Source: a bacterium (GTDB lineage Bacteria; Myxococcota; UBA727; JAUIJE01). Taken from it: 64,000 nt of DNA. Numbering within the stretch: the first letter of the stretch is position 1; every line of letters begins with the position of its first letter. This document shows, piece by piece, positions 1 through 64,000 of this stretch. The DNA is taken from NCBI GenBank assembly GCA_030431455.1, contig JAUIJE010000001.1, forward strand, positions 496,001 to 560,000, read 5' to 3'. The position numbers were made by a program, and so were the translations under genes. The notes under the pieces are model-generated. The model searched no databases and had not been told where the DNA came from. It saw only the letters and a list, made by a program, of their open reading frames with translations.

Positions 1-1
1 A

Positions 2-1696
<1,695 letters not shown>

Positions 1697-1726
1697 ACCA
1701 GTCGGCGTCCATGACGGACAGAGAGG

Positions 1727-1753
1727 GGGCGGGCCGCAGGGTCCGCCCTTTTT
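1727..1753 (+). terminator. Rho-independent terminator of rpsA
   Basis: A GC-rich stem (left arm GGGCGGGCC, loop GCA, right arm GGGTCCGCCC with one G-T pair) is followed by TTTTT, about 30 bases after the rpsA stop. Confidence 0.75.
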
Positions 1754-1857
1754 CGTGGGCGACCGTCGGGACCGACAACCTGGGTGGTGCTCGGGCGACG
1801 ACATCGGTATCGTCGTGAGGAGGCCGTCCGGCGGGCGGCCGATGGAGAGGACGCGAC

Positions 1858-2220
1858 ATGGCACGGATGCGACGGTGGGTTTTGCTGGCTTCGATGATGG
1901 TGGCGGTGGGGGCGTTGGCCTCGACGGGCTGCGAGCCGGTGAAGCTCGCCCACGAGATGCCCGGACCCCCGGGCTGCGGCATGCGCAATCCCGGCGACAC
2001 CGCGCCCGCGATGCTCTCGATCGCGCAACAGAAGGTCTACAAGGCCCAGGGTGCGCCGGGCCAGACTCAGAAAAACGAGAAGGGTGGTTTGACCTGGTCG
2101 TACGAACATTCGCGCGGTTCGGTGTTCGGCGAGGAGCAGGTCCGCGAGACCTTCGCGTTCGACAAAGACGGTCTTTTGTACGACCAGAACACCGAGCTGC
2201 TGCGCAAGGTCGGCAAGTAG
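1858..2220 (+). CDS. Small lipoprotein, BamE/SmpA-like in layout
   Basis: This 120-residue protein starts with a basic and hydrophobic signal and a lipobox-like STGC at residues 22-25, so it is probably lipidated and held in the envelope. The mature part has a compact segment (QQKVYKAQGAPGQ, then GGLTWSYE and FDKDGLLYDQ) that recalls the short two-layer fold of SmpA/BamE lipoproteins, which assist outer-membrane assembly; this link is weak and based on layout only. A GAGAGGA ribosome site lies just upstream of the ATG. It stands alone between the rpsA terminator and a convergent lipoprotein gene whose stop begins two bases after its own. Confidence 0.6.
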   Translation: MARMRRWVLLASMMVAVGALASTGCEPVKLAHEMPGPPGCGMRNPGDTAPAMLSIAQQKVYKAQGAPGQTQKNEKGGLTWSYEHSRGSVFGEEQVRETFAFDKDGLLYDQNTELLRKVGK

Positions 2221-2221
2221 C

Positions 2222-2995
2222 TCAGTCCGCGCACCGCCAGCTCGAGGTGTCGCCGTCGCAGGTACACCAACGACTTCGCTCGGCCGCCAAGAGGCCCTCT
2301 TCCACGCAGCCCAGCCCTGGCGACGAGCACGCCCCGCCGTCCGCGACGTCCACCCCGACGACCCGGCAGCGCGCGGGGTCTTCGCAGCGCCAATGGGGCG
2401 CGCCAGCGGTCACGCACGCGCACCACCCCTCGTCGTATTCGCAGCCCAGCCGCTGTTCGCACAGGTCGTCGGCCGTCCCGTCGCCGGGGTAGACGAGGGG
2501 GCACAGCGGTCCCGGCGGGTCACAGGACTCCGTGGGCTCAGCCTTGCAGGAGCCTTCGAGGCAGCGCACGCGGGTGATGGCGGTGCCGCCCAGAGGGGTG
2601 CCCGCCGCGGACCGGAACCCCTCGCACGCCGGGCTTTCGGTGAGATGGTCGGTCACCGCCCGATACAAGGCCGCGTCCTCGGCCGCCACCACGCCGACGC
2701 CCTGGCCGCCGAACGGCGAGTAGGAGCCTTCCAGGCACCAGGCGTCGGTGCCGTAGTCCACCGTGGTGATCAGCGTGCAGTCCGCGTCGGCGACGCACGA
2801 GGGGGCGCTCCGTTGGGCGTCCCGGACGAAGTCTTCGAGACTGCTGCAGCAATAGCGGTTCAGGTCGCTGTCCGGCGCCAGACCGCCGACGTCGCTCAGG
2901 CACGTCACACCCGGGAGCTCGGGCGGGGCGCAGCCGGGCAGGGTGGCCGACAGCAAAAGGGCGCCGACCCCGACAAGGGGGGTGATCGGTCGCAT
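2222..2995 (-). CDS. Cys-rich lipoprotein of unknown function
   Basis: A protein of 257 residues with a signal peptide and a lipobox (ATLPGC near residue 22). The mature protein holds about twenty cysteines, including paired ones (CC near residue 50) and a C-terminal run of CEYDEGWCACVT and RWCTCDG, suggesting disulfide-bonded small modules on the cell surface. The family is not recognised. Its stop is adjacent to that of the preceding lipoprotein gene (tail to tail), and it diverges from the SCP2 operon. Confidence 0.65.
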   Translation of the reverse strand: MRPITPLVGVGALLLSATLPGCAPPELPGVTCLSDVGGLAPDSDLNRYCCSSLEDFVRDAQRSAPSCVADADCTLITTVDYGTDAWCLEGSYSPFGGQGVGVVAAEDAALYRAVTDHLTESPACEGFRSAAGTPLGGTAITRVRCLEGSCKAEPTESCDPPGPLCPLVYPGDGTADDLCEQRLGCEYDEGWCACVTAGAPHWRCEDPARCRVVGVDVADGGACSSPGLGCVEEGLLAAERSRWCTCDGDTSSWRCAD

Positions 2996-3109
2996 GGGTT
3001 CCTCGCTTCTCCCGCAAAAGGCGGGCCGCCGTGGACAAGGCCGCGGAAAACCACCGCCAGCCTAGCAGCCAGGGGCCGGGATTTGTCGGCCCGGGGCGGG
3101 CCTCTGCCG

Positions 3110-3156
3110 TTGACAGCGCGGGCGGCCGTCCCTATGAATGTTGACACGCGTGTCAA
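3110..3156 (+). promoter_or_regulatory. Sigma-70 promoter with overlapping palindromic operator
   Basis: TTGACA at 3110-3115 and TATGAA at 3133-3138 are separated by exactly 17 bases, a near-consensus promoter. At 3141-3156 lies TTGACACGCGTGTCAA, a perfect 16-base palindrome that would cover the transcription start. The size and symmetry are typical of TetR-family operators. It precedes the SCP2 and CaiB-type genes; no regulator gene is next to it. Confidence 0.7.
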
Positions 3157-3199
3157 TCACGCCCCCTTTCCACGCCAGCGCGTACACAGGAGCTGCCCG

Positions 3200-3520
3200 A
3201 TGAGTGCCCAACAAGTCTTCGAAGAAATGAACGAGCGTTTGACCGCGGACAAAGCCGCCAAGATCAACACCACGTACCTGTTCGACATCGGCGGGGACGG
3301 CGGCGGCAAATGGTTGGCCGACCTCACCAAGAGCGAAGGCCCCTGGATTCAAAAAGTCGACGACGGCGAAGCGAAGTGCACCATCACCGTGCCGAAGGAA
3401 GAGGACTGGGTGTCCATCGCCACCGGCAAGCTCAACGCCACCGCCGCGTTTATGCAAGGCAAGCTCAAGGTCAAAGGCGACATGTCGCTGGCCATGAAGC
3501 TCCAAGGCCTGCTCTCCTGA
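3200..3520 (+). CDS. SCP2 sterol-binding domain protein
   Basis: A 106-residue single-domain protein. The pattern TTYLFDIGGDGGGKW, then CTITVPKEEDW, then GKLKVKGDMSLAMKL is that of the SCP2 fold, in which a hydrophobic tunnel carries lipid or acyl-CoA. The start is the ATG at 3200 behind CAGGAG; the longer open frame upstream runs through the promoter and is not coding. The next gene is a CaiB-type CoA transferase or racemase, separated by a hairpin. In eukaryotes SCP2 and alpha-methylacyl-CoA racemase both serve branched-chain acyl-CoA breakdown, so a related role is a reasonable inference. Confidence 0.85.
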   Translation: MSAQQVFEEMNERLTADKAAKINTTYLFDIGGDGGGKWLADLTKSEGPWIQKVDDGEAKCTITVPKEEDWVSIATGKLNATAAFMQGKLKVKGDMSLAMKLQGLLS

Positions 3521-3542
3521 GCCCGGTCAGAGGATGAGCGGA

Positions 3543-3567
3543 CGCCGGCGCTTGGTCGCCGGCGTTT
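3543..3567 (+). terminator. Hairpin between the SCP2 and CoA-transferase genes
   Basis: CGCCGGCG is repeated as a self-complementary arm around the loop CTTGGT and followed by TTT. It may end part of the SCP2 transcript, leaving less message for the downstream gene. Confidence 0.55.
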
Positions 3568-3584
3568 GTCGTTTGGAGGGCACG

Positions 3585-4649
3585 ATGCTCGACGGTGTGG
3601 TGGTGTTGGACCTGTCCCGGCTGTTCCCCGGCCCGCTGTGCACGCTGGTGCTGAGCGATCTCGGCGCCGAGGTGATCAAGGTCGAGGACGAGAAGGGCGG
3701 GGACTACGCCCGCTACTATCCACCATTGCTCGAGGACGGCAACGGCGCGGTGTTCCACGCGCTCAACCGCGGCAAAAAGAGCGTGAGCCTCGACCTCAAG
3801 ACCGACGAAGGCCGCGCGGGGTTCTTCCGGCTGCTCGAGACCGCCGACGTGGTGGTCGAGAGCTTTCGCCCCGGGGTGCTCGAGAAGCTCGGCCTCGGCC
3901 CCGCCGCGCTGGCCGCGAAAAAGCCCGGCATCATCGTGTGCCGCATCTCGGGCTACGGCCAGGACAGCGACGACAAACACTTGGCCGGACACGACCTCAA
4001 CTACGCGACCAAGGCCGGCGTGCTCGGCCTGATGAAAGACCCCACCGCGCTGCCGGTGCAGGTCGCGGACGTGGCCGGGGGGGCGTGGCCGGCCGCGACC
4101 CAGATCTTGGCCGCCCTCGTCCAGCGGAACCGGACGGGGCAGGGCGCGGTCCTCGACGTGTCCATGACCGATTCCGTGCGCGACATGCTCATCATGGCCC
4201 GGGCCCGCCAGCTCGCGTTCGGCGAGGACGTGACCAAGGGCCGGGACTGGCTCGCGGGGGCTTTGCCCTGTTACCGGGTGTACCCGACCAAGCAGGGCCA
4301 CCTCGCGGTGGGCGCGCTGGAGCCCAAGTTCTGGACGAAGTTTTGCGGGGGGGTGGGCCTGCCCGATCTCGTGAGCAACGGCCACGACCAGGGCGCGGAC
4401 GCCGACGCGGCCATCGCCGCCATCACCGCGCGGCTCTCGGAAAAGACCGCCCTCGAGTGGGAAGCGCACCTTGCGCCCTACGACTGTTGCGTGACCGCGG
4501 TGCGCGGCCCCGACGACGCCGGGTCGGTCACGATCGCAGTGGCCGGACAAGATGTGACATTGCCAGGCCTGGCCTTGCCCGCGCACAAAGCGTTGCCCGG
4601 TCCGGGGCTCGGCGCCCACAACCGTGAGCTGCTCGGAGACGAGCCATGA
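3585..4649 (+). CDS. CaiB/BaiF family CoA-transferase or alpha-methylacyl-CoA racemase
   Basis: A 354-residue cytosolic enzyme of the family III CoA-transferase fold. The N-terminal signature VVVLDLSRLFPGPLC and GAEVIKVE is diagnostic, followed by GYGQDSDD, AGHDLNY and the acidic-residue region VLDVSMTDSV. The family moves CoA between acids or racemises 2-methylacyl-CoA; the length and lack of a large insert fit the racemase branch slightly better, but the substrate cannot be read. The start is the ATG at 3585 preceded by GGAGGG. The gene overlaps the next by an ATGA junction, and lies under the operator-bearing promoter upstream of the SCP2 gene. Confidence 0.8.
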   Translation: MLDGVVVLDLSRLFPGPLCTLVLSDLGAEVIKVEDEKGGDYARYYPPLLEDGNGAVFHALNRGKKSVSLDLKTDEGRAGFFRLLETADVVVESFRPGVLEKLGLGPAALAAKKPGIIVCRISGYGQDSDDKHLAGHDLNYATKAGVLGLMKDPTALPVQVADVAGGAWPAATQILAALVQRNRTGQGAVLDVSMTDSVRDMLIMARARQLAFGEDVTKGRDWLAGALPCYRVYPTKQGHLAVGALEPKFWTKFCGGVGLPDLVSNGHDQGADADAAIAAITARLSEKTALEWEAHLAPYDCCVTAVRGPDDAGSVTIAVAGQDVTLPGLALPAHKALPGPGLGAHNRELLGDEP

Positions 4650-5092
4650 GGCTCCGGTTGCGGGCGATCATCGTGCTCACCCTCGGCGCGGCCCTGTGGC
4701 TCATCGCCGATGGGGTCAAATGCGTCTGGACCGGTTCGTACTTTGGGCGGGTGGTCCGGCACGTGACCGACGCCGACGGCGCCTACGGGTACGTCGACGG
4801 GGCCGGCCAGATGGTCCAGTACGGGGTGTGGGCGGACCTGCTCACCCACCTCGGGCTCGACGTGCACGACCTCGCCCCGATGTTCATCGGCGTCGGGATG
4901 TTCGGCATGGTCGCGCTGCTGCTCTTCTTGCAGGCCCGCGTGATCGGCTGGGCCGCGCTGTGCACCTTTGCCGTGATCGTGGCCCTGCGGGTCTGGGGCC
5001 TGACCCCCTTCGGGGTCGGGCTGCTCGCGTGCCTGTTGTGGCCGGGCACCCTGCGCGCGGTCATCGCCGCAGCAGGCGACCCCCGACAATGA
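4646..5092 (+). CDS. Small integral membrane protein of unknown function
   Basis: A 148-residue protein with an N-terminal hydrophobic segment (residues 5-22) and two or three more in the second half (about 75-95, 97-115 and 118-135). It starts inside the stop of the CaiB-type gene (ATGA), so it is probably translationally coupled to it. No conserved motif was recognised. Its last 32 bases overlap the end of the convergent hutI gene. Confidence 0.6.
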   Translation: MRLRLRAIIVLTLGAALWLIADGVKCVWTGSYFGRVVRHVTDADGAYGYVDGAGQMVQYGVWADLLTHLGLDVHDLAPMFIGVGMFGMVALLLFLQARVIGWAALCTFAVIVALRVWGLTPFGVGLLACLLWPGTLRAVIAAAGDPRQ

Positions 5093-6271
5093 CCTGTCGG
5101 GCGTGCGGCGCGCCCCACTCGTAGACCAAGGGCCAAATCGTCTCGGCGTCGAGCACCACCGCGTGCCCTTTGGTGCCGCGCGCCAAGCGGCCGAGCTCCG
5201 GGCGGGCCAGGGCCAGGCCCCCGGCGCGGGTGATGCCGAGCAGGGCCGCTTCCGCGGACAGGCCGGCCATGGTCACGGCCAAGCCCGCGCACAGGGCGAG
5301 GTCGCTGATGTGGGCCGAGCCGGGGTTGAAGTCGCTGCCCACCGCCACGGTGAGCCCGGCCTGCTCAAACTTCGCGCCGGGGATGCGCTGCTCCATGCCC
5401 AAGAACACCTGCGCCCCGGCGAGCACCTCGACGCACACCCCCGCGTCCTTGAGCGCGGCGATGTCCTCGTCGGTGCAGAACTCGAGGTGGCTCACCGAGG
5501 TCGCGAACAGCTCGGCCGCGAGTTTGGCCCCGCCCTGCCACGAGAGCTGCTCGGCGTGTACGCGGAGCAAAAAGCCCAATGCCTTTGCCCGCTCGAGGAC
5601 CCTGCGGCCCTGGGCGAGGTCAAACGCGCCCTGCTCGATGAACACGTCGCAGAACGTGGCCAAGTTGGCGTCCGCCACCGCGGGCAAAATCTCGTCGCAC
5701 ACCAATGTGACGTAATCGTCGGTGCGGCCTTGGTATTCGGGGGGCACGGCGTGGGCGGCGAGGCAGGTCGCGACCACGTCGAGGCCGGTGCGCTCTTTGG
5801 CCCGCGCGATGGCGCGCAGACTCTTGAGCTCGTTTTCGACGTCTAGCCCGTAGCCACTTTTGACCTCCACCGCGCACACCCCGCGGCGGGCCATGGCCAT
5901 CAGCCGGTCGGCGCACAAATCCGTGAGCTCGTCTTCGCTGGCCGCGCGCACCGCGCGCATGGTGTTGACGATGCCGCCGCCGGCCTCGAGAATCTGTGCA
6001 TAGGTGGCGCCCTTGCTGCGCAGGGCGAACTCCCCGGCCCGGTCCCCGGCGAAGAGCGTGTGGGTGTGGCAGTCGACCATCCCCGGCATCACCGCGCGCC
6101 CGTCGGCGTTGAGGATTTCGGAGGCGGTGATGCTGGGCGCGTGTTGGCGCGGCCCCGCGAACAGCACCCGGTCGCCCTCGAGGTGCAGCTCGGCGTCCTC
6201 GATGACCCCGAGCGGATTGTCCGGCGCGCTCTGCATGGTGTAGAGCCGCCCGATGTTGGCCACGACGAGGG

Positions 6272-6275
<4 letters not shown>
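5061..6275 (-). CDS. hutI: Imidazolonepropionase
   Basis: A 404-residue amidohydrolase that opens imidazolone-5-propanoate to N-formimino-glutamate, the third step of histidine degradation. The metal-binding motif [16 protein letters not shown] sits near residue 70, the substrate-binding EVKSGYGLD near 140, an HAEQLSW motif in the middle, and SDFNPGSAH near 315 supplies the catalytic Asp region. It starts with GTG overlapping the hutU stop (GTGA), so the two are translationally coupled. Confidence 0.95.
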
Positions 6276-7936
<1,661 letters not shown>

Positions 7937-8021
7937 CGGCACCTCCTGGCCCGGTCTTTTTCACGAATCGGCAAAACGCGCCACCGGGCCATCGACCGGT
8001 CGGTTGTGCTAAACCCGACGC

Positions 8022-8291
8022 GTGAACGTCCCCGAAGAGCTCATGGCCACGCTGGTCTGCCCCGAAACCCAAGCCCCCCTGCGCCCGGCCACCCCGGCCC
8101 AGCTCGACGCGCTGGCCAAGGCCGCCGCCGCCGGTGAGCTCGTCGACCGCAAGGGGGCGCCCGTCACCGGCCGCGTCGACGGCGCGCTCATCCGCGCCGA
8201 CGGCGAGGTCGCGTACCTCATCCAGGACGGCATCGTCGCGCTGGTCACCCACTCCGGGGTCACCGGGCCGTTCGGCCAGGCCGCGTCATGA
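8022..8291 (+). CDS. Trm112-like small protein
   Basis: An 89-residue protein resembling bacterial Trm112/UPF0434 proteins: LVCPETQAPLR at the start and VAYLIQDGIVAL at the end match the family frame (a CP turn and a PI-dGIP end). Only one of the usual metal cysteines is kept. Family members activate methyltransferases or help other enzymes fold. The start is the GTG at 8022, with an alternative ATG at 8043. It overlaps the next gene by an ATGA junction, so the two probably act together. It diverges from hutU. Confidence 0.6.
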   Translation: MNVPEELMATLVCPETQAPLRPATPAQLDALAKAAAAGELVDRKGAPVTGRVDGALIRADGEVAYLIQDGIVALVTHSGVTGPFGQAAS

Positions 8292-8968
8292 TGACGCTGG
8301 AGGCGCCCCACCTCACGATGGGGATCGTGCTGCGGGACCTGCGGGCTTACCAGCAGCTGGTGCACGTGTTCTCGGCCGAGCCGGCGGTGTCGACGCTGGA
8401 CTTCACGTTCAAGGCCCCGCTCTACAAGGCCACCGCGGGCATCAAGGCCGCGTTGCCGGACTGCAAGAGCGCGCTCGACAAGTTTGACGTGTACTTTGAG
8501 CACGGCATCCTCGACGAGGACGTGCGGGTGGCCTTGGCCGAACGGTTCCGCACGCAGTATGTGCAGCACCACCCCCGCACCGAGGCCAGCGACTTGTTTT
8601 TCGCCTCCGGCGAGGTGATTCACGTCGGGTTCACGCTCAAAAATCCGCACGACCTGGACAAGCCCTCCCAAGCGGTGGCGGCCATCGCCGCCCATCCCCA
8701 CGACGACGGGGTGCTGTCCCGCCTGGTGGAGAAGAAGGCCGTGCACCCAGAGCACCTCAAGGGCGAGATTCGGCTTTACCTCGACCACGTGTACAACCCG
8801 CGCCGCCGCAAAGAAGAAGCGGTGCAGCGGGTGATGACCGGGTCGCGCACCAACGATCCGGTCACCGTCGAGATGTTCTCGGACGGGGCAATCCCCGGCT
8901 ACTTTGTGTACACATTGGAGCCGGCCATCGACGAGGTCGACGGCGCGCTGGTCTGGCTCGAGGGGTAG
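8288..8968 (+). CDS. Hypothetical cytosolic protein coupled to the Trm112-like gene
   Basis: A 226-residue soluble protein with no signal peptide or membrane segment. No family was recognised. It is charged, with a helical middle (residues 110-175) and ends in a beta-like segment (GYFVYTLEPAIDEVDGALVWLEG region). Translation is coupled to the preceding Trm112-like gene. It ends ten bases before the convergent START-domain gene. Confidence 0.55.
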   Translation: MMTLEAPHLTMGIVLRDLRAYQQLVHVFSAEPAVSTLDFTFKAPLYKATAGIKAALPDCKSALDKFDVYFEHGILDEDVRVALAERFRTQYVQHHPRTEASDLFFASGEVIHVGFTLKNPHDLDKPSQAVAAIAAHPHDDGVLSRLVEKKAVHPEHLKGEIRLYLDHVYNPRRRKEEAVQRVMTGSRTNDPVTVEMFSDGAIPGYFVYTLEPAIDEVDGALVWLEG

Positions 8969-8978
8969 CCGCTCGCCT

Positions 8979-9665
8979 CTACTTCGGGGGGGCGGGCGCC
9001 ATGGTCGTGGGGGGGGCGTCGACGCCCTCGGGCAACGCGGGCTTGGTCTTGCGGTACTGCGGCTTTTTCGACTGGGTGGTCACCGCTTCGAACAGGTTGG
9101 GGATGGCCCGGGTGTTGGCCGCGTTGGCCACCCACGAGGGCAGGGACCCGCCGGGGTTGGTGTTGACGTAGTAGGTAGCGTGGGTCTTGTTGTTGCCCGC
9201 GTCCTCGAACACCCAGTAACCCTCATTGGTGGAGAGCCGCACGACCCCGTCCTTGGGCTTTGGTCCATGGGCATTGGCCAGGGACCAGACCTTCTTGTAG
9301 ACGATGCTGCCGTCGGGTTTGCGGAAGCTCTTGTTGCGGATGGCGAGGGTGTAGTCGCGCTCGGACACCAAGGGGGCGGAGATGCGCTGGTAGACGTACT
9401 TCACGTCCTGGGCTTGCTTCAGCACGTCGGAGGCTTCGGTGTAGGGCATGAAGTCTTTGTAGTGGGCCTCGTCGTCGATGACGTTCTTGCACACCCAGTG
9501 GGGCGCGTTGATCGTGCCCACCGCCTTGACCTCTTTGACCCCGGAGCCAGCTTGCTCCCGGTTGTAGATGGTGATGCCGTCGTCGCTGGACACTTTTTTC
9601 CACTCGCCGGCCTGGGCCGTGCCCGCGGTCCACAGCATCACGGCGATCAAGGCGTACTTCTGCAC
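8979..9665 (-). CDS. Exported START-domain protein
   Basis: A 228-residue protein with a Sec signal (hydrophobic ALIAVMLWTAGTAQA, residues 5-19) followed by a lipid-transfer START domain: GEWKKVSSDDGITIYNRE, SGVKEVKAVGTINAP, the central APLVSERDYTLAIRNK and the C-terminal helix with WVANAANTRAIPNLFEAV are typical of bacterial StAR-related proteins. Such proteins bind a hydrophobic ligand. The start is the GTG at 9665 behind GAGGAGG; the open frame farther upstream is unlikely to be translated. The C-terminal tail is Pro/Ala-rich. Confidence 0.85.
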   Translation of the reverse strand: MQKYALIAVMLWTAGTAQAGEWKKVSSDDGITIYNREQAGSGVKEVKAVGTINAPHWVCKNVIDDEAHYKDFMPYTEASDVLKQAQDVKYVYQRISAPLVSERDYTLAIRNKSFRKPDGSIVYKKVWSLANAHGPKPKDGVVRLSTNEGYWVFEDAGNNKTHATYYVNTNPGGSLPSWVANAANTRAIPNLFEAVTTQSKKPQYRKTKPALPEGVDAPPTTMAPAPPK

Positions 9666-9747
9666 ACATCCTCCTCGTCGGCACCGGGCACCGATCATCG
9701 AGCCGCACTGTACCGCGGAACCCACGCGGCCCGCACCCCGGACCGCT

Positions 9748-10305
9748 TCAGGCCAATTTGCTCGCCAAGCCCGCGGCGACCTTTTTTTGCATCCGCGCGA
9801 TGTCCTCTTTTTGCCAGGCCTGGGCCAAGCGCCGGGTCACAAACCGGGCGAACAGCCCGTCGATCACCGCATCGATCTCGTCGAGGGCGGCCAGTCGCAC
9901 GTCGAGCACGTCCGAGGCATCGCCTTCCCCCTCCTTGACCATGCCCTCGAAAAACCGCACCGAGGACAGCTGTGCATCCCGTCCCTTGAGGGTCACGGTG
10001 TACACCCGCTCATCCAGTGCCATTTGCAGCTCGAGCGTCTCCACCAGGGCGCCCCGCCGCAACGCCTGCAGCACCTCGCCACAATCGTCGAGGTCGGGCC
10101 CGGACAGGGCCACCCGGACCCCGCTCTGGTCGAGGGAGGTCAGCACCGTGCGTTTGCCGATGGCGAACGCCACCCGGTCGTGCTGGGGGCCGATGCCTTT
10201 TTCGAACGCCCCCGGGAGCTCGACCTCGTAGTCGCTTTCGTCGAGGAAGAAGTACAGCCAGGTCAAGAACTCCTGGCCGAGAAAACCCTTGTCGTGGTTA
10301 TCCAT
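9748..10305 (-). CDS. RdgC-like protein, C-terminal half as a separate gene
   Basis: A 185-residue protein. Its opening segment, GFLGQEFLTWLYF, matches the middle of the long RdgC-like proteins of myxobacteria and planctomycetes, where it follows the RdgC-type N-terminal domain in the same chain. The ATG at 10305 overlaps the stop of the upstream N-terminal half by eight bases (ATGGATAA). The pair therefore is either a natural two-gene form, a ribosomal frameshift, or a sequencing frameshift. RdgC binds DNA as a ring and restrains RecA; the extra C-terminal part has no known role. Confidence 0.55.
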   Translation of the reverse strand: MDNHDKGFLGQEFLTWLYFFLDESDYEVELPGAFEKGIGPQHDRVAFAIGKRTVLTSLDQSGVRVALSGPDLDDCGEVLQALRRGALVETLELQMALDERVYTVTLKGRDAQLSSVRFFEGMVKEGEGDASDVLDVRLAALDEIDAVIDGLFARFVTRRLAQAWQKEDIARMQKKVAAGLASKLA

Positions 10306-10945
10306 CGTCGTCTTCCTCGATGTGCCACGCGGGTTCGTACAGGGGCATCGGGCCCAACGCCTCGAGCACCGCCTGGGCGCGCTTGGACAGGTCGAGGGTG
10401 AACGCCCGGCGGGTGTAGTCGGCGAGGTGCAGACGCAGGTCAAACGTGCGTTCGAACAACGCCGAGACGCGCTCTTTGGCCAGCGCCCCCGCGGCGAACA
10501 CCCGCACCCGCCGCCGGCTGGTGTCCCACACCACGTCGACCACCCGGGGCCTTGGCAACACCCGGCGGCGAAGCTCGGCCAGGACCATGAGCTGCACCGT
10601 CTGTTTGACGTTGCGGGTGATTTTTTCCCCTTGCAGCTCGAGCTCGGCCAAGCGCTTTTGGGTCAAGTGCCGCACCAGGGGCTTGGGCAGGGCGATCTTG
10701 TCCTCGCGGTAGCAGAGCGCGATCACGTCCCCGAAGGCGAAGTCGCGGCTGGTCACCGGCGCGTCGTCGTCGAAGGGGGCTTCGAGCGGCGCCCAGCCGG
10801 CGGCCACCATGTCCTCGCCGCGCGCGGACAGGGGGGTGAAGCGCCGGGCTTCGATCGCTTGTTCGTATTGGGTGCGGTAGCCCTTGGGGGGCTCGCCGTC
10901 GACGTCAAACCGGAGAAAGGTCGCGGGACCGGACAGCACCCCCAT
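10298..10945 (-). CDS. RdgC-like protein, N-terminal half
   Basis: A 215-residue protein beginning with MGVLSGPATFLRFDV, the opening typical of the long RdgC-like family, followed by AAGWAPLEAPF, FGDVIALCYREDKIALP and ELRRRVLPRPRVVDVVW, which align in order with the GWVPP, IVICARKEEKILP and LLPRAF segments of E. coli RdgC (recalled, not computed). The ATG at 10945 lies in a TGATG junction with the stop of the upstream iron-sulfur gene, so translation is coupled. The C-terminal half is in the next, overlapping gene. Confidence 0.65.
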   Translation of the reverse strand: MGVLSGPATFLRFDVDGEPPKGYRTQYEQAIEARRFTPLSARGEDMVAAGWAPLEAPFDDDAPVTSRDFAFGDVIALCYREDKIALPKPLVRHLTQKRLAELELQGEKITRNVKQTVQLMVLAELRRRVLPRPRVVDVVWDTSRRRVRVFAAGALAKERVSALFERTFDLRLHLADYTRRAFTLDLSKRAQAVLEALGPMPLYEPAWHIEEDDDG

Positions 10946-11409
10946 CAGGTCGCGCCCCGGTCTTGGGCCTGCCGAATCACGTGCAGCTGGGCCTGCGCGT
11001 CCTCGGCAATGCTGAGGATGGGAATGCCCTCGGGGCATTCTGCCTCACACCGGCGACAATCTGTGCACACCGGGCTGGTGAGCAGCGCCAGCTCTTCTCC
11101 GGCGTCCGCGTAGTGCGGGGCCGCGCGGGCGCCGGACAGGACAAATGCCATTGGGCCGGTGAATTGGGTGTGAAGGCGGTCGGCCAACAGAGGGCAGACC
11201 TGATCACAAGCATTGCATGCGGTGCAGCGTCCCGCCTCGCGCCGCCGGCCCCGTTGTGCCGGTGACGCGGGCGGGAGCCCGTCGGGCACGTAGTTGGTCA
11301 AAAACCGTTCTTTTCCGAAGTCTTGGTGGAACGGGTTCAGCCGCCGCAGGTAGTGCAGCACCGTGCGGTACATGAGGTTCAGGTAGGCGTGCAGGAGCTT
11401 GAGATCCAC
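10945..11409 (-). CDS. Dicluster 4Fe-4S ferredoxin-type protein
   Basis: About 154 residues. Two cysteine motifs, CTACNACDQVCP and CTDCRRCEAECP, about 60 residues apart, would hold two [4Fe-4S] clusters, the second ending with the usual P after the fourth Cys. Such domains pass electrons in HdrC/GlpC-like or NuoI-like chains. The start is uncertain: a GTG at 11409 before LKLLHAYLNLMYRTVL is proposed and no clear ribosome site is seen; the frame stays open to 11595 but the upstream part looks non-coding. It is coupled by TGATG to the RdgC-like gene, an unusual partner. Confidence 0.7.
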   Translation of the reverse strand: MDLKLLHAYLNLMYRTVLHYLRRLNPFHQDFGKERFLTNYVPDGLPPASPAQRGRRREAGRCTACNACDQVCPLLADRLHTQFTGPMAFVLSGARAAPHYADAGEELALLTSPVCTDCRRCEAECPEGIPILSIAEDAQAQLHVIRQAQDRGAT

Positions 11410-11690
11410 GGCGCGCGCGAGCGTAGCAGGCGCGTTTGCCCCGACAAGCGGCGAAACCGCGACAAGGATGTCGTGACTTCTCAGATCAAGCGAACAGCAC
11501 GCCGCACCCCAGCGTCTCAGTGCGCCCCGCGCGCTGGCACATGCATTGCTCGACAACGATGTGCTTGGCGCAACAAACTGTTGACCGAGGCGCAATGAGG
11601 TCTTACTTCGTCCCGGTCATGTGTTTTGTGGCGCAGGGAGTGCGCAAATACGCGCACGTCAAATGACCCTTCCACGGGAGATAAGTAGTG
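11410..11690. other. Intergenic region between divergent genes
   Basis: About 280 bases without a convincing gene. It is less GC-rich than its surroundings near 11560-11690 and contains the short inverted pair TGCGC/GCGCA around AAATAC at about 11640-11657. It should hold the promoters of the iron-sulfur gene and of the Cys-rich lipoprotein; no consensus promoter stood out. Confidence 0.4.
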
Positions 11691-12959
11691 ATGAAAAGAA
11701 TCAACGAACTGTTCCTTCTTGGCTGTATCAGCGCCGGCGTGGCCGTGTTCGCTGCCTGCCCGAGCGACACCGGTGGCGGCGACGCTGGCGTTGAAGGTTG
11801 CACCGAAGACGCGGACTGCGCCGACGGTGAAGCTTGCCAGGTCTACACCGGCGAATGTGTGGCCACCTGCACCGCCGACGAAGACTGCGGCGACGCCACC
11901 CCGGTTTGCATCCCCGAAGACAGCACCACCGCGCTGGTGACTGGCATCTGCGGCTGCGACGACACCTCCTGCGCCGACGACGAGGTCTGCCACCCGACCG
12001 CCAATGTGTGTGTCACCGAGTGTGACCCCGCGGCCGAAGAAAATGAGTGCAACCCCGTCGGCGAAGACGACTACACCTGTTTTGCCAACGACGGCGTGGA
12101 CGCCTTTGTCTGCCAAGTCGCTTGCGAAGCGGACGCGGATTGCCCCAACGTGGCGCCGATTTGTGACCTCACCGCGGGCCAGTGCATCGGCCGGTGCGAC
12201 GGCCAAGAAGAGTTCCGCCTCGACTGCGACGAGCCCGGCGGCGAAATCTGCGACACCGCCACCGGCAAGTGCATCCAAGGCTGCGACGGCGACGCCGACT
12301 GCGACCCGGGTGAGCAATGCAACCTCGCCAACGGTGAGTGCTTCGCGGCCTGCACCGAAATCGGCAGCAACGCCGCGCCCTGCGGTGCCGACGAGGTGTG
12401 CGTGCCCGGCGACCCGAACAACAGCTGCGAAGCCGAGTGCGTCGACGACACCTGTCTGCTCGACGAAGAGCTGTGCTCGCTCGACACCACCGTCGACACC
12501 TTCAACGCCTGCATCGCGCCGGACGACGAGACCGGTTGGTGTGACAACGCCGCGGCCAGCGCCCTGAGCCACACCGCGGGCTCGCCCGTGATCGTCAACG
12601 TGGTGAACATCGCGTCCAGCACCGCGGGCAACTGCACCGGCACCGTCGAAGAGTTCGAGGCCACCGTGTACGCGCCGGGCGGTCTGCTCGACGACGGCAA
12701 CACCAACGGCGGCCAAGACCCGCTGTCGATCAACACCCGGTGGTTCGTGATCAGCGAAGACGGCAGCGCGAGCTACGGCTTCGACTTCCCCGGCGGGATG
12801 CAAGACGCGGCCAACCCGGACTTCTACTACGTGACCTTCGAGTCCTGCTACGAAGGCCTCGCCACCTACCTCGCCGCGGTCAACGCCGACGACGACCTGG
12901 TGGCCAACGGGGGCGCGACCAACACGTCCAACGTGTACTGCTTCGACCCCGTTCCCTGA
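11691..12959 (+). CDS. Cys-rich lipoprotein with Dickkopf-like repeats
   Basis: A 422-residue protein with a signal peptide and a lipobox-like end (VAVFAAC near residue 22). Residues 35-270 are repeated short disulfide modules with the pattern CxxDADCxxGExCxxxxGxCVxxC, seen in several copies (for example CTEDADCADGEACQ and GCDGDADCDPGEQC). The last 150 residues are a different, cysteine-poor domain (SPVIVNVVNI, TRWFVISEDGSASYGF). This layout is common in surface proteins of Myxococcota. The ATG at 11691 with GGGAG upstream is preferred over a GTG one codon before. A strong terminator follows. Confidence 0.75.
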   Translation: MKRINELFLLGCISAGVAVFAACPSDTGGGDAGVEGCTEDADCADGEACQVYTGECVATCTADEDCGDATPVCIPEDSTTALVTGICGCDDTSCADDEVCHPTANVCVTECDPAAEENECNPVGEDDYTCFANDGVDAFVCQVACEADADCPNVAPICDLTAGQCIGRCDGQEEFRLDCDEPGGEICDTATGKCIQGCDGDADCDPGEQCNLANGECFAACTEIGSNAAPCGADEVCVPGDPNNSCEAECVDDTCLLDEELCSLDTTVDTFNACIAPDDETGWCDNAAASALSHTAGSPVIVNVVNIASSTAGNCTGTVEEFEATVYAPGGLLDDGNTNGGQDPLSINTRWFVISEDGSASYGFDFPGGMQDAANPDFYYVTFESCYEGLATYLAAVNADDDLVANGGATNTSNVYCFDPVP

Positions 12960-12996
12960 GTGATTCGACCTTCGGTCGAACAACTTGGAAAGAGGA

Positions 12997-13023
12997 CCCC
13001 GCCGCCCGGCGGGGTTCTTTTTT
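12997..13023 (+). terminator. Rho-independent terminator of the Cys-rich lipoprotein
   Basis: An eight-base stem CCCCGCCG/CGGCGGGG followed by TTCTTTTTT. A second small hairpin (TTCGACC/GGTCGAA) precedes it at 12964-12980. Confidence 0.85.
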
Positions 13024-13102
13024 GGGCGGTGATCGTCATCATGGGATGCGCCAGGGGCCTGAAGCGGCTACACCCTGTCGCGTCCCAGTTGCGGAGGTGA
13101 CG

Positions 13103-14143
13103 ATGACCCTGGCCCGTTCCTTTCCCCTCGCGCTCACCCTTGGCGTCGGTTGTGCTCTGTGGGCCGGCGGACCGCTGGCCCGTGGCCAGGCCCGCAGCGG
13201 CCCCGTCGCGGTGGTGGACGGGACCCCGGTGGACGCCCCCGAGCTCGGGGCCGCGCTCGCGCGCCTCAACGCCCGGGCGGGGCGGCGGGGCAAAAAGCCC
13301 AACGCCCGCCAGGTCGAGGCCGTGACCCGCACCATCGTGCGCGACGCGTTGCGCGACGAGCTGGTGGCGCGGGCCCTGAAGAAGGAAGGCATCCGCATCA
13401 CCGACAAGGACGTGACCGAGGCGCTCGCCGACCACCGCTCGCAGTTCAATCATGCCAAGGGGTTCACCGCGCACGAACAGGCCCTCGGCCGCGACGAGGG
13501 CGCGCTCAAGGCGGAGCTCAAAAAGCGTCTGGCCATCGACGCCCTCGCCTCGAAGTATTTCAAGGACAAGCGACCCACCCGCGCGGCGGCCAAAAAAGAG
13601 CTGGAGACCAACCGGGACGCGTACCAGATCCCGGCCCAGACCCGCTTGTCACAGATTTTTCTGCGCTATCCCCAAGGGGCCAATTTCGCGGCCAAGGACG
13701 AGATTCGTCGTCGGGCCCAAGGCATCATGCGCCAGCTGGAGAAAGACAAGCAGCAGTTCCCCGCGCTGGCCAAGCGCTACTCCGATGGACCCAGCGCGGC
13801 CCAGGGCGGGGCGCTGGGCATGGTGCGCAAGGGCCGGCTTTCCAGTGACATTGATGTGGCCCTGGAGGGCAAAAAAGTGGGCGACCTGGTCGGCCCCGTG
13901 GACACCGCGTTCGGGGTGCACATCTTCATCGTCGAGGAGCTGCGCGGTCCGCACCAAGGCAAGGTCGGTGACTGGGAGCAGGTGGTCTACCAGACGATGC
14001 AGAACCGCTACGAGGAGCGCGCCCACCAAAAGGTGCTCAAGAAGCTCTACGAAGAGGCCCAGATCGAGATCAAAGCCCCGGGCGTGACCTTCACCCCCGA
14101 GGAGTTCGCCTCGATGAACCGCGTCGAAACCCGCCGCCGCTGA
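13103..14143 (+). CDS. PpiC-type peptidyl-prolyl cis-trans isomerase (SurA/PrsA-like)
   Basis: A 346-residue exported chaperone and foldase. After a signal peptide (residues 1-33), a SurA_N-type helical segment begins with VAVVDGTPVDAPEL and runs to about residue 180 (ALKKEGIRITDKDVTEAL). The parvulin domain covers about residues 185-290, with RLSQIFLRYP, FPALAKRYSDGPSAAQGGALGMVRKG, VGPVDTAFGVHIFIVEE. The C-terminal helix packs back on the N-domain in this family. GGAGGT precedes the ATG at 13103. It probably helps outer-membrane proteins fold. No partner gene is adjacent. Confidence 0.9.
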   Translation: MTLARSFPLALTLGVGCALWAGGPLARGQARSGPVAVVDGTPVDAPELGAALARLNARAGRRGKKPNARQVEAVTRTIVRDALRDELVARALKKEGIRITDKDVTEALADHRSQFNHAKGFTAHEQALGRDEGALKAELKKRLAIDALASKYFKDKRPTRAAAKKELETNRDAYQIPAQTRLSQIFLRYPQGANFAAKDEIRRRAQGIMRQLEKDKQQFPALAKRYSDGPSAAQGGALGMVRKGRLSSDIDVALEGKKVGDLVGPVDTAFGVHIFIVEELRGPHQGKVGDWEQVVYQTMQNRYEERAHQKVLKKLYEEAQIEIKAPGVTFTPEEFASMNRVETRRR

Positions 14144-14566
14144 CCGCGCGCACGCCCTCACGCGGTCGCGTTCGTGGCAAGGGGATGCGAGTTCGGCGCG
14201 ACGCGTCGCAGCCGCTTTTGGCCTGGCCACCCTTCGCGTTGCTGAAGCCAACCCTGCGAATGGCCACGACATCTGGCGAGGGGGCCTCAGCGCAGCCCTT
14301 CCGATGCCCAAACCAAACGACACAGGCTTCCGACGTGGGCGAGGCGTGGCCACGCTTGGCGTTGCCCAAGCCATTCCCCGGGAATGGCCAACCTGCGCGC
14401 CGAGCGAGCAGAACCCCTTCGAAGCCCAAATGCCCGAAGAAGGCCCGGCTCGAAAGCGCCGAAGGCGATTTTGAGACGTGCTCTCGTGTCCAGCGACGAG
14501 ACGCCCGATCGGGCGCTCGTCGTGGCCCTGGCGAGCGCACTGCATCTGTTGTTTTTGAGATGCGCT
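14144..14566. other. Structured non-coding region with repeated elements
   Basis: About 420 bases between convergent genes with no credible gene. Two diverged copies of a roughly 45-base unit lie at about 14223-14268 and 14346-14391 (shared core TGGCCAC, CTT, GCGTTGC, AAGCCA and AATGGCCA). Copy two contains the hairpin CCATTCCC/GGGAATGG. A long imperfect inverted repeat with one bulged A lies at 14494-14522, and TTTTGAGAYGYGCTCT occurs twice, at 14469-14484 and 14553-14568, the second copy reaching the stop of the next gene. This looks like a REP-type mosaic element or structured RNA rather than a decayed gene. Confidence 0.5.
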
Positions 14567-15208
14567 CTAGTACTCGGGGTCCCAATCGCTCGCGGGGAGC
14601 ACTTTGTAGCCGGAGTCGTACCCGTTCGACGAGGTGATGCGCACCACCCGCAACGGCCACACGCGGGGCGGCCGGTCGGGGGCGCGCTCCTCGATGCGGA
14701 ACAGGTGCAGCTCGAGTTCGTAGCTGCCGTCGTCGCCGAGGTCGGTGAGCACTTTGCGCCACGGGTTGTTCGGGTGCCAGAACACGTCTTTGCCCACGCG
14801 CGCGACATACGCGAACACCGGGAAGTCGGTGGTGAACGCGTCGGCCTCACTCTTGGTGGCGGCGAGCAGCTGCTTGGCCCGTTTGCGGTTGACCGCGTCG
14901 GGGAAGCGTTGGCTCTTCACAATTGCCGACAGGGCCTTGGCCCCCCGCTTGTCGAGTTTGCGCATGCGGTTTTTGACAAACAGCACGCGTTTTTTTTCCC
15001 GCTGCACCGGCTCGCGCACGACGATGTTCCAGTTGGGGATGGTGTAGTCCTTGGCCGCGAGGGGCACGCCCCCGAGGAGCAGCTCACGGCCCTTGTCCTC
15101 TGCCTGGCCCGCGAGGGCCTTGAGGTAGGTGACGGCGACGTCGTGGGCGGGATCCGCGTCGGCGGGCGCGGCGGCGAGACAGGCAGCGAGCAGAATCGGC
15201 GACAACAT
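14567..15208 (-). CDS. Exported protein of unknown function
   Basis: A 213-residue protein with a short signal peptide (MLSPILLAACLAAAPADA). The mature part starts with a helix (HDVAVTYLKALAGQAEDKG), has a very basic middle (KKRVLFVKNRMRKLDKRG) and ends in a beta-rich domain with DDGSYELELHLFRIEER and RVVRITSSNGYDSGYKVLPAS. No family was recognised. It is the only gene read leftward between the prolyl isomerase and the sigma-factor operon. Confidence 0.6.
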   Translation of the reverse strand: MLSPILLAACLAAAPADADPAHDVAVTYLKALAGQAEDKGRELLLGGVPLAAKDYTIPNWNIVVREPVQREKKRVLFVKNRMRKLDKRGAKALSAIVKSQRFPDAVNRKRAKQLLAATKSEADAFTTDFPVFAYVARVGKDVFWHPNNPWRKVLTDLGDDGSYELELHLFRIEERAPDRPPRVWPLRVVRITSSNGYDSGYKVLPASDWDPEY

Positions 15209-15451
15209 GCGCGCAGCATGGCACCGGGCCGGCCCCAGCTGAAGCCCGTTTGTCGTCCGTGCGACAGCCCTGTCGCGCTTTTCCGCTCAGCCCGGTACAC
15301 CCCGGGAGGCGGTGGGGCGCGGGCCGGCGCCGATCGCCGGCAGGGCGCGGCCAGACGCGCGTGAGCGGCCAGGCCCGGGCCGTGCACGGATCCTGCTACG
15401 CCCGATGTGGGTTCACATTCTGCGCGCCCCGCGGTGTCCAATGGAGACAGA

Positions 15452-15958
15452 GTGACGTTCGAAGCCGACCAAGTGGAGCAGCTCTGCCGAGCTTACGGCA
15501 GCTCCATCTTGCGCCGGTGCCGCGCCATTCTGAAGAACGACGCCGAGGCGGAGGACGCCGCGCAGGAGGTCATGGTGCTGCTGTTTGAGAAAGGTCAGCA
15601 GTTTCGTGGCGACGCGGCGGTCTCGACGTGGATTTACCGGGTGACGACCAACGTCTGCCTCAACCACATCCGGTCGGAGTCGCGGCGGCGGACCCGGGAG
15701 CAGTCGGGCGATGTGCGCGACTGGATCGAAAAAGAAAATCCCGATGCCCAGCGATTCGTGGTGCAGAGCGACGTGCTGCGGGAGGCGTTGGGCGGCTTGA
15801 GCGACCTCGACCAGCAGATCTTTGTGCTGCGCCACGTCGACGGGCTGCGCCAAGACGAGATCGCGGAGGTGGTCGGGCGCTCCAGGCGCACGATCAACAA
15901 GCGATTGAAAAAGCTCGACGAGTGGACGGAGAAAAAGCGCGCGGAGGTGCCGTCATGA
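15452..15958 (+). CDS. ECF-type RNA polymerase sigma factor
   Basis: A 168-residue sigma factor with region 2 (residues 12-75: LKNDAEAEDAAQEVMVLLFEK, then FRGDAAVSTWIYRVTTNVCLNHIR) and region 4 (about 108-160: LSDLDQQIFVLRHVDGLRQDEIAEVVGRSRRTINKRLKKL). Region 3 is missing, as expected for the ECF group. The start is the GTG at 15452 with GGAGA upstream. It overlaps the next gene, a membrane protein with an anti-sigma zinc motif, by an ATGA junction. It most likely drives this operon, including the caspase gene, when the anti-sigma factor lets go. Confidence 0.92.
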   Translation: MTFEADQVEQLCRAYGSSILRRCRAILKNDAEAEDAAQEVMVLLFEKGQQFRGDAAVSTWIYRVTTNVCLNHIRSESRRRTREQSGDVRDWIEKENPDAQRFVVQSDVLREALGGLSDLDQQIFVLRHVDGLRQDEIAEVVGRSRRTINKRLKKLDEWTEKKRAEVPS

Positions 15959-16719
15959 GCCGCGCCTTCGACGAGCCCGGGCGCGGGGCGGGGTGCTTGA
16001 GCGACCTCGTCCTCGACGTGAAAGTCGCCGAGGGGCACCTGGCCGCGCCCGATGCCGCCCACCTCGAGACCTGCGCGGCGTGTGCGGCCCGGCTCTTGGT
16101 CCTCGAGGAGCAACAGCGCATCTGGGCCCCCGACGTGTTGCGTCTCGCCGCCCGGGCCAAGGCCCATGCCCGGCCCCGGGCCCGCGCGGTGTGGGCCCGT
16201 CGCCTGTTCGCGGGGTTGGTCCCGGCCGCCTGCGCCGCGGCCGCGTTGGTGTTCTTCGTCGTCGACGAAGCGCCCCCCGACCGGAGCAAGGGCGTGGCCA
16301 TGTCGCTGTTCGTGCAGCGTGACGGCGAGGTCTTCATCGGGGCGTCGGGCGATGCCTACCAAGCGGGGGACGCATTCCGGTTCCGGGTGCGGCCGCGGCA
16401 CCATCCATACTTTATGCTCGTGGGCGTGGATGGCCATGGACGGACCACGGTGTTCTACCCCCTCGGCGGCGACGCGGCGGCCCCGCTCGAGGACCACGAC
16501 GAGGTCCCGCTCGATGCCAGCCTGGTGCTCGACGACGCGCCGGAGCAGGAGTTCGTGCTCGGGGTGTTCGCGGATCGTGCGGTCACCGCCGGGGAGGTCG
16601 CGCGGGCGGTCGCGGCGGCGCGGGCCCGCGACGGGCGGTTGCACGAAGACGCGCTGCATGACGTGACCCTCGACGCTGAGCTGTCCTGGGTGGTGCTGAA
16701 CAAGGGAGCCCGACAATGA
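15955..16719 (+). CDS. Putative ZAS anti-sigma factor with periplasmic DUF4384-type domain
   Basis: A 254-residue protein with three parts. Residues 20-55 hold AHLETCAACAARLL, an H-x3-C-x2-C motif as in zinc anti-sigma domains. One membrane segment follows at about 85-105 (LFAGLVPAACAAAALVFFVV). The outside domain (RFRVRPRHHPYFMLVGVDGHGRTTVFYP) matches DUF4384, often found next to caspases and kinases. It would hold the ECF factor at the membrane until the outer domain senses something. It overlaps both neighbours by ATGA-type junctions. Confidence 0.8.
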   Translation: MSRAFDEPGRGAGCLSDLVLDVKVAEGHLAAPDAAHLETCAACAARLLVLEEQQRIWAPDVLRLAARAKAHARPRARAVWARRLFAGLVPAACAAAALVFFVVDEAPPDRSKGVAMSLFVQRDGEVFIGASGDAYQAGDAFRFRVRPRHHPYFMLVGVDGHGRTTVFYPLGGDAAAPLEDHDEVPLDASLVLDDAPEQEFVLGVFADRAVTAGEVARAVAAARARDGRLHEDALHDVTLDAELSWVVLNKGARQ

Positions 16720-18281
16720 TGCGCGCGCTCCTTGTCACAGTGTTGCTGCTTTGCTGTGCCCAGGCGTGGGCCGGCCCCCGGTGGGCGGTGGTGGTCGGCC
16801 ACAACGAAGGCCAGCGCGGTGAGGTCGAGCTCCGCTACGCCGAGACCGACGCGGCGAAGATGGAAAAGGCGCTCGTCGACCTCGGCCAGTACGAGAACGA
16901 CGACGTGTACCTGCTCACCGGGGTGTCGGCCGCGGATGTGCGCGGGGCCCTCGACGCGATGCTGGGGCGGAGCCGCCAACAGCAGGCCGAGTCGGTGATG
17001 TTCTATTTCTCGGGGCACGGGGACGGGGCGTCGCTCCACCTGGGCGAGTCCGAGCTGACCATGGAGGAGGTCCGTGATTTTCTCGACGAGGTCAACGCGG
17101 AGGTGAAGATCGCGATCATCGACGCGTGCAAGAGCGGCGCGATGGTCCGGGCCAAGGGCCTGACCGTGGGGCCGCCGTTCGCGGTGGACGCGATCCGCGA
17201 CCCCAAGGTCGAGGGCAGCGTGATCATCACCAGCTCCACCGGGGACGAAATCAGCCAGGAGAGCGATGAGCTGTTCGGCTCGTTCTTCACCCACTACTGG
17301 GTCAGCGGCCTGTACGGCGCCGCCGACAAGAACGACGACGGGCACGTCACCCTCGCCGAGGCGTACCAGTACGCGCACTACCAGACCGTGTCCCGCACCA
17401 TCGAGAGCCAGGGGGGCGTGCAACACCCGACCTTCGCCATGGACCTGACCGGTGAGGGCAGTGTGGTGCTCGCCGACCTCGGCCGCCGCACCGCCCAAAT
17501 CGTGCTGCGGGCCGACGGGGCCGCGGGCGATTACCTCATCCTCGACGCGGAGCGGGAGCTGGTGCTGCAAGAGGCGATCGAGAGCCACGGCGGCGAGGTT
17601 CGCGTGCCGTTGCCGCCCGGGCGGTACCGGATCAAGAAGCGCGAAAAGGAGCGCGTGCTCACCGCCGAGATCGACGTCGGCCAAGGCGACGCGACGGTGC
17701 TGCGCGACAAGGACATGAAGGTCTCGTCCATCCAGGGCGGTGACGCCAAGGGGGGCCTGACCCCGCTGTCGCTGTTCTCCGCGCTCACCCGCGCGGTCGG
17801 GGTCGAGGACCACGGCCCCGAGGTGTGGCTCGGGGCGCGCAGCTTTCTGGTTCAGGGATTGTCCCCCGGGCCCGAGCTCACCGCCGGTTACCGGGTGCGC
17901 TGGAAGTACGCGTTTGTGCAGCCGCGGGCGGCCGTGCGCCTGGCCACCTACCAGGCCGGCGGGGCCTACATGCAGAGCGAGCTGGACCTCGGCGCGGCGG
18001 TGGGCGGCAACATCGACGCCGGGCCGCTCTTGCTCGGGGGCGGGCTCGATGGCGGCGTGGTCGCGTTTCACCAGCAGGGCTTGCCCACCTTTGGCCCCCC
18101 GGCCGGGGTGCTGCCGGTGACCGCGCAGGGGCGCTTGTTTGGCGAGGTCGGCACCGATCTGTTCGACACCGTGCACGTCGGGGCCCGCACCTACGGTGGC
18201 GTGTCGGTCTACGGCATCAACGGGCTCATCCTCCCGTTCCCGCTCGTCGGGGCCCAGCTCGGGGTCTCCTATCGATTTTAG
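16716..18281 (+). CDS. Exported caspase-like (C14) protease with a barrel-like C-terminus
   Basis: A 521-residue protein. A signal peptide (residues 1-20) is followed by a caspase p20-like domain: WAVVVGHNEG, LRYAETDAAKMEKAL, the catalytic His101 in FYFSGHGD and Cys138 in AIIDACKSGA, then TSSTGDEISQES and FFTHYWVSGLYGAAD. Residues 250-335 look like a beta-sandwich (PLPPGRYRIKKREKERVL). The last 180 residues are alternating beta segments ending in LGVSYRF; a terminal Phe is the usual outer-membrane barrel signal. The protein is therefore probably outside the cytoplasm. Third gene of the ECF operon, with an ATGATG junction. Confidence 0.85.
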   Translation: MMRALLVTVLLLCCAQAWAGPRWAVVVGHNEGQRGEVELRYAETDAAKMEKALVDLGQYENDDVYLLTGVSAADVRGALDAMLGRSRQQQAESVMFYFSGHGDGASLHLGESELTMEEVRDFLDEVNAEVKIAIIDACKSGAMVRAKGLTVGPPFAVDAIRDPKVEGSVIITSSTGDEISQESDELFGSFFTHYWVSGLYGAADKNDDGHVTLAEAYQYAHYQTVSRTIESQGGVQHPTFAMDLTGEGSVVLADLGRRTAQIVLRADGAAGDYLILDAERELVLQEAIESHGGEVRVPLPPGRYRIKKREKERVLTAEIDVGQGDATVLRDKDMKVSSIQGGDAKGGLTPLSLFSALTRAVGVEDHGPEVWLGARSFLVQGLSPGPELTAGYRVRWKYAFVQPRAAVRLATYQAGGAYMQSELDLGAAVGGNIDAGPLLLGGGLDGGVVAFHQQGLPTFGPPAGVLPVTAQGRLFGEVGTDLFDTVHVGARTYGGVSVYGINGLILPFPLVGAQLGVSYRF

Positions 18282-18417
18282 CCGCGGGGCCCCCGGATGC
18301 AGTGGCATTCAGCGGGACCGGTGACGCCGCTTTTTGCGCCAAGGCGTCTCGGGGCAGTTCTGGCCCCCGGCATCGGTGCAGGTATGGCAAAGTGGGTCCT
18401 CTGGAGGGATCCGCGTC

Positions 18418-21924
<3,507 letters not shown>

Positions 21925-21939
21925 CGGCGCTTTTTTCGG

Positions 21940-22872
21940 TCAGGCCAAAAAGCAGGCCACGGGGAAGACCACGAACTCGAGGTAGAACAGCTTCCAAATG
22001 TTCATGTAGTAGCCGTACGCCTGGTCTGCGTCTTCGTCGTCGACCCCGCGGTGCATGAGCCAGACGAGGGCGAGCGCCACCGCGTGGCTCGCGATCAGCA
22101 CCCCGGAGTGGATGCCCCCGAGCCCGAGCAGCCCGACGACGACCATGCCGCCATAGGCCACGGTCAAGATGCCCCGGCAGATGAGCATGACCTTGCTCGC
22201 GCCGAGCCGGGCGGTGAAGGTCGAGATGTTGTGCATCTTGTCGCCCTGCAGGTCGGGCACGTCTTTCATCAACGCGATGACGACGACGAAGCAGAACATG
22301 AAGCCCACAAACGCGAGCACGTGACCGGGCAGCGTCAGCTCGCCCGACATCGCCTCGGAGAACGTGAGGTACACGCCGATGTTGCCCACCACCGCCCGGG
22401 CGAGGGTGATCGAGGCCGCGGCGAAGAAGGGGTGGCCCTTGAGGCGGAACGGCGGCAGCGAATACAGCGAGCCCAACGTAAAAATCGTGAGCACGGTGAA
22501 GAACAAGATTTGGCTCTGCCACAACGCGAGGGGCAAACAGAGCAGACCGCACACGATGACGATCGCCCGCCCGGTGGCGAACGAGAAGGCGCCCGCCGCC
22601 ACCGGCAGGTACGGCTTGTTGATGCGGTCGATGTCGACGTCGGTGAGCTGGTTGAGCCCGGTGATGTAGATGTTGAGCGTGATCGACGCGCTCCAGGTCA
22701 ACAGCAGCGCGCCGAGGTCGTGCGCGCCGGCCTTGGCCGCGGCGATGAGATAAAACACCCCCACCGCCATCGAGGTCCCGATGATGGTGTGCGGCCGGGT
22801 GAACTCCCAGAACGCGCGCAGGGCGCCCATCTTGGGCGCGCTGAGCTGCGGATCGGCGGTGGTTGTGGTCAC
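21940..22872 (-). CDS. Homogentisate prenyltransferase-like UbiA enzyme
   Basis: A 310-residue membrane protein with about nine hydrophobic segments. The start of the mature domain, FWEFTRPHTIIGT, is characteristic of homogentisate phytyl/prenyl transferases. The first Asp-rich site is NQLTDVDIDRINKPYLP and the second KDVPDLQGDKMHNI. Such enzymes join phytyl or prenyl diphosphate to homogentisate on the way to tocopherols or plastoquinone. The GTG start is chosen with AAGGA upstream. It follows the HPPD gene by 45 bases in the same direction; HPPD makes homogentisate, which supports the call. Confidence 0.85.
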   Translation of the reverse strand: MTTTTADPQLSAPKMGALRAFWEFTRPHTIIGTSMAVGVFYLIAAAKAGAHDLGALLLTWSASITLNIYITGLNQLTDVDIDRINKPYLPVAAGAFSFATGRAIVIVCGLLCLPLALWQSQILFFTVLTIFTLGSLYSLPPFRLKGHPFFAAASITLARAVVGNIGVYLTFSEAMSGELTLPGHVLAFVGFMFCFVVVIALMKDVPDLQGDKMHNISTFTARLGASKVMLICRGILTVAYGGMVVVGLLGLGGIHSGVLIASHAVALALVWLMHRGVDDEDADQAYGYYMNIWKLFYLEFVVFPVACFLA

Positions 22873-22917
22873 GACTGGTTCCTTAGCGAACGAAAGCCAG
22901 GTCCGAAAGGGCCCCGG

Positions 22918-24057
22918 TCACGGCCGCACCCGGACGGTCTGGGCCTTTTCCACCCCTTCGAACAGCGCCCGGAAGTTGCCCGCGCCGAATCCGCGGTCGC
23001 CCTTGCGCTGGATGAGCTCGAAGAAGAAAGGGCTCTTTTTGGGGTCGCCCTCGAACCGGGCCGCGTCCTCCATGAACAGCTGGAGCAGGTAGCCCTCGTC
23101 CTTGTCCCCGTCGACGAGGATTTCGTGGTGGCGCAGCTCGTCGATGGACTCCTCGAGGGGGCCGATGCCGAGCCGCTCGAGGCGGGCGGGCAGCTTGTCG
23201 TAGTAGCCGCCGGGGGTGTTGACGAAGCGCACGCCCCGTTCGCGCAGCTCGGGCACCGAGCTCATGATGTCGGTCAGCTCGATGGCCGCGTGCTGGACGC
23301 CGTTGCCGCGCTGGTCGGCGCAGAACAGCGCGATCTGCGACTTGTCGAAGTTGGGCCGCACCGGCTCGTTGTTGGCGAACTTGAGCTGCGAGCCTTCGTC
23401 GTACATCACCACCGAGCGCAGACCGGTGCCGCCGTCGTCCTCGGGCTCGATGTCGTTGGTGTGGAACTCGACGTCCCAGTACCGGGAGAAGCCCAACACG
23501 TGCTCGAACCAGAGCAGGGCGGGGCTCATGGTCTGAAAGTTGGACGTGATGTGGTCGTACTTGGTGAAACCGAAGCGATTCTGGCCGCCCTTGGGCTTGT
23601 CGTGGGGGATGAAGCCGGGCAAGGGGGCGCCGCCGGGGCGGCGCTGCACAAAATAGAACAGCACGTCGTCGAGCGGGGTGGTGATGGAAAAGATGCCAAG
23701 CCCTTCGTCCGACGAGAACCGTTGCACATCGGAGGTCGGGGTGCCCCCCCGGCGGTCGAGGATGCCGAGGGCCTTTTCCACGTCGCTGACCTCGAGGGCG
23801 ATGCCGCCGATGCCTTCGGGATGCCGGCGCAGGTAACGCTCGGCCGGGCCTTCCCCGAGGGGCTCGCTGCACACCACCACGCAGTCGCCGGCTTGGAAGA
23901 TCGCCGATCGTTGCCGGGTGCGGCGCTCCAGCTCGGGGCTGGACACCGCGACCTCGGCGAAGTCGAGCCGGTCGACGAGAAACCGGCGGTTGCCTTCGAG
24001 CGAATGGCAAAACCGGTGCAGCGCACAGATGCCTTGGATACCGAGGTTGTGGGGCAT
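22918..24057 (-). CDS. hppD: 4-hydroxyphenylpyruvate dioxygenase
   Basis: A 379-residue non-haem iron enzyme that makes homogentisate from 4-hydroxyphenylpyruvate. The iron ligands are visible as His in FTKYDHITSNF, His in GVQHAAIELTDI and Glu in the C-terminal FFFELIQRKGDRGFGAGNF. Two vicinal-oxygen-chelate halves are present; the N-terminal one is degenerate as usual. GGAGG lies upstream of the ATG. It sits between two UbiA-type genes with gaps of 34 and 45 bases, so the three form an operon; a catabolic partner such as homogentisate dioxygenase is not nearby. Confidence 0.94.
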   Translation of the reverse strand: MPHNLGIQGICALHRFCHSLEGNRRFLVDRLDFAEVAVSSPELERRTRQRSAIFQAGDCVVVCSEPLGEGPAERYLRRHPEGIGGIALEVSDVEKALGILDRRGGTPTSDVQRFSSDEGLGIFSITTPLDDVLFYFVQRRPGGAPLPGFIPHDKPKGGQNRFGFTKYDHITSNFQTMSPALLWFEHVLGFSRYWDVEFHTNDIEPEDDGGTGLRSVVMYDEGSQLKFANNEPVRPNFDKSQIALFCADQRGNGVQHAAIELTDIMSSVPELRERGVRFVNTPGGYYDKLPARLERLGIGPLEESIDELRHHEILVDGDKDEGYLLQLFMEDAARFEGDPKKSPFFFELIQRKGDRGFGAGNFRALFEGVEKAQTVRVRP

Positions 24058-24091
24058 GTGTCCTCCAGGGCCGCCGCAGCGGGCCCGCTTC

Positions 24092-25006
24092 TCAAGTGCC
24101 TACGGAAAGTTGCGGGACGTGGTTCAGCACTGCCAGTGCGACGAAACACACCCCGCCGAAGAGCGCGGAAATCCAGCCCATTCTCACCGCGTTGGTGTGA
24201 TCGGCCGCGCCGGTGTCCTTGCGGACCTGCAGCCACCACCAGCCGACGAAGCCGCCGGGGGCCAAAAAGAGCGCCGTGAGCAGGGCGAGGTGGCCGAGCT
24301 TGTCGATGTGAAAAAAATACGCCGCGACCACGACCCAACCGACGGTGAGCACCGCTTGGCACACCAAGAATGTGCCGTTGTAGCCGAGCAACATCGCGAT
24401 GGTGACGTCGCCGCGGGCCGCGTCCTCCTCGAACTGGTAGACCTGCGACAGCGGGTACGAGCCGGCGACGAGGAAGGTGCAAAAGAGCGCGGGCAGCAGG
24501 ATGTCCAGCGTGCCGACGTGCTGGAGCACGGCGAGGGGGTCGGCGGAGATGCCGACCATGACCATCACGTACGAAAACCCGCCCTGAAAAAACGCGACCC
24601 AGATGTACCCCACGACGGGCATGCCCTTCACCCGCGTCCTGTCGCTGCTGTACGCGCGCGAGGCGAGGATGGTGACGGCGATGAACGCGGTGAAGTAGAG
24701 GTTGACGACGACGGACAACCCCAGCGCGATGGCCTCGAGCCCCCACACCAGCCAGAGCAGGCTGACGTGGACCTCGGGCGGCTTCTCGATGCCGCCGGTG
24801 GGGGCCTCGTCTTTGTCGTAATAGGCGTTGTAGCCAACGCTGGCGGGGAAGATGAGCAGGTGGAGGATGCCCACCGTGAGCAGGATCCGGTCCCAATGCA
24901 GTGCGTCAACCTGGGAAATGGCGAACAGGACCACCGGGGCCACGTGGAGGGTGTTTTTGATCCGCAGGTGGACGAGGTTTTCTCGGAGACGCTGTGACCA
25001 GGTCAT
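24092..25006 (-). CDS. UbiA-family prenyltransferase of unknown substrate
   Basis: A 304-residue membrane protein with eight or nine hydrophobic segments. The first Asp-rich motif is NAYYDKDEAPTGGIEKP and the second, QVYQFEEDAARGDVTIAMLLG, resembles the D-x-R-GK-T-A-LLG loop of MenA. It is clearly distinct from the homogentisate enzyme two genes downstream. It could prenylate another aromatic acid or act as a chlorophyll-synthase-like transferase. It is the first gene of the leftward operon with hppD. Confidence 0.8.
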   Translation of the reverse strand: MTWSQRLRENLVHLRIKNTLHVAPVVLFAISQVDALHWDRILLTVGILHLLIFPASVGYNAYYDKDEAPTGGIEKPPEVHVSLLWLVWGLEAIALGLSVVVNLYFTAFIAVTILASRAYSSDRTRVKGMPVVGYIWVAFFQGGFSYVMVMVGISADPLAVLQHVGTLDILLPALFCTFLVAGSYPLSQVYQFEEDAARGDVTIAMLLGYNGTFLVCQAVLTVGWVVVAAYFFHIDKLGHLALLTALFLAPGGFVGWWWLQVRKDTGAADHTNAVRMGWISALFGGVCFVALAVLNHVPQLSVGT

Positions 25007-25020
25007 GGCGGCCGGGGTCT

Positions 25021-25064
25021 AAGGCTCTGTCGGCGGCTGCGCAATGCGGACAGAGCCTTTTAGT
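25021..25064 (+). terminator. Leader hairpin with a T-rich 3' side
   Basis: An eleven-base perfect stem AAGGCTCTGTC/GACAGAGCCTT with a 17-base loop, followed on the + strand by TTTA. It sits between divergent genes, in the leader of the polyprenyl synthase gene 110 bases downstream, so it may be an attenuator or part of a small RNA rather than an end of a gene. Confidence 0.45.
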
Positions 25065-25173
25065 GGGGAACGATCTGGGCTACAGCCTGACCGCGGTCCA
25101 CTTTGGGCCGCGCCGCCGTCCGGTGGCCGCCGCACCGGCGTCCCGCCGACCGTTGATCGATCCTGGGGAGACC

Positions 25174-26232
25174 ATGGACACTGCTGCTTCGGCCAAAGAC
25201 CGCCTCGACGCCCTGCTGGCCCGCGATGAAGACGCGCTCGCCCGCACCGAGCGCCTGATGGAGCACATGACCGGGGAGCGCGAGCCCCTCGCCACCGTGC
25301 TGCGGCAGCACCTGCGCACCGGGGGCAAACGCATCCGGGCCCGGCTCGCCATCGCCGCCGGCCGCGCGCTCGGCGCCGACCCGGCCCGCCTCATCCCGTG
25401 GGCCGCGGCCTGCGAGATGTTGCACAACGCGACCTTGATCCACGACGACCTGCAGGACGGCGACACCGTGCGCCGGGGCCACCCCACGATCTGGGTCGAG
25501 TACGGCGCCGCGCAGGCGATCAACGCCGGCGACCTCATGCTCATGTTGCCGTTTTTGGCCACCGATCAAGTCGACGCGCCGGCGCGGACCCGGGCCGCGT
25601 TGTCGGCGCTGGTGGCCCGTTCGGCGTGTACGACCGTGCACGGCCAGGCGATGGAGCTGGTGTTGCCCGACGCGGCCCCCGAGGACCTGCATGGGGCTTA
25701 CATCCGCGCCATCGAGGGCAAGACCTCGGCGCTGTTCGGCCTGCCCGTCGAGGGCGCGGCCCTGGTCGCGGGGCGCGACATGGACGCGGTGGCGATCGCC
25801 ACGCCGTTCACGCGGCTGGGCACGTTGTTTCAGTTCCAGGACGACGTGCTCGACCTGTACGGCGAAAAGGGCCGGGCCGAGCGGGGCGCGGACCTCAAAG
25901 AGGGCAAGGTCAGCTCGCTGGTGGTGCACCACCTGCTGCACCACCCGGGCGACCGCGAGTGGCTGTTCGACCTGCTCTCGGCCCCGCGGGAGGAGACCGC
26001 GGAGGACGCGGTCCACGACGCCATCGAACGGTTCCGCACCGGCGGGGCCTTGGGCTCGGTGCTCAAGGAGATGCGCGCCATCGCCGACGCCGTGACCGGT
26101 GACGCCACCCTGGCCGGGATGCCGGACCTGCAAGCCATGGCCACGCTGTTTGTGGAGTTGGTGGTCCAGCCCATCGCCCACCTGTGGAACGAGCCGGCCG
26201 CCCCCGCGCTCAGCCACCCCGCGGCGAACTAA
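25174..26232 (+). CDS. Polyprenyl (geranylgeranyl-type) diphosphate synthase
   Basis: A 352-residue trans-prenyltransferase that lengthens allylic diphosphates with isopentenyl diphosphate. The N-terminal GGKRIRARL, the first Asp-rich motif DDLQD from residue 91, and the second FQDDVLD at 222-227 are all present. Small versus bulky residues before the first motif set chain length; HNATLIHDD here does not decide between C20 and longer products. The start is the ATG at 25174 with GGGGAG upstream. It diverges from the UbiA-hppD operon, so it may supply the side chain for the prenylated homogentisate. Confidence 0.9.
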   Translation: MDTAASAKDRLDALLARDEDALARTERLMEHMTGEREPLATVLRQHLRTGGKRIRARLAIAAGRALGADPARLIPWAAACEMLHNATLIHDDLQDGDTVRRGHPTIWVEYGAAQAINAGDLMLMLPFLATDQVDAPARTRAALSALVARSACTTVHGQAMELVLPDAAPEDLHGAYIRAIEGKTSALFGLPVEGAALVAGRDMDAVAIATPFTRLGTLFQFQDDVLDLYGEKGRAERGADLKEGKVSSLVVHHLLHHPGDREWLFDLLSAPREETAEDAVHDAIERFRTGGALGSVLKEMRAIADAVTGDATLAGMPDLQAMATLFVELVVQPIAHLWNEPAAPALSHPAAN

Positions 26233-26257
26233 AGCGCGCTGGGCCGAACGGCATGGG

Positions 26258-26299
26258 GCCGCCTGATGTAGGTGTTGTGCCACATCGGGCGGCGTTTTT
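26258..26299 (+). terminator. Terminator of the polyprenyl synthase gene
   Basis: Twelve-base stem GCCGCCTGATGT/ACATCGGGCGGC with one G-T pair, a 12-base loop, then GTTTTT. Confidence 0.75.
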
Positions 26300-26524
26300 C
26301 GTGGTGGCGTACACGTCGGCTGATCCGCGCACATCCGCGCGGCCAGCGGGTCTGTCGCGTTCGCGAAAAAAACAATCACATTTTTGAACAACCTCCGGCC
26401 GCCCCGCGACTGATGCAGCCAGAACCCAAGCGGTGCGCTTTCCCCGATCAGTTTGGACCCGCGACACGACCGTCGACGACGGCGAGGGGTCCGTTTGTGC
26501 GCGCGCCAGTGCAGGAGAAGTTTG
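26300..26524. other. Upstream region of the large lipoprotein gene
   Basis: This 225-base stretch has no credible gene. It contains an AT-rich patch around 26367-26390 (a run of A, then CATTTTTGAAC), the likely promoter area for the gene starting at 26525. Confidence 0.4.
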
Positions 26525-28069
26525 ATGAAACGCTTGATGCCCGCTCTGCTCTCTGCCGTTTGTCTCGTGGGGACCGCGTGTCCCACGCCGCAAACCGAGC
26601 CCCCCGGAGACCGTCCCATCGACGTCGTGCCGGTGGACAACCCCGTGACCCAGATCCTCGTCGACGACGACGATTTCGCCACCGCGGCGCTGCCCGGTCC
26701 CCAGACCAAGCACAATCCCATTGGAGGGGATCACGTGCTCTCGATCATGGGGTTTGACGCCGCCGATGACGAAGCCGAACCGGTGGTGGGCGACGTGGTC
26801 GCGACCTTCACCTCACCCCTCATCGCGGTGGACGAGTCCGCCCCCTCGGTGCTCGGCACCGCGGACCTCACCATCGCGGGCGTGACCCGGGCGGTGAGCG
26901 CGCTGTCCTACAGCGGGGTCTACGACGACACCGACCTGGTCTACGCCGCGCTGTTCGATGAGGTCGAGCCTTGGCACTATGTCGTGATCGCGGCCCACGA
27001 GGCGGACCTGGTGGCGGGCGCGACCCTCACCCTCGACGGCACCCAGGCCGCGGCGGTGGTCGTCGACGAAGTGCTCGGCACCGGTCGGGTCACCACCGGC
27101 GGAGAGCTGTCGGTCACCGTGGCCGACGGCGCCAACCTGGCCGGGTCGCTGACCGGCGACACCGTCGAGGTCACCCTCGAGAACTGGCCCCAAGGCTTGT
27201 TCCCGCTGACCTCGGACGGCGAAGAGCTCGAGACCGAAGCCGCCTCGGGCAGCGGCACCTTCAGCGCCGCTTACGACGACGGGACCTGGACCAACTGGGG
27301 CACCGCGTCGGTGGAGGCCACCGCGGGCGCGCTCGCGCTGTCCGCGGCGGTGTCCAATGTCATGGTGTGGGACGGCCAAGCCCAAATCAACCTCGGTGCG
27401 CTGTCCACCGGCAACACCTTCCTCACCCTGCTGGTGCCCGCGGACCAACTCGTGGCCGGCGCCGCGATCGAGCTCTCCGGGTTCGAAAGCGCGGCCTACC
27501 TCTCCGACGTGTACGGCGAGTTCTACGCTTACAGCGGCGGCACCCTCACGGTGGAGAGCGCGGACCTCAGCCTCGGCGGCACCGTCACCGGCAGCGTGGT
27601 GCTGAGCGACACCGCGTACCACGTGCGCACCCCCTGTGACGGCCCCGGTTGTGAAGAGCCGATCGACCCTGAGCAGTGCGTGGGGCTCAATGACATTCCG
27701 GACACCTTCGCGCCGACCGAGGCCTACACCTACGTGGCCGAGGAAGTGGGCGAGCTGCCCGAGGGCTTTGACCGCCTGTTCGTCCTCTACGACACCAACG
27801 GCAGCGACCACTACTTCTACGCCCTCGTGCCCGAGGACGCGACGGTGGCCCCCGGCCTGACCCTGGACCTCACCCCCGCGGACATGGGCGATGGCCACTA
27901 CATGCCGCAAGCGGTGTACGGCGCCGGGGCCTGTGACGAGGTCGTGTTCGTCGAGGGCGGCACCCTGGTCCTCGACGCGGGCCCGGTCAGCGGGGTCCTC
28001 ACCGGCACCTTGACCACCGACGTGGGGGGCGAGACCTTCACGCACACCTTCAGCGTGGTCGAGGGCTGA
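26525..28069 (+). CDS. Large acidic lipoprotein of unknown function
   Basis: A 514-residue protein with a signal peptide and a lipobox-like VGTAC near residue 19. The mature protein is very acidic and beta-rich, with repeated segments such as AAVVVDEVLGTGRVTTGGELSV and GTLVLDAGPVSGVLTGTLT, which recur about three times with the form GGTLTVxxxxxxxGGTVTGSVxL. A short disulfide insert (TPCDGPGCEEPIDPEQC) is near residue 370. No family is recognised; the layout suggests a surface beta-sandwich protein. GCAGGAGAAG lies upstream of the ATG at 26525. Confidence 0.65.
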   Translation: MKRLMPALLSAVCLVGTACPTPQTEPPGDRPIDVVPVDNPVTQILVDDDDFATAALPGPQTKHNPIGGDHVLSIMGFDAADDEAEPVVGDVVATFTSPLIAVDESAPSVLGTADLTIAGVTRAVSALSYSGVYDDTDLVYAALFDEVEPWHYVVIAAHEADLVAGATLTLDGTQAAAVVVDEVLGTGRVTTGGELSVTVADGANLAGSLTGDTVEVTLENWPQGLFPLTSDGEELETEAASGSGTFSAAYDDGTWTNWGTASVEATAGALALSAAVSNVMVWDGQAQINLGALSTGNTFLTLLVPADQLVAGAAIELSGFESAAYLSDVYGEFYAYSGGTLTVESADLSLGGTVTGSVVLSDTAYHVRTPCDGPGCEEPIDPEQCVGLNDIPDTFAPTEAYTYVAEEVGELPEGFDRLFVLYDTNGSDHYFYALVPEDATVAPGLTLDLTPADMGDGHYMPQAVYGAGACDEVVFVEGGTLVLDAGPVSGVLTGTLTTDVGGETFTHTFSVVEG

Positions 28070-28112
28070 GCCCGTCCGGGCTTCGGCCCAAAAACACGGC
28101 GAACGCCAAAGC

Positions 28113-28142
28113 AAAAACGCGCGGGGCAACCCGCGCGTTTTT
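28113..28142 (+). terminator. Rho-independent terminator with GCAA tetraloop
   Basis: Stem AAAAACGCGCGGG/CCCGCGCGTTTTT around GCAA; symmetrical, so it could stop transcription from both sides. Confidence 0.9.
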
Positions 28143-28283
28143 GTGTGGGGGCGATGCCTGGTTCGGTCTGCATCCCGCGCGGATCGCGTGCGCCCGCACA
28201 CGACCAGCGCGACGGGCCGGAGGCCCGTGGAGTGACCGCTCGGGGGTGGGGCCGGACGCGCTGAGCTTGCGAAGCGTGAGGCC

Positions 28284-28306
28284 GAGGGGGAAGGCACTTC
28301 CCCCTC
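28284..28306 (-). other. Hairpin after the FHA gene
   Basis: Perfect nine-base stem GAGGGGGAA/TTCCCCCTC with loop GGCAC just downstream of the FHA stop; it has no T-run, so a role as a terminator is unsure. Confidence 0.4.
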
Positions 28307-28327
28307 AGGAGGGCCCCAAGAGGGAAG

Positions 28328-30145
28328 TCAGTCCACCAGCTCGTGCAGGCGTTGCACCTCGGTGGCCACGCTCAGGTAGACGAACGCGTCCCGGTCGCGG
28401 GTGTGCACCAGCTCGTGTTGGGGGTTTTTGGTCATCGCGCCGCGGAACTGTTTTTCCGCCTCGTGGCGCGCGGCGCTGATCTCTTCATAGAGCGTGCGGG
28501 CGCCCTTGACCTGGTCGAGGAGCAGCGGGTTTTCGGTGAGGGCCTCGTCGATGTCCTGCAACATCTCGGCAAAGTCACTGTAGGACATCGTCGGTTTTTC
28601 ACCGGTGGGCAAGTCGATGGACCCGGACGCCGCGGCCACCGCGGGGGCGCTGTCGCTGTCCCCGTCGTCCTTGGCCGCCTTCTTGTCCTTCTTCTTGTCT
28701 TTCTTTTTGTCCTTCTTCTTGTCCTTTTTCTTGTCCTTGGGCGGGGCCGCGTCCTCGTCCTTCTTGTCCTCGTCGTCCTTTTTGTCCTCGTCGACCTTCT
28801 TGTCTTCGTCCTCGTCCTTTTTGTCTTCGTCTTCGTCCTTCTTGTCCTCGTCTTCGTCCTTTTTGTCTTCGTCCTCGTCCTTCTTGTCTTCGTCCTCGTC
28901 CTTGTCCTCATCGCTGTCGTCGGTGTCGGGGACCTCGACGTCGGGCACGTCGGTGGACGGGCGCGAGCTGAACGAGTGAATGGTGGTGGTGACCACGCTG
29001 GCCAAGGTGCCGAGGATCGCCAACACCCCGAACACGAGGATCACGATCTGGAACCACTTCACCACCCGGAAGTGCACGAACCACTTGTAGGCGACGAACA
29101 ACGTGATCGCGGTGCCCACCAGCTGGAGCAAGGGCCCGAGGGCGGGGATCACCGGGAGGGGGATGGCGCCGAAGATCGCGCCGAGGCCGTTGGGCACCGC
29201 CACCAGCAGGGTCGCGGTGAACACCATGAGGAAGTAGTTGGTGCGGGAGCGCGGGTCGGACTCCCCCTTGAGCAGGTTGATGAACCACTCGAGGATTTTG
29301 TCGCCGAACAGGCCGACGATGACCGCGCCGATCAGGCCGCTGACCGCCCCGATGATCAAGCCGACCACGGCCCCGCCGAGGGCTGCGCCGAAGCCGCCAC
29401 CGCCGATGGCGATCGCGATGGCGCCGCACAGGGTGCCGATCATCGACGAGCCGGCCAGCGCGGGCAGCGCGTAGGCCATCAGCTCGAACTTGCCCTTGGG
29501 GTCGTGTTTTTGTTCGTCGATGCCCGCGGGGATGGCTTTCCACGGGGCCATGGCCAGGTACGGGACCGCGACCATGTAGTAGGCGAACGCTTTGGGCACG
29601 GCGGCGATGAGGTAGGACGCGCCCTTGGACGCGTCGAACTCGTCGGGCTCGTCGGGCATCTCCGCGGCCTCAGGGGGCGCGGTCGCGGCCATGGCGGCGG
29701 CGGGGGCCGCGGGGGGCGGCGGCTCGGCCGCGGGCGGGGGCGGGGCGATGTCGCCCGAGGCCGGGGGCGGGGGGGTGAGATCGCCGGCCGGCGGCGGGGG
29801 GGCGATCTCGCCCGCGCCGGTGTCGAACATCGCGTCCCCCGCGGTCGCGGGGGCGCCGCCCCCGAGGCTGACCACGCGGAACTTGAACCGCGACATCGCG
29901 AACACCATGCCCTCGGTCAGCGGCACTCGCTGGGAGATTTTTTCACGGTCGACGTAGGTGCCGTTGGAGGAGCCCAGGTCCTCGAGGTACCAAATGCCCG
30001 CGTCCTCGTAGATGCGCGCGTGGCGCTTGGACACCGCTTGGTCGCGCAGCGTGATGTCCGCGCTCGACCCCGCGCGGCCAAAGGTGTGGCCCTCGGGGGG
30101 GATTTGCAGGGTTTCGTTTGTCCGGAGGTTCTCAAGCTCGAGCAT
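28328..30145 (-). CDS. FHA-domain membrane protein with charged low-complexity repeats
   Basis: A 605-residue protein. Residues 1-95 form an FHA phosphothreonine-binding domain (HTFGRAGSSADITLRD, VSKRHARIY, LEDLGSSNGTYVD). A Pro-rich linker follows to about 165. The membrane part (about 175-385) is Gly-rich with glycine-zipper segments (FGAALGGAVVGLIIGA). It is followed by an acidic DEDKK repeat block, a basic KKDKKKD block and a helical end (residues 510-605). FHA proteins bind targets of Ser/Thr kinases, so it may be read by the kinases of this genome. It is last in a leftward run after a CheY-like gene. Confidence 0.8.
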   Translation of the reverse strand: MLELENLRTNETLQIPPEGHTFGRAGSSADITLRDQAVSKRHARIYEDAGIWYLEDLGSSNGTYVDREKISQRVPLTEGMVFAMSRFKFRVVSLGGGAPATAGDAMFDTGAGEIAPPPPAGDLTPPPPASGDIAPPPPAAEPPPPAAPAAAMAATAPPEAAEMPDEPDEFDASKGASYLIAAVPKAFAYYMVAVPYLAMAPWKAIPAGIDEQKHDPKGKFELMAYALPALAGSSMIGTLCGAIAIAIGGGGFGAALGGAVVGLIIGAVSGLIGAVIVGLFGDKILEWFINLLKGESDPRSRTNYFLMVFTATLLVAVPNGLGAIFGAIPLPVIPALGPLLQLVGTAITLFVAYKWFVHFRVVKWFQIVILVFGVLAILGTLASVVTTTIHSFSSRPSTDVPDVEVPDTDDSDEDKDEDEDKKDEDEDKKDEDEDKKDEDEDKKDEDEDKKVDEDKKDDEDKKDEDAAPPKDKKKDKKKDKKKDKKKDKKAAKDDGDSDSAPAVAAASGSIDLPTGEKPTMSYSDFAEMLQDIDEALTENPLLLDQVKGARTLYEEISAARHEAEKQFRGAMTKNPQHELVHTRDRDAFVYLSVATEVQRLHELVD

Positions 30146-30229
30146 GCGGCTCCTCGCGGCGGAAAGTGGCCGGCCAACGGCGTGAAGATAGGGGACGAAG
30201 GGGGGTTTTCAAACTTTCCAGGCCCCGCC

Positions 30230-30613
30230 TCATCGGGTGGTGCCCGCGCTGTTCAGCAGCCGGCCCACCAGGTGCAGAAACGGCGTGTGCATGAAGGGTT
30301 TGATCACGTACTCGTCGGCCCCGAGGGCCAAGCCGCGGCGGGCGTCGTCGGCATCGGTGTAGGCGGCTGTAAGCATGATGATGGGGATGTGGCGGGTGGT
30401 GGGGTCGCCTTTGACCCGTTGGCACACCTCGTGACCGTCGATCTTGGGGAGGTTGAGGTCGAGGATGACGAGGTCGGGACGATCCCGCTGAATCGTGGCC
30501 AAGCCGCGCTCGCCGTCACCGGCCGACCCCACGGTGTGGCCGGCTTTCTTGAGCAGCTTCTGCACCATGTTCACGATGTCTTGGTTGTCGTCGATGATGA
30601 CGATGTGGGCCAT
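30230..30613 (-). CDS. Stand-alone response regulator receiver protein
   Basis: A 127-residue CheY-like protein. The acidic pair is Asp8-Asp9, the phosphorylation site Asp52 (ILDLNLP), with Thr82 and Lys105 completing the switch; IIMLTAAYT and ADEYVIKPF are classic. There is no output domain, so it works by protein contact. No histidine kinase is adjacent. It lies between the DUF2505 gene (40-base gap) and the FHA gene (84-base gap) in the same direction. Confidence 0.92.
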   Translation of the reverse strand: MAHIVIIDDNQDIVNMVQKLLKKAGHTVGSAGDGERGLATIQRDRPDLVILDLNLPKIDGHEVCQRVKGDPTTRHIPIIMLTAAYTDADDARRGLALGADEYVIKPFMHTPFLHLVGRLLNSAGTTR

Positions 30614-30653
30614 GACGCTCCCCGGGGCAACGACGAATTATCGACGAGAACGC

Positions 30654-31166
30654 TCAAGCGTTGCCGGTGTGTTTGGCCTCGTCGATCCACTTTTGGGTGA
30701 AGCGCGCGGCGTCCTGGTAGGACTTCTCGACGTCGGCCACGATGAACTTCTCGATCACCCCGCCGATGCCGAGCACCTTCACCTTGATGTCACCCTCGAC
30801 GACGCGTCGCACGCCACCGCTGGCGTCGGCGAACGAAAATGTGCCCTTGGTGTCGACCTTGCTCGCCAACACCGACGGGATTGTCTCCCACGTCCCCTTG
30901 AACGAGCCGAAGTCGTAGCGGAGGTGTTCTTCGTAATCGAGCCGATCGGTCTTGAGCACCTTTTGCACCGGCTTGGGGATTTCGCGGTCGGGGCCGACCT
31001 TGACCACGCGGTGAATGCGCGCGTCGGTGCGATCGATTTTTTGCACGTCGCGGGTGAGCTTCACCGCGTCGCAGAGGGCTTGGTTGAACGTCTCGTCGAA
31101 GTAGAGCTGTTCATATTCGGCCAACGAGATGCCGCGAAAAACGTGTTCGACGCGAAAGTGAGCCAT
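30654..31166 (-). CDS. DUF2505 (START-like) protein
   Basis: A 170-residue soluble protein with the DUF2505 pattern: FRVEHVFRGISLAEYEQLYFDETFN at the start, a middle of antiparallel strands (IHRVVKVGP, LDYEEHLRYDF), and a long C-terminal helix (VADVEKSYQDAARFTQKWIDEA). The family has the START-like helix-grip fold and probably binds a lipid. GGAGGGG lies upstream of the ATG. It follows the giant DUF4215 gene by 68 bases. Confidence 0.8.
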   Translation of the reverse strand: MAHFRVEHVFRGISLAEYEQLYFDETFNQALCDAVKLTRDVQKIDRTDARIHRVVKVGPDREIPKPVQKVLKTDRLDYEEHLRYDFGSFKGTWETIPSVLASKVDTKGTFSFADASGGVRRVVEGDIKVKVLGIGGVIEKFIVADVEKSYQDAARFTQKWIDEAKHTGNA

Positions 31167-31234
31167 AGCCCCTCCTTGCGGGGGTCATGGCACAAAACCC
31201 GGGCGGGGAGAAGGCTTGCCGGGCGGGGCGCGGC

Positions 31235-34200
31235 CTACTCGATGCCGAGGAAATAGGGGGTCTCGCCGCCCCCGGCGACCACCACCAGCAATGACATCGC
31301 CCCCGCGGGCACCGGCACGATGCCGTCCCCGGGGCCGTTGATGGTCTGGATGATGGTGAAGTCGCTCTCGTCGACGAACGTCACCGCGGCGGTGGCCGCG
31401 GGGTCGGCGTCGAGGAACACGAACAGCTCCGGTTGCCCGAACAAGAACACCCGGAAGAAGTCGATGTCGCCGTTGCACAGCGTCGCGTCGATGAACGCGG
31501 GGGTCATCAGGCCGGGGGGGGCGAGGGGGTCGTCGTTGGGCTCGAACGCGTCGGGCACGCAGGCGGGCTCTTCGATCTGCACCTGAATCTGGTAGCGCCG
31601 CGCGTCGAACGGCCCGACCGCCACCCCGGTGACCACCGCGTAGGCGGGGCCGCTGAACGCCGCGGTGAACGTCACGGTCTCGACGCCGCCGCCGCCCGAC
31701 GACGTGCCCACCAGCTCGCCCCCCTCGCGGTACACCTCGAGGGTCATGCCCGGCGGCGCGTCGTACTCGAGGGTCACGGTGCCGATGAAGCCGGCGTCGA
31801 TGTTGAACTCGTAAAAGTCGGGATCGTCGGGGCACAGGTCCGCGTTGGTGAAGCTCTCGCCGATGAAGGTCGCGTCCTCGAAGGTGTCGTTTTCCTCGGA
31901 GAGGTCGTCTTCGCATTCCGGGAAGTCACAGATCCAGTTCATGGTGGGGTTGGGGGTGGTGGGGGGCTGGCAGTTGTCGAACCCGCAGGCGTCATCGGTG
32001 GTGTTCACGCAGTCGTTCTCGTCGAACGCCCCGCACCCACAATCACAGATGCCGTCGCCGAACCAGAACGGCGAGCAGGTCCACTCGTCGGGGATCTCGA
32101 GTTCGCAGGTGGCCGAGCAGCCGTCCCCGTCGAGGTTGTTGCCATCGTCGCACTCTTCGCTGCCCTCTTGCTGCCCGTTGCCGCAGAAGGGCTCGACCTG
32201 GCAACTGGCGTTGCAGCCGTCGCCGGATTGCACATTGCCGTCGTCACACTCTTCGGGGAACTCGACCACGCCGTTGCCGCAGCTCTCGATGTCGCACAGG
32301 TAGTTCTCGTCGTCGACGGGGGGGAAGCCACCCGGGCAGTTGTTCACATCGCAGAACTGCGCGTCGGCCGATTCGCAATCGGGGTCGAGGGCCCCGCAGC
32401 CACAGTCGCAGCTGTTGCCGCTGCCGTAGAACGCGGGGAAACACACCCAGGCGTCGGGGATCTCCCACTCGCAGTCCTCGTCGCAGCCGTCGCCGGGCTG
32501 GTTGTTCCCGTCGTCGCACTCCTCGGGGAACTGCAGGGCGCCGTCGCCACAGGTGGGAAACTCCACCAAACATTCCGGGGAACACCCGTCGCCGGGCAGG
32601 AGGTTGCCGTCGTCGCACTCCTCGCCGGGATCGAGAATGAAGTTGCCGCACAGGCCCTCGAGCAGGCAGTTCTCGTCACAGCCGTCGCCGGGGAGGGTGT
32701 TGCCGTCGTCGCACTGTTCGCCGGCTTCCACTTGGCCGTTGCCGCAGGCGGGCTCGATTTGGCAGTTGGCGTTGCAGCCATCGCCGTTTTGGGTGTTGCC
32801 GTCGTCGCACTGCTCGGGGGGCTCGATCATGCCGTTGCCGCAGCTGGGGAGCAGGCACAGGGGGTTGTTGTCGGGTACGGGTTGGACACCGCCGGGGCAG
32901 TTGTTGAACTCGCACACGCTGGCGTTGAGCGACGGGCAGTCGCTGTCTTGCACCGCGCACCCGCAGTCACAGATGCCGTCGCCAAACCAGAACACGGGGC
33001 AGGTCCAGCCCACCGGGACCTCGACCTGGCACGTCGACGAGCAGCCATCGCCGTTTTGGGTGTTGCCGTCGTCGCATTGTTCGCCGGGCTCGAGCTGGCC
33101 GTTGCCGCAGGTGGGGCCCTCCACCGTGCAGTTGGGCGAGCACCCGTCGCCGGGCAGGTTGTTGCCGTCATCGCACTGCTCGGGGAACTGGATGACGCCG
33201 TCGCCACAGATGCCCTCGACGGTGCAAAATGGGGAGCAGCCGTCACCGGGCTGGTTGTTGCCGTCGTCGCATTGCTCCGGGGGTTCGAGGATGCCGTTGC
33301 CGCAGTCGGTCTCGATGAGACAGCCCGCGCTGCAGCCGTCTCCAGAGACATTGTTGCCGTCGTCACACTGTTCGCCCGGGTCGAGCACGCCGTTGCCGCA
33401 GGGGGCTTCGGCGCAGAACCGGTTGTCGTCGGGGAGGGTCAGGCCCGCGTCGCAGTTGATGAACTCGCACACCCCGGGGTCGATGGTGGGGCAGTCGCTG
33501 TCGAGCGCGGTGCAGCCGCAGTCGCACAGCCCGTCGCCATAGAACTGCGGCACGCAGCTCCAGTCCGCGGGGATCATGTCCTCGACCTGGCACAGGGCGT
33601 TGCAGCCGTCCCCAGAGACATTGTTGCCGTCGTCGCACTGCTCGGGGGGCTCGAGGGTGCCGTTGCCGCAGGTGGGGGCCTCGAGGCGGCAGTCCTGGTT
33701 GCAGCCGTCGCCGTTTTGGGTGTTGCCGTCGTCGCACTCCTCGGGGAACACCACCACGCCATCGCCGCACACGTTCGCCTCTTCGCACATGGGGTTTTGT
33801 TGGGGCACGGGGGAGAAGCCGGGGGGGCAGTTGTCCCGGGCACACACCGCCGCGGACAAGGTGGGGCAGTCGATGTCGAACACATCGCAGCCGCAGTCGC
33901 AGGTCCCGTCGAGGTAGAAGCTCGCGGTGCAGGTCCAGCCCGCGGGGGGCTCGACCTGGCACGTCGACGAGCAGCCATCGCCGTTTTGGGTGTTGCCGTC
34001 GTCGCACTCCTCACCGGCCTGGATGAAGCCGTTGCCGCAGGTCCCGCCCTCGGTCACGCAGTTGGCGTTGCAGCCGTCGCCGTTTTGGGTGTTGCCGTCG
34101 TCGCATTGCTCGGGGGGTTCGACCACGCCGTTGCCGCACTGGTCGATGTTGCAGAGCCAGTTCTGGTTGGGGAGGGGGTCGAAGCCGGTGGGGCACTGGT

Positions 34201-35911
34201 TGAACTGGCAGACGCCGGCCGAGCCCGACGCGCAGTCGAGGTCGATGACCCCGCAGCCGCAGTCACAGGACTCGTGGTTGTAATACTCGGGGGGGCAGGT
34301 CCAGCCCGCGGGGATCTCCACCAGGCACAGGGCCGAGCAACCGTCGCCGGGCGTGGTGTTGCCGTCGTCGCACTCCTCGCCGGGGTCGAGGGTGCCGTTG
34401 CCGCAGGGGGCTTCGATTTCGCAGAGGGGCGAACACCCGTCGCCGCCGATGAGGTTGCCGTCGTCACAGCCTTCCCCGGGGTCGAGCACACCGTTGCCGC
34501 AATCGGGCAGCTCGGTGGTGCAGAACGCCGAGCAGCCATCGCCGCCGGTGAGGTTGCCGTCGTCGCACTGTTCGACCCCGGCCCAGGTGATGCCGTCGCC
34601 GCACCGCGCGTCCCGGCAGGTGCTGGTGCAGGAATCGGTGTCTACGAAGTTGCCGTCGTCGCACTCCTCCCCGAGCTGGACCGTGCCATCCCCGCAGTCG
34701 GCCTCCGCGGTGCAGCTCGCGGAGCAGCCGTCACCGGGCAGGTTGTTGCCGTCGTCGCACTGCTCCGGGAACTCCACAATGCCATTGCCACAGACCGCCT
34801 CAGTGGTGCACACCGGGCTGCACCCGTCGCCCCCCACGAGGTTGCCGTCGTCGCACTGCTCGCCGGGGTCCAGCGTGCCGTTGCCGCAGAAGGCGTTGCC
34901 GGGGTCGTTGACCTGCATGCTGTAGCGGTTGGTCGCGCCCTGGAACCCGTACACCTCCAAGAGGTAGTCGCCGGGGTCGTTGCCCACGAAGAAGCTGATG
35001 TACTCGTTGTCGTTGGTGCTGTTGGAGTCGGCCACCACCTGGCCGGAGGGGGCGATGAGTTGGGCGTCGATGTCCCCCTCGGCGTGGCTGAAGTAGACCG
35101 TGGCCACAATGTCAGTGAAGGACTCGCGCCGCACCACGAACAGATCGCGGTCGTCCTCGCAGATGCGCGCCTCGACGCTGTTGCCGTACCCGGTGGTGGC
35201 TTGCGCGGCGGTGTCGTTGGGCTCGAAGGGGTCCGTGCAGGCCGCGCCCTCGTGGTCGACGACCAGCTCGTAGGCCACCGCATCGGCGAGGCCGGGGCCA
35301 AACACGCGCACGTACCGGGTGCTGCTCAACACCCGGTCGTCGGCCACCGACTCGGTGGTGCCCGCGCCGTTGGACGCGTCGAGCACGGTGCCGTCCGCGC
35401 CGTACAGCTCGAGGTCGACGTTGCCCACGCCAGGGAACGAGATGTCCACCCGCACCGCGCTGGGCGTCGTCGGGGACAGGGCGAACCAGTCTTCGTCCCC
35501 GGGGCACAAGTTGAACTCGTAGGTGTCGGGGGCGAGGGGGCGCGCCTCGGGGCGGCTGTCGTTGTCCTCCTGGTCGTCGTCGTCGCAGGGCGCGGGCACC
35601 GCGGGGGGCGAAGGATCGGGGCACTCGCCGTCGGGGTAGCCGCCCGGCCGCACACACGCGCCGCCGGCGCCGGACCCCCGCAGGCACACCTCGTCGAGGG
35701 GGCAGTCGGCGTCGCTCTCGCAGGTGTAGGCGCACACGCCCTCGCGGCACACCGGCTGGTAACACGCCTCATCCCCGTCCTCGCACCCGACGGTGGGCAG
35801 GTCGGCGCAGTCGCTGTCCGTCTCACAGCAGGGCGGGGGCGGGCAGCCCGCGGCCCAGGCCACGGTGACCAAGGACAGGCTCAGGAGCGAGGCGCGGCGC
35901 ATGCCGGTCAT
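31235..35911 (-). CDS. Giant Cys-rich DUF4215-repeat lipoprotein
   Basis: A 1558-residue surface protein. A signal peptide ends at a lipobox-like WAAGC. After a Cys-rich part and two PPC-like beta domains (DEDWFALSP), twenty DUF4215 repeats run from about residue 340 to 1330, with the core CGNGxxxPGEQCDDGN-GDGC. Six copies of a second module (W-x-C, then CDCGC, then D-x-D-C and a Cys near the end) follow repeats 6, 8, 10, 14, 18 and 20. PPC-like domains close the protein. The ATG at 35911 with GGAGGA is chosen; a second ATG is at 35902. The function is likely a rigid surface stalk or adhesin, by analogy. Confidence 0.85.
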   Translation of the reverse strand: MTGMRRASLLSLSLVTVAWAAGCPPPPCCETDSDCADLPTVGCEDGDEACYQPVCREGVCAYTCESDADCPLDEVCLRGSGAGGACVRPGGYPDGECPDPSPPAVPAPCDDDDQEDNDSRPEARPLAPDTYEFNLCPGDEDWFALSPTTPSAVRVDISFPGVGNVDLELYGADGTVLDASNGAGTTESVADDRVLSSTRYVRVFGPGLADAVAYELVVDHEGAACTDPFEPNDTAAQATTGYGNSVEARICEDDRDLFVVRRESFTDIVATVYFSHAEGDIDAQLIAPSGQVVADSNSTNDNEYISFFVGNDPGDYLLEVYGFQGATNRYSMQVNDPGNAFCGNGTLDPGEQCDDGNLVGGDGCSPVCTTEAVCGNGIVEFPEQCDDGNNLPGDGCSASCTAEADCGDGTVQLGEECDDGNFVDTDSCTSTCRDARCGDGITWAGVEQCDDGNLTGGDGCSAFCTTELPDCGNGVLDPGEGCDDGNLIGGDGCSPLCEIEAPCGNGTLDPGEECDDGNTTPGDGCSALCLVEIPAGWTCPPEYYNHESCDCGCGVIDLDCASGSAGVCQFNQCPTGFDPLPNQNWLCNIDQCGNGVVEPPEQCDDGNTQNGDGCNANCVTEGGTCGNGFIQAGEECDDGNTQNGDGCSSTCQVEPPAGWTCTASFYLDGTCDCGCDVFDIDCPTLSAAVCARDNCPPGFSPVPQQNPMCEEANVCGDGVVVFPEECDDGNTQNGDGCNQDCRLEAPTCGNGTLEPPEQCDDGNNVSGDGCNALCQVEDMIPADWSCVPQFYGDGLCDCGCTALDSDCPTIDPGVCEFINCDAGLTLPDDNRFCAEAPCGNGVLDPGEQCDDGNNVSGDGCSAGCLIETDCGNGILEPPEQCDDGNNQPGDGCSPFCTVEGICGDGVIQFPEQCDDGNNLPGDGCSPNCTVEGPTCGNGQLEPGEQCDDGNTQNGDGCSSTCQVEVPVGWTCPVFWFGDGICDCGCAVQDSDCPSLNASVCEFNNCPGGVQPVPDNNPLCLLPSCGNGMIEPPEQCDDGNTQNGDGCNANCQIEPACGNGQVEAGEQCDDGNTLPGDGCDENCLLEGLCGNFILDPGEECDDGNLLPGDGCSPECLVEFPTCGDGALQFPEECDDGNNQPGDGCDEDCEWEIPDAWVCFPAFYGSGNSCDCGCGALDPDCESADAQFCDVNNCPGGFPPVDDENYLCDIESCGNGVVEFPEECDDGNVQSGDGCNASCQVEPFCGNGQQEGSEECDDGNNLDGDGCSATCELEIPDEWTCSPFWFGDGICDCGCGAFDENDCVNTTDDACGFDNCQPPTTPNPTMNWICDFPECEDDLSEENDTFEDATFIGESFTNADLCPDDPDFYEFNIDAGFIGTVTLEYDAPPGMTLEVYREGGELVGTSSGGGGVETVTFTAAFSGPAYAVVTGVAVGPFDARRYQIQVQIEEPACVPDAFEPNDDPLAPPGLMTPAFIDATLCNGDIDFFRVFLFGQPELFVFLDADPAATAAVTFVDESDFTIIQTINGPGDGIVPVPAGAMSLLVVVAGGGETPYFLGIE
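31925..34895 (-). repeat. Array of DUF4215 repeats and six CDCGC modules
   Basis: The coding repeat holds twenty DUF4215 copies, about 100 bases each, interrupted by six longer units whose CDCGC core lies near 34260, 33894, 33519, 32964, 32403 and 32039. Copies share much nucleotide identity, so slippage or recombination may change copy number. Confidence 0.8.
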
Positions 35912-36046
35912 GGATCCTCCGACGACGGGCCGGACAAAAACCGGCCTGCGGAAGCATAGAGGATGAACCCCGGTTGCGCTCGTCGATTGCCGGTCCCAAA
36001 GATCGACGCGAACCGGCGGCGCGGAAGCCGCGCAAGGAGGGCCCGG

Positions 36047-36829
36047 GTGCGGCTGATCAGCTGGAACATCAACGGCGTACGCGCGGTGCACAAACGGGGC
36101 GAACTGGATTGGGCGTTCACCACCGAGGACGCGGACGTCGTGTGCTTGCAGGAGACCAAGGTCTCCGCCGAGGACCTGCCGCGGTCCCTGTCCCACCCCG
36201 AGGGGTGGAAGAGCCTGTATAACCCCGCGGAAAGAAAAGGGTATTCGGGTGTGGCCACCTACCTTCGAGAGGACTTGGCGCCCGCCGCGTGGGCCCCCGG
36301 GTTGGGCCTCGACCGCTTCGACGGGGAGGGGCGCGTCATCCGCTGCGACCTCGACGCGTTTGTTCTGTACAACATCTACTTTCCCAACGGCGGACGCGGG
36401 CCCGAGCGCCTCGCGTTCAAGCTGGATTTCTACGACGCGGTGTTCGACCAGCTCACCGCCCTGGTCGACCAAGGCCGCGAAGTGGTGCTCTGCGGGGACG
36501 TCAACTGCGCCCACCGGGACATCGACATCCACGACCCCGCGCGTTTCGCCGGGCACACCGGCTTTTCCCAAAAGGAGCGCGCCTTCGTGGACCGGCTCCT
36601 CGACGCCGGCTTCGTGGACTCCTTCCGGGCCGAGCACGGTGACCTCGAGCGACAGTTCACCTGGTGGGACAACTACCGCAACTACCGGCCCAAGAACGAC
36701 GGCTGGCGCATCGACTACTTCTTCATCACCGAAGGCCTCGAGGAGGTCATGGTCGACGCCTGGATTTCGCCGCACATCATGGGCAGCGACCATTGCCCCA
36801 TCGGGCTCGAGCTCGACATCGACCTCTAG
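36047..36829 (+). CDS. xth: Exodeoxyribonuclease III family AP endonuclease
   Basis: A 260-residue DNA repair enzyme that cuts abasic sites. All motifs are present: ISWNINGVRA at the start, CLQETK, NIYFPNGG, the metal site LCGDVNCAHRDIDI, WWDNYRNYRPKNDGWRIDYF and the C-terminal GSDHCPI. The start is the GTG at 36047 behind AAGGAGG; the upstream open frame is leader. It reads away from the DUF4215 gene and is followed, 41 bases later, by polA; the two act in base-excision repair. Confidence 0.93.
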   Translation: MRLISWNINGVRAVHKRGELDWAFTTEDADVVCLQETKVSAEDLPRSLSHPEGWKSLYNPAERKGYSGVATYLREDLAPAAWAPGLGLDRFDGEGRVIRCDLDAFVLYNIYFPNGGRGPERLAFKLDFYDAVFDQLTALVDQGREVVLCGDVNCAHRDIDIHDPARFAGHTGFSQKERAFVDRLLDAGFVDSFRAEHGDLERQFTWWDNYRNYRPKNDGWRIDYFFITEGLEEVMVDAWISPHIMGSDHCPIGLELDIDL

Positions 36830-36870
36830 ACCTCGTCGCCACCCACCTCCGCGCAGAGAAGGGACCGCTT

Positions 36871-39510
36871 GTGGCCACCCCCAAAAAAGTCATCCTCGTC
36901 GACGGCACCGCGTTCATCTACCGGGCCTTTTTTGCCATTCCCGGCAACTTCTCCACCGCGTCGGGGCTGCACACCAATGCCATTTACGGCTTCGCGTTGA
37001 TGTTCAAGAAGTTGTTCGCGGGCCGCGACCCCGCCTACGCCGCGGTCATCTTCGATGCCCCCGGCGCCACCTTCCGTGACGAGCAATACCCCGCGTACAA
37101 AGCCCACCGTCCCCGGATGCCCCAAGAGTTGCGAGAGCAGCTCCCCTACATCGATCAGCTCGTCGAGGCCCACAACTTCCCCATCTTCCGGGTCGAGGGC
37201 TACGAGGCCGACGACGTCATAGGGACCCTGGCCCGCGAGGCCGAAGCCGAAGGCCACGAGGTGGTGGTGGTCAGCGGGGACAAAGACTTCGCCCAGATCA
37301 TCACCGACAACGTCAAGATGCTCGACGCCCTGCGCGACATCACCTACGACCCCGAGCTGGTGAAAAAGAAGTGGGGCGTGCCCCCGCACCAGTTCGTCGA
37401 CTACCTCGCGCTGCTGGGCGACAAGATCGACAACATCCCCGGCGTCCCCGGCATCGGCCAAAAGGGCGCGGCCAAGCTGCTCGAGACCTACGGCGACCTC
37501 GACGGCATCATCGCCCACATCGACGACCTCAAGGGCAAACAACAAAAGTCCCTCCTCGAGAACAAAGACCAGGCGCAGCTCTCCAAGGAGCTCGCCACCA
37601 TCGACCGGCACGTGGCGCTTCCCTTCACCTGGGACGAGCTCAGCTTCGAAAAGCCAGACCAGGCGGTGCTCAACGACCTCTACAAAGAGCTCGAGTTCTT
37701 CTCGTTGCTGGAGAAGGACGACCTGGAGGGCGACTACGCCCACGAGACCGAGGACTACGCGGTGGTCACCGACGCGGCCACGCTCAAGGCGTTCCTCGAC
37801 GATGACGGGGCCCCCATCGCCATCAACCCATTGTTTGATCTGCCCACCCCGGTGACGGGCAAGTTGGTGGGGTTGTCGTTTGCCAAGAGCGCCGCCAATG
37901 CGATTTACGTGCCCCTGGCCGACGGGGTTCTCGAGGTGCTCAAGGGCTATTTTGAAGACCCCGTGCGGGACAAGGTGGTCTACAACGCGAAGTTCCTCGA
38001 GGTCGCGCTGTCTCAACGCAAAATCGCGCTCACCGGCATCACCTTCGACGTGCTGTTGGCGTCATACCTCATCGACCCCGCCCACCTCATCCCCCACAAC
38101 CTCCCGCAGATCGTGAAGTGGTACCTCCACCGCACCCTGGAGCCGGTCAAAGCCATCGTGGGCGCGGGCAAAAAAGAACGCCCCTTCTCGGCCCTGTCCG
38201 TCGAGGCGGTCAGCGACTACGCCTGCCACCTCGCGGCCGCGATTTGGGAGCTGCACGGGCCCATGGCCCAGAAGCTCGAGTACGAGGGCCACACCGACCA
38301 CTTGTTCGACGTCGACCTGCCGCTGTCCCACGTGCTCGCGCGCATGGAGATCCACGGCATTCTCGTCGACAAAGCGGACCTCGCGGTCATCGGCAAGGAG
38401 TTCGCAGAAAAGCTCGCCGGCATCGAGGCCGAGATTTTCGAACACGCGGGACAGAGCTTCAACGTCAACTCCACCAAGCAACTGTCCAAGGTGCTGTTCG
38501 AAGACTTGGGCCTGCCCGTCATCAAGCGCACCAAGTCCGGCTACTCCACCAATGCTGAGGTGTTGGAGCGCCTGTTGGACAAGCACCCCATCGCCGGCCT
38601 GCTGCTCGAGTACCGGAAGATCAACAAGCTCATCAACACCTACACCGACGTGCTCACCCAAGCGGTCAACCCGACGACGGGCCGGGTCCACGCCACCTTC
38701 CAACAAACCGTGAGCACCACCGGCCGCCTCATCTCCACCGAGCCCGATCTCCAACGCACCCCGATCAAGACCCCGGAGGGCAAACGCATCCGTCGTGCGT
38801 TTGTCGCGCCCCCGGGCCATCACATCGTGTCCGCGGACTGGTCCCAGATCGAACTCCGCATCCTCGCCGACCGCAGCGAAGACCCCCTGCTCATCGAGGC
38901 GTTCACCCAGGGCCTCGACGTGCACCGCCGCACCGCCGGGCAGATCTTCGACAAGCCGCGCGAGGAGGTCACCGACGACGAGCGCGCGGTGGGCAAGACC
39001 ATCAACTTCGCGACCATCTACGGCCAGGGGGCCACCGCCCTGTCGCAACAACTGAAGATTCCGCGCAAGCAGGCGGAGCAGTACATCCAAAGCTACTTCA
39101 ACGCCTATGCGGGGGTGAAAGCGTGGGTGGACGACACCGTCGAGCGGGCCCTGACCTCCGGGTACGTCGAGACCATGCTGGGGCGGCGCAGGTACATTCC
39201 GGAGCTCTCCAGCAACGCGTTCATGGAGCGGCAGACCGGGCAGCGCATGGCCGCCAACACCCCCATCCAAGGGTCGGCCGCGGACATCTGCAAGCTGGCG
39301 ATGTTGCGCATCGACAAGGCGCTGACCGAGCGCAAGCTCGGCGCGAAGATGGTCCTGCAAATCCATGACGAGCTGCTGTTCGAGGTGCCGGACGCGGAGC
39401 TCGACGAGGTCGAAGGGCTGGCCCGGGACGTGATGCAGTCGGTGGTGAATCTGCGCGTGCCGCTGCTCGTCGATGTCGGACGCGGGGCGAGCTGGGCGGA
39501 TGCCAAATAA
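36871..39510 (+). CDS. polA: DNA polymerase I, proofreading domain degenerate
   Basis: An 879-residue enzyme. Residues 1-290 form the 5' nuclease (ILVDGTAFIYRAFF, YEADDVIGTLA, SGDKDFAQII, GDKIDNIPGVPGIG). The middle 3'-5' exonuclease fold is kept but its metal residues are lost: the usual DxE is replaced by INPLFD, HNxKxD by YNAKFLE and YxxxD by YACHL. The polymerase motifs are intact (DWSQIELRILA, a B motif with NFATIYG, QIHDELLFEV). So it should repair and fill gaps without proofreading, as in Thermus. The start is the GTG at 36871. Confidence 0.95.
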   Translation: MATPKKVILVDGTAFIYRAFFAIPGNFSTASGLHTNAIYGFALMFKKLFAGRDPAYAAVIFDAPGATFRDEQYPAYKAHRPRMPQELREQLPYIDQLVEAHNFPIFRVEGYEADDVIGTLAREAEAEGHEVVVVSGDKDFAQIITDNVKMLDALRDITYDPELVKKKWGVPPHQFVDYLALLGDKIDNIPGVPGIGQKGAAKLLETYGDLDGIIAHIDDLKGKQQKSLLENKDQAQLSKELATIDRHVALPFTWDELSFEKPDQAVLNDLYKELEFFSLLEKDDLEGDYAHETEDYAVVTDAATLKAFLDDDGAPIAINPLFDLPTPVTGKLVGLSFAKSAANAIYVPLADGVLEVLKGYFEDPVRDKVVYNAKFLEVALSQRKIALTGITFDVLLASYLIDPAHLIPHNLPQIVKWYLHRTLEPVKAIVGAGKKERPFSALSVEAVSDYACHLAAAIWELHGPMAQKLEYEGHTDHLFDVDLPLSHVLARMEIHGILVDKADLAVIGKEFAEKLAGIEAEIFEHAGQSFNVNSTKQLSKVLFEDLGLPVIKRTKSGYSTNAEVLERLLDKHPIAGLLLEYRKINKLINTYTDVLTQAVNPTTGRVHATFQQTVSTTGRLISTEPDLQRTPIKTPEGKRIRRAFVAPPGHHIVSADWSQIELRILADRSEDPLLIEAFTQGLDVHRRTAGQIFDKPREEVTDDERAVGKTINFATIYGQGATALSQQLKIPRKQAEQYIQSYFNAYAGVKAWVDDTVERALTSGYVETMLGRRRYIPELSSNAFMERQTGQRMAANTPIQGSAADICKLAMLRIDKALTERKLGAKMVLQIHDELLFEVPDAELDEVEGLARDVMQSVVNLRVPLLVDVGRGASWADAK

Positions 39511-39642
39511 CCCCGCGGGTGTGGTTCTGTTCGCCGGCCCGGGGGCCCCGTCAAAGGGGTTGATCTGGGCCAAAAATCGGTCCATAGGACCGCGCCCCTT
39601 GAAGGGTTGTCCTCGTCCACGAGGCGAGGCGGGAAGGGAACC

Positions 39643-40065
39643 ATGAAGAAGATTTTTGCCATCGCGTTTGTTGGTTTGGGACTTTTGGCCGTCGGTTGCG
39701 GGAGCGACGACAGCGCCGAGAAAAAAGACGCGGAGAACCCCGCGGCGGCCGAGGAAGCGCCGGTCGAAGAGACCACCCAAGAGACCGCTGAAGCCCTGAA
39801 GATCGAGCTGGACGCGTTCAAGGACGCGGCCACCGTGACCACCGCCGAGTTCGACGACGGGACCAAAGGTCTCGACATGAGCGCCCTGGTGGACGGCGCC
39901 GGCTACGCCCAATGTGGTTTGGCCAACGGCGACAAAGTGAAGATGATCGACGGCGCCGCGGTGCCCGAAGGTCGCGCCGGCGTGCAGTCGCTGATCAAAG
40001 CGTGCAGCGAAGGCAAAGCCGTGACCGTGATGCGGGGCGGCGAAGAGATGACCCTCGGCCAGTGA
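39643..40065 (+). CDS. Small lipoprotein with PDZ-like C-terminus
   Basis: A 140-residue protein. The lipobox is LAVGC near residue 19. A Glu/Ala-rich linker follows, then a folded end with the strand pattern CGLANGDKVKMIDGAAVPEGRAGVQSLIKACSEGKAVTVMRGG (positions 80-135), which resembles the second half of GspC-type PDZ domains (L-x-x-GD-x-I-x-x-I-NG). This resemblance is suggestive only. AAGGGA lies upstream of the ATG at 39643. A strong terminator follows. Confidence 0.65.
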   Translation: MKKIFAIAFVGLGLLAVGCGSDDSAEKKDAENPAAAEEAPVEETTQETAEALKIELDAFKDAATVTTAEFDDGTKGLDMSALVDGAGYAQCGLANGDKVKMIDGAAVPEGRAGVQSLIKACSEGKAVTVMRGGEEMTLGQ

Positions 40066-40087
40066 GCCGACGGTTTTCGAGTGATGA

Positions 40088-40112
40088 AAGCGCGCCCCTG
40101 GGGGCGCGTTTT
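40088..40112 (+). terminator. Rho-independent terminator of the PDZ-like lipoprotein
   Basis: Stem CGCGCCCC/GGGGCGCG directly followed by TTTTCTTTT. Confidence 0.85.
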
Positions 40113-40175
40113 CTTTTGGGGCCGCGCCCGGGCCGGGTGCGTTGAAGGCGGGTGGTCCCGACGGTAGGAGAGGGC

Positions 40176-40892
40176 ATGAAGCGCGCGGAAAAAGCCTTGA
40201 AGGTGATGGACATCCTGGCCGAGTTGTACCCCCGGCCGCCGATCCCCCTCGACCACACCGATCCCTACACATTGTTGGTGGCGGTGATGCTCAGCGCGCA
40301 GACCACCGACAAGAAGGTCAACGAGGTCACCCCCGCGCTGTTCGAGGTCGCTTCGACCCCGCAGGCGATGCGCGAGCTGTCGGTGGCCACGGTCCAGGAC
40401 CTGATCAAACAGATCGGGCTCGCCCCCCAAAAGGCGAAGAACCTCGTGGGGCTCTCGGAGCGCATCTGTGACGTGTACGGGGGCGCGGTGCCGCGCACGT
40501 TCGAAGACCTCGAGTCGCTGCCCGGGGTGGGTCACAAGACCGCGTCGGTGGTGATGGCCCAGGCCTTCGGCGTGCCCGCGTTCCCGGTGGACACCCACAT
40601 CCACCGGCTGGCCGCGCGCTGGGGCCTTTCCGACGGCCACAGCGTCGAGAAGACCGAGCGGGACCTCAAGGCGGTTTTTCCCGAGGATCGCTGGAACGAT
40701 CTGCACCTCCAGATCATCTACTTCGGGCGCGAGTACTGCCCGGCCCGGCGGCACGACCTCGCGGCCTGTCGCATCTGCGGCTGGGCCGCGAGCAAGAAGC
40801 GCGTCGCCGAAGAGGCGGTGCTCAACGCGCCCAAAAAGCGCGCCCCCGCGCCCAAAAAGCGCGCCCCCGCGGCCAAGAAGGCCGCCCGCTGA
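40176..40892 (+). CDS. nth: Endonuclease III with unusual Cys pattern and basic tail
   Basis: A 238-residue glycosylase/lyase for oxidised pyrimidines. The helix-hairpin-helix LPGVGHKTASVV carries the catalytic Lys121, and Asp139 sits in FPVDTHIHR; MLSAQTTDKKVN is the classic N-terminal motif. The iron-sulfur end is odd: CPARRHDLAACRICGW gives C-x9-C-x2-C instead of C-x6-C-x2-C-x5-C. A Lys/Ala/Pro tail (residues 217-238) repeats PKKRAPA. The ATG at 40176 has TAGGAG upstream. Confidence 0.93.
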   Translation: MKRAEKALKVMDILAELYPRPPIPLDHTDPYTLLVAVMLSAQTTDKKVNEVTPALFEVASTPQAMRELSVATVQDLIKQIGLAPQKAKNLVGLSERICDVYGGAVPRTFEDLESLPGVGHKTASVVMAQAFGVPAFPVDTHIHRLAARWGLSDGHSVEKTERDLKAVFPEDRWNDLHLQIIYFGREYCPARRHDLAACRICGWAASKKRVAEEAVLNAPKKRAPAPKKRAPAAKKAAR

Positions 40893-40939
40893 CCTCGCGG
40901 GGGCCGGACGCTAGGATGAACAAATCGTCTGGAGGCCCC

Positions 40940-41965
40940 ATGTCCACCTCGACCATCCTCGACATTCAGCCCCTCGGCTTCCCGTGGAACCCGCCGGACC
41001 CGTTCCTGTTTTGTGTGCACCACGATGACCGGTACCCCGCGGGCAACGACAAGCTCGGGCCCGACCCCGCGCTGCTCCGGGGGCGCAACATCGGCATGGA
41101 CTTCGAGGGCAAGGACGGCTGGCGCATGTACCACGGCGACGTGGTGCCCGGCTTTCCCCAGCACCCGCACCGGGGGTTCGAGACCATCACCATGGTGCGC
41201 AAGGGCCGCATCGACCATTCCGATTCCCTCGGCGCCACCGCCCGCTTCGGGGGCGGGGACGTGCAATGGATGACCGCGGGCAAGGGCATTGTGCACAGCG
41301 AGATGTTCCCCTTGCTGCATGAGCGGGACGGCAACCACGTCGAGCTGTTTCAGATTTGGCTCAACCTCCCCCGCGCGGACAAGATGGTCGACCCCTACTT
41401 CTCCATGCTCTGGGCCGACACCATTCCCCAGGTCACCGTCACCGACGACGCCGGTCAAAAGAGCGTGGTCACCGTCGTGGCCGGACGCTTTGGGGACAAG
41501 TCGGCTCCGAAGCCGCCGCCCAACTCCTGGGCGGCGCGCCCGGAGGCCGACATCGCGATCTGGACCCTGGCCCTGGACCCCGGCGCGCGGCTGACCCTGC
41601 CCGCGGCCCAGGCAGAGACATTGCGGACGCTGTTTTTCTTCGAGGGCGACGGCCTGTACGTCGGCGAGACATCCATCGATGGACCGCACGGCATCGCGGT
41701 CCAGGCGGATCGGCCCGTGACCCTCACCGCGGGGCCGAGCCCCACCCAAATCCTGATGTTGCAGGGCCGCCCCATCGGCGAGCCGGTGGTGCAGCACGGG
41801 CCGTTCGTGATGAACACCGTCGACGAAATCCGCCAGGCCTACACCGACTACCAACGCACCCGTTTCGGGGGGTGGCCGTGGCCCTCGCACGGTCCGGTGC
41901 ACGCCCGCACCAAAGGCCGCTTCGCCAAACACGCCGATGGGCGCGTCGAGGAGCGCAAGGCGTAG
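40940..41965 (+). CDS. Pirin family protein
   Basis: A 341-residue double-cupin protein. The metal site is HPHRGFETI, with GDVQWMTAGKGIVHSEM just after it; the C-terminal cupin has the LFFFEGDGLYVGE strand. Pirins are iron proteins acting as redox-sensing co-regulators or quercetin dioxygenases; which applies cannot be told. The start is the ATG at 40940 with GGAGG upstream. It follows nth by 47 bases. Confidence 0.9.
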   Translation: MSTSTILDIQPLGFPWNPPDPFLFCVHHDDRYPAGNDKLGPDPALLRGRNIGMDFEGKDGWRMYHGDVVPGFPQHPHRGFETITMVRKGRIDHSDSLGATARFGGGDVQWMTAGKGIVHSEMFPLLHERDGNHVELFQIWLNLPRADKMVDPYFSMLWADTIPQVTVTDDAGQKSVVTVVAGRFGDKSAPKPPPNSWAARPEADIAIWTLALDPGARLTLPAAQAETLRTLFFFEGDGLYVGETSIDGPHGIAVQADRPVTLTAGPSPTQILMLQGRPIGEPVVQHGPFVMNTVDEIRQAYTDYQRTRFGGWPWPSHGPVHARTKGRFAKHADGRVEERKA

Positions 41966-41973
41966 GGCGCCCC

Positions 41974-42960
41974 TTACGGGTTGTAGCTGAGCTCGATGAA
42001 CTCGAACACGAACTGTCCGTTGCCGCTGGCGTCTGACCATTCCGAGATGCGCAGGCCGCCGCTGGTCAGGGCGGACGTGCCGGGGGTCGCCTCGGCATCG
42101 GCGACAACGTCCCAGTTGGGGGCGGCGTTGGCGGGGCCGGGGCTGTTGCGCTGGTAGGACTCGTCCTTGTCCCCCTCGATGGTGGGCCCGTCGATGAGGC
42201 TGCCCACCGGAGAGGTCAGGGCCCAGATTTCACCACCGTTGACGATGGGAATGCCCGCGTTGTTCGCCTCCGCCGAGAGGTAAACGACATTGGCGGCGAA
42301 GGTCACGCCCCACTTGGCCTCAAACTCGGACTCGGTGGCGTCGCGGCCGATGACCAGCACCCCCCCCGGCTGCAGCACGGTGCCGTCGGGGATGACCCCC
42401 ACTTGGGTGGGCGGGTTGTTCTCGCGGTTTTCGATGATGAACCCGCCGAGATCGATGGGGTCGCCATCGCCGTCGCCATCGCCATCGCCATCCCCGTCGC
42501 CGTCGCCGTCCCCGTCGCCGTCCCCGTCGCCCCCCAGGGGGACACAGCTGCCCACGTCGCAGGTGCAGCCGTCTTCGCAACCGGGTTCCAATGCACATTC
42601 ATTGTCATTTTCGCAAACCAGCGCGTTGGGGTCGTAACACTGGTGCGAGAAGCCATCGCAGAACTCCACCCCGGGGCAGTCGTCGCTGTTGCTGCACTCC
42701 GCCGGCGGGGGCACGCACGCGTCGTCGCGGCAGATGCGGCCCGCGGGGCAATCGAGCTTGGTCTGGCACTCGCCGGCCACACACACGCCGCCGATGCAGG
42801 TCATGTTCTCCGGGCACTCCGATACATCCGCGCACAGCTCGATGCCGCTGTCGGGGTCAGGCTCGCTCACCCCCGCGTCGTTGGCCGAGGTGCCGGTGGT
42901 GCACGCGACCGGAAGCAACAGGGGGAGCAACAGGGCAAAGCGCAGGATGGGCATGGGCAT
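41974..42960 (-). CDS. Cys-rich lipoprotein with GD linker and lamin-tail-like domain
   Basis: A 328-residue protein. The signal ends at a lipobox LPVAC near residue 20. Residues 40-145 form small disulfide modules (ECPENMTCIGGVC, DCPAGRICRDDAC). Twelve Gly-Asp pairs then lead to a beta domain (residues 168-328: IDLGGFIIENREN, LQPGGVLVIGRD) that resembles bacterial lamin-tail domains. The GD run would bind calcium or act as a stiff spacer. The protein is likely exposed at the surface. A second ATG two codons later is possible. Confidence 0.7.
   Translation of the reverse strand: MPMPILRFALLLPLLLPVACTTGTSANDAGVSEPDPDSGIELCADVSECPENMTCIGGVCVAGECQTKLDCPAGRICRDDACVPPPAECSNSDDCPGVEFCDGFSHQCYDPNALVCENDNECALEPGCEDGCTCDVGSCVPLGGDGDGDGDGDGDGDGDGDGDGDGDPIDLGGFIIENRENNPPTQVGVIPDGTVLQPGGVLVIGRDATESEFEAKWGVTFAANVVYLSAEANNAGIPIVNGGEIWALTSPVGSLIDGPTIEGDKDESYQRNSPGPANAAPNWDVVADAEATPGTSALTSGGLRISEWSDASGNGQFVFEFIELSYNP
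42460..42531 (-). repeat. Gly-Asp coding repeat, 12 units
   Basis: A 72-base run of six-base units (GTCGCC or variants on the + strand) that encodes twelve GD pairs in the lamin-tail lipoprotein. Confidence 0.85.
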
Positions 42961-43291
42961 ACCTAGGGGTACGCGGTCCGCACGCCCGGCTCAAGCGGGC
43001 GATGCGCGGGAGGGGCGGGTGGGCTTCCACGCCCACAGCTTTTTGACGCAGGCCCGCCCCTATTTTTTGACGCAGGCCCGCCCACCCCATTTTTTGACGC
43101 AGGCCCGCCCTCAGTTGGGTGGGCTTCCACGCCCACCCCCACCACCACGCGGGACAAACCCCTCTCGTGCCAGCTCAGAGCCAACCAAAATGTCCGCGCG
43201 CGCTTTGTCTATATCCGGCCGCCGCCGCCGCCATTTGCGGCGCACCCGAATTCCAAAATAAAAACAAACACTTGCCGAGATCTGCGCGCGC
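42961..43291. other. Intergenic region with a REP-like repeat block
   Basis: This 331-base gap has no credible gene. It holds the repeat block at 43017-43136 and, beyond it, a run of unstructured sequence with a GCCGCCGCCGCC stretch and an AT-rich patch (AATAAAAACAAAC) near 43257-43269. The flanking genes both read leftward, so it contains the promoter of the lamin-tail lipoprotein. Confidence 0.5.
43017..43136. repeat. REP-like block: three 20-base units between two hairpins
   Basis: The unit TTTTTGACGCAGGCCCGCCC occurs at 43040-43059, 43064-43083 and 43091-43110, identical each time. On both sides, exactly 100 bases apart, is GGGTGGGCTTCCACGCCCAC (43017-43036 and 43117-43136), whose GTGGGC and GCCCAC form a hairpin. 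Confidence 0.85.
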
Positions 43292-44419
43292 TCAGCGGTA
43301 CTTCTGCACCAGGAACACGATGGTGCCGATGAGCGCGGCCACGAACAGCGCAAAGCCCGCGATCTTCCAGATGCTCCAGGGCCGCTCGCCCCGGACTTGG
43401 CCGGTGCACGCGTTGATCGACACCTGGTAGGTCTTGTCGCCGTACCGGTACGCGAGCAGCCACACCGGCAGCAGCAAATGCTTGAACGTGATCGCGGAAA
43501 AAGCCGTGTCCAGCGCGTGCACGCGTTGTTCGTCGCCGCCGATGCGCTGGCGTGTCTCCCGCTCCACCGCGCGCTCCATTTTTTCTTTGGCCGACGCGAA
43601 GCCATCGCCGAGGGACACGTCGTAGGTCTGGGCCAAAAACCCGGCCATCACGTCGGGGGCGAAGGGAATCAGCTTGTCGAAGGGCCACGGCTCCAACGAC
43701 TCGAGCAGCTTTTTCGGCAGGCGCTGCACCGCGCTGATCAGCACGTCGTCGAAAAACGTATTGAACGAGCCGGACACGTAGGTCCAGTCCGTGCGCCGCT
43801 CCTGGCGTTCCTCGCCGTCGCCGTCCTCGACGGTCACGTAGTAGTGGTCGCCGCGTTCGCCTTCATATTCATTGTGGGTGAGCGCGTCGTAGGTCCAATA
43901 GGGCAGGTACACCCCGGAGAACTGACCCTGTACGCCGCGTTTTTTGAACGTGCCGGGCGCAAACCAACGGCTGCTGACCCATTTCTTGAGCTCGTTTTGG
44001 GCCCGGGGCTTGTCGACCTCGAAGGGCAACATGCCGTGCGCGGGGATGCGGTTTTCCGCGCGGTGCACCGCGTCGCGCGAAATGGGCCCGCCGCAATAGC
44101 TGCAGTGGGTCGCCGTCAATGTCCCTGCAAACTGCACGGTGGCGCCGCAGGTGGTGCAGGTGACCTCGCTGTCGAGACCGGCCGCGGGTTCGATCGAACC
44201 TTCGGATTCGATCTTGTGCAGCATGGCCACGAAGTCTTGCTCGGCCACGTCCCCGTCGGGGATGAGCACCGCGCGCTCATGCCCGCAGTGTCCACAGGTG
44301 AGCTTCTGTTGGCCGGGGGAGAACGCGAGCTTGGCCCCGCACTGGTCGCACGGGTACTCGCGGGGCGCTTCTGCGTCCCGCCCCGCGAGCGGCGTGGTCG
44401 TCGTGCCGAGGCCGCTCAT
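43292..44419 (-). CDS. Double zinc-ribbon membrane protein, paralogue of the gene at 49249
   Basis: A 375-residue protein. Two zinc ribbons lie at the N-terminus (YPCDQCGAK with LTCGHCGHE, and CTTCGATV with CSYCGG). A long domain follows with VDKPRAQNELKKWVSSRWFAPG, YLPYWTYDALTHNEYEGERG and PDVMAGFLAQTYDVSL, and one membrane segment is at the C-terminus (AGFALFVAALIGTIVFLV). The same plan recurs in the gene at 49249. Related ribbon proteins sit beside SPFH genes in other bacteria and are sometimes misnamed PriA. It starts seven bases after the SPFH gene ends, so they form an operon. Confidence 0.75.
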   Translation of the reverse strand: MSGLGTTTTPLAGRDAEAPREYPCDQCGAKLAFSPGQQKLTCGHCGHERAVLIPDGDVAEQDFVAMLHKIESEGSIEPAAGLDSEVTCTTCGATVQFAGTLTATHCSYCGGPISRDAVHRAENRIPAHGMLPFEVDKPRAQNELKKWVSSRWFAPGTFKKRGVQGQFSGVYLPYWTYDALTHNEYEGERGDHYYVTVEDGDGEERQERRTDWTYVSGSFNTFFDDVLISAVQRLPKKLLESLEPWPFDKLIPFAPDVMAGFLAQTYDVSLGDGFASAKEKMERAVERETRQRIGGDEQRVHALDTAFSAITFKHLLLPVWLLAYRYGDKTYQVSINACTGQVRGERPWSIWKIAGFALFVAALIGTIVFLVQKYR

Positions 44420-44426
44420 GGCCGGC

Positions 44427-45572
44427 TCAGCCTTCGGGCATCGGGGGCGGACCGCCCGCGCCACCGGGCATCGGGGGCGGGCTGCCGGCCGCGAACAGCG
44501 ACGCGAGCTGCGGGACCTGACCGGCCTTTTGCCAGCCGGGCATGCCGTTGGCCCACACCAATGTCTCTGCGTTGACCTGGCCGGACTGGACCGCGGTCTG
44601 CAGCTGGCCGGTCTGCATCTGCACCTGTTGGCCGTTGACCCCGACGTGCCAGACCTGATTCGGCGCGGCCATGCCCGGCATCGGCGGCGGCGCGCCTTGC
44701 CCGCCCATGTTCGGCATCATCGCGCCGGCCATCTGTTGGCCCATCATCATGCCCGCGCCGAGCCCGACGCCGGCGCCGGCCATGTTGCCCCCCGAGGGGT
44801 TGTTGGCCGCGGCCATCATCGCGTTGGCGGCTTGGTACTGCTGGTACTGGCCCATGTTGCCGATGATGCCCATCTCGCCGCGGGTATCGAGGGCTTTTTC
44901 GAGCTTGGGCGGCAGCGAGATGTTCTCGATGGTGAACTTCACCAGCGCCAGCCCCATGGACTTGAACTCGAGGTCCATCGCGCCTTGGGCTTTGGTCCCG
45001 ATCTCCATGTAGTTGGCCGCGAGATCCAATGCAGGCACTTTGGACGCGCCGAGCACATGGGTGAACGCGGAGATGAGCCGCGACTTCAAGGTCTCTTCGA
45101 TCTCGTCGGTGGTGAAGTGGCCGTCGGTGCCGACGATCTCTTCCATGAACTTCTTGGGGTCGTCGACGCGCAGGCTGTACATCCCGAACGCCCGCAGGCG
45201 CACCGCGCCGAAGTCGGCGTCGCGCAACATGATGGGGTTCTTCGTGCCCCACTTGAGGTCGGGGTATTGCTTGGTGTTGACGAAGTAGATCTCGGCCTTG
45301 AACGGCGACTCAAAGCCGTACTTCCAACCCTTGATGCGGGTCAGCACCGGCATGTTCTGCGTCGACAACGTGTGCAGGCCAGGGCCGAACACATCCGCGA
45401 TCTGCCCTTCGTTGACGAACACCGCGGCTTGTCCCTGCCGCACGGTGAGCTTGGCCCCCATCTTGATTTCGTGGTCGTCGTCGGGGAAGCGCCACACCAA
45501 CGTGTCGTTGGAGTCGTCGAGCCACTCGATGATCTCGATGAGCTGGCTTTTGATGAAGGAGAGGATTCCCAT
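44427..45572 (-). CDS. SPFH (virion-core-like, YdjI-type) protein with GYF_2 domain
   Basis: A 381-residue protein. An N-terminal helix (GILSFIKSQLIEIIEWLDDS) leads to the SPFH/Band-7 domain with LTVRQGQAAVFVNEGQI, TIKNPIMLRDAD-like TKNPIMLRDADFGAVRLRA, and a long helical part. A Gly/Met/Pro-rich linker precedes a C-terminal GYF_2 domain (WHVGVNGQQVQMQTGQLQ, ETLVWANGMPGW). In Bacillus YdjI of this type joins a membrane stress response with PspA and a zinc-ribbon protein. AGGAGG lies upstream of the ATG. It sits between two zinc-ribbon genes. Confidence 0.88.
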   Translation of the reverse strand: MGILSFIKSQLIEIIEWLDDSNDTLVWRFPDDDHEIKMGAKLTVRQGQAAVFVNEGQIADVFGPGLHTLSTQNMPVLTRIKGWKYGFESPFKAEIYFVNTKQYPDLKWGTKNPIMLRDADFGAVRLRAFGMYSLRVDDPKKFMEEIVGTDGHFTTDEIEETLKSRLISAFTHVLGASKVPALDLAANYMEIGTKAQGAMDLEFKSMGLALVKFTIENISLPPKLEKALDTRGEMGIIGNMGQYQQYQAANAMMAAANNPSGGNMAGAGVGLGAGMMMGQQMAGAMMPNMGGQGAPPPMPGMAAPNQVWHVGVNGQQVQMQTGQLQTAVQSGQVNAETLVWANGMPGWQKAGQVPQLASLFAAGSPPPMPGGAGGPPPMPEG

Positions 45573-45625
45573 GATGACCTCCTGAAGTCGGGACGGCGCG
45601 AGGTTGGATCGCGACGCCGGGTCTT

Positions 45626-46552
45626 TCAAGCGTCGGCGAGGATGGCGGTGGTGTCCCGCACCACACCGAGCTTGTCCTCAATCTGTTGCCGAAGGTCCTC
45701 GCCGGCAAGGGTCTTTTCGGTCCGCTCGATCTCGGCCTCGATCTGTTCGGCCAGGGCCGCCAAGTCTCTAAGTGCTTGAAAGTACTCGTCTTTTTCACGG
45801 CCGGCGGCGAGCTTGCGGGCGATGGCGAGCGCCTCATCGCGCAGATCGTCCAGGCTGTCGTCGAGGGCTTGCGCCGAGGCGGCCACCAGGTCGTCCTGGG
45901 CCAGGCGCAGGCTCGCCGCCGCCGAGGCGGCGATGGCGGTGGCGAAAGGCACCCGCGCCGCCTCCGGCAGGTCCTTGTGCACCGCGCGCGCGGCCGCGAA
46001 GTCGTCGGCGTACACGATGGCGCTCTCGTCGGGGGCGGGGAGCAAGTGGTCGTCGGCCACCGGTTTGCGGCGGCGCAGGGCGAGCACGGCGCCGGCGGTG
46101 AGCCCGGCCAGGCCCCCGCCGAGCAAGTCGAGGGCGATCAGCCCGGGAAAGGCCACGTAGGCGCCCGCGCCGACCGCGACCCCCACGGTGAGCGCCAGCG
46201 GCGACAGCATCGCGCGGGTCCCGACCCGGTCGGCGCCCTGCTCGACCCGGGCCTTGATCGGGATGCGCGCGAACCGGGCGGCGAGGGCGGCGGCGATGTC
46301 GGGGTCGAGCCCCTGGACGAGCACGAGGTTGCCGCGGGCCATGCCCTTTTCGTGGTGCACGGTGTCCGCGCCGGGGAAATACAGGGCGATGAGCTCGAGG
46401 GCGGCTTGGCGAAAGGCGCTCGATGCCACCTCGGGCAGCACCACCGCGCGGTCTCCCGTCGAGGGCACGAGGGTGAGCCCGCCACAATGGCGGCACAGGC
46501 CGGAGAAATCTGCGGCGGGTTTTTCGCAACGCAAACAGCGCGGGCCGGGCAT
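45626..46552 (-). CDS. Zinc-ribbon membrane protein, first gene of the SPFH operon
   Basis: A 308-residue protein. An N-terminal ribbon (CLRCEKPAADFSGLCRHCGG) is followed by a domain with ALELIALYFPGADTVHH, then two adjacent hydrophobic segments (about 118-160: LALTVGVAVGAGAYVAFPGLIALDLLGGGLAG), and a long coiled-coil end (residues 195-300). The start is uncertain; the ATG at 46552 before PGPRCLRCEK is chosen, and the frame stays open another 21 codons. The SPFH gene begins 53 bases after its stop. It diverges from the B-box gene. Confidence 0.65.
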   Translation of the reverse strand: MPGPRCLRCEKPAADFSGLCRHCGGLTLVPSTGDRAVVLPEVASSAFRQAALELIALYFPGADTVHHEKGMARGNLVLVQGLDPDIAAALAARFARIPIKARVEQGADRVGTRAMLSPLALTVGVAVGAGAYVAFPGLIALDLLGGGLAGLTAGAVLALRRRKPVADDHLLPAPDESAIVYADDFAAARAVHKDLPEAARVPFATAIAASAAASLRLAQDDLVAASAQALDDSLDDLRDEALAIARKLAAGREKDEYFQALRDLAALAEQIEAEIERTEKTLAGEDLRQQIEDKLGVVRDTTAILADA

Positions 46553-46660
46553 GCGCGAGGGGCTCGCACGCTGGGCCGGGGCGTTCAAGCCGGCGCGGCG
46601 GTCAAAAACGGACAAGCGGCGGGCGGGACACTACAGTGGGGGGCAGGAGCCGAAAGCCGC

Positions 46661-47101
46661 ATGAACTGTTTTTACCACTACGATGTGCCCGCGGTCGGCG
46701 TGTGCCGCTCCTGCGGCAAAGGCGTGTGCCGCGACTGCGCCGCCGAGGTCAAAAACGGCATCGCCTGCCGGGACATGTGTGAAGAGCGCGTCGAGTTGCT
46801 CAACGCCATCGTCGACAACAACAGCCGGGTGGTGAAGGTGGCCAAGCTGCAGAGCCGCCGCGCGGGGCGGGCGCTGCTCTTTTTCGGCGCCGCCTTCGGG
46901 GCGGCCGGGGTCGCGTTGCTCCCGCAATCGGTGGTGCTCGGCGGCATCATGACCGCGCTGGGCGCGATGTACGGCTACTTTGGCTACAGCCGCATCAAGG
47001 AGCAAAAAGCGCTCCGGGTGCCCGGCGAAGAGGCCAAACACGCCATGGCCAGCTTCCAGTTGCCCCCGGGCTCGCTCGACGACGACCCCCAGACTTCGTG
47101 A
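46661..47101 (+). CDS. B-box-type zinc-finger membrane protein
   Basis: A 146-residue protein with a zinc finger at the N-terminus: MNCFYHYDVPAVGVCRSCGKGVCRDCA, the C-x2-H, C-x2-C and C-x2-C spacing of bacterial B-box proteins (residues 1-40). Two membrane segments follow at about 70-110 (ALLFFGAAFGAAGVALL and VLGGIMTALGAMYGYFGY). CAGGAG precedes the ATG. Such fingers occur beside PspA/SPFH-type genes in many bacteria. It lies between the SPFH operon and a TerB-like gene. Confidence 0.75.
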   Translation: MNCFYHYDVPAVGVCRSCGKGVCRDCAAEVKNGIACRDMCEERVELLNAIVDNNSRVVKVAKLQSRRAGRALLFFGAAFGAAGVALLPQSVVLGGIMTALGAMYGYFGYSRIKEQKALRVPGEEAKHAMASFQLPPGSLDDDPQTS

Positions 47102-47168
47102 TCGGCTTGCGCCGGGCCACTTGACGGGCCGGCGGCCTGACCCGATAACGCCGGCCGGAGGTTCGCCC

Positions 47169-47528
47169 ATGGCCCAGACTGATCTCACCGACGAGCAAAT
47201 CACCACCTTCGCCGCCGGGCTGTACCAGCTCGCGGTGGTCGACGGCGTCGACGAGAGCGAAGTCCAAGTGATCAAGGACTTCCTTCAAGAGGTCGGCCAA
47301 GAGGACAAGATCGGGGCGGTGGACCGGCTGGAGTTCGACCCCGCGATGCTGCCCTGGGTGTTCGAGACGAGTTTTTTGCGCCGGGTGTTCTTGAAGACGT
47401 GTTGGGCGCTGGTCAAGGCCGACAACAAGGTGTCCGACAAGGAGCGCGATCTGATTCAGCAGTACGCCGCCGAGCTCGGGCTCGAGGCGGAGCTGAAGTC
47501 ACTCGAGGCCGACGCCGGCGGGCTGTGA
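47169..47528 (+). CDS. TerB-like helical protein
   Basis: A 119-residue all-helical protein. Two blocks, FAAGLYQLAVVDGVDESEVQVIKDFL and WALVKADNKVSDKERDLIQQYAAELGL (positions 15-45 and 80-110), share the A-x-x-DG-x-x-x-x-E pattern of TerB and related tellurite-resistance proteins, which occur in membrane stress and defence systems. GGAGGT lies upstream of the ATG. It follows the B-box gene by 67 bases. A two-way terminator separates it from the rhodanese gene. Confidence 0.72.
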   Translation: MAQTDLTDEQITTFAAGLYQLAVVDGVDESEVQVIKDFLQEVGQEDKIGAVDRLEFDPAMLPWVFETSFLRRVFLKTCWALVKADNKVSDKERDLIQQYAAELGLEAELKSLEADAGGL

Positions 47529-47600
47529 CCGCGGCGGACCCGGCCGACGGCCGGCCGGCATGTCATCGCCGTCATGCCTAAACATTGTAAAAACCGCAGA

Positions 47601-47630
47601 AAAAAAGCGCCCCGGTCAGGGCGCTTTTTT
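47601..47630. terminator. Two-way terminator between TerB-like and rhodanese genes
   Basis: AAAAAAGCGCCC/GGGCGCTTTTTT around loop CGGTCA. The A-run on the left and T-run on the right make it work in both directions between convergent genes. Confidence 0.92.
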
Positions 47631-47649
47631 GGCTTCTTCGGCCGACCGC

Positions 47650-48108
47650 TCAGCTGCGCGGGGTGGCGGTGGACTGGCCGGCGTCTTTCCAGCCTTTGAT
47701 GCCCACCGGGAGCACGCGCACGTCGGTGTAGCCGTCTTTCAGCGCACGCTTGGCCGCGGTCTTGGACGCGCTGCACTTGGTGTTGGAGCAGTAGAACACC
47801 TGGGTCTTGGCTTTGTCTTGGCCGAGCACCTTGGTGTCGTACTTGGCCGACGACGTGAGCATCACGCTGCCGGGGATCACGCCCATGCTGGCGCGGGTCT
47901 TGTCACTGTTGACGTCGACGGTCTGTACGGTCGCGCCTTTGCTCTTGGCGTTCTGTTGCATGAGGTCGGCGAGCTCCGCCACCGTGACCTTCTTGATCGC
48001 GGGCTTCTTGTCGTTCTGCGCGGTGGTGGCTTTGTCGCCCCCACAGGCGAGGGTGGGCACCGCGAACGCGAGGGTGGACAGGGCGACGGCCGAGAGGATG
48101 AAACGCAT
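47650..48108 (-). CDS. Exported rhodanese-like lipoprotein
   Basis: A 152-residue protein. The signal ends near TLAC at residue 22, so it may be a lipoprotein. The rhodanese domain has VAELADLMQ, VQTVDVNSD, IPGSVML and the active-site loop VFYCSNTKCSAS with the likely catalytic Cys followed by a second Cys four residues later, then VRVLPVGIKGWKDAG. A rhodanese outside the cytoplasm may handle sulfane sulfur. The start is the ATG at 48108. It stands alone between two zinc-ribbon operons. Confidence 0.85.
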   Translation of the reverse strand: MRFILSAVALSTLAFAVPTLACGGDKATTAQNDKKPAIKKVTVAELADLMQQNAKSKGATVQTVDVNSDKTRASMGVIPGSVMLTSSAKYDTKVLGQDKAKTQVFYCSNTKCSASKTAAKRALKDGYTDVRVLPVGIKGWKDAGQSTATPRS

Positions 48109-48202
48109 CGAAAACTCCTTGGGCTCAAAAACCGGGTGAAAACACCCTAACCGCAGACGCCGCCGGGCGCAGGAGTGTTTCAACCGACGTGGATCAGGGC
48201 CG

Positions 48203-49252
48203 TCACCCCGCGGTCTGGTTGTCCAGCTTCGCGCTCTCGGGGAGCAGGCGGGGCCCGAGGAACAGGATCATGGCCGCGATCATCACCACCAGGGGGGGCG
48301 GGATGAGCCCGGTCGGGTTCCAGACGCCCACCGCGCCGAGCGCGACCGCGGCCAGGCGCGTGCCCCACCGGGCGAGGGTGAGCTTTTTGTGGTCCGCGCA
48401 GAGCTCGCCGCGCATCGCCCCCGACGGGCCGTGGACCCGGATGTGGCGGATCGCGCCCCGGCTGTCTTGGTAGTGGGTGGTCCACAGCGGGGTGAGCAGC
48501 AGGGTCCAATTCTGGTTGTCGTAGCGGGCGTCGATCTTGACGTTCTGGATGTGCTGGGCGCCGCAGGCCGCTTGCACCAACTGCGTGATCTCCTCGTCGA
48601 GGCTGTCTTGGGCGCGGTTCCAGGCCTCGGCCTGCGAGAGGTTGGGCAGCATCACCGCCCCCTGGGCCACGTCCCCGGGTTGGTACGGCCGGTGGTCATC
48701 GCCGTCGAGGGGGCCGAGCACGCTCTCGATGCGGCGGTGCTCCACCAGGGCGGGTGCAGGTACATTGTCGATGTGCCGGGCCAAGGTGCCGTGGCGCGGC
48801 TCCCAATCGATGTGGGTGCGGTTGATCTTCTGTACGTCCCATCCGCCGGCCACGCGGCGTTCGCGGTGGGTCTCGACGTCGTAGTCAAACCCCGCCTGGC
48901 ACGACCAGGACCCGTGCACGTCGCTGTCCACCTGCCACCGGCACACGAACACCGCGCGCAAGCGGTCTTCCAAGCGCCGGGGGTCGAGGTCAGGGGGACG
49001 CAACGCGGCGGGGATGCGCGCGAGGGCGCGGCGCAGGGTGCGGGCCACCGCCTCGCGGGAGGCGGCGTTGGTTCGGATGTGTTCGGGCGCGGGCACGCGA
49101 AAGGACGCCTCGGAGAGCGTTCCGGTGGTGCCGCACCAGGGGCATTGGGTCGCTTGGGGCGCGGGAAGCAACCAGCGACATTGGCAGGCGGCGCAGGCCC
49201 GGGCCAGGTGGTCGACGCCCCAGGACGCGCCGGTGCTCGGGAGCGCGGTCAT
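48203..49252 (-). CDS. Zinc-ribbon protein with C-terminal membrane segments
   Basis: A 349-residue protein. An N-terminal ribbon (ACAACQCRW with QCPWCGTTG, residues 18-42) precedes a domain with RPPDLDPRRLEDRLRAVFVCRWQ, WSCQAGFDYDVETHRERR and TLLLTPLWTTHYQDSRG, a plan shared in part with its neighbour. Two membrane segments lie at about 300-335 (LAAVALGAVGVW and PPLVVMIAAMILFLGP). The ATG overlaps the stop of the upstream gene (ATGA), so it is translated together with that double-ribbon protein. The function is not known. Confidence 0.7.
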   Translation of the reverse strand: MTALPSTGASWGVDHLARACAACQCRWLLPAPQATQCPWCGTTGTLSEASFRVPAPEHIRTNAASREAVARTLRRALARIPAALRPPDLDPRRLEDRLRAVFVCRWQVDSDVHGSWSCQAGFDYDVETHRERRVAGGWDVQKINRTHIDWEPRHGTLARHIDNVPAPALVEHRRIESVLGPLDGDDHRPYQPGDVAQGAVMLPNLSQAEAWNRAQDSLDEEITQLVQAACGAQHIQNVKIDARYDNQNWTLLLTPLWTTHYQDSRGAIRHIRVHGPSGAMRGELCADHKKLTLARWGTRLAAVALGAVGVWNPTGLIPPPLVVMIAAMILFLGPRLLPESAKLDNQTAG

Positions 49253-50508
49253 GAGGGGCCCCCGGCTTTTTTGGCCTGTTGCCAGTCGAGGTACAGATAA
49301 AGACCCACCCCCGCGGACACGATCAGGCCCCAGGTCGACAGGGACGTGTGACGGGAAAACCCCTCCTGCAGGATCTGGCCGGCCGTCCACAGCGCGGCCC
49401 CGGGGGCGAGCAGGAGGGCGGCGCGTTTTTGGAAGGCCCGGGCATCGAGCGGCTTGTGGCCGACGACGCGGGCATCGGTGCCGTGCACCATCACGTCGAA
49501 CCAGTCGTCCTTGAAGCGGTACCGCCCGATGTAGACCGGGAGCAGGACGTATTGCCAACGCTCGCCCTCGTAGGTGATTTCGCTGGTGAAGTTGCGGTGT
49601 GATTGGCCGGCGAGCTTGCTCTGGGCCGCGGCGTGGGCCTGGTCCCGCCAGCGGTGGCGGGCCCGGGCGAAGGCCACCGGGAGGTTGACGGTGGGGCCGC
49701 GGGTCTGAAACCCGGCCATGTACTCGGGGGCGAAGTCCACCGCCTGGGCGAGGGGAAAGGGATAGAGCTGGTCGACGAGACGCTCGTCGAGGTCGTTCAC
49801 CGCGGGCTCGAGGTCGCCGGACACCCCGATGCGCTCGGTGCCCGAGCGGGGCTCCCAATAAGTCTGGCGGTTGTCGCCCGAGCCACGCGTGACCTTGACC
49901 TCACAGTGCCATTGCACGCGGATCGTCGACCCGAACACCCACCATGGCAGGTACACCCCCTGCAGGTGCAAGGACTGGATCGCGCGGGGCAGCCCCACGG
50001 GTTGGTATTTGCCTTCCCGCAGCCACCCGCTGATCACCTCGCGCGCGCCGGCTTCGTCGACGACGAAGGGCAGCACGGAGCTCGGCCGGAGCTGTTCTTG
50101 GCTCGCCCCCTGGGCCACGATGTGGGTCGACAGACAGAACGAACACTCCGTGACCTGGGCCCGGGCCTCGACGACCACGGTGGCCCCACACCCTTCGCAG
50201 TGGACCTCGGTGCGGCTCGCGCCCCAGCCGCGCTTCATCTCGTCGAGGGTGGCCACCCGGAACTCTGCTTTGCCCTCTTCGACGGACACGTTGGTGGCGC
50301 CGATGGTGCTCTTCGAGGCGCACGCCGAGCACACCAGCGCATGCTCGCCGGGGGCGTACGCCGCGGGGGCGCCGCACCGCTCACACCGCAGGTCGGGGGG
50401 CGGGGCCACGTCGTCGGGGGGCGGGGCGGGGGCGTAGACCGAGATGCCGGCCAGCGCCGAGTCGACCTCCACAAAACCGTCGGGTGGCCGCCAGGACGAC
50501 GCGCTCAC
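49249..50508 (-). CDS. Double zinc-ribbon membrane protein, paralogue of the gene at 43292
   Basis: A 419-residue protein. Two ribbons (RCERCGAPA with VCSACASK, and VHCEGCGATV with ECSFCLST) are followed by SSVLPFVVDEAGAREVISGWLREG, GVYLPWWVFGSTIRVQWHCEV, AVDFAPEYMAGFQTRG and RWQYVLLPVYIGRYRFK, matching block by block the gene at 43292 (LPFEVDKPRAQNELKKW, GVYLPYWTYDA, PFAPDVMAGFLAQTY, LLLPVWLLAYRYGDK). Two membrane segments lie near the C-terminus. It begins the second ribbon operon, coupled to the next gene by ATGA. Confidence 0.75.
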   Translation of the reverse strand: MSASSWRPPDGFVEVDSALAGISVYAPAPPPDDVAPPPDLRCERCGAPAAYAPGEHALVCSACASKSTIGATNVSVEEGKAEFRVATLDEMKRGWGASRTEVHCEGCGATVVVEARAQVTECSFCLSTHIVAQGASQEQLRPSSVLPFVVDEAGAREVISGWLREGKYQPVGLPRAIQSLHLQGVYLPWWVFGSTIRVQWHCEVKVTRGSGDNRQTYWEPRSGTERIGVSGDLEPAVNDLDERLVDQLYPFPLAQAVDFAPEYMAGFQTRGPTVNLPVAFARARHRWRDQAHAAAQSKLAGQSHRNFTSEITYEGERWQYVLLPVYIGRYRFKDDWFDVMVHGTDARVVGHKPLDARAFQKRAALLLAPGAALWTAGQILQEGFSRHTSLSTWGLIVSAGVGLYLYLDWQQAKKAGGPS

Positions 50509-50668
50509 GAGTTGCTCCTTGAATGAGGGCCTGCATCATGGCGGAGCAGGCCTGGTTCAATCAAGGGTGCGGCGGGGCGGGACGCAAGGGGCGATCCCGC
50601 CAAAACCAGAAGACCCCCCTCGAGCGGCTTTCGTCGTCGAGGAGGGTCGCGGCGCGTCCGGCGAACGG

Positions 50669-51793
50669 TCAGACGCCGGCTTCTTTGAACGACATGTATT
50701 TCTGCTTTTTGCGATCCCACATCTGGCATTCGCGCACCGCGCGGAAGAAGTACCCAAAGGAGAACTTCTCTTCGCGCAGCTCCGGTCCATATTCACTGTT
50801 GCGGATGGCCTCGGTGGCCGCGCGCAGGTGATAGCTGGGGATGGTCTGCAACACGTGATGGGGCACGTGCACGTCGATGTTGAAGTGCACGAACGAGAGC
50901 AGCCGGGGGAAGTACACGTTGATGGTGTTCTCGAACTGGCCCTTGTAGGGGGTCCACGCCTTCTGGTCGTAGAACTTCGTGTCCGCGGTGGTGTGGTGCA
51001 GATAGGTGTAGGTGCTCATCCAAATCTGAAGCAAAAACGCGGGGATGAGCCAGAAGTGGAAAATCGTGAACGGGTTGTGGCTCCACCAGATGAGGCCGGC
51101 GGAGATGGCCACGAAGGCGAGGCCGAGCACGGCGATGGAGAACTTCACCTTCTTGGCGTGGTCGGCCTTGTAGTACTTGCGCGGCTGGAAGTGGTGCAGC
51201 ACGAGGTGGGCAAACGAGCCGAGGAAGGGGGCCCACCGCGAGATGCGGTAGATGCGCGCCATCTTGGGGTCAACCTTCTTGAGCTTCTTGTAGAGCGCGG
51301 GGGTGAGCGGCAGCCAGGCGTTGTCGTAGTAGATGCCCTCGTCGCCTTTGAAGTTGTTGGTCAGCTGGTGGTGGGCGTCGTGGGAGTGTTTCCACGCCCA
51401 GAAGGGGTAGAGCGTGGGGAGGAAAAAGATGTGCCCCCAGAAGGTCATCCACTTGCGGCTCTTGAGGATCGAAAAGTGCGCGCAGTCGTGGCCGATGACG
51501 AAGCACGACGTGAAGGTGATGCCCCCGATGAACCACGAGACCGGCCACAGGTACCAAAGGCCTTCGGTCCAGGTCCACCACGCGAAGGCGGTGCTGCCGG
51601 CGAACAGGGCCGCGCAGGTGGTCATGTAGAACACCGCCTTGAGGAAATGGGGGGAGCGGATGTGCTCGGGGATCACCGACCGCAGCCGGGTGAGGTTGGC
51701 GTGGGGCAGCTTGTCCGCGTCGAACGCTTCGCCGCCTTCGAGGGCGGTGAGTTCAGGGGGGGCGGTCAGCTCGCTTTGCACGGCGGCGGTCAT
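50669..51793 (-). CDS. Membrane fatty acid desaturase
   Basis: A 374-residue di-iron enzyme of the delta-12/omega-3 type. The three His boxes are GHDCAHF, HSHDAHH and HVPHH (in NIDVHVPHHVLQ). Four membrane segments are visible, in two pairs. It would introduce a cis double bond into membrane acyl chains, using reduced ferredoxin or a similar donor. The ATG at 51793 is chosen, because the GTG three codons earlier overlaps the GAGGTG ribosome site. It stands alone, diverging from ogt. Confidence 0.92.
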   Translation of the reverse strand: MTAAVQSELTAPPELTALEGGEAFDADKLPHANLTRLRSVIPEHIRSPHFLKAVFYMTTCAALFAGSTAFAWWTWTEGLWYLWPVSWFIGGITFTSCFVIGHDCAHFSILKSRKWMTFWGHIFFLPTLYPFWAWKHSHDAHHQLTNNFKGDEGIYYDNAWLPLTPALYKKLKKVDPKMARIYRISRWAPFLGSFAHLVLHHFQPRKYYKADHAKKVKFSIAVLGLAFVAISAGLIWWSHNPFTIFHFWLIPAFLLQIWMSTYTYLHHTTADTKFYDQKAWTPYKGQFENTINVYFPRLLSFVHFNIDVHVPHHVLQTIPSYHLRAATEAIRNSEYGPELREEKFSFGYFFRAVRECQMWDRKKQKYMSFKEAGV

Positions 51794-51885
51794 GGCGATC
51801 ACCTCAAAGTCGGGGGATGTGGGATACCTAACATGCGAACCCCAGAGGGGAAGGGGGCGGACGCGGGTTGTCAGGGGATTTTTAT

Positions 51886-51934
51886 ATAGTCTGACTATGG
51901 TTATAGGGGTTCTGGATGGTTGAAACCAGACTAT
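51886..51934 (+). promoter_or_regulatory. Palindromic AT-rich site at the ogt promoter and start
   Basis: ATAGTCTGACTAT at 51886-51898 is a perfect interrupted palindrome in an AT-rich patch. Half of it, as CAGACTAT, recurs inside the coding start at 51927-51934, so ATAGTCTG and CAGACTAT form a wider inverted pair. TCTGG and CCAGA also pair around the start codon. A regulator site or a start-masking hairpin is possible. Confidence 0.5.
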
Positions 51935-52389
51935 TGGCGTTTCCCTGGGGCCAAGACACCGCTTGGCTCCGCGTGGGTGTGACCGCGGACGCGGCGGTCA
52001 CCGGGGTGTTTTTCGCCCCTCCCGGGGAGGCGGCACCGGCGGACGGGCCGTTCGCGCCGGTGGCCGAGGAGCTGGCCGGGTATTTCGCCGGGACGCGCCA
52101 ACGCTTTGAGGTGGCGTTGGCCACGACCGGGACCCCGTTTCAGAACCAGGTGTGGGCGGCGTTGCGCGAGATTCCGTTCGGCCGGACCACGACCTACGGG
52201 GCGATCGCAACGGCATTGGGCCTCACCCACGGCGCCCGCGCGGTGGGCCTCGCCAACGGCAAAAACCCGGTGGGCATCATCGTGCCCTGTCACCGGGTCA
52301 TCGGCCGGGACGGCACCCTGACGGGGTATGCCGGCGGTCTCGACAACAAACGCAAACTGCTGGTGCACGAGGGGGCGATCCTCGCCTGA
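51916..52389 (+). CDS. ogt: Methylated-DNA-protein-cysteine methyltransferase
   Basis: A 157-residue suicide repair protein that takes the methyl group from O6-methylguanine. The active site is VPCHRVIGRDG, followed by LTGYAGGLDNKRKLL; the helix-turn-helix part is TPFQNQVWAALREIPFGRTTTYGAIA. It lacks an Ada regulatory domain. It begins a three-gene run with the TfoX-like and GNAT genes. A palindrome overlaps the promoter, so it may be induced. Confidence 0.95.
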   Translation: MVETRLLAFPWGQDTAWLRVGVTADAAVTGVFFAPPGEAAPADGPFAPVAEELAGYFAGTRQRFEVALATTGTPFQNQVWAALREIPFGRTTTYGAIATALGLTHGARAVGLANGKNPVGIIVPCHRVIGRDGTLTGYAGGLDNKRKLLVHEGAILA

Positions 52390-52431
52390 CCCGCGGCCGG
52401 GGGCGGCCGTATACTGCGCGCGGAGGTGGGC

Positions 52432-52941
52432 ATGGGGTGGGTCAAGATTCCCAAAGAGCACAACCAAATGTTCCTGGAGCTGGCGCCCACCGGGCGGGGC
52501 ATTGACACCATCGCGATGTTCGGCGGCATCTGCTTGACCGTGAACGGCAACATGACCGCGGGCACCTGGGGACGCGGCATCATGGTGCGGCTGGGCGAGG
52601 CCGATGCCACCACCGTGCTCGACGAGGAGGAGGGGGCGGAGGCCTTCTCGCCGATGAAGAACTGGTCGAACCCCCAGTATGTGGCATTGCCGGAGCAGGT
52701 GTGGGACGACCGCCGTCAGCTGATGCGCTGGCTCGACCGCGCGGTGGCGTTTACCCGCACCTTGCCGCCGAAAAAGAAGAAGAAACCTGCGGCGAAGAAA
52801 ACCGCGAAGAAAACCGCGAAGAAGACCGCGAAGAAGACCGCGAAGAAGACCGCGAAGAAGACCGCGAAGAAAACGCCCGCGGCGAAGAAGAAGCCCGCCG
52901 CGAAAAAGGCCAAACCGGCTCGGGCCAAAAAGCGGGCCTAG
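52432..52941 (+). CDS. TfoX-N-like domain with histone-H1-like Lys/Ala tail
   Basis: A 169-residue protein. Residues 10-110 contain MFGGICLTVNGNMTAGTWGRGIMVRLG, close in pattern to TfoX N-terminal/DUF1801-type domains (MFGG, then RL near a short helix). Residues 115-169 are Lys/Ala/Thr/Pro with about seven AKKT repeats, like H1-type DNA-binding tails. The start is the ATG at 52432 with GGAGG upstream. It lies 42 bases after ogt and one base before the GNAT gene. The tail would bind DNA non-specifically. Confidence 0.7.
   Translation: MGWVKIPKEHNQMFLELAPTGRGIDTIAMFGGICLTVNGNMTAGTWGRGIMVRLGEADATTVLDEEEGAEAFSPMKNWSNPQYVALPEQVWDDRRQLMRWLDRAVAFTRTLPPKKKKKPAAKKTAKKTAKKTAKKTAKKTAKKTAKKTPAAKKKPAAKKAKPARAKKRA
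52785..52880 (+). repeat. AKKT coding repeat
   Basis: Near-identical 12-base units (ACCGCGAAGAAR) repeated about seven times, encoding the Lys/Ala/Thr tail of the TfoX-like protein. Confidence 0.85.
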
Positions 52942-52942
52942 C

Positions 52943-53743
52943 ATGTGGTTGGTCGATGAGGACTTGGCCCGTTTGATCGAGGCCGATCAGGCGGAGAGCG
53001 CGCGGCATTTTGTGCGGATTCAGGCGGCGCGGCACGCGGGGCCGGCCTGGATTGAGGTCGCGGGGGGCGTGGCCGCGTTCGGCGGGCCGTTCGCGGGCCC
53101 CAACGTCGGCCGGGCCTGGGGGCTCGGTCTTCACGGGCCGGTCACCGCCGACGACGTGGACCGCGTCGAGGCCTTTTACGACGCACAGGGAGCGCGCACG
53201 GAGTTCATGGTGTGTCCGTTTGCGGACTGGTCCCTCGACGAGGAGCTCGGCCGCCGGGGATATCGTGCCAAGCGGTTCGAACAGGTCCTGGTGGGGCGCG
53301 CCGAGGACGTGGCCGGGGCCATCCCCGACGACCTGACCATCGAGCCCTGCCATGACCCGCTCGTGTGGTGGGAGACGACCCACGAGGCGTTTGGGTTCGG
53401 GCCCGACCGGCGCGACTGGTTTGTCGAGGTCGCGCGTTCCGTGCTCTCGGCGCCGTCGCACGCGTTTGTGGCCCGGCAGGGCGGCCAGCTCGTCGGGGGC
53501 GGGGTGGTGTTCGTCGGGGCGCAGGCTGGCTATCTGCTCGGGTGCGGCGTGCCCCCGGCGCACCGCGGGCGGGGGATCCAACGCGCCCTGGTCGCGGTCC
53601 GGGGCCATGTCGCCCTCGACGCGGGGCGGGAGTGGGTGTTCGTCGGCTGCGCGCCACAGGGCGCGTCGTGCACCAACCTGCAGCGGGCGGGGCTGCGACC
53701 CGCCTACACCGCGGTCGTGATGACCCGTCCCGCCCAGGCTTGA
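52943..53743 (+). CDS. GNAT-family acetyltransferase
   Basis: A 266-residue protein with the acetyl-CoA-binding segment GVPPAHRGRGIQRALVAV in the last third (R-G-x-G-I-x-x-A) and a final strand with NLQRAGLRPAYTAVVM. The N-terminal 130 residues (VAAFGGPFAGPNVGRAWGLG) form a second, degenerate GNAT half, as in several two-domain members. The substrate is unknown. It starts one base after the stop of the TfoX-like gene, so it is coupled to it. Confidence 0.85.
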   Translation: MWLVDEDLARLIEADQAESARHFVRIQAARHAGPAWIEVAGGVAAFGGPFAGPNVGRAWGLGLHGPVTADDVDRVEAFYDAQGARTEFMVCPFADWSLDEELGRRGYRAKRFEQVLVGRAEDVAGAIPDDLTIEPCHDPLVWWETTHEAFGFGPDRRDWFVEVARSVLSAPSHAFVARQGGQLVGGGVVFVGAQAGYLLGCGVPPAHRGRGIQRALVAVRGHVALDAGREWVFVGCAPQGASCTNLQRAGLRPAYTAVVMTRPAQA

Positions 53744-53835
53744 TGCAACAGCATTGTGCGGGGTTGTGCGCAGGTCACGCCCGCGGGCAACGCGCGCCGG
53801 ACCGGACCGAAAACAGCCCGGCAACAAGGACGGTT

Positions 53836-55011
53836 ATGACGCGCATCCACCAGCCCACGACCCCCCGCACGCAAACCCCCACAAATACCCACACGCCCTC
53901 GACGACCACCGGCCCCGCCGCGGACAGCCCCGCGGCCCCCGGCGCGCCCGGCGCCGTGAGCGTGATGACGCTGCCCCAGGACGCGTACCAGGCGGGCCCG
54001 GCCCCGACCCAGACCGCCCGCCCGACGTCGCCTCCCGGCGCGCCGGCCGCGCCGGCCTCGGCGCTGTCGGATCAGCTCGCGGCCCAGCGCGCGACCACGC
54101 ACGCCCGGGGCATCAGCCCGCGCGCGGGTGGCCAAGAGGCGGCCCCCGCCGAGGACATCAGCCCCGCCCAAGCCGCCGCGGCCGCCGCCGCCCAGCGCCC
54201 CGTGGACTGGGAGCACCCCGAACAAACCCTCGACCAGATGAGCCAGGTTCATGCCGACGGCACCGGGCAGACCGAGTGCGGGGCCGCCGCGGTCGTCGGC
54301 GGCGCGGTGTTGCAAGGTCCCGACGGCGCGGCCCACGCCCGCGACCAGCTGTTCCGCCGGACCGAGACGCTGTCGCGCGACCCCGACCCCGACGTGCGCG
54401 CCCGCGCGGCCGAGGCGCGCGAGACCCTCGAAGGGCTGCCCCCAGACCCGCAGAGCTGGACGCACGGCGACGTCGAGCGGTTGCAGCACGGGACCTACCA
54501 GGTCGGTCGTGCGCAACAACTGCAAGACGGTGGCCTGCGCCCGGACGGTCAGTTGACGACGACCGACGTGCGCAGCCTGCGCGACCTGACCTGGCAAGGG
54601 CAGCCCCGCTACGGCATCGAGCAGCCCCACGGCCGGACCCGGCGCGTGCCCGTCGACGTGCACTGGCGCGGCGAAGGCCACTTCGTGCTCGCCCAAGGGC
54701 GCGCGGGGCGACGGGACCCCCACGCCGATGGGGCGCGGGTGCGCGAGCTGTATGACCCGTGGCCGCAAGCCGACGGCACCGCGTACAGCCAGGCCGCCGA
54801 CGGCGGCCGCGAGATGCGGCGCGTGCTCACGAGCGAGCGCGATGCCCAAGCCCACGCGGGGGACGCGGGGAGCGCGGCGGACGTCGACCGCTTCGACCCC
54901 GAACGCACGGGCCTGGTCAACGAGGTGCGTCGCCAGGCGACCGATGCGCTCCAGGACCTGGAGGACGTGCACATTGACCTGCCGCCGATGACGCCCGGCG
55001 CCCCGGACTGA
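53836..55011 (+). CDS. Putative C39-like cysteine peptidase with Pro/Thr-rich N-terminus
   Basis: A 391-residue protein. Residues 1-125 are low-complexity Pro, Thr and Ala. The rest contains a possible papain-like triad: Cys148 in GTGQTECGAAAV, His282 in GEGHFVLAQG and Asp307 in ELYDPW, in the order and with the local motifs (Q-x-x-C-G, G-H-F, D-P) of C39-like peptidases. No signal peptide is visible, although the N-terminus could serve a specialised exporter. The start is the ATG at 53836 with AAGGA upstream. The call rests on motifs only. Confidence 0.5.
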   Translation: MTRIHQPTTPRTQTPTNTHTPSTTTGPAADSPAAPGAPGAVSVMTLPQDAYQAGPAPTQTARPTSPPGAPAAPASALSDQLAAQRATTHARGISPRAGGQEAAPAEDISPAQAAAAAAAQRPVDWEHPEQTLDQMSQVHADGTGQTECGAAAVVGGAVLQGPDGAAHARDQLFRRTETLSRDPDPDVRARAAEARETLEGLPPDPQSWTHGDVERLQHGTYQVGRAQQLQDGGLRPDGQLTTTDVRSLRDLTWQGQPRYGIEQPHGRTRRVPVDVHWRGEGHFVLAQGRAGRRDPHADGARVRELYDPWPQADGTAYSQAADGGREMRRVLTSERDAQAHAGDAGSAADVDRFDPERTGLVNEVRRQATDALQDLEDVHIDLPPMTPGAPD

Positions 55012-55017
55012 CGCCGG

Positions 55018-56202
55018 TCAGGGCGGGTCCTGCGCGGCAATGCCATTGGCCTTGCGCGTGCGGGCGATGTGCCGCCAGATGCGGCGCCGCTCGTCCTCTT
55101 CGTCGAACAGGTAGTGCCGGACCTCGACGAGGATGTCCTCGTCGGGAAAGGCCTGCACCAACGCCGCGGCGCGCCCGTTGCCCTCGAAGGTCACGTAGCG
55201 ACCGTCCTCGAGCTGCACGACCTGGATGCCGGTCACGGACTTGAACGCCGCGAGTTCTTCGCGGCCCGCGGTGAGCTCCTCGGAAAACCGCATGCCGTTG
55301 GCCTCGATGATCGAAAACGCCGCCCGGGCCGCGTCCGCGCGGGCCTGTGCTTTCTCCTCGGCGCTCGGCCGGTTGATGGGGTGGATGGGCACGAGCTTTT
55401 TGTGGGGCACAAAGAGGTGCTCGACCGAATCGGACCGCGCGCGAATCTCGGCCACCACCTGGGCGAGCAGGAGGTCAGGCACGTCCATCGCGGCGAGCTC
55501 GGGCAGCTTTTGTACCCCCCATTCAAAGAACGACGCGACCTTGCCGAGCAGGTCGTCGTCGTCGTCCCCGTGCGCGGCGGCGGCGCTCTCGGTGTCGAGG
55601 CGCATCACCTCTTGGTGCACCGCCCGGCGCACCTCGCCCTTGGGCCGGTCCTCGATGAGCGCGGCCAGGCGCCGCAGCGTTTGCAGCTGGCTGAGCCGAA
55701 TCTCGTCGCCGCGGGCGGCGAACCGTTCGGCCAGGGCGTCCCAGTCGGGGGCCTGGTCGAGGCTCTCGTTGGGGCCGGGCGCGGGCTCGTCGGGGGGCGT
55801 CTCGTGCCCGGCCGCGGGGGGCGGTTTGTCGTCGGGGCGGGGGCGGGCCCGGGCCCAGGTGAACATCGCGGCCAGGACCCCGACGGTGCCGATCACAAAA
55901 TAGCCCCAGTGACCGCGGAGGCCGAACATCAAACCCCGGGTCCAGAGGTGGTCGGCGGCGACCACGGTGGCCGCGGCCACGAGGTGCACGATGGCGCCGA
56001 GGGCGATGTTGGCGCTGAGGAGGTTCTTGGTGACCTGCCGGCGGAGCAGCAACGCCAGACCCACGCCCGCGACGAGGAACGTGCCGGACAGGAGGGCGAG
56101 CATGACCTGAACCCGCGGGTCGGCGGTGGCGAGCAGCCAGGCGTACCCCGCGAAGGTTCCCGCGATGGTGGCCACAAACAGGCGCAGTCTCCAAGGGTCC
56201 AT
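55018..56202 (-). CDS. Membrane protein with ParB/sulfiredoxin-like C-terminus
   Basis: A 394-residue protein. Four membrane segments lie at about 8-27, 32-52, 63-85 and 100-118. A Pro-rich linker and helical cytosolic part follow. The C-terminal domain (about 285-370) reads VEHLFVPHKKLVPIHPINRP, then FKSVTGIQVVQLEDGRYVTFEGNGRAAAL, where DG-x6-GNGR recalls the core of ParB/sulfiredoxin folds. The likeness is by motif only. The start is the ATG at 56202. It diverges from serC with a gap of only 40 bases. Confidence 0.6.
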   Translation of the reverse strand: MDPWRLRLFVATIAGTFAGYAWLLATADPRVQVMLALLSGTFLVAGVGLALLLRRQVTKNLLSANIALGAIVHLVAAATVVAADHLWTRGLMFGLRGHWGYFVIGTVGVLAAMFTWARARPRPDDKPPPAAGHETPPDEPAPGPNESLDQAPDWDALAERFAARGDEIRLSQLQTLRRLAALIEDRPKGEVRRAVHQEVMRLDTESAAAAHGDDDDDLLGKVASFFEWGVQKLPELAAMDVPDLLLAQVVAEIRARSDSVEHLFVPHKKLVPIHPINRPSAEEKAQARADAARAAFSIIEANGMRFSEELTAGREELAAFKSVTGIQVVQLEDGRYVTFEGNGRAAALVQAFPDEDILVEVRHYLFDEEDERRRIWRHIARTRKANGIAAQDPP

Positions 56203-56242
56203 CGGGTCTGGACCATAGCAGCCCGCCGGCCTAGCAGACGGC

Positions 56243-57376
56243 ATGCAAAAGCCATCGCAAAAGCCGAACGATCCCAACTTCTCCTCGGGCCCGTGCAAAA
56301 AGCGGCCCGGCTATTCCCTCGCCGCGCTGGATACGTCCTGCCTGGGGCGCAGCCACCGCAGCACGCTCGGCAAGAAAAAGCTCGCCGAGGTCATCGAGAG
56401 ATCCAGGAACATTCTGGGCATGCCCAGCGACTGGCGCCTGGGCATTGTGCCCGCGTCGGACACCGGCGCGGTGGAGATGGCGATGTGGGCGATGCTCGGC
56501 CCCCGCCCGGTGAACGTGTTGGTGTGGGAGAGCTTCTCGGGCGGCTGGGCCACCGACGCCCAAAAGCAGCTCAAGCTCGACAACCTCACCGTCACCGAAG
56601 TGGACTACGGCAAGCTGCCGGACCTCGACGCGGTGGACTGGTCGCACGACGTGGTGTTCGTGTTCAACGGGACGACCAGCGGCGTGCGGGTGCCGAACGG
56701 TGATTGGATCAAAGACGACCGGGAGGGGTTGGCGATCTGTGACGCGACCTCGGCTGCGTTCGCGATGGAGATGCCCTGGGACAAGCTCGACGTGGTCACG
56801 TGGTCCTGGCAGAAAGTCATGGGCGGCGAGGGCGCGCACGGGATGCTCGCGCTGTCGCCCCGGGCGGTGGAGCGGTTGACGAGCTTTGACTCCGGACGGC
56901 CGCTGCCGAAGATTTTCCGGATGCTGAAAAAGGGTGCGCTCAACGAGGGCATCTTTGAAGGGTCCACGATCAACACCCCGTCGATGCTCGCGGTGGAAGA
57001 CTGCCTCGACGGGCTGCGGTGGGCGGAGTCCATCGGGGGGCGGTCGGCGTTGATCAAACGCTCCGAGGCGAACCTGGCCGCGCTGGACAAGTGGGTGGCG
57101 GGCTCGGACTGGTGTCGTTTTTTGGCCGAGGACGAGAAGACCAAGTCGAGCACCTCGATGTGTTTGACCTTCACCAAGCTGTCGGGCGATGCCGCCGCCG
57201 CGGCCCAGAAAAAGATGGTCGCGCTCCTCGACGAACAGGGCGTGGCCTACGACATCGGGGCCTACCGCGACGCGCCCGCGGGCCTGCGCATCTGGGGCGG
57301 GTCCACCATCGAGACCAGTGACATTGAGGCCCTTCTGCCCTGGTTGGATTGGGCCTACGCGGAAGCGACGAGCTGA
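56243..57376 (+). CDS. serC: Phosphoserine aminotransferase
   Basis: A 377-residue PLP enzyme that makes phosphoserine from phosphohydroxypyruvate. It belongs to the branch with the opening [38 protein letters not shown], then [25 protein letters not shown], and the cofactor Lys in [16 protein letters not shown]. This branch is typical of alphaproteobacteria and some other groups. The start is the ATG at 56243. It reads away from the ParB-like membrane gene. Confidence 0.93.
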
Positions 57377-57380
57377 GGGG

Positions 57381-57420
57381 CTCAGGCGTCGGCCTGAGGG
57401 GGCTCAGGCTGGGGCCTGGG
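57381..57420. terminator. Twin hairpins between serC and the convergent lipoprotein gene
   Basis: CTCAGGC/GCCTGAG with loop GTCG, then a second CTCAGGC with an imperfect partner GCCTGGG. There is no T-run, so termination is plausible but unproven. Confidence 0.5.
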
Positions 57421-57422
57421 GC

Positions 57423-58145
57423 TCAGCGCTCGACGAAGTCAGGGTTCGTGGTCCAGGTGGTGGTGGCCTGGGTGACGAACACCGAGTCGTTGGCGTAGGG
57501 CTCACCGCTGGGGCGGTTGAGCCCGGTGCAGGCCACCTCCACGGTGTCGAACTGTGCCAAGCGGTACCGCTGGGCCGCGAGGTCGCCGTCGAGGTACTGC
57601 ACGTCGGGGTCAAAGCCCGGGTCGTTGAACTGCTGGTTGCGCAGCATCTTGCGGCAATCGTTGGACAGCAGCTGGTTGGTCACCTGATCGGGATGCTGAA
57701 ACTCGATGATCGGGCAGTCGCCCACCGGGGACGTGGTCATGAACACGTGCCGGCGCGCCGAGGTGTACGCCCGGCATTTGCCCTGGCTCTCGCCCATGGG
57801 CCCGAACACGTCCTGGCCGTTGAGCACCTTGACCGACGCGTAGTACGCGCCGGTTTCGCCTTGGTAGACGAACACGCACCCCTCCGAGACCTGCGCGTTC
57901 TCCTCGAACGCGGCGTAGGCCACGACGTTGTCCGGGGGGTTGGCGTCGCATTCGTACGCGGGAGCGGCGTCGGCGGGCTGGGTGGACGGGCAGTTTTCGT
58001 CGCGGTCGTCGCCATCGTCGTCGACCCGGTCGCCGCAAAAGGTGATCGCGGGGGGACCGGCGTCGGGACCGCCGCGGGCGGCGCCGTCCCCATCACAGGC
58101 GAGGGCCCAGGGGCCGAGCAACAAGGCGGCAACAATCGCGCGCAT
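57423..58145 (-). CDS. Lipoprotein with Asp-rich metal-binding-like motif
   Basis: A 240-residue protein. The signal ends with GPWALAC near residue 17, a lipobox-like site. CGDRVDDDGDDRDENC (about residues 37-52) is like the Asp-rich MopE-type metal motifs of myxobacterial surface proteins. The rest is a globular part with several cysteines (EGCVFVYQGE, GDCPIIEFQH, VEVACTGLNRP). The start is the ATG at 58145. It diverges from the App1-like gene by 88 bases. Confidence 0.65.
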   Translation of the reverse strand: MRAIVAALLLGPWALACDGDGAARGGPDAGPPAITFCGDRVDDDGDDRDENCPSTQPADAAPAYECDANPPDNVVAYAAFEENAQVSEGCVFVYQGETGAYYASVKVLNGQDVFGPMGESQGKCRAYTSARRHVFMTTSPVGDCPIIEFQHPDQVTNQLLSNDCRKMLRNQQFNDPGFDPDVQYLDGDLAAQRYRLAQFDTVEVACTGLNRPSGEPYANDSVFVTQATTTWTTNPDFVER

Positions 58146-58233
58146 GCCCCCAGTATGACACAGGCGAGACCCCCCACCGGGCGCCAAAACCGGCCCTGGC
58201 GCGCTAGACCTCGTCGAGACCCCGGAGGCATCC

Positions 58234-59556
58234 ATGGCCAACAAGCTGTCCAGCGCCCCCTCGCCGCGTACGTTCGCGGAGGCGTACAAAAAAGAGATCC
58301 TCGAGCCCGCCCAGTCCCGGATCGCGGACAGCAGCGGGGCGGTGGACGCAGAGGCCCCGCTCCAAGGCGCCGACGTGCTGCTCCAGGGCGCGCTCAGCAC
58401 GGCGGGGGGCCAGGACGTGGCCGCGTTTGTGGCCGCCCAGCGGGCGGCGGCCGAGGCGGCGGCGGCCGCGGTCTCGGGCGGGGATGGCCGGCTTTCGAAG
58501 GCCGATGCGCAGAATCTGCCCCAGGACATGCGGCTCGCGTACCACTACCTGCGCACCGGGGAGCTCCCCGCGACCAGCCCCGCGCCGACCACGCCCGCGC
58601 CGGCGAACGTGAACTTCTCGACCAACGTGATGAACGACGTGATGCAAAGCTACGGCATCACCGATCAGGCCGCGCTGATCGAGACCGCGCTCTCGCTCGG
58701 CGACGGCAACAACTACCTGAACCGGACCGAGCTCGAGGCGGCGGCGCAGGCGTTGCGGGACCAGGCCGTGGACCTGAGTACGTTCAGCTTCTCGGACAAT
58801 GTCATTGCGAGTGTGATGGCCGAGTACAACCTGGGCGACAAGAACGCGCTCCTGCGCGAGGCGACCAAGCACGACGCGGACGGCAACCGCTACCTCAAGC
58901 GCAGCGAGCTCGAGGCCGGCGCGAAGGTGTTGAGCGGGTCGTTGCCTCAGCTTGGCATCATTTCCGACATCGACAAGACCTTGCTCCCCCCCAATCGGCC
59001 CAACGGGATGTTGCCCCCGCCGTACCCCGGCATTCGGCAACTTCTCGTCGAGCTCGAGGGCCCCACCGCGGGGGACGTGCACTACGTGACCGCGCGAGAC
59101 CCGGCGAGCGTGGCCGCGGCCGACGTGGCGGGGTGGATGGCCAACAGCGGGCTGCCCGCGGGCAGCATCGACACCGGCATCAGCCCCCTGCCGTGGGTGA
59201 CGCGCCCCGAGAAGGTCAGTGACATCTCCGCGCACTTCGATGCCGCGCCGGGGCAGAGCTTCGTGATGTTCGGCGACAACAGCCACACCGATCACGACGC
59301 GTACAGCGACGTCATCGCCAAGTACCCGGGCCGGGTGAGCGCGGCCTTCATCCACACCGTGAAGAACCGGCCGAACTTCGTGCCCCCCGCGGGCATGTAC
59401 CTCATCGACAACTACGCGGACGCCGCGGAAAAGCTCCTCGAGCTGGGCGTCATCGACGCCGCGGCCGCCACCCGGGTGATGCAAGCGGCCCAGGTCGAAG
59501 GGCTGAACATCACCGACGCCGAGATCGCCCAGCGCATCGTCAACGCGGGCGGCTGA
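58234..59556 (+). CDS. App1-like (DUF2183) phosphatase with EF-hands
   Basis: A 440-residue protein. Residues 75-235 carry EF-hand-like loops, the best being DADGNRYLKRSE; weaker ones are LGDGNNYLNRTE and SGGDGRLSKADA. A HAD-type App1 domain follows with D245-x-D247-x-T in ISDIDKT, LPPPYPGIRQLL, VHYVTARDP, LPWVTRPEKVSDI and the last motif VMFGDNSHTDHDAY, as in phosphatidate phosphatase App1. No signal peptide is visible. It would dephosphorylate phosphatidate or a similar lipid under calcium control (inference). Confidence 0.8.
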   Translation: MANKLSSAPSPRTFAEAYKKEILEPAQSRIADSSGAVDAEAPLQGADVLLQGALSTAGGQDVAAFVAAQRAAAEAAAAAVSGGDGRLSKADAQNLPQDMRLAYHYLRTGELPATSPAPTTPAPANVNFSTNVMNDVMQSYGITDQAALIETALSLGDGNNYLNRTELEAAAQALRDQAVDLSTFSFSDNVIASVMAEYNLGDKNALLREATKHDADGNRYLKRSELEAGAKVLSGSLPQLGIISDIDKTLLPPNRPNGMLPPPYPGIRQLLVELEGPTAGDVHYVTARDPASVAAADVAGWMANSGLPAGSIDTGISPLPWVTRPEKVSDISAHFDAAPGQSFVMFGDNSHTDHDAYSDVIAKYPGRVSAAFIHTVKNRPNFVPPAGMYLIDNYADAAEKLLELGVIDAAAATRVMQAAQVEGLNITDAEIAQRIVNAGG

Positions 59557-59568
59557 CCGGCCCGGTCA
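59554..59568. other. Palindrome holding the stop codons of two convergent genes
   Basis: TGACCGGCCCGGTCA, a perfect palindrome around one C. Its two ends are the TGA stop codons of the App1-like gene and of the opposite-strand GD-repeat gene. Confidence 0.85.
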
Positions 59569-61473
59569 AGGCAGGGTGAGCACCAAGCTGTAGTCGAAGG
59601 TGCAGCCGGGGCAGAAGGTCGCCGAGGCGCTCACGTCGAGGTAGTACACGCCGGGGCCCACCGAGACGTCGACAAGCTCGGAGCAGTGGTTGCTCAACCC
59701 GGCGATGTCGTCGTTGGAGTCGACGATGGTGACCCCGTCGTTCTCGAGCAGGATGAGCTCGGTGTCGATGTCGCCCTCCGGACCGCACGTGTCGGTGGGG
59801 CCGTAGGGCACGGTGACCTGAATGAGGCCCGCGTTGGTGACCACCAGCTGCCAGAGGTCGCGGTCGCCGGCCGCCCCGATCGCGCCCCAGGCGGCGTGCA
59901 GGCCCGGCCCGGAGATGAGGTTGCTGCCGTCGGCCTCGCCGGTGGTGTCGTTGGGCTCGATTTCGGCTTGACCGAAGTCGCACGTCGACGGGCAGCCGTC
60001 GCCATCGACGGTGTTGCCGTCGTCGCACATCTCGCCCGCGGCGTCGTCGACGATGTTGTTGCCGCAGGTCTCGTCGCTGTCACACGACGCGGCGCAGCCA
60101 TCGCCATCGACGGTGTTGCCGTCGTCGCACACCTCGCCCGCGGCGGGGTCGACGACGTTGTTGCCGCAGGTCTCGTCGCTGTCACACAGACCCGAGCAGC
60201 CATCGCCGTCGGCGGTGTTGCCGTCTTCGCAGACCTCGCCCAGTTCAGGCGAGAACACCCCGTCGCCGCAGTAGAAGAACTGGGAGCAGTCGGCCGAGCA
60301 GTAATCGCCATCCGCGGTGTTGCCGTCGTCGCAGGCTTCGCCGCTGTCCTGTACGCCGTCACCGCACCCCGGGGCGGGACAGTCGGGGTTGGCGGGGTAT
60401 TCGTCGATTCCCCCTTCGCAGTGTTCGGTGCCGTCACAGACGAGGAAGTCTGCAATTTCATTGTTGGCGTCGCACACGAAGGGCTGCTCGGTGCATTGGC
60501 CGAACGTCACGGGGCTGCCCGGGCCGGTGAAGACGGCACACTCCCCGAGGCACTCCGCGTCGTCGAGGCAGCCGGTGGGCAGGCACACATCGAACGCGTC
60601 ATTGCTGACGCAACCGTGCGCGGGGGCGCAGATGTTGGGCTGGCCGGTGCAGTCGGTCAGGCACAGGCCGGTGCCGGTCCCGTCGGGGGTGTACAGGTCC
60701 ACGCACCGGGCCCCGACCGGGCAGTCGTCGAGGTTCGAGTCGCAGTGCTGCGAGCACGAGCCGCCGGGTTGGCCGAGGCCGGCTTCGTCAAAACACGCGG
60801 GCGCGCCGTTGGCGGCGGTCATACAGTCGGACGGGGCGGTGCAGGGCTGGCCGAGCCCCTGGAATGCAGCGGCATTGTCGCAGGCGGGGTCGGTGGCACA
60901 ATCGGGGTCGAGGCAATCGAGGAAGCCGTCGGCGTCTTCGTCGCCATATGTCCCGCAGTCCTCGGCCGCGGGCACGCACAGGTCGTTGGCGCAGGTCAGG
61001 CCCAGGTGACAGTACCCACCCCCCGTGCACGCGCAGTCCATGTACCCCGGCGCGCAGTCTCCATCTCCATCTCCATCTCCATCTCCATCTCCGTCGCCAT
61101 CCCCATCCCCATCCCCATCTCCGTCTCCGTCGCCATCTCCGTCACCGTCGCCATCACCGTCGCCGTCCCCGTCCCCGTCCCCGTCTCCATCGCCATCACC
61201 GTCCCCATCTCCATCGCCATCACCGTCCCCATCACCGTCCCCATCTCCGTCTCCGTCCCCGTCGCCATCCCCGTCGCCGTCCCCGTCTCCGTCGCCATCA
61301 CCCGGATCGACGCAGGTGTCGCTCAGGCAGGACAGGTCGCCATCGCACGCGCCCCCGGCCGTGCAGGGGCAGCCCTCTGACCCCACCACGCAGTCTTCCG
61401 GGCAGCCGGACAGGGCGAGCAAGACAGGAAACAACACAAGGACAAACAAAAACCGTGGCGCAGATGTGAACAT
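59566..61473 (-). CDS. GD-repeat, DUF4215-repeat lipoprotein
   Basis: A 635-residue surface protein. The signal ends at a lipobox LALSGC near residue 24. Residues 26-56 are Cys-rich, then about 41 Gly-Asp pairs span roughly 57-139. A second Cys-rich part (about 140-370) and four DUF4215 repeats ([12 protein letters not shown]) follow, and a PPC-like beta domain ends the protein ([21 protein letters not shown]). The start is taken as the ATG at 61473; a GTG six codons earlier is possible. It follows the propeller gene by 43 bases. Confidence 0.75.
61057..61302 (-). repeat. Gly-Asp coding repeat, about 41 units
   Basis: A 246-base run of six-base units (GTCTCC, ATCTCC, GTCGCC and variants on the + strand) encoding about 41 GD pairs. 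The third codon position varies, which should limit slippage. Confidence 0.9.
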
Positions 61474-61516
61474 GTCCACATCGTACGCCACGGCTTGCGC
61501 GGACGAAACCCGGGGC

Positions 61517-62863
61517 CTACTCCGCGGGCTTGGGCGCGATGCGCAGGACCTTGTCCTGCTCGCTGTCGACGAGGTAGATGCTCCCGTCGTCGGCGATGGC
61601 CATGCCCATCACACACCCCGCGCCCAACCCGGTCTCGAGCCAGTCGAGCAAGTTGCCGTCCTTGTCGAACGCGTAAATGATCGAGGAGTCGTAGTCGGAC
61701 ACGTAGAGGATGCCGTCGTGCATCTCGAGGCCCGAGGGTTTGCCCATCCCGGTGACCGTGTCCCCGTCGACGAGGGTGGTGAGCACCGCGTCGTCGACGC
61801 GGTATTGCTCGCCGGTGCCGAAGCCGCCGCCCGAGTCGTAGTTGGGAAACACGTTCGACCCGCGGGTGCCCGTGGTGGTGTCGAGCACCGCGATCCGGTT
61901 GTTGCCGGTGTCGGCCACGTACAGCAGCGAGCTGGTGTGGTCGAACACGAGGTGTGAACTCACTTCCGGCACGTAGGACACTTCGCCCTCGACGTAGCGG
62001 GCCACGATGCCGTCGCTGTGGTCGACCCCGGCGAGGTCGTGGTCATCGACAAAGTCATACCGCGTCAGGGAGCTGTGGTAGCCGTCGAACACCCAGTACG
62101 CGTTGCCGACCTCCCAGGCGATGCCCACCGCGTTGGGGCTGTTGTGCAGCATGTCCATGTGGCTGGCGTGGCCGCCTTCGAACACCGCGGCGTCGGCCGG
62201 CCACAGGGTGGGGCCCATGAAGTCGGCGGGGGTGCCGCCTTGCGACACCGGGCCCTGGGTCTCCTCGTCCTCGTCGTGGGCGGTGGCGAAGTTGGGGAAG
62301 GCGGGGTCGTCGGAGAACGCGAGCGCGGAGGGGCGGGCGAGGAAGTGGAAGTTGCCCGGGCCGTTGTAGAGGCCGGCCCCGATCACCGCCGCGGTGGGCT
62401 CGAACAGCACGATCACCGCGCTGGCCCCAAAGGTCATGCCCTGGCTGACGATCCAGAGCTGGTCGGGGTTGCGGGGGTGGAACTCGAGGTCGCGGGGGCG
62501 GGCGAGACCCACTTCGCCCCCTGCGATCTCGGTGAGCTCGACCTCGTCGATGGAGTGGGTGTAGTTGCCGAGGACCGGGAGGCCGGCGGCGGATTCCGGC
62601 TCGCTCTCGGGTTCGGCCTCGGGGCCCGCCTCGGGCTCGGCCTCGGGGCTGGCCTCCGGCTCGTTCACGTCGACGGCGACGCAGTTGTAGTTGTTGGGGT
62701 CGCCGGCGTCCTCCCAGTCGTAGCCGTCTTCGCAGAACACCTGGCCGTCTTCGCGGTAGCAGTGGCCGTCCGACGTGCAGAGGTCGTCTTGGCTGGGCGC
62801 GGGACACGCGACCAAAAGACAGGCAGAAATGGGGAAAAGCGCGACCGAGAAAAAGCGAATCAT
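61517..62863 (-). CDS. NHL-type beta-propeller lipoprotein
   Basis: A 448-residue protein. The signal ends at LLVAC near residue 20. Residues 25-60 are a small Cys-rich part, followed by a Glu/Pro/Ser linker. The remainder is a propeller with repeats such as [64 protein letters not shown] and [23 protein letters not shown], which match NHL blades. The start is the ATG at 62863 with GGAG upstream. It is the first of two lipoprotein genes read leftward. Confidence 0.82.
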
Positions 62864-62994
62864 GAAAACTCCATCAGACGACTGAAATTCCCTAGCAGGG
62901 AAAATCCGGTCTGGCGATGGAGGTCGCGCGCGGTTTCGAGAACGCTCTCGTCGACGGTGGCGCAAATGATCCACCCGGCGACAACCCGCGAAGG

Positions 62995-63999
<1,005 letters not shown>

Positions 64000-64000
64000 G

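What the first reader, a model, noticed from the sequence alone, without database searches (positions are those of the whole stretch)
21940..26232. Gene set for a prenylated homogentisate product (tocochromanol or plastoquinone-like) in a non-cyanobacterial genome
HPPD, a homogentisate-prenyltransferase-like UbiA enzyme and a second UbiA enzyme sit in one operon, with a polyprenyl diphosphate synthase reading away from it. HPPD makes homogentisate and the HPT-type enzyme uses it; no homogentisate-breaking gene is near. Tocopherol and plastoquinone making is classically known from plants, algae and cyanobacteria. The reductase, methyltransferase and cyclase are not in the window, so the end product is open.
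Basis: partly seen in the sequence, partly recalled or inferred. Interest (0 to 1): 0.75.

Follow-up and report, generated by a model that had tools for sequence, protein, structure and literature searches.

The report
Vitamin-E-type prenylation operon in myxobacterium-like genome
A bacterium that looks non-photosynthetic carries a small operon pairing the enzyme that makes homogentisate with the enzyme that attaches a lipid tail to it, so it probably makes a vitamin-E- or plastoquinone-like lipid, but the genes that would finish tocopherol itself were not found.

Summary
On the minus strand UbiA2 (24092-25006), HPPD (22918-24057) and HPT (21940-22872) lie 34 and 45 bp apart; a polyprenyl diphosphate synthase reads away from them. 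The prenyltransferase is an HPT by profile (340 bits, cut-off 226), by motifs and by tree: it joins 34 other HPTs (100/99), beside an actinomycete HPT (52% identical) and outside the cyanobacteria sampled. Only 2 of 195 genomes of the phylum hold an HPT over the cut-off. The HPPD is of the phylum's own type, which in relatives sits in tyrosine-breakdown operons (FAH in 6 of 8 loci read). Here it is tied to HPT, and no homologue of the relatives' FAH was found; 0 of 80 collected HPT loci elsewhere carry an HPPD. So a prenylated homogentisate product is well supported. The named end products are not: no tocopherol cyclase, no close tocopherol methyltransferase, only a sub-threshold geranylgeranyl-reductase homologue. 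The genome also has a homogentisate dioxygenase domain on another contig, and menaquinone genes. Most likely product: a 2-methyl-6-prenyl-1,4-benzoquinol/quinone. A distant relative (G030) has an MT-cyclase-MT-HPT operon, a tocopherol-type cluster. All is prediction from sequence; no lipid has been seen.

The parts
21940..22872 (-). HPT: homogentisate prenyltransferase, UbiA superfamily, 310 aa; NQLTDVDIDRINKPYLP and KDVPDLQGD motifs
   Evidence: NF009525 340 bits over cut-off 226; motifs; tree
22918..24057 (-). HPPD: 4-hydroxyphenylpyruvate dioxygenase, 379 aa, of the phylum's own second HPPD class
   Evidence: TIGR01263 238.4 bits, under cut-off 277; solved HPPDs to 2e-40; H/H/E ligands and clade
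24092..25006 (-). UbiA2: second UbiA-superfamily prenyltransferase of an unnamed subfamily, 304 aa; NAYYDKDE and EEDAARGD motifs
   Evidence: PF01040 35.7 bits over cut-off 34.2; 4 of 195 genomes of the phylum have a match, own included; motifs shared by 3 aligned members
25021..25059 (.). Perfect 11-bp inverted repeat, 17-bp spacer (AAGGCTCTGTC/GACAGAGCCTT), 14 bp before the UbiA2 start in the divergent promoter region; possible operator or hairpin
   Evidence: the DNA search: 1 match in the window, 0 in 100 shuffles; pattern taken from this sequence
25174..26232 (+). Polyprenyl diphosphate synthase, 352 aa, DDLQD and DDVLD motifs, divergent from the operon
   Evidence: PF00348 171.1 bits; NCBIfam matches all under cut-off; motifs

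Best explanation
The operon makes a prenylated homogentisate derivative. HPPD turns tyrosine-derived 4-hydroxyphenylpyruvate into homogentisate. HPT decarboxylates and prenylates it at the membrane, using a prenyl diphosphate that the divergent synthase can supply, to give a 2-methyl-6-prenyl-1,4-benzoquinol, which oxidises to the quinone. The lipid is made beside menaquinone and probably serves as antioxidant or extra electron carrier. UbiA2 is probably a second prenyltransferase of the same route, acceptor unknown. Shown by sequence: gene identities, operon layout, HPT clade, absence of a cyclase hit. Inferred: activities, chain length, product and role.
For: HPT profile far over cut-off. 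HPT clade 100/99 in a 48-row tree and 100/100 against the nearest outgroup in a 37-row tree. DD motifs kept. HPPD ligands kept and class-2 clade. HPPD lies between two prenyltransferase genes here, whereas in relatives it lies with FAH, MaiA and HGD-like genes; no homologue of that FAH in the genome (best 20 bits). The HPPD model gives only two matches in the own genome, best E 4.3e-70 (the second place is not listed there). Menaquinone genes (MenA and MenD over cut-off, MenF-like) account for the usual quinone separately. Of the five UbiA-superfamily proteins, the three outside the window are CyoE-like, MenA and HAD-UbiA, so none is a named 4-hydroxybenzoate UbiA.
Against: HPPD scores below its curated cut-off. 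A homogentisate dioxygenase domain exists elsewhere in the genome (422.9 bits, itself below the cut-off 510.75), so homogentisate may be broken down. Presence of a FAH of another type (TIGR01266) was not searched. The closest HPT (Actinacidiphila) has no HPPD within its locus. No activity or lipid data.
Confidence: 0.68

Rival explanations
1. The pathway goes on to a true tocochromanol or plastoquinone, with methylation and cyclisation done by enzymes not related to the known ones.
For: 12 generic methyltransferase matches in the genome; a GG-reductase-family protein with a YYWDFP motif; relative G030 has cyclase and two methyltransferases with its HPT.
Against: No PF14249 match in G000; best methyltransferase match 51 bits; in 55 of 80 collected HPT loci a gamma-TMT-like gene lies in the locus, none in this window. 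GG-reductase homologues in Myxococcota can be sterol C-24 reductases (PMC12004948, passages read).
Confidence: 0.15
2. The two prenyltransferases make a specialised meroterpenoid from another or further modified aromatic, as AuaA of Stigmatella does with a quinoline; homogentisate is only a starting block.
For: Patchy distribution: HPT 2 of 195 and UbiA2 4 of 195 genomes; UbiA2 passes no named family's cut-off; AuaA and Ubi-297 show UbiA enzymes with such acceptors (PMC9235831, passages read).
Against: No tailoring genes recognised in the flanking genes (not every gene of the window was scanned); HPT sits in the HPT clade and not apart.
Confidence: 0.2
3. The HPPD serves tyrosine breakdown with the homogentisate dioxygenase on contig C28, and its place beside HPT is chance.
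For: Relatives of this HPPD sit in breakdown operons; an HGD domain with HRN, TE and TPHG motifs exists in G000.
Against: HPPD lies between two prenyltransferase genes with 34 and 45 bp gaps; no homologue of the relatives' FAH; the HGD is part of a fused Fe-ADH/esterase/HGD protein on another contig.
Confidence: 0.1

Closest known systems
Cyanobacterial tocopherol pathway (HPPD, HPT, MPBQ methyltransferase, tocopherol cyclase, gamma-TMT)
   Same: HPT of the same family, 44-47% identical to the nearest cyanobacterial ones; homogentisate from HPPD
   Different: No cyclase or close methyltransferase found; HPPD is linked to HPT, which is seen in 0 of 80 collected HPT loci; HPT falls outside the sampled cyanobacterial clade
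Plant plastoquinone route (HPPD plus homogentisate solanesyltransferase)
   Same: Homogentisate prenylated by a UbiA enzyme; a polyprenyl synthase nearby
   Different: No plant sequence could be compared; chain length unknown; methyltransferase not identified
Methyl-plastoquinone of Nitrospirota and cyanobacterial plastoquinone
   Same: Benzoquinone lipids outside or inside photosynthesis
   Different: Those routes use homologues of the Ubi proteins (PMC13386864, section 5 and passages read; that they start from 4-hydroxybenzoate is recalled; Elling 2025 not held); no named 4-hydroxybenzoate UbiA in this genome
Myxobacterial AuaA (aurachin) and Ubi-297 prenyltransferases
   Same: UbiA enzymes in heterotrophic bacteria that prenylate aromatics
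   Different: Quinoline acceptors (PMC9235831, passages); no HPPD partner named in what I read
G030 MT-cyclase-MT-HPT operon (L057)
   Same: HPT of the same loose group (94/72 support), same phylum
   Different: Has cyclase and two methyltransferases, no HPPD recognised beside it; HPT only 39% identical

Membership tests
Homogentisate prenyltransferase (HPT) | Scores over the curated family cut-off | tested here: met
   NF009525 340 bits, cut-off 226
Homogentisate prenyltransferase (HPT) | Both Asp-rich motifs of the HPT kind | tested here: met
   NQLTDVDIDRINKPYLP and KDVPDLQGD; same patterns in 77 and 82 of 82 rows
Homogentisate prenyltransferase (HPT) | Falls in the HPT clade, not with UbiA, MenA or other UbiA | tested here: met
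   100/99 in 48 rows; 100/100 in 37 rows; no plant rows
Homogentisate prenyltransferase (HPT) | Decarboxylating prenylation of homogentisate | not testable with these tools
   needs an assay
4-hydroxyphenylpyruvate dioxygenase | Over TIGR01263 cut-off | tested here: not met
   238.4 against 277 bits; a relative of the same clade scores 278.2
4-hydroxyphenylpyruvate dioxygenase | Two-His-one-Glu iron site and C-terminal GFGxGNF | tested here: met
   aligned with solved HPPDs and 16 relatives; which residues are the ligands is recalled
Tocopherol pathway | Tocopherol cyclase | tested here: not met
   no PF14249 match in G000; 22 of 195 genomes over cut-off
Tocopherol pathway | MPBQ and gamma-tocopherol methyltransferases | tested here: inconclusive
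   only generic matches, best 51 bits, with a two-row model from G030; plant/cyanobacterial MPBQ-MT itself not used as query
Tocopherol pathway | Geranylgeranyl reductase | tested here: inconclusive
   143.5 bits against cut-off 158.8
Plastoquinone (plant type) | Homogentisate solanesyltransferase and long-chain synthase | tested here: inconclusive
   synthase profiles lean to short chains (IdsA 117, GGPP 111, octaprenyl 83, solanesyl 59 bits, all under cut-off); no HST sequence to compare
Homogentisate breakdown operon | FAH of the kind used by relatives | tested here: not met
   one match of 20 bits; other FAH types not searched

The most novel reading that the evidence does not exclude
A non-photosynthetic bacterium turned the tyrosine-breakdown HPPD of its own phylum into a biosynthetic gene by coupling it with a non-cyanobacterial lineage of HPT, and so makes a homogentisate-derived, higher-potential prenylquinone as a second redox lipid beside menaquinone: a third bacterial route to a plastoquinone-like carrier, next to the cyanobacterial and Nitrospirota ones.
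Probability: 0.35. Interest if true: 0.8.

Novelty: new variant of a known kind. Interest (0 to 1): 0.6.

Why it matters
A 2026 survey of 26,264 bacterial genomes reports the plastoquinone pathway only in oxygenic cyanobacteria and suggests that further quinones remain to be found (PMC13386864, section 5); its main text does not mention homogentisate. An HPPD-HPT operon in what appears to be a heterotroph gives a concrete, testable candidate for a bacterial homogentisate-derived quinone and shows HPT lineages outside cyanobacteria, which bears on where tocopherol and plant plastoquinone enzymes came from.

Tried and rejected
Rejected: HPT as a misnamed UbiA or MenA; HPT as a recent copy from the sampled cyanobacteria (those rows form one side of a branch, 100/99 without G030 and without outgroup, but only 76/100 with outgroup; holding the window HPT with the cyanobacteria apart from the other two is not rejected, p-AU 0.353); G030 tocopherol operon as cyanobacterial contamination (its contig shares a lipoprotein-like gene 56% identical to one in G031 of the same family). 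Led nowhere: plasmid searches with HPT and UbiA2 gave no match; UbiA2 has no solved relative by sequence; the UbiA2 model has mean pLDDT 40.8 and was not used for fold searches. The chain length of the synthase stays open: profiles lean to short chains, while Ala five residues before the first DDxxD would lean to longer ones (rule recalled, residue). Tatlockia and Gracilibacteria hits (L110, L069) are probably misbinned cyanobacterial contigs: both fall inside the cyanobacterial group and L110 has no end branch beside its cyanobacterial sisters. Limits: the GTDB scan used two exact peptide patterns and kept the best 80 of 232 relatives, so counts of non-cyanobacterial HPTs are lower bounds; the HPT trees used 33 of those 80 loci.

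Paper searches made. I saw listings for these; outline and passages of PMC12324825; outline, section 5 and passages of PMC13386864; passages of PMC12004948, PMC9235831 and PMC5133447. None of what I saw described an HPPD-HPT operon or tocopherol genes in Myxococcota; the library lacks most subscription papers.
Full report
Observation. The window holds, on the minus strand, UbiA2 (24092-25006), an HPPD (22918-24057) and an HPT (21940-22872), with 34 and 45 bp between them, and a polyprenyl diphosphate synthase reading away on the plus strand, most likely from ATG 25174 to 26232. A protein kinase gene on the plus strand ends at 21924, which bounds the operon on that side. A perfect 11-bp inverted repeat lies 14 bp before the UbiA2 start (25021-25059; 0 in 100 shuffles, the pattern being read off this place).

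Identity of the parts. The HPT scores 340 bits against the homogentisate phytyltransferase model, cut-off 226. Both Asp-rich motifs are of the HPT kind. In a 48-row tree it lies in a group of 35 HPTs (100/99) apart from MenA, HAD-UbiA, UbiA2 and other UbiA rows, and its sister is the HPT of Actinacidiphila oryziradicis (96/82; 52% identical). With two nearer outgroup rows all 35 HPTs are one side of a branch (100/100); that the window HPT could attach nearer the cyanobacteria than the other two is not rejected (p-AU 0.353). The HPPD scores 238.4 bits, below its cut-off of 277, but matches solved HPPDs to 2e-40, keeps the iron ligands, and groups (100/100) with eight class-2 HPPDs of the phylum, to which it is 42-56% identical; one of these scores 278.2, over the cut-off. 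UbiA2 is a UbiA-superfamily protein that passes no named family's cut-off; homologues of 28-30% identity were found in 3 other genomes of 195 and two of them align with it at 30-33% and share the Asp motifs.

Distribution. HPT over cut-off: 2 of 195 genomes of the phylum, the own one and G030. The own genome is the only one of its family held, and none of the other 15 genomes of its order has an HPT over the cut-off. In a GTDB scan with two exact peptide patterns, 232 relatives were found and 80 kept; by record title 77 of the 80 are cyanobacterial, two (L069, L110) are titled otherwise but fall inside the cyanobacterial group, and the best is the actinomycete (33 of the 80 were in the tree). 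In those 80 loci a gamma-TMT-like methyltransferase was found in 55, a cyclase-like protein in 2 and an HPPD in 0.

Recruitment of HPPD. Nine loci with the phylum's class-2 HPPD were fetched (a tenth short stretch, L182, was not used). In one (L177) my ORF selection found no HPPD. In 6 of the other 8 I read an FAH-like gene nearby (by eye; four aligned, one tested by Pfam); a MaiA (tested in L180) and weakly HGD-like genes also occur. In the window genome a model of that FAH found one match of 20 bits. So the gene that relatives keep for tyrosine breakdown stands here between two prenyltransferases. Against this: the genome has an HGD domain (PF20510 319.8 bits; TIGR01015 422.9 bits, cut-off 510.75) as the C-terminal part of a 979-aa protein with Fe-ADH and esterase domains on contig C28, so some homogentisate may be oxidised; FAH of other types and MaiA were not searched in the whole genome.

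What is missing. No PF14249 tocopherol cyclase in the genome, whose completeness is given as 96.87%. The two methyltransferases of G030, used as a model, found only generic matches, best 51 bits. A GG-reductase-family protein has 143.5 bits against a cut-off of 158.8 and a YYWDFP motif; in Myxococcota such proteins can be sterol C-24 reductases (PMC12004948, passages). The genome has menaquinone genes: MenA and MenD over cut-off, a MenF-like protein below it, with MenG-, MenC- and MenE-like frames read by eye. The five UbiA-superfamily matches are CyoE-like (191.9 bits, cut-off 210.3, partial sequence), MenA, HAD-UbiA, HPT and UbiA2; none is a named 4-hydroxybenzoate prenyltransferase.

Mechanism. 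4-hydroxyphenylpyruvate to homogentisate (HPPD), then decarboxylation and prenylation (HPT) to a 2-methyl-6-prenyl-benzoquinol: these steps follow from established chemistry of the families. Chain length is unresolved: profiles of the synthase lean to short chains. UbiA2's step is unknown.

Comparison and novelty. It works like the first committed steps of tocopherol and plant plastoquinone synthesis; membership of the HPT family is met on every sequence test made; membership of the tocopherol pathway is not, since the cyclase was searched and not found. The survey PMC13386864 reports the plastoquinone pathway only in Cyanobacteriia and cites methyl-plastoquinone in Nitrospirota (section 5 and passages). 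My ten paper searches showed nothing on this operon. I call it a new variant of a known kind.

Side finding. G030, another genome of the phylum, has MT-cyclase-MT-HPT in one operon (L057 12757-9143, minus strand), with a GG-reductase-family protein over cut-off elsewhere (206.1 bits): a gene set for tocopherol-type chromanols in what appears to be a heterotroph. Its contig shares a lipoprotein-like gene with a genome of the same family, which argues against contamination.

Noticed in passing
L057 (G030:C65:15601-35551) 9143-12757, minus strand: Methyltransferase, tocopherol cyclase (PF14249 66.4 bits), methyltransferase and HPT in one overlapping operon in another genome of the phylum: a tocopherol-type cluster outside cyanobacteria.
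   Followed up: partly
L063 (Actinacidiphila oryziradicis) 8968-9915: An HPT in a streptomycete relative, 52% identical to the window HPT, with no HPPD, cyclase or tocopherol methyltransferase in the locus.
   Followed up: partly
L056 (G000:C28:6000-20000) 5434-8373, minus strand: A 979-aa fusion of Fe-ADH, esterase-like and homogentisate dioxygenase domains, beside a LysR-like gene.
   Followed up: partly
window 25021-25059: Perfect 11-bp inverted repeat with 17-bp spacer in the divergent promoter region of UbiA2 and the polyprenyl synthase.
   Followed up: partly
L206 3431-4318, L208 2097-3011: UbiA2-like prenyltransferases (DKDEGPIGG type) of an unnamed subfamily in G031 and G033, without HPPD or HPT recognised beside them.
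   Followed up: partly
window 31235-36793, minus strand: Very long cysteine-rich protein gene; about 18 imperfect 70-nt repeats encode CGNGxxExxEQCDDGN-like units.
   Followed up: no
window 16716-18281: Caspase-like (Peptidase_C14, 53.2 bits) protein gene downstream of a gene that looks like a sigma factor.
   Followed up: no
L059 6474-7400 (G182) and L011 (G181): HPT-like but separate UbiA enzymes (91-96 bits to the HPT model, under the cut-off); the G182 one lies beside genes that look like radical SAM enzymes and a polyprenyl synthase.
   Followed up: no
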